64,000 nt of DNA from Halichondria panicea. Lineage: Eukaryota; Porifera; Demospongiae; Suberitida; Halichondriidae. Positions 1 to 64,000 of the stretch are shown here, in pieces. The DNA is taken from NCBI RefSeq assembly GCF_963675165.1, contig NC_087387.1, forward strand, positions 4,490,990 to 4,554,989, in the 5' to 3' direction. The stretch's first letter is position 1; each line of letters starts with the position of its first letter. The notes under the pieces were generated by a model. That model was not told the DNA's origin. It saw only the letters and a program-made list of their open reading frames with translations, and did no database searches. A program made the position numbers and the translations under genes.

Positions 1-1
1 T

Positions 2-2116
2 GTTAAGACTGGTACAGCTGCAATAGACCCCCAATACACGTACGTTGCAAACGGTTCCCTGGGTATTACCGGACTGGGAGGACAAAATGTTACACTTCAA
101 TTAGATGTAGCTGGCAATCGAGATTGGCGTATAAAAGTTGAACTGGTTATTGAGGAATGTCCTATTGGGTACATAGCACAGAACGTCTTTGTCAACATAT
201 CATCCAACGAAACAGACTCGATCAAAGAGACTAAATGCGAATGTATTGGCGGAAACGAATTGTACACATTCGGAGGAAACTTGATTTGTAATAAAGTGGA
301 TATGACATCGAAAATTCATAATGGTTTCTGGATTGGACATATAGAAAACGTACCAGGTATTTCAAACGACACATTATATATGGGTATGTTACTACTAAAG
401 AACATTTCAGAGAGTTATTTAACCCTCAATCATTCTAACGATACGCAATGCAGGTACTTGAATCGTACAGGTACGCTGTGTGGTAAATGTTTAGAGGGTT
501 ATTCCGTTGCAGTGAATACTTACTCCTACGATTGTATTTTATGCAATAACCACACGAACCTTGTCCAAAATGCCTTGGTATACGTTGCGCTGACCTACTT
601 GCCTTACTTGATTTTGTTTCTACTAATAATCTTCCTTAACATCAATTTAATGAGTGGGTCTTTATCTGGGTTTATCCTCTATGCCCAGTTAATCGGTTCG
701 GGCGTACTAGAGCTAACAATCGATCGCCTTCCTAGCCAAAAATATGCTTACTACCTTCAGAGAGTGTATCGGATGTCGTATGGTGTTTTCAATCTCAATT
801 CCTTCTCCGGGATATTGTCTCCGTTTTGTGTTAGCGAAGATTCTAACACTCTAGGAGTGATTAGCTTAGACTACGGTGTCGCTATTTTCCCACTAGTAGT
901 GATAATCGTTATTTGGCTAGTCGTAAGTCTAGTGGACAGGTGTAACTTGCGGAGGGCAAAAAATCGATCTCTACAAACTTTTGCCAGTGTACAAGGGAAT
1001 AGTGAATCAAGTACCAGTCGAAAAATTGGAGAATCAATTAAGAAAATGTTCTCTCGCAATTTTATTCACGCTTTTGTTGGATTCATATATCTATCTTACA
1101 CCAAGATGAGCCTTGCCGCCACTCTCACCTTGACAACAGTTGGAGTATTCAATCAAAATGGAACCTACGTCACCTCTACACGCCTGATCTACTACGCTAG
1201 TCAGTATTACTTCGGACAAAATGAATATCTCTATCCGTACGGTGTAATAGCAATTACTGTGTACATTATCGCTGTTGCACTGCCCTTCGCTTTGTTAGGT
1301 GGTCTAGATTTCGTCAATTGGCTCACTGGTCTGGAAAAGTGTGTTCTGATGAGAAAATTATGGCCGAGTCTAACGATCAACTCTTTCTTAGATGCGATGC
1401 GTGATTGTTACCGGCCCAATCGACGTTACTTTGCAGGGATCTACTTTCTCTTTCGACTTGTAATGCTAATGATTTTCGCATTCTCCTCCAAACTACTCAC
1501 ACTAGTCTTGTGCCAGCTCCTGTTAATTTTCCTAATGGTTGTCGTGGTTGCAATAATGCTACCTTATAAAGAGATGCTTCACAATTTTATCGATATTCTA
1601 CTCCTCCTCAACATGGCAGCAATTACCCTCATTTCAATCTATCTCTACTCCGCTCCTTCCGACAATGGTAGTACCTACCCCTTTGAATTATACATTTTTG
1701 GTACCATTTTAATCTGGTTGCCAATGGTATATCTACTTATCTATATCTGCTCCTTTTGTCTACGAAAAACAAAAGCGTATAAAACGGCCACAGAGAAGTT
1801 TCTGGCCCACCGTGCAGTTCTGTTCTTATACAAACATTTCTCAAATTTGGAGCTTTACAGAGAGATACAACAGCAAAGCATGGTTCGTATCGTCGCCAAT
1901 GCTAGGGCCAATGGCCACGACAACAATGGAGTGTACGGACATATAACTGATAATGAGGCAGATATGACTGAATCAATGATGCTGTTAAATAGAGCTGGAG
2001 AGCGTAATTTATACCGACCAGCAAATCCGAAAATAACTAAGTCTACTGTGTCTGTGGTTCATGACACGAGTGGTATGGCTGATGTAAAGGGCCGGTATGG
2101 GATCAACGATACATAG
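2..2116 (+). CDS. beta-helix family surface protein with Cys-rich module and multi-pass C-terminus (5'-truncated by window edge)
   Basis: The frame is open from base 2 to the TAG at 2114-2116, so about 704 C-terminal residues are present and the start lies outside the window. The N-terminal part has a beta-sandwich-like stretch, then a Cys-rich region beginning CPIG (about residue 50), a CEC motif, and a GTLCGKC motif near residue 160. After it come about eight hydrophobic segments separated by polar loops, consistent with a multi-pass membrane domain, and a roughly 100-residue polar tail. The same order (CPIG, CDC, GVLCGEC, then membrane segments) occurs in the gene at 43411-47964, which still has its beta-helix repeats, so both belong to one family. 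By analogy the missing N-terminus should carry a signal peptide and polymorphic-membrane-protein-type repeats. Function is unknown; a cell-surface role is inferred. No lesion is visible here. Confidence 0.8.
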   Translation, partial: VKTGTAAIDPQYTYVANGSLGITGLGGQNVTLQLDVAGNRDWRIKVELVIEECPIGYIAQNVFVNISSNETDSIKETKCECIGGNELYTFGGNLICNKVDMTSKIHNGFWIGHIENVPGISNDTLYMGMLLLKNISESYLTLNHSNDTQCRYLNRTGTLCGKCLEGYSVAVNTYSYDCILCNNHTNLVQNALVYVALTYLPYLILFLLIIFLNINLMSGSLSGFILYAQLIGSGVLELTIDRLPSQKYAYYLQRVYRMSYGVFNLNSFSGILSPFCVSEDSNTLGVISLDYGVAIFPLVVIIVIWLVVSLVDRCNLRRAKNRSLQTFASVQGNSESSTSRKIGESIKKMFSRNFIHAFVGFIYLSYTKMSLAATLTLTTVGVFNQNGTYVTSTRLIYYASQYYFGQNEYLYPYGVIAITVYIIAVALPFALLGGLDFVNWLTGLEKCVLMRKLWPSLTINSFLDAMRDCYRPNRRYFAGIYFLFRLVMLMIFAFSSKLLTLVLCQLLLIFLMVVVVAIMLPYKEMLHNFIDILLLLNMAAITLISIYLYSAPSDNGSTYPFELYIFGTILIWLPMVYLLIYICSFCLRKTKAYKTATEKFLAHRAVLFLYKHFSNLELYREIQQQSMVRIVANARANGHDNNGVYGHITDNEADMTESMMLLNRAGERNLYRPANPKITKSTVSVVHDTSGMADVKGRYGINDT

Positions 2117-3107
2117 GAATTAAACAAACGTACGTACGTGTGTGTGTGCATGTGACTATAAGCTATGGACATCAGGATTGCAATATATATATAGGCCTAT
2201 ACTCTCTTGTACAAATTGTATTGTTCTTACGATTGTACCATGTGTTCTTTTTGTACGTCACATATTTTTATACGTTACATTACGTGTTACATTACATACA
2301 CTACTTTTGTTTGCACTGCTGTCGTGAAAATATTTTAATTCTGAGTGAAATTGTAAACTGCATGTGACAATTGACACGCAGTACGTACTGAAGTCCTATA
2401 CTAAACTAGATATCTATATATCAATATTATTATATGTGGTCCTACACTATGATATATGAAGCACTTTAGGAAAACATCATCTACTGCATGAATGATAGCA
2501 TACGTTTTGCTCTCTGACCCTGACCAGTAATTGGTTGGCATTCGCAAAAATAATTATGAGCCAGAAAATTCCGTATCTGTAATAAATATGTTGTACACCC
2601 TATATATATATAGGCGAAGAAAAAAACTGAATCGCTAGATTTTGAGCCCATTTATAGCATTAATTTAGGGTATAGTTTTATGTTTCAGATACGTCAACTT
2701 GGCGTAATTATTCTTCTACATGTAGATTCTGCACGTATGATACTCGTCTCAACACCAACACCAACACCAATACCAACACTGTTGTGTTGGTGTTGACGAA
2801 TATTGCAACACCTTCACCCTCAATATTAAGTGTATAATTATTTTAAGTGACGATGATGATTATTGGTGTGGCAGTGCCATAGGAAATGGTCGTCTAAACG
2901 TACCATGAACACTCCTATACATGTATAAGGATAGCTATAATCATTCAGCAAAGCAACAATAAACATAGCCTTATTGGAACTATCTGCATGTGTGGTCCAT
3001 AGAATATTTAATGAGTATTATAGATGGGTTGATCATGCATTTTGAACTCTTAAATTACAAAGCTGGCCTTATACAGTTAGTCTTTGAGTCAAGAACCTGC
3101 TATCAGT
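2117..3107. other. intergenic spacer
   Basis: No convincing coding exon. It holds AT-rich sequence, an AATAAA-like signal near 2581 that could serve the upstream gene, and a CAACAC-rich stretch at 2750-2795 whose two ends pair as a 12-bp stem hairpin. The 75-codon open frame at 2140-2367 is low-complexity and unlike a protein. Confidence 0.6.
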
Positions 3108-6100
3108 ATGGCCTCATGCCATTCTGTGTACCTGCAAGCCTTTACTGAGTTGTATCCAGATTTGATAGGAAATTTGAAGTCTGGAGTTTTTGATATAACT
3201 GATCAAGCATATTCGAAGTTTCTTATTTCCATTGATGTTAAGGACGAGATCACAAGTAGAACATCTGGTAAAACAGAAACAGAACGAACAAGAATTCTTC
3301 TAGACGCTATACAAGCCAAAATTTCAGAATCTGATGTTTATTACCAATTCCTTGAAATTTTACAGGAAGACAAAGCCTTCAATGAAGTTGCTTGCAAATT
3401 TGAAGCCAAAGTCCAGGCACAAGAAGAACAGAAAGGTGCATGAGTTCTACTCAACGAAAGGCATGCCTGTATTCTTATATATACTCTCTCCCGTGATATC
3501 GTACAATTGCCGGACGTATAATGGGAATTATTTTGTGTGGCCATTTGGTGACTTGCATGCGTCTGCTGCTTAGCTCTTTAATATTGACGGTTGGTGGTAT
3601 ATAATTTTGGTGATATTCGTACCAACTCGACAATTACAATGCTCGTCAAATTTTCCCGTTCTCCGGTATAACTTTGATTTGGTTGGACATTCTTAACCAG
3701 CATATTTAACCAGCATAATTTTATAATCCAATCGCACACAGGCAGCCTATCTTCTGCTATCGAGACACCTGGTCAAAATCGACACGTAAATCGAGAGTAC
3801 TCTATTCTTGTTCACAAGAAATGCCAATGGAATCGATACCTACAAGATTCTTACACTATGAACAAGTTTATCAGGTTGCTTAAAAGGAATGGTTTACTGA
3901 CCAAAAATCAGAGCAGGCGCAGCAGGAAGAGTTTTGAGCAATTATTTGATTGTATGCTGTCCCTTGTGAAAAAAGACCCCTTCAAATTGAGATCTTTCAC
4001 TGAACTCTTGGAAACGATTACCAGTGAGCAACTAGAGCTGGAGTCTGCAGTACGTTGTGAAACAGAACTGGCTGATCAATATACAGGTATTTAGTTCCTA
4101 TAACCATACATAATTATAATTTTTTTATAATAATTATAGAGCCTAATGGATATCACATACACCAGGCCAGAAACAATATCAAGAATAAAACTTACTGGAA
4201 AACACTGGGTAAGCTGACTTTATCTGTATAAATTCCAGTGCACTAATTATTACATTATGAGATTTATCATTTTTACTGCCAATGCTATATAGCATGCAGC
4301 TACAGTGTCTGTGAAAGTACAATTATACCCGAAAAAGTCGAGTACATAGTATAGTACTTGACAGTGTTATGTGAAGGTATCATTTTGTAGCTGCATTGTC
4401 TTATTATCAAATTACAGTTCTTAATAAAAAATAAAACTCTCTCACATGCGGCTATGATTATAGTAACCGGTGTCACTAATAATTATGATCTGCTCTATAA
4501 TCTGTCCTGTCTCATTTGAATCTATAGGTACAGTATTCACGGTGATACTATTCTTTGCAATACTCATAGTGTACGTGTTTGTCCCAAAGAACAGCAACGC
4601 TGGCAATGACAATGGATTCATATTACCAAATAGTACGGATCGGGTAGATAAAGGTAGTATTGATGTTTATAAGCAAACTATGAGTCACAATCTACCACGT
4701 AGAAGTAGCCCCTTCTTTGGCCGAGAAAATAATTTATCTAGATTGACAGAGATCTTGCTGAAAGGAAATTGTATTATAAATATCAATGGTCCACCAGCAT
4801 TCGGGAAATCATCTCTAGCTGTCAAACTAGGTTGAAACTTAATCGAAAACCACTCGGGAGTGTTTAAAGAAGTGCGCTATATTGATGTTGCCACAACAAG
4901 AATGTCGATATATTTGTGCTCACATCACTTCGAAAGTAAAAGAAGCACAATAAACCCAGGCAGCAAGGAGCCTAACTCAGTTGTAGCTTTGAATGATTCA
5001 GAATCGTCAGGCAGTTCTGGATCGGACACCGAACCGGACATATGCGAGTGGTCCAAAACTCGCACGTACAGAAGTTTATTAATACTAGACAATTGTGATT
5101 TTGTTTTACATGAAAGTCGACGTCAGGAATTCATTGATTTTATCAACAGCCAGTTGGATAGGTGTCATTATGGGAAGCTAAGCTTGGTCATAACCTCTCA
5201 GGAGCAATTGAACTTTTTGGATAACTGTTTTCAGAACTTTCCGATTGCTGAACTAGATCCAACGGATTCTGTGAACTTGCTACGACACCATATTCCAAAT
5301 TTGAATGATGAAATGGCTCAACAATTTTCTTCACTCGTTGGACACTGTCCACTTGCGCTGAAAGTTATTGAAAGACTTTTGGCAGCTAGAGGAATTGAAA
5401 ATATGGAGACCTTACTTAACAGTTTAAAGGAAAAGGCGTCTACCATCTCTAATAGAATAACAGATAATAAAGAACGTTTTAGGACGATAATGGACGTTGC
5501 ACATTCAAATCTTGATATTGAAAATCAAGAATGCAGTCTCATTGTCAGTTTCTTCCAAAGTTCTTTCGATTCGGAAATCGGAACAACAATCCTGTCTGGT
5601 ATTGTCAATCCGGACTGTGTTCAAAATATTGTTCAAAAGTCGTTTTTAGAAGAATATTTTGTTGCTAGTAAAACTCGATACACTATGCATAAACTTGTTC
5701 GGAGCTATTTTCAGGAGGTACACATCAATGATTCGTTTTATGTGCAAAACCGAAAATTATTTATTCAAAACTTTATTGCCAACTATTCTGACTACCTCAT
5801 TAGCATTATGAAAGATCGCTACAAATTCAAGAACATAACTGATGAAGAAAGCCACAGGTTCTTTTATCTGGAACATAAAAATATCAAGTATTTTTCCCAG
5901 GAATTGGTAATTAGTGCAATTAAAAAAATTAAACTCAATGACAACCATTTGATAGCATTGGCCATGCTTATCATTGAAAATATCTCAAATGGTTGGTTTG
6001 AGAAAGAGGTAGCATTTAAGTATTATTTCACTGATCACAACTTATATTGGAAACTCTGCCATTTCTCGTCAGTAGACATTTGTTCGCAGTTTATGTGGAA

Positions 6101-7052
6101 ACTACTTGTTTATAAAGGTATTCCACATTGTACTAGATATTTTGAAAACGATCTCTCTCCTGTATTGTATTTTCGAATTTTAAACTTCTTTTTAGACGAG
6201 AAACCTGATTGTGAAATATTTGCTTGTAAAAACTTAACATTTCTAACGCATAGAGGTACGTTATCTCTGATTGCGGAGCAAGTAGAGAAATCAGGAAATG
6301 GTGAAGAAAAGCATTTACTGTCGATATTAGAAACTGTACTTTTGTGCTGTACGAATTTGTGGGTCAGAAACTCAATACAAGTCATAAAGTATGCATATTC
6401 TTTAATACTGAGCGCACTACCCATGTTCATGTCATCATGTGTGATATTCTTAACAATGTGGTGGTTCAAAGCAGTAACTTGTTCCAGTTTCAAGGAAAGC
6501 GTAACGTTTTTGAAAAATCATTTTATGTTGTGCTGTTTTCTCAACTGGCTGGAACATACTTGCGTGCCAAATCAAATCAATTTTTGTGTTTTAGATATCT
6601 TCATAATTTTACTATTATTATTACTAATTGTTATCATCGTAATGGTTAAGAATCTAAGGCCAAAATGCATACACCACAGGAATGTGTATACGAAATGTCT
6701 TACAAATGTTTTAGTGACGATAGATGTGCTTGTAATTGGAGCATATGCTAGAATTTTGTATTTTTTTTACTGTCACTTACTTTTTTCAATGCTTGTGCAC
6801 TGCTTTGTGATATTTGTATCCAAGAAAAAAAGAGTGAAATATACTAAAGATTCTGACAAACATTCAGAGCAGCTGCTTGATGATAGTGATTTATTAGATT
6901 ATGATTTTCTTGGATTCGTAGTAGTACTGACGATTGTTATTGCACTACTTATTGCTTTTGTGTTACCGTACTATGCGATTAATGCTATATTCTATTCGAT
7001 TAGTTGGCTTAGTAATCCAACAACTGTTTCTGACATAGGAGTCTTAAATTGA
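3108..7052 (+). pseudogene. membrane-anchored CARD-like / NB-ARC STAND protein gene, four exons, one in-frame TGA
   Basis: Exons 3108-3435, 3742-4086, 4140-4208 and 4528-7052 all join in phase 1 with GT-AG borders and total 1089 codons. Exon 1 encodes a helical CARD/death-fold-like domain (residues about 1-105). Exon 2 encodes a second helical segment of the same kind (about 150-220). Exon 4 opens with one hydrophobic helix (about 248-268), then an NB-ARC-type ATPase: P-loop GPPAFGKSS (335-343), Walker B-like LLILDNCD (about 431-438), a VITSQE sensor and a CPLALKVI GLPL-type motif. The last 200 residues contain about four further hydrophobic segments. CARD plus NB-ARC is the Apaf-1/NLR plan, where nucleotide-driven oligomers recruit death-fold partners; membrane anchoring at both ends is not the usual form. 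Codon 350 (4833-4835) is TGA, 14 residues after the start of the P-loop, followed by 733 open codons. This is a recent nonsense mutation, a base error or an allele. No LRR or WD40 repeats were recognised. Confidence 0.75.
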
Positions 7053-7186
7053 TTATATTTATGTGCTAGATCTATGGAGTGTATTATGCCCGTGCTTATC
7101 ACTATACCAATAGTTTTCTGAATCAATGAAATTCAACATTTATTTGCAAATTACTGGCTAGCAATAATTATAACGAATGATTAACT

Positions 7187-8265
7187 AAAAGTCCACTACA
7201 AAGAGGAGACAAGAGAATAGGATGGGTCCAATGAGTGCTCCCTATACATATGGTGAGCCTTTTGTTTCAAAATGGCGATACAAAATACCATGTGTTGGTG
7301 TCCCAAAAATCAACTCGATTTGTTTTATCAACTCGATTTTATCGACTTTATCTGGTAGGGATCGACTCGATGTGTTATATCAACTCGATTTTATCTAGGT
7401 AAGGATCGACTCGATGTGTTTATCAACTCGATTTTATCTAGGTAAGGATCGACTCGATGTGTTTTATCAACTCGATTTTATCCAGGTAAGGATCGACTCG
7501 ATGTGTTTTATCAACTCGATTTTATCCAGGTAAGGATCGACTCGATGTGTTTTATCAACTCGATTTCGAGAGGATCGACTCGATTCCAGGCCGCTGGGGG
7601 AAAAGGCGAGTTTTGAGGGCGGCTTGATATCTAGGCTATCTATGGCTGTACTCACAAAGGCGCTAGGCTCAGACAAGGCACTGAGACTCTTGAGGCCACA
7701 GGCAGGCCTACAGCAGGTCAGAGTAGCTGACCTTCCAGGTACGTCTGCAGAAGGTCACAGCAGCTTACTTGTGCTAGATCACAGTAAATTAAATCACTAA
7801 ATGCTTGTCTACTTGACTCTTGAGTTCATGAAACATAGCAAGTAGCTACTGTGTGATCTCAGGCTCAGAAGGTCCCCATCTGAGCTACTCTGAGCTGCTG
7901 TAGGCGTGCATGTGGCCTCAAGAGTCTCAGTGCAGTGCCCCTTGTCTGAGCCTAGCGCCTTTGTTGCAAGAGTATAGCCTCGATATCAAGCCGCCCTCGA
8001 AACTCGCTTTTTTCCCCCAGCGGCCTGGAATCGAGTTGATAAAACACATCGAGTCGATCCTTACCTGGATAAAATCGAGTTGATAAAACACATCGAGTCG
8101 ATCCCTACCAGATAAAGTCGATAAAATCGAGTTGATAAAACAAATCGAGTTGATTTTTGGGACACCAACACATGGTATTTTGTATCGCCATTTTGAAACA
8201 AAAGGCTCACTATATATACAGACCAGCAAAGTAGATACCTCCAGCAATGGCCAGACCAGTCAGGT
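7187..8265 (-). pseudogene. stray TMEM245 last-exon copy split by a foldback element
   Basis: Bases 8219-8265 and 7187-7243 are two halves of a sequence closely matching the last coding exon of TMEM245 (30088-30223, minus strand). The intact exon runs straight from one half to the other; here about 970 bp of inverted-repeat DNA lie between them. The remnant stands 13 kb from the nearest other copy and has no neighbouring TMEM245 exons, so it is non-functional. It shows that the 3' end of TMEM245 was dispersed beyond the tandem array. Confidence 0.85.
7253..8210. mobile_element. foldback / long inverted-repeat element
   Basis: The left end GTGAGCCTTTTGTTTC is matched by its reverse complement at the right end, and pairing continues inward for at least 300 bp per arm (roughly 7253-7690 with 7895-8210). 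The arms contain tandem units of about 45 bp built on GATCGACTCGATGTG and ATCAACTCGATTTTATC; the left arm has more units than the right. An unpaired centre of about 200 bp remains. Both ends are flanked by TA-rich steps. No transposase is encoded, so it is a non-autonomous foldback element or large MITE. Confidence 0.85.
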
Positions 8266-8824
8266 ACATTCTAAGATGGGGGGGGATGATTATCATAAGT
8301 GAACAGCATAATTATAGCATCGTCATGCACCGTATTATACTGGAAAAGCTTTGTGAATGAGACAAATCAGCAGATTTGTCTCTTCACGATCTATCCATTG
8401 CGTTCTGGAAAGTATCGTAATACCAGTTTTGCAATTTTATTTTTCACAAAACATTCTAGTAGATCTACAGTAGAATCTCAATCCATTAACGACCACCTCC
8501 AAAGACCAACCACATGATATAAAACGGCCAAGAGCTTAGGTTCTGTTGAAACTATAAGGTAAAGCACCTCTCAGGAATGGTCACCTCTCTATACTCCGTA
8601 CAACGAGCAGCTTTCTAGTCCCCAATCAGCTTTAGTAATAAATAACCTCCCAGAACTTTCTTCTTTCTTTCTTTACAGAAAATTACTGCTGAGATTGTTT
8701 TGCACAATCGTGAAAACCTATCTGTAGCTGGTCCCTATACAGCCTTTTCAAACTTGTAATAACTCTAAGATTCACTTATTGCATGTCCACTACATCAGAA
8801 TTATGGCAGTAAACCTCCGAGAAC

Positions 8825-9120
8825 GTAGACTCGCAAGCCGTCACTGCTGCAGGCGAACAGTAGACTGGTCAAACTCCGTGTTGAGACTCGTGTTGCACAG
8901 TCAGCATATCAGAAAATATTTTAAGTGGCTGCGGTTTTCGTGACGTCAGTATACTGCATGTGATACGTAGAGTTTTCTAGTGAAACGTCACTATCATTGA
9001 TCTTGTGGTAACCGCATGCGGTTAGTTGCCACAAATATCGTGGCAAACGTTACACGAGTCTCAACACGGAGTTTGACCAGTCTACTGTTCGCCTGCAACA
9101 GTGACGGCTTGCGAGTCTAC
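8825..9120. mobile_element. MITE with about 75-bp terminal inverted repeats and target-site duplication
   Basis: The left arm begins GTAGACTCGCAAGCCG and the right arm ends with its reverse complement; the arms pair over roughly 75-80 bp with few mismatches around a central part of about 140 bp. The flanking heptamer CGAGAAC occurs at 8818-8824 and again at 9121-9127, a direct target-site duplication. There is no coding capacity. Confidence 0.9.
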
Positions 9121-9191
9121 CGAGAACGAGGGTAAAGCCCCGAGGCCAAGGATGGCTTCCATAAATTCGAATGAAGTGGACAATAAGTTAT

Positions 9192-9307
9192 AGTTATAAC
9201 ACGGGCACGAGGGATGTATGGAATATATTGCACTGAAGCACGAGGGCGCCAGCCCCGAGGGCTGAGTGCAATATATGCCATGCAGCCCGAGTGCACGTGT
9301 TATAACT
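9192..9307. repeat. imperfect inverted repeat
   Basis: The stretch starts AGTTATAACACG and ends CGTGTTATAACT, with about 43-bp arms that also share ATATTGCACT; the loop is short. It is probably a small MITE. A related motif, a short repeated TGCAATATGA string, follows near 9918-9945. Confidence 0.7.
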
Positions 9308-10837
9308 AGTTTATATCTCGAGGGCATAGCAACATAACACTGTCCTAGTAACACATTATAAACAGCACAAAAAAAGACAGAAACAACTCTAGACACAGCT
9401 CCATCTCTTCTCTCTTCTAGACGCCAGTATCTGCAGCGTATAAGATTGGCATGACCGACGAATGGCTTGACACAAAATTGTTGGAGTCTGCAAAACAGCC
9501 CCGCCCCACTTACTGCTGCAAAGAAACAGCCCCACCCCACTACTCAGTGAATACATGTATTAGCTGCTGGTCTACGCTCGGCCTCATAACCAAGCCAAGA
9601 AAGCTCGCTTCTACACTGCTGCAAAACAGCTCATGCCCCCAGCAAAAAGAGCCACTTCTAGTGCTACGGTGAAGCAGAATTGACATGCATCACGATGTCG
9701 AGGACTAGGTCGATCTAGGAACACAGAATCTTCCACAAAATGAATCTTGGACAATTTTAAAACCTGCATGGTTGCAAGAAGAAACTCCAGCAGTGCTGAA
9801 CATTCATTCCTGCATGGCTGGACATACTTTGATACTTGTTATTTCTCATGCGTATTAATTTAATTTTAATTTAATTGTCTGTCTAATTGCCAGAGGGGCG
9901 TTTTGCGGTCAGTGCAATATGACTTTGCGGTCAGTGCAATATGAAGCATATTGCACTTGGCAACAACGTAGCAACGGGATATAATTATTATAATTATGTT
10001 ATATACTCACTGCATGCATGGAATGAATAATGCTTGCTATACTTACCTTGGATACAACTATCAAAACGACTGACAAGCTTTGTGCGGCAGCGTGGTAGTT
10101 AAACCCCACCCAGTTGCTATGATACAGACCCCAAGTAGAATATATTATTTGCAGCAAGAATTGACTCATAGAGCATAATTATACATAGCCATGTGGTTGG
10201 CAATCGAAACCTCTCAACAAAGATCACCTCTCTATAACGGTAAAAAGGAAAGGCTTCCCCAATGTTTTATAGAGGTCCACTGTAAGTGGGTAACTGTTGT
10301 ATTATAGGCCTAAAGGATAAAATGCACCCATCAACAATCGACACAATCTGTTTAATAGATACAATCGTATGATGACTGTGCTATTAGTGACTGGAGTTTG
10401 ACAGCAATTAATCTTGTATCAGTAATTGCACGGGGGTTTGTTTTCGAATAACGGCCGCGCCAGAAAATGTTGCAGAGAACTGCATTCATAAATAGGCCTT
10501 GGCAAATTATGTTTTTGACTATTCTCTGTACCCATTACTCCAAGGGTGATCGGATTAACGAGTCTACTATACATAGCTAACATCAATGACAGATACTACA
10601 TGTGTATATAGCTGATATATACCTGATGAAGCTGTGAGATAAATGTACAGTATACAAACCTCTGACCGTAATAATGGTGCCATGAACAGTACACGTGGCC
10701 GGCACCCTACAAGTCCTTATAGATAGATTGTCTTTAGTGCGTGCGGTATTTGAAAGGTTACAAAGTTTTATATTGCTTAATTCCGAAGAATTTTATCTGG
10801 ACCTTCCGCTATACTGGGTAAAATAAAACATGCATGC

Positions 10838-11160
10838 TTAGGTACAAGAATAAGAGCAGAAGCTGTTGTGTAACGTTAAACAGTGCCATACCATGATATA
10901 TAGCTGAGAATAGCTAATAGAACTAAAGCACTGCATGAAGTGCAAACCCTCGGCATTAATTTGGAGTTTAGTGTAGTCTATACATGCAAGGTTCGAGCTT
11001 CTTAGTGTTTGCTTACTTTTATTGGCGAAGATTAACTCAAAATCTGCCAAACTTAAAACTACTACCTTTGTGTTGAGGCTATCCATGGTACAAACACAGC
11101 GCTATCACATCCAAGTGAGCAGACTCAGAACGACAGACAGATGACCATAACTGACCGACT
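10838..11160. repeat. dispersed repeat family X, copy 1
   Basis: This sequence of about 320 bp recurs in the window: reverse-complemented at 21800-22135 and 38495-38700, and in the same orientation at 55975-56117 continuing at 62045-62103. Shared landmarks are CGGCATTAATTTGGAG, GCTATCCATGGTACAA and a CAGACAGA-rich end. It has no coding capacity. It matters because it is the empty site for the LTR retrotransposon in the kinase intron. Confidence 0.75.
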
Positions 11161-11838
11161 ACTATAGTGTATATCCCGTAGCGCGCCTCGGATTAATTAA
11201 GATATCACACGCAGTACTGCAATCCTAATAAAAGCACCGCGGGTGCTGATGCCTCGGTGAATGTGTCAAAGTTACGTAACATAAAGCCAAGAGTTCATAA
11301 TGAAGGTCTATTATAAACTCTTGATAAAGCTACTATAATTATAGCTAATATTAACATTAAACAGCTAATATGTAATTGCTAATTGCTAATACACATGATA
11401 TAATTATTATGATTATCATGATGAACAATTTTTGCATCAGGCTAATCACAGGGAAACTCAAAATAGTGGGAAATGATTGATCATGATTGTTGCTCAAAAA
11501 GATGCCAAAAATACACAAAGGGCTGCTGCATCAGTAGAGCCTTGCAGCTCTCTTCTCACTCTTGCAGCTATTACCAATAGCTAATATAGCGGTCTAGTGC
11601 AGAGCTATAACTACTAAGTATAGAGTAGCAACACTCCATGCATGGACAAGTTTTTGCTACGCACTATTCTGAAAAGGCTGCATGCAATGGCATTCCAAGT
11701 AACTATATAGGCATAACTCGAGAACAAAGCATTATTTTCATGTTTTGTGAATCCAAAATCCAAGAAAACGTTACTGAAGCCTCTTATACTTGCAGTTCAT
11801 TAGCAGCTCTATATTATCAGTCTATACACACAAACACT

Positions 11839-12561
11839 AGCCTCGTTCCCAGGGCTTACTTTTTCTTGCTGTTGTCATTGTTCATCCAAAAAGAATAGAC
11901 ATAGTGAGGCAGCAAAGAAAGAAATGTGCGTACAGTTAAGAAACTCTTCAATCTATGGAAAAAGGAAGGCCTGGTTTGGGAAATCGCGTGATCCACAAGG
12001 ATTTTTATGAACGTGGGCGATAAGACTACTATACTGAGACAACCACCAAGCTGTGCTGCAAGTCAGATCAGAGAACCAGCGTGGCCAGCTCTGGTGGCAG
12101 TAGCTACCTGCTATATGATAATCATGACTAAGCTACTCTTGATCTATACCATGTAGAAAGACACAAGAAAAGGTGATAGTCTGATTGAATCTGAACACAC
12201 AATCTAGACTAGTAGATCATCTAGCTAAGCCTAAGGTATAGCTAGCTATAGTGCTTGCAAACTTTCAGTTCAAGTCCATGTCCAGCTTGCTGCAGGCAAA
12301 GTTTTATTAGTCATAAAACTCTACGTGGGCAGTCCAACATCTCTAGCACTGCATGCCCACTCTCATTTTCATCCTTCTACCACCCTTATACCCTCATGCG
12401 ACTTCCCGATACAGGCTCTCCTTTTTCCTAACTCTACGTCTATTTTCTCCTCCAATCAATACCGTATTTTATCTCATTGAACAATTAATACAGTATTTTA
12501 TCTTATTGAACGATTGTGATAAAGAACAAAAAAATAAAAAGGAGAGCCTGTGTAGAGGCTA
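11839..12561. repeat. dispersed repeat family Y, copy 1
   Basis: About 720 bp that recur in the same orientation at 62105-62856, with only scattered substitutions and short indels. Both copies begin AGCCTCGTTCCCAGG and end GAGAGCCTGTGTAGAGGCTA. An internal reverse-complement pair (ACAGGCTCTCC with GGAGAGCCTGT) suggests a transposon-derived unit. No coding capacity. Confidence 0.8.
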
Positions 12562-12937
12562 CATAGACACAGAGACAGACACACACACTATCGTATACCT
12601 CGCTTGCACATGCACACCAAGGCATAAATATGGGTTGCTATATAATAGCTACAGTATATAGCACAAGTTAGATTCAACCGGACAATCGGATTGGAGAGGT
12701 ATAGTTTTACCCATTATTTGTTAACTAATAATTATGACATCATCAGCCACAAGGCCATAGATATCAAGAAAGACGTCAGGCAAAATGGATGTACATAATA
12801 ATGGGTAAGCACCAGACATTAATCGTCAATGCAGCAGTCGCTACTTTTAGAGGTCGCGGAGGTGCTGCATATTTATAGAGGGTTGAATAAGTGCAGTACT
12901 TATTAAAGTGTACGTGTACATACAGTGGAGATTGGAC

Positions 12938-13049
12938 CAGGTGGCATATACGGCACCGGATGTATTTTGAAGGGGGAGGGGTTCGGATTAGCTAAGGAAA
13001 ATAACAAAAATTAGGGCGTTTCCACATCCGGTGCCGTATAAGACACCTG
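12938..13049. repeat. short MITE with about 28-bp inverted repeats
   Basis: Both ends carry TATACGGCACCGGATGT in opposite orientation, preceded by CAGGTG-type ends. The total is about 110 bp with a G-rich centre and no coding capacity. Confidence 0.75.
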
Positions 13050-13769
13050 ATCCCTCTTCTTTACCATCTTTAACACCTCATTTTCTCTGAGCAAAGCCTT
13101 CTCTCCATGTCCACCATGTCTTGTCTCTAGTTTTGTGACTATAATAATCTGCAGACGTCAGCACTTCAGGGTCAGAGGTCAACTGAGTGCTCACAAGGTC
13201 ATAAAGGTCAACCACATGGTCAGAACTTGATGCCAGAATGTCTGAAACTCTGAGACTTTGCAGACTTGTTTTGAGGGAGCTGCAGAAGATAGACTCTCAA
13301 GTGAGGACTCTCTGTAGCTGATAGTATTATAATGTAGATTGTATTAATGACTAAACAAAAAGGCTGGCAAAGTTTACAAATATTCCGACACATTCTTTTA
13401 ATTAAAGAATACCATTAATTAAAAAGTAGATAGTACTCAATCTTCATAGCCTAAACAGTATAATATAATAATTATGTTCTCATAATACGGTACTTTATAT
13501 AAAAAAGAGGCCCCTTCTAATTATGACATTTAATTAGCACGTACCACACCGTAATTGATGTAGAAAAATAATTCCACTTCTAAATGGCTCATCTTTTAAA
13601 CACAAAACGTTCCGCCCAACTGGCGTTTATGCTCCACAGCTAGTATAGACTTTTTAGAGAAAATAGGCGTGGTTTTACTTGCTAGCTAGCTGCACCGTTG
13701 AGAGCTGACTCGTGAACAACATTCATTGACTGTACCTATGGATCAAACAACTGTGAAAGATATGTTTTG

Positions 13770-16600
13770 ATGTCTCAAACAAGCCTTTTTATAAGTGAAT
13801 TACAGCAACGCATAACGGTAGGTGCTTCTTTTAGGGCCTAAAAAATTATGCTGATGCTGACGTGGTATTACGGTAACTATAATCTCACTAGTCTCGCAAA
13901 TGTATTAAAAAGCGACCTTATTTTTCGAAGAAGTACGCTCGTGTGAATATCTACATACATACTCTGGCACGATTATGTAAAGTAGAACTATTGGCACCAT
14001 AATTATATAGTGGTACATTTCCAAGGTAGTCTTGTGAGTAGTATAATATTTGGTGTAGGCGCGTACTGGACAGTTCTGGAGCTACGTGAGAGCTGAAGTC
14101 ACTAAAAGCACAGCAGATGATGTCACTCCTAAACAGAGATTGCTAAAGACGTGTGTTTCCTACCTGGAGAGCTCAAGACAACATAGGGTAGGTCGTGCAT
14201 ACTATCTAGCATCCATTAGTAGGTCTCAGAAGAGGTACAACATTGAATTCTATATAGTGATGACATTTGCTTAGCTGGCAGTTTATCGCGACTAACTCTA
14301 GGCTAGTAAAACTTTTTAACTGACTGTTTAGCTAGCTCTGTACGTTGCTCAATATTTCTATGGCTAGCTATAGTGTTTCTCCAGCTGAGTTCTTAGTTAG
14401 AGCTCGTCCAGATATTTATTAACAGGTGCAGTGTTCTCACGTTTTGTAGCAAACGTATCTCATAGGGAGAGGTTCACTGGGGTTCATCGACGGAAACATG
14501 ATTTCTCAACTTGAGTCGACTACTCTTTCACTTTGAAAAGCCTTAGTCAAGTGTAACTGTAGGGAACACACAACATTGAAAACCCAATATCAAAATATTG
14601 AATGAGAGTCACACGAGATGTGTTGTACCTCCTAGATAAATCCGACTAGAAAAACATTTGCAATGTGAAAAATTGCTAGGATTGGCCAGGGGAACCACAA
14701 AAAAGCGTGGGAACAAGAAATCAGACGAGAGCATAACTCCAATCCGTTACAACGTCAATCACATGTATACTGGTAGTTTTCCCATGTTTTCCCAGCCAAT
14801 ATGCCACGCAATTTTTACTGGTGGAGTGATGACCAATCCCTATATATATTTATTATACATCCATTTTAGAATGTGGGGCACATAATCATGATGATTTGTG
14901 ATGAATTGATGTTCCTAATACATGCAGTGTTGAGCACAGGTGCACACAGTCCATCCATGCGTAGTAACATGCACGGACCGTACTGGTGACTGCATGGAAT
15001 GATGTGGTGGATGGAAGCTGATAGGTGGATCTGGAACACAGTCTATTATTTAATATACTATGTATTGTACATGTTCATGACGTTGTAACGGATTGGAGTT
15101 ATGCTCTCGTCTGATTTCTTGTTCCCACGCTTTTTTGTGGTTCCCCTGGCCAATCCTAGCAATTTTTCACATTGCAAATGTTTTTCTAGTCGGATTCCCT
15201 TTCTTTTTCAGTACAGTTTACGTATCATGACATGCATAAGTGGAACGTTAAGAGGCAGTACAAGAAGAGAAGACAGGACTAATCAGATATCTTCTCGAAT
15301 ATCTCTGGACTAATAATTATAGTATAATGAGTAATAATTTATTCCTTGATAATTATGTTGAATTTGCGAATCAGTATTAAATGACAGCCATTTTAAGAGC
15401 ATGATATCTAGCCAGTGCATATAGCATGCCTTTCAGAGAAAGGGAGCTAGAGCTGAACAGTGTGAAGAAAAGGAACACCTCAGGCTCTGGAAAAGCACTG
15501 CTGCACTGATTTTAGGCGCACGGTTTATTAGCCACGCCTATCTATTATTATTGGCCACAACACAATTGCTGAGTCATTAAAGATGGCGGAATTGTCTAGG
15601 TAAGAGAAATAGAGACTGAGAGGTCATCTGCCTTGTGGAAGCAATCGCAAATCTGAAGAAGCGCTTTGTAATCCAGGTTGTAGTCGTTTGGAAACCCTGT
15701 GCAGAATGTCCTGGAGATGGCTGTACTTGGAGTAAATGCTGGGCAAGAAACTTACTTACTTACTTACTCACTTACTTACTTAGTCAGTCAGACAAAGAGC
15801 GGTGAAACGTCGAAATAGTGCAATTTTTAAAATGAAAATATTCATTCATTAAAATGTTTATGGATTATGAAATGAGAGATACAAATAGAGAAAAGGCTAA
15901 ATAAACTATCTGTTCAGCCAGTTTCTTGATGTGGCCTTTCCCTGCAGAGATAGAACAGTTTTGAACATGAGTCAAAATAATTGAAATATTGCTAAACACA
16001 GGCAAACCCACTGCCAATCCTATGTAAAACCTACTGGTTTTACTAATATGTTTGCCGAGCATTTATTTGCTACTGAGTGGGAGGAGTTAATTATTGAGTG
16101 TACAGTGTAGGGATATAAAATAGCTACTTTATTGTTTAACCAACTGAAATACCTGGCTAATTAAAAATTCATGCATGAAATTCATGCATTTGATCCGATG
16201 TAGGCCCCGATAAACATAATTTTAGCATAATACATGTAGGTGTCTAATTGGCAACAGTGTCCATTTTTGGTATAGATCATGGCAAAAATGGCTAAAGGTG
16301 AATATTATGGATCAGTTTAAGTCAACAAGATAACACTGAGAATCATTGTGTTGTTGTGTGCTGTGTTTAGTCTACATTTTGTAAAAGATGCCCATATACC
16401 ATGTATATGACTGCATGGTGGGAGATGATTAATCCCACTCTATATTTCTACATACCTATATGCAGGAGATAGTGTTCCAGTACCAAGGTCGTGGTGAGAG
16501 GTCAGTAAAGGACACTGCTAACCTGGTTGGACTCAAAGTACCACCAAATACACTCAAAGAGGACTTTCTGAAGAACAGTAGTGGAACAGCCAGAAGCTAG
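13770..16600 (+). CDS. FMC1: FMC1 homologue (mitochondrial ATP synthase assembly factor), three exons
   Basis: Exons 13770-13817, 14059-14187 and 16466-16600 join in phase 0 with GTAGGT/GTAGGT donors and TAG/CAG acceptors, giving 103 residues and a TAG stop. FMC1 is an LYR-like mitochondrial matrix protein required for assembly of the F1 sector of ATP synthase. The C-terminal exon carries the family signature, FQYQGRGERSVKDTANLVGL, which parallels the GERSVEESAGLVGL region of the animal protein. Exon 2 supplies the helical LLKTCVSYLESSRQHR segment and exon 1 a short helix (SLFISELQQRI). Length fits the family (about 110 residues). The second intron is 2.3 kb and carries a 556-bp inverted-repeat element and a CTTA tetranucleotide run near 15750-15782. 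The start is the only ATG in frame that gives a plausible N-terminus. Confidence 0.88.
14640..15195. mobile_element. inverted-repeat element in FMC1 intron 2
   Basis: The ends ATCCGACTAGAAAAACATT and their reverse complement enclose 556 bp. The arms pair almost perfectly for about 120 bp (14640-14760 with 15075-15195), including the stretch with CAATCCGTTACAACGTC. The unpaired centre of about 310 bp has no coding capacity. It is a MITE or foldback element. Confidence 0.85.
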
Positions 16601-17430
16601 TTTAATAGTTATGGATCTATGTGTACGTACAATCGGTTGTTTTGTATGTTATTTTTGTAACTTGAATATAATTATTATACTGTATAGCTGGTTATTTTCG
16701 AGGAATGACCCAGAAACACAAAATTAGTGCCTTCAAAATTGTTTTACATCTGGCATTGAAACCTCTTTACTGTAGGGGTGTGGTCATTTGAACCTCTATC
16801 CTCGAAATGTTTAGTTAGGGCAATCTGCGAAAATTTAGTGCTGTAAAAATAATCAGGTTATTTTCGTATGGTCGTATATTTCATATTGCATGTATATACA
16901 TACAGTATCGTACGAACATTAAAAACTATGAGCGCTACGTCCTATTCTGAGCTGTATATACGAATAATTAAAATAACGAATTGGGAGTTCATGAAAATTA
17001 CCTGTATACACATTTTTGAGGGGCTTACTTAATTATTTCGCTGTTAGCAAATTCCCTCGGCCCTCGACCACTGATTACTATATATACCGAGCCAATATAC
17101 GTTATATTAATTGTATATAATCGATTTGCAAATGGAAGGCATGACTTGGGAGTATAGTCAACCAGCCAACAAAATCATTCTATTCTTTTACGAAATTTTA
17201 AGTGCCTCAATTGACCTGTGCAACATAATACACTATTAACAAAAAGAACTTAAGTAATACAGAACAATAGCAGAGAATTTTAAATAGGGTGGCAAATTAA
17301 TATAAGACACACAATTTTACGAAAGTTACGATATGACATAATACAAAAAGTCATGTACAGTTACTGTGCTCTACATTATAAGAAAACAAGTGATGTTTCT
17401 CTACGCTAGCTAAAGTGTACAAACCAATTA
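16601..17430. other. intergenic spacer with a family Z repeat
   Basis: No coding exon seen. Bases about 16686-16870 belong to the repeat family with the end AGCTGGTTATTTTCGAGG, also present at 34623-34813; both copies share a phrase around GGGGTGTGGTCATTTGAAC in one or the other orientation. The rest is AT-rich. Confidence 0.6.
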
Positions 17431-17466
17431 TGCCCCCTGTAGGACTTGAACCTACAGCTACAGAGA
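17431..17466 (-). other. tRNA-like 3' fragment (T arm plus acceptor 3' strand)
   Basis: On the minus strand the sequence CTGTAGGTTCAAGTCCTACAG forms a T arm (5-bp stem, TTCAAGT loop) followed by GGGGGCA, like the 3' end of a tRNA. No D arm, anticodon arm or matching 5' acceptor strand was found upstream. It is a tRNA fragment or the relic of a tRNA-derived SINE, not a working tRNA gene. It ends about 60 bp beyond the stop of the protease gene. Confidence 0.55.
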
Positions 17467-17527
17467 CTATACACTTCTATATATGATCATGTGGTAAATG
17501 TTTTTGTGATAATTATGTGTCAATAAA

Positions 17528-20080
17528 TTATACTGAGCTCATGGGCATGAATTCTTCAATAATGCTGGTTCTGGATCGGATCCAATGAAAGGGTTTTGCC
17601 TTATTCATGTTCGTCCAATGTGTACGATTACACAAATCACCAGACGTGATCCTCAGAGTTCTCGAAGCGAAACTAGTGAAGACTTCAGTGATAGTCCTGG
17701 CTTCATTTGAATCACGTGAATACTTTTCATAGTCCTTCTTGTCATTTTTATGATCTTCTTTATACAATGTGATACATTTAATTGTACCAACAACAATGGC
17801 TTGTTTGGGGATAACAGTGATGTTACTGAAGCAGCTCAAAATTAGAGGATCAGAAAATGCTTCGAAATGAAGGTGAAGATGTAGGCGTTGTCTAGACCTA
17901 TCAGCTTTTGACCATTCAACCAAAATCAAAGCCATCGGAGTTCCAGAAAGTTGGCGCGTCCCATCTTTATCAAAAATTTTCAACCGAAAGCACAGTATCT
18001 TGATTGACCCATCTGTAAAGGCTTGCTTCATTTCCTCGATGTCCTCTAGAGTACCACCTCGTGCTGCTCCAATGCTCTTGTTTACATGATCAACACAAAA
18101 ACGTAGAAAGAAATCAGGCTGGCTGAAAAAACGAAAAGTATTGCCATCTCGTATTATCTCACGCACTCCGTTAATATCCGGACCCTGAAATGGAATACCA
18201 GGATCACAATACAGCGAGGGATTTTGCTTCAGTCCTATGTCATCGATCTGTTCATGCAAGTCACCCAAATCAGCAGCAGGAGACTTCAAAGCTTGAATGT
18301 CCTCAAGATTGGTTTTCTGGAGCTCAATCCACAATGGTATGAACAGGTTACCATAAGAGACTTCGTCACCACTGCAAGCAGTTTGAACGATTATTTTCGT
18401 GTACTCTAGTAGACTTTTGTTGCGTTCGAAGTAAGTAGCCCATTGGCCAGAATAGCAGGCATCAACGATAATAATCACTAGGCTTTTGAATTGTTTACGA
18501 TCCCGTTCCTTTAGCTGATCGAGGACCCATTTTGGAGACAATAGACCGGACTGAAATGCAATCACATCCCCAGCAGATGCGTCCCTAGTCACGGTATGGG
18601 GCGTGTACTCCTTACCCATCATTGTGCTACAATCTTTTAAATCCCAACGCAGGTACTTCCTGTTGAGAGTTTGCACCTCTCCAACAGGAATAGGATTGTT
18701 TTGTAACTTCGTGGCAGTTTCGGAGGACAAACCGTGGCCTGTAAGGCAAAGAACTGAAACAATTTTATTTATTCGGGCTGGGTTTTCAGGATTGCCAACG
18801 AGAAAATGCCTACATTGCTCTACAAATGATTCGTCCACTGCGTCCATGAAACCAAATTTAGTGTATGACCAATGCTCCCTATGATCCTTTGTAGGAAACA
18901 TATCACCAACTCTTTTTGCATAGAATTCAAACGAATCGAAATCATCCATCATTTGGGTATTGTCTTCAAATTTAGTAGACTCATATTTTCTCTTTGCTAG
19001 AGTGACTAGATCTTGATCTTGCAAATCTAAACAATGTAATAAGGGTCCTGATTTCCACATTGCGTATAATAGGTAGTTTGACACACAATTGAAACTGAAT
19101 TTACCAAGGATGCATGTCAATTTTCATAATTATATACGTGCATGTATACTGTACAATGTATGTTATATAAATGTACAGATAATTGCAACTACATGTACAT
19201 GTAGAATACACTTAATTACAGCATTGATCTATCGAACGTACTTTCAGGAACACCAAGAATATTGCACAGCTCAAGACGGCTTCCTCTCCTAATCATGTCA
19301 TCAACAAATGATTTCGCATTAAGACCGGAGTCAATAGAGCATGGGAATGCCAATGCTAGCACCTCAATCTGAATTGGAGCAAGCAACAGCATCATATACC
19401 GTTAATACTCAGAACGTCATGCAGAACATCATTATGAGCAACGGGTAACCTTATACATAGTTATATTGTAGTATAGTTAGTTAGCGCTAATAAAATTAAA
19501 ATTTCCATGACAAACAAGCACTTGGTCTATAATAATTGCATGAAAAACAAATTAGCTTAATTACCTATACAACACATTGTTACAGTAGGAGAGTCTACAG
19601 TATAAAGTTATACCGGAAGAGAGGGTGTGCATGTGCATGCATGGATCCAATATCATCCACCGCACTCAAATTAACCACGAAATATCCTATCCTAGATGTG
19701 ATTACAAATGATTATAATTATGTACTGTATATAGCAGATAATTTTCATGGGCGAGCTGACCTTCACAAAAATGTTCCCCAATTTTTTTCGTTACGAAAAT
19801 CTCCTTAAAGCAAAATGTTTACCCCACGAAAATTACCCCCGCTATACGGTAGTACGTTGTGTCTGTTTGATAATGTAACTGAATTTCAGCCTCGAGCAGT
19901 GCCTTTGGGTTTATAAATTCCGACAAAAACAGTGCCATGTGCACTGCATGCATGCCCAATACAATAAGTTCTATGTAAAGGTTATCCTCAAGGCTTCTAG
20001 AAATTGTGACTGCAAGTATTAACCTTATTATCAACGAGTTGAGCTTCATCATCACTGCCCTGATCATCTGCACTCTCCAT
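17528..20080 (-). CDS. caspase-like (clan CD) cysteine protease, three exons
   Basis: Proposed exons, all minus strand: 20024-20080 (19 codons from ATG, acidic), 19242-19368 and 17528-19047, in phases 0 and 1, giving 567 residues. Clan CD proteases (caspases, metacaspases and relatives) use a His-Cys dyad. Here TGHG (His about 166) follows a hydrophobic strand, and VIIIVDACYSG (Cys about 259) follows a second one, 93 residues later; this His-then-DACxSG order and spacing fits the fold. Upstream lies a helical region (about 20-140) without a recognised domain; downstream are about 300 residues of unknown character ending in a basic region. The last exon is certain as an open frame of 530 codons; the two small 5' exons rest on splice phase only. 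The protein is not a classical caspase by sequence, and substrate and role are unknown. A MITE sits in intron 1. Confidence 0.72.
19730..19846. repeat. small MITE in intron 1 of the protease gene
   Basis: The ends TATAGCAG..AATTTTC and GAAAATTACCCCCGCTATA are inverted relative to each other; the total is about 117 bp. It resembles the element at 40434-40620, whose ends also read TATAGCGGG. Confidence 0.6.
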
Positions 20081-20309
20081 GACCAGATGTTACCCTGTAA
20101 ATGGTAAAGAAAGCAATTTTAATTATTACTCGCATGTGGTTTATTTATTGTATTTTCTGCGAGTACGAGTTCACATTATTTTTCTCATTCGCAGCTAATG
20201 ATTTATAGTATATAGATCTGATTACCAGCAAATATATATCACCTAAAGGCAAGGTATCGCATGCGTACAGATTTAATCATGATAAAAAAATACCAAATAC
20301 CTCGATTAT

Positions 20310-20355
20310 CAGCTGGGAGAATGGCCACAGGCAGTCCGAACAAGTGTGGGTGAGC
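20310..20355 (-). pseudogene. fragment of TMEM245 exon 8
   Basis: About 45 bases match the 3' part of TMEM245 exon 8 and its donor (CAGCTGGGAGAATGGCCACA on the plus strand), with one base missing in the run before GTGTGGG. It marks a further, older copy beyond the tandem array. Confidence 0.75.
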
Positions 20356-20752
20356 TGAAGAATATAGATACAGTTAAGACATTCATAATTATATTGACTA
20401 TAGCTAAAGAACTGATCATGATGCAGGTGGAGAGATATCACATAATAACAACATGCACACAGATCTAGAATAAACAGTAGACTAGACCTAGCTATAATTT
20501 ATATATAGATATAGTCTCCATCATACATTAATGCAAGATCTACAACTAATAAAGGCACATCTAGATTCTACAAACCTTTTTGTGATGTGAAGAGCTATGT
20601 TACGTGCTACCAGGTTGCGCGCAAGGTTGAGAGACTGTACTGAACACGAGGGCCTACAAAACTTAGTTAAGGGCCTATGCAGGTACGTGTTATTAAGGAT
20701 GTGGTCATAAATTACTGATAGCTCTATAAGCTTTGTGGGTATTGCATGCAGG

Positions 20753-20809
20753 AGTCTCATGGATCAGCCCCTCCCAACCCTTCTTAGGAGGGGGCTGATC
20801 CATGAGACT
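20753..20809. repeat. near-perfect hairpin
   Basis: AGTCTCATGGATCAGCCCC is followed after a 12-13 base loop by its reverse complement, with a stem of about 22 bp and one extra base on one side. No T-run follows. It could be a small transposon remnant or a foldback end. Confidence 0.7.
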
Positions 20810-21152
20810 AGTGTGGGATATAAATGTAAATTGTACACCTAGAATTGTATCTAGAAAGTGAAAGCTGGTGTCATAAATTACTGTAATCACTGTAATCAAG
20901 TATAGCCACGCCTGATACGCAAAATTAAAATTAAAATTAAAACCACTCAAAATGGCTATTCTGATATAATAATTATAGATCTACGGGATTTGGTAAGTAT
21001 TAGCCAAATCAACGTATCCATTATTATAAATCCCATGATGTAAGTAATAATAATTAGTTCGACTTATAATTTATTGAGTTTACTGAGTTTAATCAAAAGT
21101 TTGTTAGCAACGTAGTGAAGAGATACATGTATGTATCTATAGTTACTGATTA

Positions 21153-21338
<186 letters not shown>

Positions 21339-21547
21339 TTATTGGATAAAGTGCACTTATAACCTCCCACCAACGACAATCCCTCTGTAATTCACATGTA
21401 TAGGGCCATTCTTCATAGCCACTATTTCATTGTGTACCTAGATCACATTTCAGCTCCACTGTACATTACCTAATGCTTCAGAGCACAACAACTTGTTATG
21501 CCTCGGTGCGCGTGTGTAAACGAGGTATACGGTAGTGTTTATGTGCA

Positions 21548-21735
<188 letters not shown>

Positions 21736-21799
21736 CCCACTCCTATGTAGCTTTGACAAATCCACCAAGGGAGGCATCAGCACCTAGCTGCACCTAGCT

Positions 21800-22135
21800 G
21801 CAGTGCTTTCATTAACCCGAGGCGCGCTGTGGCTTACAGTAGAGTGTCAGTCTGTCTGTCTGCCTGTCTGTGTGTTCTGAGTCTACTCACCTGGATGCGA
21901 TAGCACTGTGTTTATACAATGGATAGCCTCAACACAACAAGGTAGTAGTTTTATAAATTTGGCAGATTTTGATGTTAAAGCTTCGTTGTCGAATAAAAGT
22001 GAGCAAAAGCTAAGAAGCTAAAAAGCTTGAACCTGCACGTTGGTCGTTGCACAGATTAACACGCGGCTTGGACTCGAGGCTGTAGACTACTAAACTTCAA
22101 ATTAACAACAGAGGGTTTGCACTTCAGTGCTCTGG
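21800..22135. repeat. dispersed repeat family X, copy 2 (reverse orientation)
   Basis: Reverse complement of the repeat at 10838-11160, recognised by the CTGTCTGTCTG run, TGGATAGCCTCAACACAACA and the end GGGTTTGCACTTCAGTGCTC. It lies in intron 9 of TMEM245 copy C. Confidence 0.75.
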
Positions 22136-24234
22136 TTAGTATAATATTCTGTGCAGTTTTAATTAGCACTTCCTGTGGAGCAGGCTGGGTCTCTGTTACA
22201 ATAGAGTCTTTGTGTACAGAGGCCCTGCAGGGGCTCTCTTGTTGGTTGCCATATGCAACATTATTTCTTCTACTTTTCCTTGCTACACGTATTCAATTCA
22301 AGGATTCTTCTTCATGCATTTTGTATACTGCAGGGATTTGTTGGCACATCTGGACCACGGCTCTGGACCGTGTGCTACAGTCTTGACACACAACGAAAGG
22401 AATAGACATACAATTATACTAGCCGTACAAAACTCATCCTTCAATTTCCCTATTGATGAGTGTGTCCACAAAGAGCAGAGGTAACAAAGAGAGAGTGAAC
22501 AATGCTAGAGCGGAGAGCAGTTGTCCCTGCAGCAGCCACAGCTCCAACACAGCAGGCAATGCCAACCAGTATGCCCCAATGAATGGAATGGCTCCAGCTA
22601 TCCCAGCCACTACTGCAAGGAACATAAGAAAACGCAATCATGTGGGGGTAAAGCAATCATTCAGTGTGATGCAAATAAGACAAAGAGACCAGGATTTCTA
22701 AACTCTACTAGACCTTCTAAAACTAATTTCGCAGTGCATTTTACAGGGTTCTATTACATGAAGCCTTTTAGGAAGCCTTTTAGGAAGGCCCTATATCCAT
22801 CACTCAGGGATTGAGGGATCTACAACTCTAACCAGTCAGTCTGGCCTCACCAGCTGGGAGAATAGCCACAGGTAGTCCGAACAAAGTGTGGGTGAGCCAG
22901 GTGTAGAAACCATAGAAGAATGCTCGTCTGAACGTTGCATGGAACACACTCCTTTAGAGAGATATACATGTATATCCGTCATGTCATGAACAACTAGTTA
23001 TTGTACATGTATGCACAATTATGCAATTGTACACTATACATGTACATGTAATAATTATAGTAACATGACTGTTGATGCTCTCAAGACTTATGTTCAAGTA
23101 AGAATGTGCAGAGAGAAAAAGGATAAGCCTATTGGCTTTAACAATAGGAAATGTTTTCCAAAACATCTCTCCATTCTTCACCTTACTGCCCGTGAGAAAG
23201 TCTTGCCGTGTTTCTTCTTATCCCCGTCCATACCGACCTCGGTTGAGGTACCAGTTGTGGAATCATTGGAGGAGAGGGTTAAGTCCATGTGTGTTGAGTT
23301 CAACCTTCATAACTTTGTCATACTTCAAATACTGAAATTCATCCATTGTTAAAAGTGCTTCTATCTATATGCTGTAAGCTTCAACCAGCTAAAAGTTAGC
23401 ATTTTCCATGTATGTGTAGGAGGCCATGGCATACTAGCTACTTGCCAACCACATACAGTGCATCCAGCAAAATTACTGTGTACTTTGATAGTGGATTTGG
23501 TTTGGCATGCATCTTTCAAGAAATACACTTGTTGTAGCCTATTCATTCACCTACACAATGGTATCAGCACCATTTCTTAGAAAGATTCCAATCAAAAGAT
23601 ATCAACATTTGTACAACCACTCACACAGTTGTGGTAATCTACTGGCACTGTAAACCATTAATGAAGCCTAATTTACCATAAATTCTGGGCGAATTCAACT
23701 TTAGATGCTTTGTGCATGAGTATAGATGAACTATGTAACGGAATTCATGTAAAGTGGAACCTCGATTATCCGGACACCTTGGTTACAGAGGTAGGCCGAA
23801 TAGCTGAATATGAGGAAAATCGAATAGATAACCATGCCTTGATACAACCACTTAATTGATGAACAACTAGTGCCACATGGTTGTCTGTGCATGCATGCGC
23901 AGAGAAGCAGGCCTGTCTCCATAGTAACAGCTGCATGTGCATGCGCATTTAAGGGACACACAAAAAAGAAAATTGCCAAGCTGAGGTTCTACTGGTACAC
24001 TGTACATGATTCAGTACTTCACTCATGCCTCATACGAAACACCACGTCATTGACATTTAGCTATACCCAGTAGTGCTGCTATAAATATAGGATCTGACAA
24101 AAAGCATGGAAACAAGCGATCGGAGGAAAACCGTACAATTTTTTAACAGGTGGCATACATGTACATGACATTGGTAAACATGGTCTAACTATACAATTAC
24201 TGACTCGTAACATAATTAAACAGGATACCTAAAG

Positions 24235-26188
<1,954 letters not shown>

Positions 26189-27138
26189 CCATGTGTGTTG
26201 AGTTCAACCTTCATAACTTTGTCATACTTCAAATACTGAAATTCATCCATTGTTAAAAGTGCTTCTATCTATATGCTGTAAGCTTCAACCAGCTAAAAGT
26301 TAGCATTTTCCATGTATGTGTAGGAGGCCATGGCATACTAGCTACTTGCCAACCACATACAGTGCATCCAGCAAAATTACTGTGTACTTTGATAGTGGAT
26401 TTGGTTTGGCATGCATCTTTCAAGAAATACACTTGTTGTAGCCTATTCATTCACCTACACAATGGTATCAGCACCATTTCTTAGAAAGATTCCAATCAAA
26501 AGATATCAACATTTGTACAACCACTCACACAGTTGTGGTAATCTACTGGCACTGTAAACCATTAATGAAGCCTAATTTACCATAAATTCTGGGCGAATTC
26601 AACTTTAGATGCTTTGTGCATGAGTATAGATGAACTATGTAACGGAATTCATGTAAAGTGGAACCTCGATTATCCGGACACCTTGGTTACAGAGGTAGGC
26701 CGAATAGCTGAATATGAGGAAAATCGAATAGATAACCATGCCTTGATACAACCACTTAATTGATGAACAACTAGTGCCACATGGTTGTCTGTGCATGCAT
26801 GCGCAGAGAAGCAGGCCTGTCTCCATAGTAACAGCTGCATGTGCATGCGCATTTAAGGGACACACAAAAAAGAAAATTGCCAAGCTGAGGTTCTACTGGT
26901 ACACTGTACATGATTCAGTACTTCACTCATGCCTCATACGAAACACCACGTCATTGACATTTAGCTATACCCAGTAGTGCTGCTATAAATATAGGATCTG
27001 ACAAAAAGCATGGAAACAAGCGATCGGAGGAAAACCGTACAATTTTTTAACAGGTGGCATACATGTACATGACATTGGTAAACATGGTCTAACTATACAA
27101 TTACTGACTCGTAACATAATTAAACAGGATACCTAAAG

Positions 27139-29092
<1,954 letters not shown>

Positions 29093-30087
29093 CCATGTGT
29101 GTTGAGTTCAACCTTCATAATTTTGTCATACTTCAAATACTGAAATTCATCCATTGTTAAAAGTGCTTCTATCTATATGCTGTAAGCTTCAACCAGCTAA
29201 AAGTTAGCATTTTCCATGTATGTAGGAGTCCGTGGCATCATACTAGCTACTTGCCAACCACATACAGTGCATCCAGCAAAATTACTGTGTACTTTGATAG
29301 TGGATTTGGTTTGGCCAGCAAAATTACTGTGTACTTTGATAGTGGATTTGGTTTGGCATGTATCTTTCAAGAAATACACTTGTTGTAGCCTATTCATTCA
29401 CCTACACAATGGTATCAGCACCATTTCTTAGAAAGATTCCAATCAAAAGATATCAACATTAATTTTAAGTACAACCACTCACACAGTTGTGGTAATCTAC
29501 TGGCACTGTAAACCATTAATGAAGCCTAATTTACCATAAATTCTGGGCGAATTCAACTTTAGATGCTTTGTGCATGGGTATAGATGAACTATGTGACGGA
29601 ATTCATGTAAAGTGGAACCTTGATTATCCGGACACCTTGGTTACAGAGGTAGGCCGAATAGCTGAATATGAGGAAAATCAACCATGGCACCTTGATACAA
29701 CCACTTAATTGATGAACAACTAGTGCCACATGGTTGTCTGTGCATGCATGCGCAGAGAAGCAGGCCTGTCTCCATAGTAACAGCTGCATGCGCATGCGCA
29801 TTTAAGGGACACACAAAAAAGAAAATTGCCAAGCTGAGGTTCTACTGGTACACTGTACATGATTCAGTACTTCACTCATGCCTCATACGAAACACCACGT
29901 CATTGACATTTAGCTATACCCAGTAGTGCTGCTATAAATATAGGATCTGACAAAAAGCATGGAAACAAGCGATCGGAGGAAAACCGTACAATTTTTTAAC
30001 AGGTGGCATACATGTACATTACATTGGTAAACATGGTCTAACCATACAATTACTGACTCGTAACATAACTAAACAGGATACCTAAAG

Positions 30088-36942
<6,855 letters not shown>

Positions 36943-37133
36943 TTTTTGTTTTCATAGAAACCTTTTAGGGGAATTTCGGGTTCACAGAGAGATTCATAAT
37001 CTGGCACATGGGGTTTTCCCATTATGATGGGTGTGGTATTTGACCACGTGCGTTTTGGTTTATGGTTTACGGAATCATAGGAATTTAGAACATCACACAT
37101 TTTGTGTGTGTCTTCTTTCTGTCACGTCTGAAC
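36943..37133. promoter_or_regulatory. divergent promoter between TMEM245 and the coiled-coil gene
   Basis: Only 190 bp separate the two start codons, which point away from each other, so both promoters must lie here or overlap the first exons. The interval contains a palindromic E-box CACGTG at 37045-37050. No TATA box was evident. Regulatory function is inferred from the arrangement. Confidence 0.6.
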
Positions 37134-40100
37134 ATGTCCGCTACTCAAGTCTCTGGTATCTCGGATATCCATCACCATCCAACCAGCGTAGCAGAAACCC
37201 TCTCTGTAACAACAAGCGAGACGGTTGTTCCTTCTATGGTACAACATGTTGGAGGCGTTTCTCTGAGTAATGAAGTAACTGTCAATCCCATTTCTTTACA
37301 ACAACCTGTACCTCTCACCGTCAACGTGACAGTACCTGGTGACCAGGCACATCATTCACTAACACCTGTCGGCACATCTTTGGATACCCACTCTTCTATT
37401 ACAGGTTCCATAGCCGATCGTACTTCAACAGCACTTCTAAACATTGCATCGAATTCGCTCAACCTCACCGAGATATTGAATGCGCAGCAACAAGCTTTGG
37501 AGCAGTTTCAATGTCAACTACAGCTAGCCCAACAGACGGAAGCGATCAACCAACGTCTTGATACTATCGAGAGGACTCTGAATAGTCTCATTCACCAGAA
37601 AGCGCACGAAGATGCCGTGAAGAATCAAGTGCAGATACACACACCACAGACGCATATGGTACAGCTGGATGCGTTGGCCGCGGTTACACCGGTACTTACA
37701 CCAGTACGTCCGTCACAGCAGCTGCAGTTGACCACTCCGGACAAGATGGATTCACTTTCGGATCACTCTATGCTCAGCGATGGAAGGAAGAAGAAACTAC
37801 CACGGGAGCTATGTGTAAGTGATGCTACATTAAGTACAGAATCTTTTCCGATATTGGTGTAGATCTACATACCAATTTGTACAATATAATGCTCGCCGCT
37901 GTACGGTATTATATCATAGATAGTAGAAGAAAGGGATTGGAAACAGCTCATGTGATCCAATGTATTTATTTATACACGATAATGTGTAATCTATAGACAA
38001 ATATGTGTGTCACAGTTTTTCAGCTTGTTGTGCGTATTACTCTCTCCTTGCAGAGCAAAGTTCGCTCCACCTATCACTCTATGAACCTGGAGTTCAAAAT
38101 AGACGAGAGGTAAGTTTGTATACGGTGGGGTGGCCGTAGCAAGCATTACCACTTCTGAAAGTATGCAGCACTTAAATTGAAGATGTAGAAAAAGCCTGTT
38201 TGTACAGTACTAGTTAACCACATGTATTCATTTGTCTTCTCTGATTATTATAGGTTTCTGAGCCCAGCCAACCAGCGAGTCACTGACTCTCTCATTGACA
38301 CTGTCTTTACTGACACCAATGGTAACTTTAAATACAGTATATCATAACGCTAATAATATACTGTACCCTCTCTAGTGCTCCCTATGTCTAAACGGCTTAG
38401 TCAAAAGCACTCTCCGTTCTATGTACATGCATCATGTATATGCTACTTGTCCCATGATCTATTTCTTTTTAACATGAGGCCGTGCCGCAGCCAGCTGGTT
38501 GTAGTAGTCGTCTGTCTGTGTCTGTCTGTTTGTGATTTCTGAGCCGGCTCACTTGGATGCCATAGCACTACGTTTACAGCATGGGTAGCCTTCACACACA
38601 ACAAGTTATTAGTTCAGATTTCGACATTAAAGCTTTATTGTCCAGCGAAAGCTAAGAAGCTTAAATTTGCACGTTGCCTGCAGGCTAGCTAGCTGCTGCA
38701 CGCTCTGCGATCCTAGCACCAGGATAGCCATGCCAATCTTCTAAGACTCCAGGTTTCTTCGCTGTGATTCTAGCCCACAGTGTACAGTACGTGTATGTAC
38801 ATGTATGTCTCATGTACATGTAGCAACCACTAAAACTCTGTTCTCGATGACAGTGTGTCGCAATGCCTCCAGTGTGGTTTAGTTTTATAACTCGATCCTG
38901 ATTTATGTGCTAGATAGCCTCAATCATACATACTACTAGCCTCGATTCCTAAGGCTAACATACTACATGCACTGCACTCTTACATGCAGCCACATTTATT
39001 AACACAACCCCCCCCCCCCCCCCCCCTAGGAGCCTACAGTGCTAAGGACATCAAGCGCTCTGTGCACCGTTACTATGAGTCTCGAAGACGACTAGGGATT
39101 GAGGAACTTCCTGACAGACAGGGAAAGGCGGCGGAACAGAAGAGAAGGAGAAAGCATCGTGCTAGACAGCAGAGATCCTTTGACAGGTGAGACTCAGAGG
39201 GTGGCACTATGACAAAAATACGCCCATCCCCTCTCAAGCCTATAAAGTTCTGGCTTGCAGAAAATAGTGGGTGTGTTTTCACAAAGGGTATGGTACTGTA
39301 GAGTCAGGTGTATTAGGGACTGTACAGTATCTGTTCTGTAGAGATGCAGTTTTACAAAGCTTGCACGTACATGTACTTTGTTCGCAGTGAAACCACGTAA
39401 TTTAGTTATTCTTTTACTTGAGGTCAATTAGTGTACGTTACATTACATTTTTAAAAGTGTGGTGAAAACGATTGTTATAATTATTCTATTCACTGATTTC
39501 TTGTGCAGGCGTAGGAAGTTTGTTCGGGACACTGAGAGTCAGTACTGGTCGTTTGTATCCCCCGCCTGTATGACAGAGGAGTCAGACTCGGAACAAGGGG
39601 AGAAGATTGTCACTCACCAACTGCTTTGGAGATCAGAGTGTGAGCCTGTCCTATAATTATTATGTATCTTTTGGTTTCAACAAACATGGTGGATTTGAGC
39701 CCAAAACCAATCAGGGATATTTACATGTACTGCATGTACGCACCTTATGATGACATTTACATGTATAATTATGTAACTACTATTATTTTAGTGTGTGGTA
39801 TTCATACAATTTTTACGCTTAATTACATGTAACAGGACTGTAGGGTACGCTAAAGTTTACATACCGTGTACACTGAACCATTTAATAGAGTTGCGTACAA
39901 AGGTCAAATGTTGTCATTGCCTACTGTACTTTCCGTGTGTACTGTGTCCCTCCCCCCCACAGTTATGAACCAGTTTGTTCAAAAGCTGGACAGTCGCTAT
40001 GATAAGTCCAAGAAGCCAGGCACTGGGACCACAGTCAAGCGAACCAGAGTAGCAGGTTGGACATTAATTATCACGAGATTTGAAGTCATTGAAACACATT

Positions 40101-41486
40101 TTAGTAGGCCACCCACCCACACATGCACACGCACGCTAATCCGTCTTAGTGTGATAGCGACAAAAATCCATTACTGTCTTCCCCTGCAGGTCTCTCCTCC
40201 ACCTCTCAGCCTCCCCCTAGCCTTCCCCAGTGGATGATTGACCCCACCTATAAGATCCCCGCCCCCCTACCAGGAGTGTGTATGAGTGACCCCACTCTGG
40301 ACAGCCATTCCATGGACAGCCATTCCACTCCCTCTGGTGAGTGTTAGGGGTCACGAGTTGTGCTCACTGTCTACTGTTACTGTACAGGATGTACCGGGCG
40401 CTTAGGGTCAAACTATTATTATACCGTATCCCTTATAGCGGGTGTATTTCAAATTTAATGTTGCATTTTTCGTTGATAAGCATGAACATTTATATCCCAG
40501 AATGTTGATATCGCATGCATGCATGTGCCAAAAGGTTGGTTGTCCACGAAACTTATATCCGTGAAATCCCTCCACTGGTCTTTCAGCGAAAGTGTCTACC
40601 CTAGAAATATACCCGCTATACAGTAGACCGTGCATCCATACAGTTTTTGGACCTGTAATTATATTGTTAGCTTCTAATCGAGAATGATTCTGTGCATCTC
40701 ATTGGTCACAACTGTACGATACATAGAAAAATAACATATAGCCCCAGGCATGCACAGTTCAGGTTTTTTGGGTTCAAGAAAGTAAGCAAACAGAATGAAT
40801 CATGCTTAACAGTGCTAAGACTCCAAGCGACGGCGGAAATACGGAAGCTGCTCTCCAAGATGGTTAGGCCTCCATGGGTCCATGGGAGTGGTTTAGATAC
40901 ATTTTACCAAGAAAAGCTTGCAACTGCAGCAAAGGACTTCGAATGCACAACCTTGAAAGCTCCCGAGCATCTGTAGGAGACAACATGTTGTTTAACTAGC
41001 TTTGACGGCTATAAAATCTGTTGTTCTTTTTGCAGTATGCATCATGGATTGAATTGTTGCTAAGGGAAGGTCCTTTTATAAGTGCTTCGGCCACGTAGTA
41101 TAAGTCAGATATACCACACCTACGAGGAGGATATGTACCCTGTATATCCTCTACTACTACGCCTCGGAATAACCACGGTATAGCGTAGTGGAGGATATAT
41201 GTGTGCATATCCTCCTCGTATGTGGTATATCCTAGATATACAGTAATTATGACTTTATCCAACAAGGAAGGTATAGGGTATATATAACGCTGTCTGTATT
41301 ATAGAAAACACTGGCTGTTTTGTTTTCCTCATTGCATAAAAGTAATGATGGTTATGTATACAAGTTTAGTATTCCCTCCCTCCAGTGGCTGACGATGTGA
41401 CAACGTACACCACCCTCATTGCTGACGTTCAAGAGGTCCACGAAGAGTCCAGTGACTTTGAACTGCCGGAGACTGTCGTAGCTTAA
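37134..41486 (+). CDS. uncharacterised coiled-coil / basic-region protein, eight exons
   Basis: Exons 37134-37814, 38054-38109, 38254-38321, 39030-39186, 39509-39639, 39963-40055, 40190-40336 and 41386-41486, all GT-AG and phase-consistent, 477 residues. I do not recognise the family. The first 130 residues are Ser/Thr/Val-rich and low in charge. Residues about 135-175 form a Gln-rich coiled coil (LNAQQQALEQFQCQLQLAQQ, then a heptad helix). Exon 4 holds an SVHRYYESRRR motif and a strongly basic stretch (EQKRRRKHRARQQR), likely a nuclear localisation or nucleic-acid-binding region. The C-terminus is Pro/Ser-rich and ends acidic. A nuclear role is inferred from composition only. A short transposon end lies in intron 1 and MITEs lie in intron 7. 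Exon 5 could alternatively end at its own TAA (39654-39656) if the 39640 donor were skipped. Confidence 0.85.
37915..37965. mobile_element. solo terminal end of the P-like DNA transposon
   Basis: About 50 bp starting CATAGATAGTAGA and including GGGATTGGAAACA match the left end of the element at 52293. No second end is present nearby, so this is a fragment, within intron 1 of the coiled-coil gene. Confidence 0.75.
38495..38700. repeat. dispersed repeat family X, copy 3 (reverse, partial)
   Basis: Matches part of the repeat at 21800-22135: CTGTCTGTGTCTGTCTG, TTGGATGCCATAGCACT and AGCGAAAGCTAAGAAGCTTA. It lies in intron 3 of the coiled-coil gene. Confidence 0.7.
39008..39026. repeat. C19 homopolymer forming the polypyrimidine tract of exon 4
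   Basis: Nineteen consecutive C bases are followed directly by TAG and exon 4 of the coiled-coil gene, so the splice acceptor's pyrimidine tract is almost entirely poly-C. Similar runs lie at 56657-56676 and 57858-57876, also followed by TA. Confidence 0.9.
40434..40620. repeat. MITE in intron 7 of the coiled-coil gene
   Basis: The ends TATAGCGGGTGTATTTC and GAAATATACCCGCTATA are near-perfect inverted repeats about 187 bp apart. No coding capacity. Confidence 0.75.
41109..41230. repeat. palindromic element in intron 7 of the coiled-coil gene
   Basis: ATATACCACACCTACGAGGA and the reverse-complement form at 41206-41230 enclose about 120 bp that also contain internal GGAGGATAT repeats. It is probably a small foldback MITE. 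Confidence 0.7.
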
Positions 41487-43010
41487 ACTTAGCGCTGGTT
41501 GATATCCGTGTAGACAAACTGGATCTCTGCAATGTCACGCTGTTGTATTAGTAGTCACTTTGTTTGTTGTATGCCACTTTTGGATACGTTTAATTTTTGC
41601 TGTATGTTCTATTTTATTCCATTACTGTTGTTGTATGTGCAAAATAATTAATGCATACATGTACTCATCGATTTTTAGTGATAGTTCACTTTGTTACTAT
41701 AGCCACAATGTCAAGATCATAAAGTTATGGTAAAGATCTATTTTGCAACAAGCTAAATATTAGCTGTTACGTACCGCCTCCACAAAAGTGTGATTTTGTG
41801 ATCACGTTGTCGTACGTGGGCATAGGCTAACATAATTTTGAGACTAATAGGTGCAGAGCATTGAGCATTATGCCAGCCTAATAGGCAATAAGTATTAGCC
41901 TATTAGGCAATTTTTACCAAATGTTGGTAGAAAGTACTTATAGAAGCTCAATAGCATGAATAATGCACGTACTTCTGTGCACATGGTCCACGTCGTGGTA
42001 GACTGAGTATATACGTATGGAAGGTGCTAGTAGTACTACTAGATCAGTTGACTTTTTTCTAAAATTTCTTTCACCAATAATACTTCTTCTGTGTTCTAGT
42101 TATAGATTATAGTTAATCCACTTCCAGTGCACAATGTTCCTCTGACATGCATTAACTATGGATCAATCATGAGCTAGATGTTATAGATGCAGCTCAGGCT
42201 GCTGGGAGTGATGTAGATCTACTAGTTTTTCCATGGAAAAAATGAGCTAATAATTTATACATGTGTATATATATAGCTGTATTATTGTTCAGATGCTTTA
42301 TGACATGCATGGGTCTATTCATCTCTATATAATTATTAACACTGTTTTAAAGTATATACATGCAGAGACAGCAACAAACCTGTATACTGACAGCTATATT
42401 TTTCTTTTAGTGTGCACTGCATGGGACCTCACACTAGAAGATAAATTTTACACTAAAAATGTTCTGCGTGTTCAAGCACTGTTACATATATATAACTACA
42501 CCATTAATTATCACAGTGTTTGAAAGTACAACAAAGACCAGCAGGTGCTATCACACTGTAAAAACGAGTGGGTCATTGTAACATACTAGTGGGTTAACAA
42601 AACTCGTGAGCGGTGGGTCACATGCACATGGGTCATATCCCCTTGAAAGACCAAACAAACAAACAAATGATAAATACCATAATTATTATGCTTGATCAGA
42701 GGCCGTGGCTACTAAATGTTGGAAGAGGAGGCCACTGTTCAAGAGAGGCGTTTATTAGGGTACTAACATGCACCCCAGCTAATTCAACAACCTTTATAGT
42801 TTGTCATCAACATTATTTTCACCTGAACTCAATTGCTTGATAATGCATGAGGGGCAAAGAGATTCCCTCTTTGGTTCGTGGCTGGTCAACATCACGTTTT
42901 AAATGAGGGTCCTAACGATAACATGCATGGAATCAATATCGATCGCCTGCTCACTTTCTACGTACTTGTGATCATGATTATATAATTATTTATTCTCCCT
43001 CCCCCAACAG
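41487..43010. other. intergenic spacer
   Basis: No coding exon seen. It includes AT-rich and CATG-rich sequence, a short repeat beginning CACTGTAAAAACGAGTGGGT near 42555 that resembles the ACTGTTAAAAATGG family at 48200, and a GAGGCCGTGGCTACTAAAT stretch near 42701 of dispersed-repeat character. Confidence 0.5.
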
Positions 43011-43109
43011 TATACCTTTACGCTGGATAAGAGGGTGGAAATGTTCCTTAAGAAGACAGCTGGGAAGACGTTACCAACTGTCGTGTACCCTGAACCGGGT
43101 CTACTGTAA
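43011..43109 (+). CDS. orphan terminal coding exon (putative)
   Basis: After an excellent acceptor (CCCTCCCCCAACAG) the frame runs 32 codons to TAA, with a protein-like mix of residues (TLDKRVEMFLKKTAGKTLPT, then VVYPEPGLL). I do not recognise it. It cannot be the last exon of the gene at 37134 as drawn, because that gene ends in phase 1 with its own stop. It may be an alternative 3' exon, a remnant of another gene or chance. Confidence 0.35.
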   Translation, partial: YTFTLDKRVEMFLKKTAGKTLPTVVYPEPGLL

Positions 43110-43410
43110 TAGGCAATGGATAAATGTTTCACTGTAGTGCCTGATAAATGGACAGGCCTGCATGGGTGCAGACGTCAAGCACTATATAACATAGTATTCC
43201 GTGTGTCATGCAACGTATCTTGATGGCCAACATTTTGAAATGCAGTATACAAAGGACACGAAATTATAATTAATTATAGCAAAAAAATGTCTATCTCTAA
43301 TATATTTATTAACACAAAACAATCAAAATTGCTAACAGCAGTTATATAACTATAGAATACATTGCCTACGAAAGTTTAGGGGTAACTTTAAGTTAGCTAA
43401 ATAAGACAGT

Positions 43411-46400
43411 TCATACTTCATCATTGTTTATGGGGGCAATTTCTGTGTGTGTAACAATGGGATCACGGTTGACGCTCGTAGAGGGAGGGGCCGGGGTGTA
43501 GTCCTCTGTGGTGAGGGGGGCTAGTTCATCCAAGTAGGATAGTCTCAGCTGGTCAGACCTCGTGGCTGATCTGATGATGGGAGGAGTGATGTAACGATCA
43601 GGGTCAGCTTCTTCCATGGCTCTATCAGTGTAAGGTTGGTCCACGGGTACGTGTCTTTGCTCATAGTTGTCGACTACTTCAAGAAATCAATCGTCATCGT
43701 TTATTTGCTGATAATTTTCCCGGCTATTGTTAGCTTGTTGGAGTCTCATGTCTGCAACTCCAGCTCTTAAGTTCCTTATGGTGTCCTCTATCTTCAGCCA
43801 TGTATTGAGCTTCTTGAGCACGAATTGGTAGAAATGGTAGCAAAGGGTTGTCACAAACAGAATGAATGATATAGCTATCGAAGTATTGGCTAGTGCTGAC
43901 TGATTTTTCTTTGTATTTTTGACATAGAAGGTGCCAAATGCAAAAATAGCAACATTGAGTAGATAGAGAGTTTCAAGGGAACCACAGAACTTATTTTTAT
44001 AAGAACGATTATTCAGTAGTTTCCATCCAATCAGTCCAACTGATAGAACCCCAGATGATAGAATAGGGAGAGACGTGTCTGGAGCCATGGCAACTACTAG
44101 ATTATGAGTAATCAGAGCAAAGAGGAGCAGTCCCACCCAATAGCGATGCTTGGGAGTGAATGGAGCATGGTATGCATCCATGAAGCCAATGTATTTTGTG
44201 TTCTCAGTCCATTTAAAAACCTTTGAACAGCGAGGAAACCATTGTCCAAAAACGAGCAATACAGTGAACAATCCACCGGCAATGAGAATTATGGCGGCTG
44301 CAACAAACCGAGGGATGTGATTGATAGTGAAGTATTTCACATTGCTATTGTACAGCCAAACTATTTCGTTTGTATCATCAGGATAATCTAAGACCCTGTG
44401 TTGTAGTGCAGCAATGATAAAACGCAAGAATTTGGAATAAGAGAGTAGCTAGGACAAGTGTGCCTAGGGCAGCAACAGGATTCCTGTTGGAGAGGAGCTT
44501 TGCAAATGAGTTAAAGTACTTGCTCAAAATGATTACAAGAAACATTAGAAGAAACACGTAAGCTGGGAAGACAAGTTGAAGGAGTACTTTTGCTTGAGAG
44601 TTCATTCCATTGTAAAAGCATGTTTCGATTCCCATGTCAAGATTCACCCATGATACAAAAACTGTTAAAAAGTTGTTTAAATTAGGAAAGAAAATTGCTG
44701 TATTAGCAGCTACTATGTTGGCGTAGAAAATGAGGCCATGAATATTTCCAGTTGCTATAGTGATGTTGAGCACGAGAATTAAAGCAACTAGCAATATGCC
44801 AGCCAGCGCAAATGGAATTAGTAGAAGAAGGTAAAGATCAGAGCATTCTATACAGTTTGACGTGGCCAACACAAGACTTAGTCCTGGTTTACATTCTCCA
44901 CACAATACCCCACTTCGATTGTAGGCACACTGTTCGTCAGGGTTGCTTAGACTGATGTTGACTGGTTTTTCTACGCAATAGTCAAATGTACAGTTACTAA
45001 TAACATACGTTCCATTGGTGGTATTTATGAATTCTATCCATATGTTGGTATTACTTTCAAGCGTTATGGTACCATTTTTCTCAGAACAGTTTGTTATCGG
45101 ATATCCTTGTTGCAAGAATGGATCACAGTCACACTTGCATTCAGTATCGGATCGAGTTGGTTTGAGTCCAATTGGGCATGTGCAGGGCAGAAAAGAAATA
45201 TTGATAAGTTGTCTTGAAATTCCCAAATTAATGCATGGACCTTCAGCATACAGTTCCACTTGAGCAGAGTTGTCTTGTGAGAATACATTGTACTCTAATT
45301 CTGTGCACTGATTGCCAACTGTTTGTTTTTCCTGTCCTTCGTTGAGACGATCAAATCCATTCTCACTGACAACAGAACTGCGAATTGTGGCATTCATTGG
45401 ATTTCCAACTTGGTCAACAGCCATAATGCTGATTTTAAACAAGTGTCCCTTTCTAGTAGAAATACTGCCATTATTACAAAAGATTACTTTAACAGGTCTC
45501 AAAGAAATTGATAACTCGCTGGGGGATTTTACGATATTATTTATGTAATTCAATCCAGGTCCATTTGAAGAAATGTGATATTCAGCAAATTTACTTACTG
45601 TACACCTGTCCAATAGACCTCCGTAGATGTCTGCTCCTGACTGGGTAGCTGTGTTGTTAGTCATGAATGTGTTGAAATAGTTTGGATTATTGCCTATCCC
45701 ATACAGGTTAATAGTTTGAATAAAACAATCAACAAAAATGGTTTGTCTGGATTCTGTGCCCTCTCCTCTGCAGGTACCACTCTCAGTGTCATCCGCTACG
45801 AATATCCCCCCTCCATGCTGTGCCGAGTTGTTGTTAATCATTAACTTGACATACAATAATTGATAGTTAGAACTATTAGCCAGATATTCGAAGACTTCTT
45901 TAAACAGGTATAGTTTTGAACTTTGCTGTAGGTACACTCCACCTCCTTTAGCTTTAGCTGTGTTTGAGTCAATGTTGACGTATGATTGCGTTAGTTTAAT
46001 GGTTGTAGCTGCTGCATAAATACCTCCACCATTATTCTCTGCAATATTGTCAACAATCTCACTTTGTTTATTTGATCGGAATTCAACTTTACTGGAATAT
46101 GCATAAATTCCTCCACCATCCTGGTGTGCTGTGTTGTGATAGATCTCTATTGGCTTGGTTATAAAGAGTGTACTCTCTCCTAGAAATATCCCTCCTCCAG
46201 AGGTAGCTGTGTTGTTGGTTATGATTGTTCTTTCTGTGTTAATGTACATTTCACTCTGGACTGCTTTAATGGCTCCACCCAACACACCACCACGATTGTT
46301 ACTGAGTCTTGTAGGTCCGTTAAACTTGACTCGACTATTGAAAATATCAATCGCTCCACCATGGTCAGCACTGTTATTTGTCAACATGCTGTCAGAGAAG

Positions 46401-47964
46401 GACACATTACTTAAGTAAACACCAATCGCTCCACCAGAGTCAGCTCTGTTGTTTGTCAGTGTACTGTTGGAGATTGACGCACTGCTTGAGGAAATATAAA
46501 TTGTTCCACCAATGTCAGCACTATTGTTTGTCAGCACACTGTTGGTGATGGACACCACACTGTTTGAGGAAACGTAAATCGCTCCACTACTGCTGTTAGC
46601 ACCGTTGTTTGCTAGCATACTGTTGAAGATGGACACGCTGCTTGAGGAAATATAAATCGCTCCACCATAGTCAGCTCTGTTGTTTGTTAGCGTACTGCCA
46701 GAGATGGAAACACTACCTCTGTAAACATGAATAACTCCACCACTATGGTCAGCTATGTTGTTTGTCAGTGTACTGCAGGAGATGGATACACTACTTGAGA
46801 AAACATAAATTGTTCCACCAAAGACAGCTCTGTTGTTTGTCAGCACACTGTTGGTGATGGACACCACACTGCTTGAAGAAATGTAAATCGCTCCACCACT
46901 ACTGTTAGCACCGTTGTTTGCTAGCACACTGTTAGATATGGACACACTGCTTGAGGAAGAAGCATAAATCGCTCCACCATAGTCAGCTCTGTTGTTTATC
47001 AGTGTACTGTCAGAGATGGATACACTGCCTGAGGAAACATAAATCGCTCCACCACCATGGTCAGCTATGTTGTTTGTCAGTGTACTGCTGGAGATGGATA
47101 CACTACTTGAGGAAACACTAATCGTTCCACCTAACTCGTAAGCACCATTGTTTTTCAGCACACTGTCGGAGATGGACACACTGCCAATACCAATCGCTCC
47201 ACCAAACTGAAAAGCTTTGTTATTTATAAAGTTACACCAAGTGATAACTACAGTACCAGATACCATTTCTACTGCTCTTCCACTCTCAGTACTCTTGTAG
47301 TTGAACTCTGTGTTGTTGATCAGTGCGTTTTTTGATTGAATGTCAACCACACCTCCATCATTTCTAGTGAACATACTATTTTTTATGTGCACATTATCAG
47401 CCTCAACATGCAGTGCCTGACCAGTGTTGTTCACAAATACGATGCATTCAATTTTTGTGGTATGAGTATTAGCAATTTTAACTATGTGGGTTTCCGCCTG
47501 ATTGAGTAATTCAAAGTTCATAAAGTAGCAGTTGTTGATATAGACATCGTGCACATCGTCAATGATCAAGCCTTGATGTGAGTTTAGTGGTCCATAATTT
47601 GCTCCAACGAAACTCAAGTTTTTAATAATCGTTTTGGTAATACTAATGAAACGTATTTCGCCATTGCTATAGAATCTCACAACAGCTGTACTTTTGTTCT
47701 GACTGGTGATATGTACATGTGAAAAATTACGAATCAATAACTGCTCAGTTAACACATGATCTCCAGGTAAAAAGCTCAAGGTGAGAATATCTCCTCCAGA
47801 TAACAAGTCTGTTTGAACAAGCTGCTCCAAAGTAAAACAAGTTCCATTTCCATAGTTATTACTGCAAAAGTCGGTTGAATCCACTGGCACAATGTGATAG
47901 TGCTCACTCCAGCAGCTAGAGTAAATAGCAGTACTAACCAACTGAGAATATTTCTAGACAGCAT
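43411..47964 (-). pseudogene. beta-helix repeat surface protein gene with two frameshifts and one nonsense codon
   Basis: The frame starts with a good signal peptide (MLSRNILSWLVLLFTLAAGV, ATG at 47964), shifts near 47900 into a long frame that runs to 44378, shifts again near 44450, stops at TGA 43687-43689 and continues in frame to a TAA at 43411. The long frame encodes a right-handed beta-helix of about 23-residue repeats (pattern SVSISxSxLxNNxAxxGGAIY, at least 13 copies, about 46350-47220), then a Cys-rich module (CPIG, CKCDCD, GVLCGEC), then multiple membrane helices. The tail has Tyr/Pro motifs (YITPP, YLDEL, YTPAP). The repeats are of the polymorphic membrane protein type. The first gene of the window shares the C-terminal plan. 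The rest of the coding sequence remains protein-like, so the lesions are recent or are sequence errors. Extracellular recognition or adhesion is a guess. Confidence 0.82.
46350..47220 (-). repeat. tandem coding repeats of the beta-helix domain
   Basis: Units of about 70-80 bp repeat with variation; on the plus strand the recurring phrases are GCTCCACCA, GTTGTTTGTCAG and GAGATGG. They encode the 23-residue beta-helix rungs. Pairs of units share third-base choices, which suggests local duplication or gene conversion. Confidence 0.85.
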
Positions 47965-47994
47965 ACTGATTTTGCAGTTTCTGTTTAGAGTCAC

Positions 47995-48199
47995 TACTTT
48001 TGCTAGATCTATATAGCTAGTAAACGTTCTGCAGTCTTATATTATGCGCTAACTCTAACCCGAAATCAAAAACATTCCCTATTTGCTTGGAACCCTAATT
48101 AATGTTGTGCAAAATAGGCAAAATAGGTATTATATTTTGATTGTGGGTTATCCCACAGTTCTCAGCCCTTCCTTAATAGGGCATGATGCCACATCTTGG
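47995..48199. other. short spacer upstream of the surface-protein pseudogene
   Basis: No gene seen. The 5' flank of the minus-strand gene should contain its promoter, but no clear motif was identified. Confidence 0.4.
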
Positions 48200-48440
48200 T
48201 ACACTGTTAAAAATGTGGTGCTATTGTAACACCCAAAAGTGGGTAAAACCATTGTACCAAATATATGGCACTCATATATGGAGTTATTACAGCACCAGAT
48301 TTTAGTGTTATTAAAACACTCATTTTGGAGTTGTAACAGCATGAAAATGTGCTGTACTTGCACTTTCTTGGAGTTACTGCAACTCCAAACTGTGTGTAAC
48401 TTTTACAACTACACCTACAATGGTGTTATTAAAGCACTGG
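48200..48440. repeat. repeat end with TACACTGTTAAAAATG terminus
   Basis: It begins TACACTGTTAAAAATG and contains many short ACACT/GTGTTATTA-type and GGAGTT motifs. The reverse complement of the same terminus ends a similar region at 51525. The two may be ends of one 3.3-kb element or two separate MITEs. Confidence 0.55.
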
Positions 48441-48811
48441 GGATGGGTGCTGCTGTTACTACAGGTACAGTTGTCATTGCTACTCTTCATGCAAAGCATA
48501 AAATATTGCATGCATGCTTATTGCACTTCTCGATAAGCTCATGCACTTGACTTAAATGACGTAACATAATTATAGCATGTGCATAATGATATATGCATCA
48601 CGATAGCATACAATAAAAGTATGAAGATATGTATACCTATAACCTCATAAAGTGTTTAATAACTACGACCACAATACACTTAGGCAGTTCGGGACCTTAA
48701 AAATAAAAAATAAAAGGGTGCCATGCAGACATGCACGTGCATGGGTACTAAAATGTCAAAAACATAGTACAAGAGTTTCATAGAATGAATCTACTTCATA
48801 CACTTCTTTCT

Positions 48812-49705
48812 CTACGATGACGAAGTAGTTCCTTGATCCAGATTCAATAGCACTTTTTCTACCTTGAACGAACGTTGCATGTCATCCACCTGCATGTATA
48901 TATTATGATGGGATAAGGATGGGGCTCACAAAAACAGTAGGCAGTGATATAAGTGAGTAGGAGACAATTATTCAAATAAGCCGAAAGCCTAACACTTTAA
49001 CAACTGTTGTCACCTCTTCCAAATATCCAGTGTGCATGCATTACTGTGTATAATTATATATAATGTATGATGACAGGGTTATTCTCGTTATAATAAGCAT
49101 ATACCCCCCCACACAGGATGAATTCAAGGGCAACAGAAGAATCTGTTCTCAAGTATCAAGTATTTGTAACTGTTTATGCATTACATACGTGGAGCAGCAG
49201 CTTGACAAATATCATTTGTACTGCATCCTTCTTCGTACAGTATTATCTTCAGAACTGAATAAAAAAAATGTATGTTTGAAGATATGGGTTTCTATTTACC
49301 ATTAGATTGTGACTGCACCAGTGACTGCATAGTCTTCGACCAGCTCCTGTAGCTTAACATTGTTCTCCTTTGTTCGAATTCTTTCCAATTTACCTCAAAA
49401 GTAAATCTATAGGTATCTTTCCTGTAATTTCAAAAAATGCTATTACTACTGCAAACATTTACAGCTATATGCTTGAACACAATAATGATTAATAGTGAAC
49501 TTACATAGACATAATCGGTCAGTGGTGGATAGTATATACACACATCTGTAACTGCTGGTCGATCATATCACTCGATCCTGATAGCACCTTTGTTACGCTT
49601 TGTTTTTGGACTATTCCTTTTAAAGAGCAGTGGTTTATCTTTGGACAGATATTGAATCTCAATTTGCGACGCATATTCTTTAACCTCGTTTAAATAGCTC
49701 GACTC
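48812..49705 (-). CDS. possible small multi-exon gene (weak)
   Basis: Three coding-like pieces on the minus strand: from ATG 49705 about 40 codons (MESSYLNEVKEYASQIEIQY onward) to a GGTGCT donor; a piece at about 49318-49405 reading KLERIRTKENNVKLQELVED to TAA after a GAG acceptor; and 48812-48889 after a strong CATGCAG acceptor reading VDDMQRSFKVEKVLLNLDQG to TAG. The first two join in phase 1; the third would need another donor. The helical, charged character suggests real protein, but donors are weak and no family is recognised. The region may belong to a mobile element. Confidence 0.3.
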
Positions 49706-49910
49706 CATGAACCCTGCATGAAAAGAGTACCTATAGCTCTTACGATGCGATAATTTTGTAAGAAACAACCATTATCTTGTTGTCATTGGAAATTAATTTA
49801 ACAATAATCGGAAGACAAAAATTATAATTATGATGATTTGTATGCAAATGTAGATACGTGCGAAAAACCAGTCTGACAGGAAAGTGTTCCTAACGCTCAA
49901 CATACATCTA

Positions 49911-50200
49911 ACTGACGGACACGTGCCCACAAAGCCCAACATATCAGACTGACAGACAAGTGCCCACAAAGCCCAACATATCAGACTGACGGACAGCTGC
50001 CCACAAAGCCCAACATATCAGACTGACGGACAGCTGCCCACAAAGCCCAACATATCAGACTGACGGACAGCTGCCCACAAAGCCCAACATATCAGACTGA
50101 CGGACAGCTGCCCACAAAGCCCAGCATATCAGACGGACGGACAGCTGCCCACAAAGCCCAACATATCAGACTGACGGACAGCTGCCCACAAAGCCCAACA
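49911..50200. repeat. 37-bp minisatellite, about eight copies
   Basis: The unit ACGGACAGCTGCCCACAAAG plus CCCAACATATCAGACTG is repeated head to tail; the inner copies are nearly identical and the first two diverge (CACGTG and CAAGTG variants). Without spacers between units it is a tandem satellite, not a CRISPR. Confidence 0.95.
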
Positions 50201-52285
50201 AGAATTATTATATAGTTACAATTATAGTAGTGAGTAGTAGACTTGCAGTCTGTCTATGTCAAGCTTTTTAGCACAACAATGGTTTTGCAGCAACTTACTC
50301 TATAGTTCCGAGTCAAAGCAGTGTGCCATCTTGCAGTGTAGTACATCTAGCAACTTAGTCCATGTAGTACCAGAGCACAGTACAGAGCTAGAGTAGGCCT
50401 GGCGCCTTCGTACAGTTAAGGTGCACGCAGCTGTGTGCAGAGACTCTCATGCAGGCAGCTGTCTATCACACGGTTCACGTGAGATCAGTGCTGCACGTCT
50501 ACCACCCACGATTTTGTTTTGTTTATGTAGTCTTGGCTACCCACCACGCATTTGAGTCTGTGCTCATCAATTAATTATGATCATATCATCAGTGTATGCC
50601 CTTGCATGGAAGAGGGGAGGGGTGGGAGCAAAGTAAGAGTTAAATTTGCAGGGCAACTGTACGAGTAGAAAGAACACACTATAAGCCAGCTACTTTGCTA
50701 AATACAGGATGTATGATTTTTCAGACGATTGAATTGTTAATAATTACTGTTGGGCATTAATTTGTCCGTTAGCGTGACATGCACATAGTCTAGTCCTCAA
50801 TAGATGTTGCAACTTCAAACACATAGTTTTACAGTAACTAATAATGATAACTATAGTACTGGTTCATCACATAAGTTATAAATACTGAATAGCTAAAATA
50901 TTGCCGGTACACTTGAAAAGTGCACTAATTTTTTCTTGGAAAGTTCCTCACAGGGCCGATTGTTCCGTCATCAGTACAAGTGTGCTGCTTCACCCCTGTA
51001 TACATAATTACGCATGTGATTAGAATTTATACTGAATAAGTATAATAAATAAGGTGACTATAATTATAATCTATACTTGCATGCTTGAATACAAAGGTAT
51101 AATAATTATACCAGATATTCAACTATTTTAATGGAACGGGTTTGTTACTATATAAGCAACTATTTATTTACACATGCAACTACACGAATCATTATAGACT
51201 GGCCTTGATTTGCATGCAGGTGATTTGTAGAGGTGCTTACATTGCACCATGTATAGTGCTACAATCACACAATTTTTATTTGAGTAACACCATCTGGTGT
51301 ATAGTTAGAGTAATATGATTTTAACAACTAGGTAAGTGCATGCACAACACTGTTTAAAATGTTCCACAAGCACTTTTAAGTGTATAATAGCACCCTTTAT
51401 TGTTCTAGTAACACGTAGCAGTTACGACTGCACTCTTAGTGTTGTGATATACATTGTAGCACCATTAGGTGAGTGTTGGCATAGCACTTTGGGTGCTATT
51501 GTAACTACCCATTTTTAACAGTGTACATGTCGATCTAGGTGTGAGAGAGGAATATGATACGGATAGTCCTCGATCAACGTCTGCCATGCATTTGTGTGAG
51601 GTGTGTAATGTAATATATTATACTGCTTCAGGTATGCGCATGTGCTGCTCCTAGATTAGCTAATAATAGTATACATTACATAATTATGCAGTGGTGTAGA
51701 AAGAGGGGGGGGGGGCTTCAGGGGCTGGAGCCTCCCCCATCTTTCTAGGCTATTAAGTAGATATGACTTATCAAGCTGCACTATTATATGTACAGATAGC
51801 CATACTTTTCCATTAAAAAAAACTAGAGCACCCCCATTGAGAAATCGCTTCTTACGCCACTGTTATATAGATCTATACTGCATAATCTTCAACTCACTTG
51901 CTTAATGGATGTTGCACTCTAAGTTTCGGTTCAGAGTCACTACTTTTCCAGTCAAGGTTTTTCTCTGGTGCATGTGCAATCACTATTATTATAATTATAG
52001 TGATGTACTTAATATACAATATTGTAATTCCCAGCCACCAAAACAGAACAAAACTACCAACTTTTTCCCCCCACATCTATATATACAGCAAATGGTTTCA
52101 AGGCAACGAAGTATATATATAGTTATTACATATACCACGTTTGATCATTCATATATATAACATAATTTGATACCACACATAACAACACAAAGTTCCAAAG
52201 GTATAGTGTTAATAAGAGGGATGCAGTCCAATCAGGGCATGCAATGGGTAGTGCTTTAGGTGAAATTTCCAGTATAATATATAGG
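50201..52285. other. intergenic region, repeats only
   Basis: No coding exon seen. The stretch 51300-51525 contains short GTGTT/AACACT-type repeats and ends with the reverse complement of TACACTGTTAAAAATG. A G-rich run lies at 51700-51713. The rest is AT-rich with CATG motifs. Confidence 0.5.
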
Positions 52286-52292
52286 CTATAAT

Positions 52293-53504
52293 CATAGATA
52301 GTAGAGGGGAGGGATTGGAAACATCTCAGGTGACCAATGTATTGCCCTAGAGAATTCTGACACTATGCGTGTTGCATTCCGCAAGTGTTGATTGCGATTG
52401 ATTGCGAGCCAGCTGCAAAGACAGAGGAGAAGAAACTGAAGAAAACTGCAGTAAGCACTGGCAGAGCTAGTATGTATGTACATTATCCATAGTAAATGTA
52501 TGGTTTACATCATTTACCTAATTTATTTGATCATCAGAGGTCCATGTAGCACTATTTTACATGTATTTAGCTGGGAATTTGAAGGTATGAAACTTTGTGG
52601 GGGGATATCTTGAGCTAGGAAGTAGCCATGGTTGCTTGAGAGTGATCACAGTGTAGAGGAAGCATTGAAATATGCCTTAGGCATAGCTAAGTTGAGAATT
52701 ATGCTGTTAATTGTTGAATATTAACATAAAAGTGTGAAAAGAAGAATTTGTAAGTACATTTGTTTGCGGGGGAGTTGCTGATTAACAACAATACATTGTA
52801 CATCACTATTGTTTAGGTCTACATATTGCCTAATGATCCCGATGTGCCTTGAGAAAAGTTTTTTCTTGCTAACCTGTATAATTTTGGAAATATGCTAATT
52901 CAAACTTACCCGTAAATTGCTTTTCCCAGGGTACTCAGAACATCTGAGGATCTGCCAAGACCCTTTGGAAAAGTTTGGCATGCCAATGACAGAGGGAAGG
53001 GACACTGTTATTTGTTACGATTGGTCGTGCAAAAGCTGTGTAGTGACCTGTGATGACGGAAATACACCACTACCTAAACGTCGTCAGACTTACACAAATT
53101 ATGTTTTGTGTTTGTAAACATCATCATTTCTCCATGCATCCTTTGTGATTGTGTGTATCATAATGTTAAGAAATAAGTATGCAGTCTATGATCATGAGCT
53201 GTGCCTAGTACTATAGTTTTTGTGTGAGTGCATGCCTTGTTCTTTGAAGGTTTATTAATAATGTGTAATTCTTTAATGCAACCGAGAAAAGTCTCATTCT
53301 GATGTACAGCAACCAAAGAAACTAGTATGTATGTAGTAGCTAGTAGCTACTATATGGGCCAGAGACAGCTAGCTAGCTATCTGTTCACTCTCTTTTGGCC
53401 CCAATTAAATTAACTTCCTGTCTATTTCCTGTCTATTTCCGGTGCGACACGCATGGGCCGCGTGAAATTCCTGTGTTTCCAATCCCTCTCCTCTACTATC
53501 TATG
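52293..53504. mobile_element. DNA transposon, P-element-like, with TIRs and 7-bp target duplication
   Basis: It begins CATAGATAGTAGAGG and ends with the reverse complement; the TIRs are about 31 bp with one mismatch and include GGGATTGGAAACA. CTATAAT occurs directly before (52286-52292) and directly after (53505-53511). The 1212-bp element encodes only a C-terminal transposase remnant. The CA start and the QDPLEKF motif in its coding part fit the P/THAP9 superfamily; that family call is tentative, whereas the TIR/TSD evidence is direct. Confidence 0.85.
52929..53117 (+). pseudogene. transposase C-terminal remnant
   Basis: Starting after TTCCCAG, the frame gives a 62-residue piece with EHLRICQDPLEKFGMPM and a Cys-rich end, stopping at TAA 53115-53117. 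QDPLEKFF is a motif near the C-terminus of P/THAP9-type transposases; here one F is missing and the following residues diverge. The rest of the transposase is absent, so the element is non-autonomous. Confidence 0.45.
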
Positions 53505-53712
53505 CTATAATTTAAAGGTCATCAATGCATGTTGTGATTTATAGCAGCCTTAGAGTTACTTTCACCAACAGTTTAGAGGTCATAACCAGACCACCTAGCT
53601 GTTGTAGGTCATCCGCATCTGTGCATGAGCTGTTGATTTGTCTGACTATATATAGAAGTACACGCTCCACATACACTGGACACACACACACACTCACACC
53701 ACACACACACAC

Positions 53713-53951
53713 AGGAGCCCATAATAAGAGAAGGAGCTAGCGGCTGACTATGGGGATCACGTTTCGTAAGTAGCTATGACCGCATTTCTATATATGCAGA
53801 GTCACTAAGTGGTTGAAATCCTATACACATGTTATGCGCAATACAGCCCTGCGGTTTGCAAGTAAGCACTTAGTTGCTTCCATAAAAGGAAACCGGCAAT
53901 TACGAAACCCGAGTACGTTGAAATTAGCCACTCCTTCTCTTATGGGCTCCT
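53713..53951. repeat. inverted repeat, about 24-bp arms
   Basis: AGGAGCCCATAATAAGAGAA at the left matches the reverse complement TTCTCTTATGGGCTCCT at the right, about 240 bp end to end. It is probably a MITE. The ATG with a GTAAGT donor near 53749 lies inside it and is therefore not taken as an exon. Confidence 0.7.
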
Positions 53952-54802
53952 GGTTTTAGTCAAAAATTACGCTCACAAATTTTGCGCAGATGGTACAGAG
54001 AGTGAGTTCTACATAGTTCAGTAGTGGGTGTGGCCTATTATTCGTTTGGACCAACCCTTCGTGCCCATTTTTAACAAGTTATTTTTCAGAAGTAAGCCCC
54101 TACACTCCTATAATATGTAATGACCCTTTCAATGAAGCTGTTGTTGAATACTCCCTTTTGAAGTGCAAATACAATTTTGGAAGTTTGTGCTGAATTGCAC
54201 GCACTGTGTGGAATGCTCTTGTATTAATAATGCACTTACAGTTCTATGATTGAGTCATTCACTCTTCTGCATGGCGCTTCTTTATGGCCACACTATATTA
54301 CTCCCCCTAGCTCAGGCACTCTCTGGTCAGTGGATTGCTGATATATCTGCATGGTAGTCATCTCATACTTTTGTGTCAATAACTGCTACTGAGTGATTGT
54401 GCTATAATAGGGCCTAATTATAATAAGTGTTGTATGAAAACAGATACTGGCTGCATTACGGTACAGTGAAGTAAAACGTATTTGATCTTTCACTCTACTT
54501 TTTGTACTAATTTTGTATGTGGCTATAGCCTCAACGTCTGTCATGTATGCAGGCGGCTTAAATGGATAATATAACAGGCTAGGATTGTTGGGTAATGAAG
54601 CAACAAAGGTTAAACAGATTAGATTTCACACACACACACACAATAAACTCTAAAAAATTATGCCTCGGTGCGCATGCGCAAGCGAGGTATTATTATGGTG
54701 TGTTTTGACCCCCAGCTTTTTTCTGATATACCGGTAATTAGACTACATTACATCATCTGTAATTGATCTGATTGGCTAAAAACAGTAGATTACATGGAAG
54801 CA

Positions 54803-54921
54803 TAATCTACAGGAAGGTAGTTATTCTACAGGAAATGGGCGCATATTCTACAGGAAGTGGACACATATTCTACAGGAAATGGACGTATATTCTACAGGAA
54901 GTGACAAATAATTTGCAGGAA
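54803..54921. repeat. about 24-bp tandem repeat, five copies
   Basis: ATTCTACAGGAA is repeated with intervening GTGGACACAT-like segments. The copies are degenerate. An ORF through them is not protein-like. Confidence 0.85.
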
Positions 54922-55648
54922 GTTCTCAAAAGTTGGAATGAAATTTTTAGTGAAAGTGACAAGAAGATGACAAAAACATTATAAAAAACACAGAATGCAA
55001 TAGTTTTTCAGTCAATATCCATTCTTTCCATGTCCACTGTTGCTTTGTATTGCTTTTTCCAGTTGGGCATGGGCAGGGGGGCCAGGAAGCATCAAAAACA
55101 CTTTAGTAGTCGCTTGACACTTTCTATTGAGGTTCCATGCCGGTCCAGTCTGCTCTATACCCCCTCCACTCCACCACAGTGCTTCATTCTTCTTCTTGTA
55201 GTGTTGCAGAGTCAGTTCTAGCATAGTTCTATGTTCTTTTTACTTGTCTGTTCTTTCCAGTATCTCCAGGAAGCGTTTCACAAGCTTTACTAAGTTTTAC
55301 TGTAGTTTTTCGTTGTTTTGAAGCCGTCTTCTTGTCTTTTTCTGTCAACTGGTGTCTCTCACAGCTCGTCCAGCTTGTCCAGCTCGCACAAATTCAATTT
55401 CTGTTGCTACGCACCAAACCTGGCTTTTTATAACCACGCCTCGCGCATGCGCAATGAAGTCCAAGTTAGATAGACCACACCCACTCGTAGAATATGCGTC
55501 TTAGTAACCGCCTTGGTTACGGTTAGATTCCCTCGGCTTTGCGCCTCGGGCTAACCGCAACCGCGGAGGTTACATAGACACATATTCTACTCTTAGGTAC
55601 AGGTGTAGTCTATCCTATACTTATACGCCCCATACGCCCCTTTATTTC

Positions 55649-58600
55649 ATGATGGCTGGCAGAGGCAACAGAATCACTGCTCCAGAGCTGGAGCAGTTCA
55701 TAGTTAATACAGTTCAGTTGACTGGAGAAGTACTAGGAACAGGTGCTTATGGAAACGTAGAGGAGGTGAAAATACCTGGAGCAAGGATAGCTGCTAAGAA
55801 ACTGCATGCACAGCTTGTTGACCTGGGGTCTCCACAGCAGGTACGTAGATCTATAGCTATATACATAATAATTACGTATAGGATATATATATACCTACTA
55901 TATACCTACTATATATACATTGTGTACTTAACCAGTGTCCATGTCCATGCTGTGAGATAGTTCTAGCCTGCTCAAACCCTCGGCGTTAATTTGGGGTTTA
56001 ATGAAGTTTTGTACATCTAGGCCAACGTCGAGGTTCACTCACTTTTATTTGACAACAAAACATCAAAATCAGTTTAAAAACTACTACTTTGTTGTGTTGA
56101 AGCTATCCATGGTACAATGTAAAAGATCCATCTCTACACAGAGAAAAGAGGTGTGCTGTTTTAGACCCTGAGCGTGTGCTATATTAGCACCGTGGTGTGC
56201 TAAACAGTGATTCAGCACACTACATGTGCTGTTTCGTAGGCATATAGCACAGCCTATGTGTTGTATTGGTGTGCTTTTTCATGGCTTGTAATTTTGATGT
56301 TCGATTCATGTGCTAAATGGACTGTGCTAAATGTAATGGGTGTGCTGAAACAGGTAAACATGCTAATTCAGGTAAACATGCTAATTCAGCACAGTGTGCT
56401 GTTTTCAGTACCAAATAAGGGCATGCAGTACAACAGATGTGCAGCTGCATAGCAACAAAGATTTTTTTAAATTTGCTGTTCTTACAAAGAAGAAAAGAAG
56501 TTGAGTTTAGACATGGTTTGAGAGCTGTTTGACAAAACTGTGGAACTAGGTAAGTTTCCCTCAACATGCTGAACAATGCTGTACAATGAATTGCACAGCT
56601 ATTGTATAATAATTATTGTACCAGGACACTGGGGGAGTATCCCCCTCTGGCTCCAACCCCCCCCCCCCCCCCCCCCTAAAATTTGCATTCATGTAATGTT
56701 CTGTGTTGTATGACTGGAGTGTCCATAGCCTGCATATAATTATACTAACCAGGGTATTGAAATAACATGCAGTTGATTTTTTTAGCTTAAAAGAATGCCT
56801 TATATTTCCCCCCCCTCTATACTTCAAAATCCTGTATGACACCCTGTAATAACTCTACAATATAATATGCAGGAAGGACAAGCAAGTAAAAGGTTGAATG
56901 GGGCTCAAACAAAGTGGAGACCAATTGAAGCCTATTGCCCAAGTTTCATAGCACAATAAGTGAGTTATTAAACTGGAGTTAAGCCAACCACGGGTTACTG
57001 TCTTTCTTACAGCGCCACACTAATTGAAGGGCCAAGTTCACAAACAATTAAGCGCCAAGTTGCTAGCGCTTACATAATTAGAAAAACGCATCCTTAATTC
57101 GAGGCTACATGTACAACTGATCCGATAGCCTCGTGGAAACAGCTATACTATATAGTAGCACCACTCTAAATAAATATTATAAGTGCCAAACTAGAGTTAT
57201 GGTTTTTTCTTGTTATTTGTGCGCCACTGAAAATCTTTAGTGGTGCCGTAATTAGAAGAAAGACGGTATAGTAAGTGTGTTTGTTTGTGTGTGTATTTTC
57301 ACTTGGATGCCATGGCCGCAACAATTATTGTGACAGATTTTCAAATGGTAAAAAGCTTAGTTGGGTAAAAGCTAAGAAGTATAAATTAAACCTTGTACAC
57401 ATGCATTGAAGCTAGCTAAATATAGTTTCATTTTAAAGCTTGATACATCAAATGCGCACTATACAGCCACGCTTGAGTTCTGGCTTGTTTACTGTGAGAC
57501 TACTCTGGTCCCGGTGAATGTCCGGAGCACTATTTTTTAACACATAAAGCTTAGTTCCATTCCACTGCCGTTTTCAACTGTACTTGTCATAGCGTACGTT
57601 GCACTATTATTGTATAGATGGAGTAAGCGGTCAATATAAGTTCATTTATGTAGTACGTCAGTACGTTTATAATTTTAAAACTGTACTAAAAGCGTTGCAA
57701 TTTACCGTTACATGTTGCAAGTATACGTTTTGCAAAACAAACAAAAAAGAGACAATCCTAGTCAGGGTTTCATCTAGGATTTAAAGTTTAGGGGGGAAGT
57801 TTGAAATGGAACTGCGCACTAGTGTGAACAATTTTAGGCCACTCTCACTTCCGGTCACCCCCCCCCCCCCCCCCCCTATATTGTTTATTGTTGGTGCCTA
57901 GCAATGTACTCTTAGCAATGTGCATTGACAGGCAACTCCATGTAACTGCTAATTATAGTGTATAGAACACTAGAAACCACGTGTTCTAATTATACAAAAG
58001 CAATGGATAGATTTGTGGTAAGACTAGATGAATTAATCATCCTCTAGCAAAGCTACATATATATACCATTGCAAATTACAAATGCGGTGTGCTGTGTTTT
58101 TGAATGCATAGCGACAATCCTCTAGTAACATATAATAATGGTTATACCAAGCTAAATTATGCTTAGCTATAAGCCTATAGTTTTACATAGATCTAACAAA
58201 GAATAGAACGCACCATTGACTGCACTATAATCTTAGCACAACTGCTATATAGCTAACTTACATGTAGCAAAACTAGCAAGCTGCAAAATGTCGTGATAAC
58301 TATAGCTGCATGGGTGGCCAAAGTAAAATGTAACAACAGAAAAGAGCTCTTATCTTGAGCGTCCTTTTTAGCGTTTAATTTGCGCTGTATCAGTGTATTA
58401 TGCATACTGTAAATGGAACGGAGACTTTATATTTACCACTTTGTAAGTTCATAATTGTTAAAAGTTGCTGCTACGGAAATCCCAATATCCTTGTGCGCAA
58501 ACGATTTTCGATTGCCACACACCCTCCTAATTAATGCAAATCTATACCGCCACCTGTAGCATATTGTCTGCCGGCCTTGCAGCTGTATAGCTGTTCCTCT

Positions 58601-61600
58601 TAAGCTAACAGTTCTATCGATATATTTATATAGGACAACGCAACTTTCGTGTTAAGCTTTGGATTATATTTGTTGTTTAACCCAGTATTGTCGGTGGAAG
58701 ACAACTTCTCAATCTGCTCTCTATAGGAGATAGTTGATGGGCCCGAACATTGATGCTGCTCTATAATAGCACAACAAGAACTCATTTGCATTATCATAGT
58801 CTCGCAAACTTAATTGTGCGTAAAAACGACTATAATGTCTTACTAAGAGTTCATTAGGAAGAGTACGCAACTCCACTAACCGTAGTAAGCATTCTGTCTA
58901 ACCTACGTCACAATCACATGCTGTTGTATAAACTGTAAAATCTTAGCGATGATGGATGAATAAGTTAGTGAGGTTACCACTAATTTTATTCATTACTTTT
59001 CCTTATCAGCATTGTTATTGTTATTGTTGTATCTCAAGTGGCTGTGGTTACATGCAATAGTGAGTTTGCCTCCTGTGTAGGCTTGAGGCTATTATGCTCC
59101 AAATTTTACCGATTATTCTATTCTCCAATTCCCAAGCTATAGCCTATTATTCTCAGTGATTTAGCCCATTATTCTCATAAAAAAAATCATTATTCTTCAT
59201 TAAAATCACAATAAAATCATCTTTTGATAAATTGCAACACAAGGAAGTCTCTACATAATGATATAATAATGTACATAGTCCTGAAGAGCATTGTCTTGCT
59301 GATCACCAAACGAAGTGCCTTGAGTTGATCCAACATCGATATGTCTCTACTTGTTGGAACTGGAATTGGCTTCAGTAGGTTCAGTAATCTAATCTCTTGA
59401 TTTTCTTCAGATTCCATATAAAGTACTAGTAGTCTACTATACTGTCTATGGTCTGTCTTTACCGGTAAGGCTAGCTAGCTGCAGTCTAGCCCAGAAATCA
59501 GATCAGAGTACAATAACAATGGTAATTGTGCTTTATTTAGAATGTTAGCCACGTGGCATAATTATTCCCACCCACTCTACCGTTTATTCCCGCATAATTC
59601 CTAATGCTCCAAGCTACCTATTATTCTCAAAATTATGCTCGCATAATCGCCGCATCCCTACTCCTGTGTACAGTCTATTTGAGTAGCGTACTCTTCCTCT
59701 TGGTCTTATTTGTGTTATAGGACTCTTTCTGTAGCTACAATTCTTTGCTTTTGGTTCATGTACTTTTTCATGCACTCGGCATTTGTCATGGATCACAGCA
59801 AAGGCTTTTCTTATTTCGCCCTGTAATAATAATAATTATTATGACTGATGGTATGTACCTAATCTATACGCACTTTAATTATTATTATACTTGGTTATGG
59901 CTTTATGTGACATATTTTTCTATTTCACGCATGCAGGTGATGCTGAGAAGTCAAAGGCAGTATCTTACAATTGCAGTGAACTGAGTGCAGACTTGCTATG
60001 GTTAACTAACTATGTTTAAAAAACATTTTTTTGTATATCCTCATCAATACTGTATTGATGTATTGTTGTTTTTATTGTTGTTTATTGTTTTTTTATTGTT
60101 GTTTAATGTTTGAAATTGATTTAGCACAATACAATCAGCACAGCTGTTTCAGCACATCAGAATTTAGCACATGTGCCAGTTTAGCACACCAGGTTGTTTA
60201 GCACATGTGCAAACGTGCTAAAACTGGAGACATTCGTTTAGCACGGTTTTCCGTGCTAAATTAGCACATCTTTTTTCTCTGTGTAGACTATTACGTTCTG
60301 TTCAACAATCTTCATTTAACAATAATTCAATTCCACAAGATCGCAATTATAACTCTAACATCACAAAACAACTCTAACACACTGTCCTTTTACACTCCTG
60401 AACACTTCTTGTTTGTTAGGTTCTAAACTGGTTTTGACGGCATCTTACTCAGTAGGAGAGAGGGATTAACACCTTGGGTGTACATGCAGTCATACACTAT
60501 TGCACAACAATACCAAATAAGTACATGCAGATGTAGTCTATTTAACACTATAACTTCTATAATACAATAACAAACAAATACTACGCACAAACAATAACCA
60601 ACTAAGAAACGTACTAGTCTTTCACACTCCTACCCACCTCTCCTGCGATAAACTTGTTGCGTCTGCATTTCCGCTGCTTTTCCCTTGTCGATATTTCACT
60701 GTGTATTGGTACGGCTGCAGGAACAAGCTCTATCGTGTCAATCTCGCATTTTTCTCTTTGACTCTGGCTCAAGTAGGATCCAGACTTCCAGGCTTCCATC
60801 CTCGTGTCTTCGATCAACACCATCGCACTGTCTTGCCTGCACATAGTCGTCTGCCAGGCTTCCAGCCTCGTTTCCACTCTTGGGCTTCTTCTCCGGCAAC
60901 CAGATTTTGAGATCTGCCCCCATAGTTTCTAACAACTGTTAAACTACTAGCTTGTCCAAAACTTCTTCCAAAGTCTCGCACCCAGCCACCCAGCCATCCA
61001 CTTCTTTGCTAGGTCTGTTAGCCTCACTGCTAGCTCGTCTCGTTCTCGCTTTTTCGGGTAGTTCGAAATCGTCTGCGATAACTCTCTTTGCTCACGTTAT
61101 ACCGTCTCAGAATCGCCTCTTTAACTCGATGATAGTAAACTTCCTCACTTCCTCTTCCGCACCCAATGCTGCATACGCCTGCTGCACCTTTCCAGTCAGC
61201 TGGGGGGCAAGCTTGAAGACCCACTGATCCTCAGGCACTTCGTACACCGACATCATACGTTCACACGTTGTTAGATAGGCCTCGATGTCTTCCGAATCCG
61301 ATAACTTCGACAACCATACCTTTGCTCGACCCGCTCGCTCCTGTTCTCGAGCACCACTATGCTCCATCCAGCTCTTCCATCTGCTCTTGCATCTGCCTTA
61401 TCTGCAGCTAATGTGCAGCCTCCCGTTTGGCATCGCGTCTAGCATTCTCCTGGTCTCGCAACTGTCGTTCTTCCAGTAGCATCTGTAGAATCCACTCCAT
61501 GCTGCCTTGGTCCTGCACCATAGATGCATTGTAGACTCTCCCAAAATGTGTACTCGTACTCATAAACCGTCCAGTCGTTTTCAATTAAAACCAGTCCTTC

Positions 61601-63941
61601 CCATTGAGTCTCAAGTACGTCTAGCTCAATAGGATCCCACCGCTGCTACCAAATGTAAAAGATCCACTCTTGACTATTACGTTCTCACAATTCAGTTCAA
61701 CAATCTTCATTTAACAATAATTCAACAGTATCAATTCCACAACATCACAATAACTCTAACATCACAAAACAACTCTACACACTGTCCTTTTTATACACTC
61801 CTGAACACTTTTTGTTTGTCAGGTTAATTCTAAACTAGTTTGATGGCATCTTACTCAGCAGGAGAGAGGGATTAACACCTTGGGTGTACAGTCATACACT
61901 ATTGCACAACAATACCAATATTAACTTCTATAATCAAGCTAAGGCATGCAAGAACCCTTGCCTGAACATAACCTATACAATAACAAACAAATACTACGCA
62001 CAAACAATAACCAACTAAGAAACGTACTAGTCTTTCACATACAAATACAGCACTATTGCATCCAGGTAAGCAGACTCAGAATTACACAAAACGACAGACA
62101 GACATAGCCTCGTTCCCAGGCCTTACTTTTTCTTGCTGTTGTCACTGTTCATCCATAAACACATAGTGAAGCAGCAAAGAATAAAATGGGCGTACAGTTA
62201 AGAAAAAGTAAGGCCTGGTTTGGGAAATCGCGTGATCCACAAGGATTTTTATGAACGTGGGCGATATGTAGCCCACAATCGTGACGTAAGGTATTCTCCC
62301 ACGCATTCAGAGTAAGACTGTACTGTACTATACTGCACTGAGACAACCACCAAGCTGTGCTGCAAGTCAGATCAGAGAACCAGCGTGGCCAGCTCTGGTG
62401 GCAGTAGCTACCTGCTATATGATAATGATGACTAAGCTATTCTACTATAGCATGTAGAAAGACACAAGAAAAGGTAATAGTCTGATAGAATCTAAACACA
62501 CAATCTAGATCATCTAGCTAAGCCTAAGGTATAGCTAGCTATAGTGCTTGCAAACTTCCAGTTCCAAGTCCATGTCCAGCTTGCTGCAGGCAAAGTTTTA
62601 TTAGTCGTAGACCTCTGCGTGGGCAGTCCAACATCTCTAGCTCAGTATGCCCACGCTCATTTTCACCCTTCTACCACCCTTCTACCCTCACGCGACTTCC
62701 CGATACAGGCTCTCCTTTTTCCTAACTCTACGTCTATTTCTTCTTTATTCCTCCAATTAATACCGTATTTTATCTCATTGAACGAATAATACAGTATTTT
62801 ATCTTATTGAACGATTGTGATAAAGAACAGAAAAAGGAGAGCCTGTGTAGAGGCTAAGACAGACAGACAAAATGACCTGCCACTGCTGTAACCCGATTTG
62901 TGCCTCGGCCTCGTGTTAATTTCTTAAGTTTATGTTTACTGAATTTCTCCCCACATGTAGGTTGAGAAATGGGTGAATGATTTTGTGGAGGAGTGCAAGC
63001 TGATGAGCCAGCTCCGTCACCCTAACATAGTACAGTTCCTGGGGGTATGCTATCTCCCTGAAGCCCAACTTCCCGTTCTACTGATGGAAAAGTTACAAAC
63101 CAGCCTCGACAGACTTCTAGAAACCAACCCCAACCTTCCAACCGACCTCAAAGTACACCTTCTGACAGGGACAGGCCAAGGAGTAGTTTTTTTGCACAGC
63201 CATACTCCACCTATTGCGCATCGAGATCTGTCTGCCAAAAACATTCTAGTCGATAATGGCTTCACTGCCAAGATAGCGGACATGGGTGTTTCTAGAATCG
63301 TGAATATTCGGCCTGGCCGGCTAGCTGCCACGATGACTCAAATGCCAGGCACTGGTGTGTACATGCCACCAGAAGTAGCTCAAGAGGAAGGGGTAACACG
63401 ATACAACACTGCTATAGACATCTTCTCCTTTGGTGTAGTATCTCTGTTCACAATGACGCAAACCTTCCCAAAAGATGTCAAACCTGCAACATACTATGAT
63501 CTAGTTACAAGGAAGATAGTTGGCCGATCAGAAATCGAACGCCGTGAAGATTACATTGTGCCAATGAAAGTAGCTCTTGGTGAGACCCACCCCCTAGTCC
63601 TGTTGACCCTTAATTGTCTGCAGTACCGTCCTGAAGATCGACCAACTGCTTTAACAGTGTTGGAACAATTGGTGGAGGTTGCAACAACCCTCCCTCAAAA
63701 CTGCACCCTGACTAAGTTGGAGCTGATTCAACAGGTCGAAAGTAAAGACAATGAGGTCAATAGATTGCAGGCTGAAAATGAAACTCTTCAAGCTGATAAT
63801 CGAGAGCTAATTCACAGACTGGAACAACAGACCACGGAGTTGGAAGCTCAACGTAAGGAAATTGATCGTCTTTTCAGATTAGTGAAGTCTACACAGCCTC
63901 TGGAACAGGGACAGAGAAAAGTGACTGTGGCTCAGCTGAAG
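55649..63941 (+). CDS. TKL-like protein kinase with C-terminal coiled coil, at least two exons, continuing past the window
   Basis: Exon 1 (55649-55840) and exon 2 (62961-63941) join in phase 0. Exon 1 encodes the glycine loop (GTGAYGNV, residues 30-37) and the ATP Lys (AAKK, Lys50). Exon 2 gives the C-helix Glu (about 74), HRDLSAKN (His151-Asn158), DMG in place of DFG (171-173), a PPE in place of APE, and the usual C-lobe Asp-Arg motifs (DIFSFG, RPEDRPT). All catalytic residues are present, so it should be active. HRDLSAKN lies between Tyr-kinase and TKL patterns; specificity is not certain. A coiled coil follows (about 310-380). At 63941 the reading QLK is followed by a consensus donor GTGAGG, so the TGA at 63957-63959 is probably intronic and more exons lie beyond the edge. 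The 7.1-kb intron carries the nested mobile elements. Confidence 0.88.
55975..56117. repeat. dispersed repeat family X, copy 4, left part (right part 62045-62103)
   Basis: The sequence reads like 10940-11096 (CGGCGTTAATTTGGGG to GCTATCCATGGTACAA). It breaks at GGTACAA, and its continuation (ATACAGCACTATTGCATCCA) resumes at 62045, on the far side of the LTR retrotransposon. Confidence 0.85.
56134..60286. mobile_element. 4.15-kb DNA transposon-like element with 24-bp TIRs and subterminal motif clusters
   Basis: The ends read CTACACAGAGAAAAGAGGTG and the reverse complement, 24 bp with two mismatches. Each end is followed by a cluster of short TTAGCAC/GTGCTAA motifs over about 200-300 bp, the style of transposase-binding subterminal repeats. 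The element interrupts the left LTR; the intact LTR at 61654 is the empty site. No transposase was recognised. Inside are C20 and C19 runs, an ATTATTCTC-rich repeat region (about 59090-59660) and small frames such as 59217-59417 (minus) without known homology. No clear target duplication could be read. Confidence 0.8.
56657..56676. repeat. C20 homopolymer
   Basis: Twenty C bases followed by TAAA, close to the CAGGGTGTCATACAGG-type MITE end at about 56808-56848. A second run of nineteen C is at 57858-57876. Confidence 0.9.
60738..61367 (-). pseudogene. degraded gag of the LTR retrotransposon
   Basis: Overlapping minus-strand frames (61107-61367, 61030-61224, 60738-60935) carry capsid-like and SCAN-like features: KLSDSEDIEAYLTTCERMM, WVFKLAPQLTGKVQQAY and a LADDYVQAR piece. 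The reading frame shifts several times and stops upstream (near 61410), so it is not functional. No protease, reverse transcriptase or integrase was seen. Confidence 0.75.
62105..62856. repeat. dispersed repeat family Y, copy 2
   Basis: Same orientation and boundaries as 11839-12561, with extra short insertions (for example around 62270-62320). It starts directly after the repeat X piece and ends about 100 bp before exon 2 of the kinase gene. Confidence 0.8.
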
Positions 63942-64000
63942 GTGAGGCTCATGCAGTGAAATAATTCTAGTATTGATATTACTCAACTTCACACAGTATT

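Follow-up and report, generated by a model that had tools for sequence, protein, structure and literature searches.

A Halichondria panicea gene family predicted to join CARDs, an NB-ARC-type STAND ATPase and membrane helices, with one copy cut by an in-frame stop

The NLR and Apaf-1-type switches of animals are known chiefly in soluble form, with LRR or WD40 sensors at their C-termini. Here, we describe a gene from the sponge Halichondria panicea, located in a 64,000-nucleotide stretch of contig NC_087387.1 (assembly GCF_963675165.1; hereafter the window), that is related to these switches and differs from them in layout. Like Apaf-1 and CED-4, in which CARD and NB-ARC are followed by WD40 repeats or by none, it combines a CARD-like N-terminus with an NB-ARC-type ATPase carrying Walker A, Walker B, GLPL-like and MHD-like motifs. 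Unlike them, its family has a predicted helix between CARD and ATPase, a multi-helix hydrophobic C-terminus and no WD40. With animal NLRs, such as the sponge NLRC and NLRD proteins (CARD or Death, NACHT, LRR), it shares a death-fold effector and a STAND ATPase, although the window gene lacks LRRs, and 19 of 20 sampled NACHT genes lack a helix before the ATPase. In profile searches, the ATPase with its adjoining helical domain matches bacterial NB-ARC-TPR STANDs best (AfsR; the FxSxx-system TPR protein), and these are not known to carry a CARD. KAP-type P-loop NTPases such as Kidins220 are also signalling P-loop ATPases with several membrane helices, but there the helices lie inside the ATPase domain, and neither NB-ARC motifs nor a CARD are known.

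The helix-flanked CARD/NB-ARC layout is not described among the matches listed (titles and abstract beginnings) from one open-access full-text library. Two papers bear on related genes: Nematostella Apaf-1 homologues are reported to have two CARDs (PMC2246300), and a Dysidea study tallies NACHT-LRR genes and puts other architectures aside (PMC12909245). The H. panicea genome is rich in NACHT genes, with at least 102 NACHT matches (102 of 265 candidates scored). One NACHT-LRR-like gene, L064, does have a pre-ATPase helix. On C13, the genome additionally carries a CARD and NB-ARC gene of more conventional appearance.

On sequence grounds, the window gene probably, though not securely, belongs to a family of ten loci whose products would be membrane-integral NB-ARC-type STAND ATPases with CARDs, its own copy being either recently disabled or limited to a CARD-CARD-helix product. 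Its predicted exons, first helix and internal stop are as follows.

3108..3435, + strand: exon 1, CARD-like (death-fold) domain, codons 1-109; ATG at 3108; phase-1 donor
3742..4086, + strand: exon 2, possible second CARD-like domain
4140..4208, + strand: exon 3, short basic linker into the first helix; phase-1 introns on both sides
4528..7052, + strand: exon 4, helix, NB-ARC-type ATPase, helical region and membrane helices; TGA-interrupted
4528..4583, + strand: first predicted membrane helix, beginning in the last codons of exon 3; dG -2.3; codons 246-266
4833..4835, + strand: in-frame TGA, codon 350 of 1089 (final stop counted), eight codons past GKS, mid-ATPase

All three introns are GT-AG and phase 1, and the frame ends at 7052. 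The exon 3 donor lies at the 98th percentile among local GT sites; the splice weights used, like the helix energy (dG) parameters, are approximate values. Together with the ATG at 3108, these features uphold the four-exon model (3108-7052) proposed by an earlier sequence-only reading. That reading took the gene as intact and missed the TGA at 4833-4835.

Judged by its motifs, the ATPase is an NB-ARC-type STAND. The motifs GPPAFGKS, LLILDNCD, CPLALK and MHKL are all found, and each has residues invariant in an alignment of the window gene and seven paralogs.

4788..4811, + strand: Walker A, GPPAFGKS; G-P-P-x-x-G-K-S invariant in 8/8 aligned family members
5076..5099, + strand: Walker B, LLILDNCD; D-N-C-D invariant in 8/8
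5346..5360, + strand: GLPL-like motif, CPLAL (CPLALK); P-L-A invariant in 8/8
5685..5696, + strand: MHD-like motif, MHKL; H invariant in 8/8

The TGA falls between Walker A and Walker B. Locus L041 is outside the alignment, and in its Walker A an E replaces the second G. Profile A1 has PDB matches to AfsR, to NRC4 of plants and to PH0952, a STAND protein, with a weak one to NRC2. The NCBIfam model FxSxx_TPR reaches 6e-11 on the window, short of its equivalog cut-off. Against Pfam, window exon 4 has no NB-ARC match and scores 19.4 for nSTAND1 (cut-off 27.1) and 17.2 for AAA_16 (cut-off 32.6); the window likewise has no Pfam NACHT match. Among the paralogs, L044 passes the NB-ARC cut-off of 23.5 with 28.5 bits, and is just over that of NACHT (27.2 against 26.7); L038 (19.9 bits) and L040 (18.6 bits) fall below the NB-ARC cut-off. 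A single-sequence PDB search of exon 4 returned no match, and no relatives were found in viral and prokaryote sequence collections.

Exon 1 represents a domain family that profile comparison identifies as homologous to recognised CARDs, although it goes unrecognised as a CARD when searched directly against Pfam and the PDB. It has 16 genome matches at E<=0.1, itself among them. The combined profile A3+A4 aligns with seven Pfam CARDs of the H. panicea genome (six of the 27 over-cut-off Pfam hits plus family locus L045) at 92% in hhalign (E 6e-7), against 0.1% for the reversed control and at most 7.6% for 30 column shuffles. Sequence L024 is common to A3 and A4, which inflates one of the profile comparisons. 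Exon 1 alone has no Pfam CARD match and five weak PDB matches, the best being MDA5 (E 0.42) and the other four MLKL. No CARD is among the PDB matches of A3; A4 has 14 weak, mixed ones, including ICEBERG and a designed protein templated on the Apaf-1 CARD (1cy5). Profile A2 had BCL10 (E 0.0019), caspase and Apaf-1 hits, but these hits were discounted because they leaned on L045, a Pfam CARD held in A2, and A3, built without it, found none. The same domain family also occurs in a dynamin-like protein. Exon 2 has no other genome match at E<=0.1; its match to the exon-1 family is weak (28 columns, 25.9%), with 0 of 100 shuffles as high, and an HMM match stands at E 0.15 among 1085 ORFs. Of two death-fold-like segments proposed earlier, exon 1 is CARD-like by profile comparison and exon 2 weakly so.

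Protein searches of the 131 Mb assembly detected nine genes related to the window gene. The seven aligned paralogs are 20-33% identical to it. Nine of the ten loci have a CARD-like exon upstream in the same orientation, at L038 as far as 5.3 kb away. Profile A3 finds such exons at L042, L043 and L044 (E ~1e-8 or better), none of which is in A3, and the Pfam CARD of L045 exceeds its cut-off. Where the CARD exon ends, the only passing donor is phase 1 in 6 of 7 loci tested, and the seventh has none. At L046, no CARD-like exon was detected and C-terminal helices are lacking. Left out of the family were C14:4672481 (39 residues matched, E 0.0016), the NACHT-LRR-like C17:1269962 (E 6e-5), and NB-ARC matches on C13 and C3, of which the C13 gene was inspected. 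At sequence level, one order recurs in the family, running from the CARD-like exon through helix, ATPase and a helical or TPR-like region to a hydrophobic C-terminus. Predicted helices flanking the ATPase are an unusual layout that is common to nearly all sister genes.

The last ~220 codons are predicted to contain four membrane segments, in keeping with the roughly four hydrophobic segments reported earlier.

5724..6386, + strand: helical-looking region from ATPase to membrane part, from the alignment; weakly TPR-like in C6 paralogs
6402..6467, + strand: C-terminal membrane segment 1, predicted, dG -0.2
6582..6650, + strand: C-terminal membrane segment 2, predicted, dG -5.0
6750..6818, + strand: C-terminal membrane segment 3, predicted, dG -0.2; possibly a hairpin over the wider stretch
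6906..6965, + strand: C-terminal membrane segment 4, predicted, dG -3.2

Among the 738 residues after the stop, segments at dG<=0 number four; 500 shuffles averaged 0.58 such segments, although their maximum was also 4. Two or more hydrophobic segments follow the ATPase in 9/10 family loci, and in one close pair the C-terminal membrane part is under purifying selection (dN 0.019, dS 0.047). Between window and paralogs this part has no good sequence match (best blastp E 0.03), so a common origin of this part is putative. Exon 4 has no WD40 or LRR match in Pfam at E<=5, and the paralog frames L038, L040, L042, L044 and L045 have no LRR match at E<=0.5. The claim of no recognisable sensor thus holds for the window copy; it fits less well for the C6 paralogs L044 and L045, in which weak TPR matches, below the Pfam cut-off, lie between ATPase and membrane helices.

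A single hydrophobic helix ahead of the ATPase had been noted, and prediction finds a strong one at codons 246-266. All ten loci have such a helix (dG -2.7 to 0.5, negative in nine), compared with 1 of the 20 NACHT genes sampled as a control. From the helix to a conserved F-x-G-R, the frame is open in 10/10 loci over 33-81 codons, which argues that this stretch is coding and not intronic; 18 of its 20 other forward frames carry stops. The chance product for the open frames is ~2e-17 if the loci were independent, which paralogs are not. Between L042 and L043, the first-helix region shows no sequence constraint (dN 0.69, dS 0.70), and its hydrophobicity persists despite the divergence. The topology puzzle raised earlier is genuine: if the helix spans, CARD and ATPase would lie on opposite sides. 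Charge beside the helix leans N-side-in (22 K+R before, 13 after, summed over ten loci with some flanks truncated). Glycosylation sites past the helix, counted as a gauge of an ATPase outside the cytosol, number 51 against 48.0 expected across the ten loci, with controls that disagree among themselves: two presumed cytosolic sets gave 2 against 5.4 and 0 against 1.9, while of two presumed extracellular sets one showed an excess (9 against 2.7) and one did not (23 against 21.9).

Three alternatives concern how these parts belong together. Exons 1-3 might lie on another transcript, leaving exon 4 as a separate membrane ATPase gene; exon 2 is unmatched elsewhere in the genome, and the exon joins are predicted from sequence. 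We regard this as very unlikely because paralogs only 20-33% identical repeat the layout and nearly all sampled NACHT genes lack the helix. The upstream same-strand CARD-like exons, the phase-1 donors and the consistent phases over four exons also argue against it. More improbable still is that the pre-ATPase stretch is a T-rich intron end misread as a helix, the real exon beginning later. In its favour, a dG 0.2 segment in apparently intronic DNA precedes the C13 NB-ARC gene, the lone NACHT control helix may likewise be a chance-hydrophobic intron end, and the in-phase acceptor at 4726 scores 1.2 against 0.6 for 4528 by the approximate weights. The open frames in every locus and the stops in other frames speak against it, and an exon from 4726 would drop a P, G and R invariant in 8/8. 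A helix-free isoform from acceptors 4726 or 4750 was likewise rejected: both score reasonably, but both delete residues invariant in 8/8. A doubtful but weightier alternative is that the helix is real but buried, or serves oligomerisation, with the C-terminus alone in the membrane. A cytosolic position is expected for a CARD as well as for a STAND ATPase, and a non-membrane helix would put them on the same side and remove the paradox. The occurrence of the exon-1 domain in a dynamin-like protein and the near-expected glycosylation counts are compatible with a buried helix, whereas the negative insertion energies in nine loci, and hydrophobicity kept while L042 and L043 diverged, favour a membrane helix.

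The status of the window copy turns on the TGA. Its alignment column is H, E or Y in the seven aligned paralogs, making the stop private to the window copy among those aligned. An intron skipping the TGA was rejected, as the candidates among those listed have poor donors; selenocysteine or a leaky stop was likewise rejected, as the window yields no SECIS that reaches the Rfam gathering score, the seven aligned paralogs have no Cys at this column and the following base is A. It is quite possible, if just short of probable, that this copy is just a pseudogene or null allele of recent origin that makes nothing useful, function residing in the intact paralogs. The private stop within the ATPase and the want of any well-scoring splice bypass point this way, as does L041, which also looks broken (altered P-loop, stops, split frame). 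Against it, the frame halts after 349 codons but a further 738 are open (odds ~6e-25 by composition), neutral divergence since disablement is bounded at 1-2% on a rough model with assumed indel rates, and the truncation spares both CARD-like exons and the helix. Since the TGA sits in the last exon, the mRNA is expected to escape junction-dependent decay. It is unlikely that the TGA is an assembly error or single-haplotype variant of a gene intact in the species: the spliced model has no other stop before its frame end and every ATPase motif is preserved, but substitution-type errors are uncommon in an assembly of 39 long contigs.

As assembled, then, the window copy would be blocked from making the ATPase, and its mRNA could give only a 349-residue protein of CARD, CARD-like domain and helix. 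This product might be a membrane-tethered decoy or adaptor, or inert. It would resemble MAVS in joining a CARD to a membrane helix, although no homology to MAVS is known beyond the CARD-like fold.

The family's intact proteins would work as an Apaf-1 or NLR held in the membrane. A signal at the membrane would be taken up by the C-terminal helices and short helical arm, the ATPase would exchange ADP for ATP and oligomerise in the membrane plane, and the clustered CARDs would draw in caspases or CARD adaptors. Our account of ligand, compartment and signalling output is inference; the earlier idea of a sensor reading a membrane state is without direct support. In a speculative and improbable extension, the proteins would form a membrane-embedded apoptosome: CARDs and ATPase would be cytosolic, the pre-ATPase helix re-entrant or a hairpin, and ATP-driven oligomerisation would bring the C-terminal helices together as a ring or pore and cluster the CARDs, with some members, including the window copy, stop-cut to membrane-tethered tandem-CARD decoys. 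If true, a single protein would couple caspase recruitment to membrane damage or ion flow. The open-frame paralogs make the topology question directly testable. A CARD and NB-ARC switch with helices flanking its ATPase would represent a separate wiring of innate immunity or cell death to the membrane in an early-branching animal.

The window gene belongs to a family of ATPase genes whose products are predicted to be membrane-associated. At the level of sequence, we show the domains of the predicted protein, their order, the family and a premature stop in the window copy. Protein searches of the window's own assembly (131 Mb, 39 contigs) recovered ten family loci, including the window. This count excludes a 39-residue match at C14:4672481, the NACHT-LRR-like gene L064 on contig C17, and NB-ARC matches on contigs C13 and C3.

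Paralogous loci of the window gene, by contig
C14: L037, L038/L039 (one locus), L040, L041
C5: L042, L043
C6: L044, L045
C8: L046

Long open frames are present at L037, L038, L040, L042, L043, L044 and L046, and these seven paralogs are 20-33% identical to the window across exon 4; L041 and L045 were omitted from the alignment because their frames are split. L041 (G000:C14:3271001-3280000) is a second copy that looks disabled: its P-loop is altered, stops are present, and the frame is split ahead of the hydrophobic part.

A predicted hydrophobic helix precedes the ATPase throughout the family. We find a segment before the P-loop with a predicted membrane-insertion energy (dG) of at most 0.5 in all ten loci (range -2.7 to 0.5). 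Such a segment occurred in one of 20 NACHT genes sampled from 102 listed (dG 0.3, close to the open end of that frame), with control frames extending 82 to 300 residues before NACHT, and in none of three presumed soluble controls. A segment with a dG of 0.2 also occurs in seemingly intronic DNA ahead of the NB-ARC gene on C13. The helix might thus be the T-rich end of an intron read through; this is very unlikely, because the frame from the helix to a conserved F-x-G-R motif is open in 10/10 loci (33-81 codons), while 18 of the 20 other forward frames hold stops. The stretch is therefore coding. In the close pair L042/L043, the first-helix region has diverged and its sequence is unconstrained (dN 0.69, dS 0.70).

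At least two hydrophobic segments follow the ATPase in nine of the ten loci (those of L041 on a separate frame); none were detected in L046. The C-terminal membrane part of the window gave no convincing alignment with the paralogs and thus appears to be conserved as hydrophobic rather than as sequence. Between L042 and L043, this part shows mild purifying selection (dN 0.019, dS 0.047).

The ATPase carries Walker A, Walker B, GLPL-like and MHD-like motifs, with their invariant residues present in all eight aligned members. PDB matches of the family profile include AfsR (1e-6), NRC4 and PH0952. The window ATPase exceeds no Pfam cut-off, and matches NCBIfam FxSxx_TPR at 6e-11 (41.6 bits, against an equivalog cut-off of 300). 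L044 scores above the NB-ARC cut-off and likewise above those of NACHT, NPHP3_N and others; the NB-ARC matches of L038 and L040 fall below cut-off. From these sequence features, we call the window ATPase an NB-ARC-type STAND. The Pfam scan (E ≤ 5) found neither WD40 nor LRR in window exon 4, and we reject the gene as an Apaf-1 for want of WD40 and as a bona fide NLR for want of LRR.

Two loci outside the family have a related appearance. L064 (G000:C17:1269001-1273700, open frame 470-4087) is NACHT-LRR-like by eye. A predicted membrane helix (84-102, dG -1.0) lies a short way ahead of its ATPase, and some 4 kb upstream, on that strand, there is a weak match to a CARD-like exon (E 0.016). At G000:C13:1705456-1707432, which includes L091, the strongest NB-ARC match in the genome, itself containing one TGA, is preceded at about 1 kb by a CARD exon above cut-off; the locus resembles an Apaf-1-type gene of more usual form.

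At the profile level, exon 1 matches CARDs encoded in this genome. Pfam and the PDB, searched directly, named no CARD in this exon. Two profiles of the exon-1 domain family, A3 and A4, which share one sequence (L024), were compared with the profile of seven of these CARDs, giving 74% and 80%, respectively; merged, they gave 92% (E 6e-7, 73 columns). The reversed control reached 0.1%, and none of 30 CARD profiles with shuffled columns exceeded 7.6%. A genome search found no relative of exon 2; its match to the exon-1 family is weak and spans 28 residues (none of 100 shuffles scored as high). Of the two death-fold-like segments proposed by the sequence-only reading, exon 1 is CARD-like on its profile match, and exon 2 has a weak match.

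Exon 1 has 16 genome matches at E ≤ 0.1, and the related domain of L044 has 88 at E ≤ 0.05, each counting itself. Matches to the L044-type domain are often tightly clustered (contigs C2, C3, C6 and C12), and the members scanned had no Pfam CARD match. Some relatives precede NACHT (C1:10207222, C2:1512258) and others precede dynamin-like domains (L023). NACHT itself has at least 102 matches in the genome (102 of 265 candidates scored). The genome, with its 88 L044-type matches, looks to have undergone a large death-fold-like expansion.

A CARD-like exon recurs upstream of the ATPase exon in nine of the ten loci. The A3 profile was built from the window, L037, L039, L040, L041 and others, and it also detects exons immediately upstream of L042, L043 and L044, none of which is in the profile. 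Upstream of L045 lies a Pfam CARD above cut-off with a weak Death match; for L038 the assigned exon lies 5.3 kb upstream, and none was detected at L046. Phase 1 is the sole passing donor in six of the seven CARD exons tested (L044 has none passing). Phase-1 acceptor candidates precede the helix in several paralogs, often more than one apiece; L042 has a single candidate, of another phase.

The four-exon model (3108-3435, 3742-4086, 4140-4208 and 4528-7052; 1089 codons with the final stop) is sound on sequence. All three introns are GT-AG and phase 1; under generic, approximate weights, their donors rank at the 96th to 98th percentile among local GT sites and their acceptors at the 75th to 88th percentile. 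The sequence-only reading had taken the frame as intact, overlooking a TGA in frame at 4833-4835, which follows the P-loop GKS by eight codons. This stop lies within the ATPase in the last exon, at a column occupied by H, E or Y in the seven aligned paralogs. A further 738 open codons follow, and since the chance of this stretch staying open is about 6e-25 (from composition), it was recently coding. From the absence of other lesions, and with indel rates assumed, neutral divergence since disablement is bounded at about 1-2%.

Other features of the window were as follows.
7242-8221: inverted repeat just past the gene, arms of about 193 bases at 97%, with a 44-base tandem unit inside; resembles a foldback or MITE-type element
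17531-19123, minus: Peptidase C13-like open frame, above Pfam cut-off
22417-32050: large tandem array, units of about 2.9 kb, >3 copies, 93-97% identity; one 120-codon open frame recurs at 22990, 25894 and 28798
44381-47953, minus: long open frame that matches polymorphic-membrane-protein repeats and beta-helices; includes about 11 copies of a 78-base unit in tandem (46342-47184)
11826-12577 with 62094-62869, and 60286-60626 with 61672-62039: dispersed repeats, 81-82% identity
60001-62000: strong GC skew of -0.278, versus -0.075 to 0.139 in the remaining 2 kb bins
62961-63956, plus: protein-kinase open frame, above Pfam cut-off

If the first helix spans the membrane, CARD and ATPase would lie on opposite sides. 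Charge beside the helix leans towards a cytosolic N side (22 K+R before, 13 after, across ten loci). Beyond the helix, 51 glycosylation sites were counted, a number close to the 48.0 expected. The controls disagree, so that the sites favour neither side: two proteins presumed cytosolic fall below expectation (2 versus 5.4 and 0 versus 1.9), the ectodomain of the neighbouring gene lies above (9 versus 2.7), and a stretch of a further frame, also presumed extracellular, is at expectation (23 versus 21.9). By domain type, the CARD half and the STAND half would both be expected in the cytosol; a simple spanning helix would then misfit, and a re-entrant, hairpin or non-inserted helix would fit.

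A sponge NLR survey counts NACHT-LRR genes and sets other architectures aside (PMC12909245); a second source gives placozoans 39 NB-ARC and 3 NACHT genes, without LRR (PMC6321704), and a third describes ancestral Apaf-1 diversity (PMC2246300). Among the matches listed by full-text searches of one open-access library, no title or abstract opening concerned the present layout.

As read from its sequence, the window copy would lose the ATPase beyond the P-loop. Messages with a stop in the last exon are generally not subject to junction-dependent decay, so an mRNA from the window copy should escape it, and a 349-residue product comprising CARD, CARD-like segment and helix is possible. In intact members, a signal at the membrane may lead to nucleotide exchange by the ATPase and oligomerisation in the membrane plane, which would cluster the CARDs and could recruit a caspase or adaptor.
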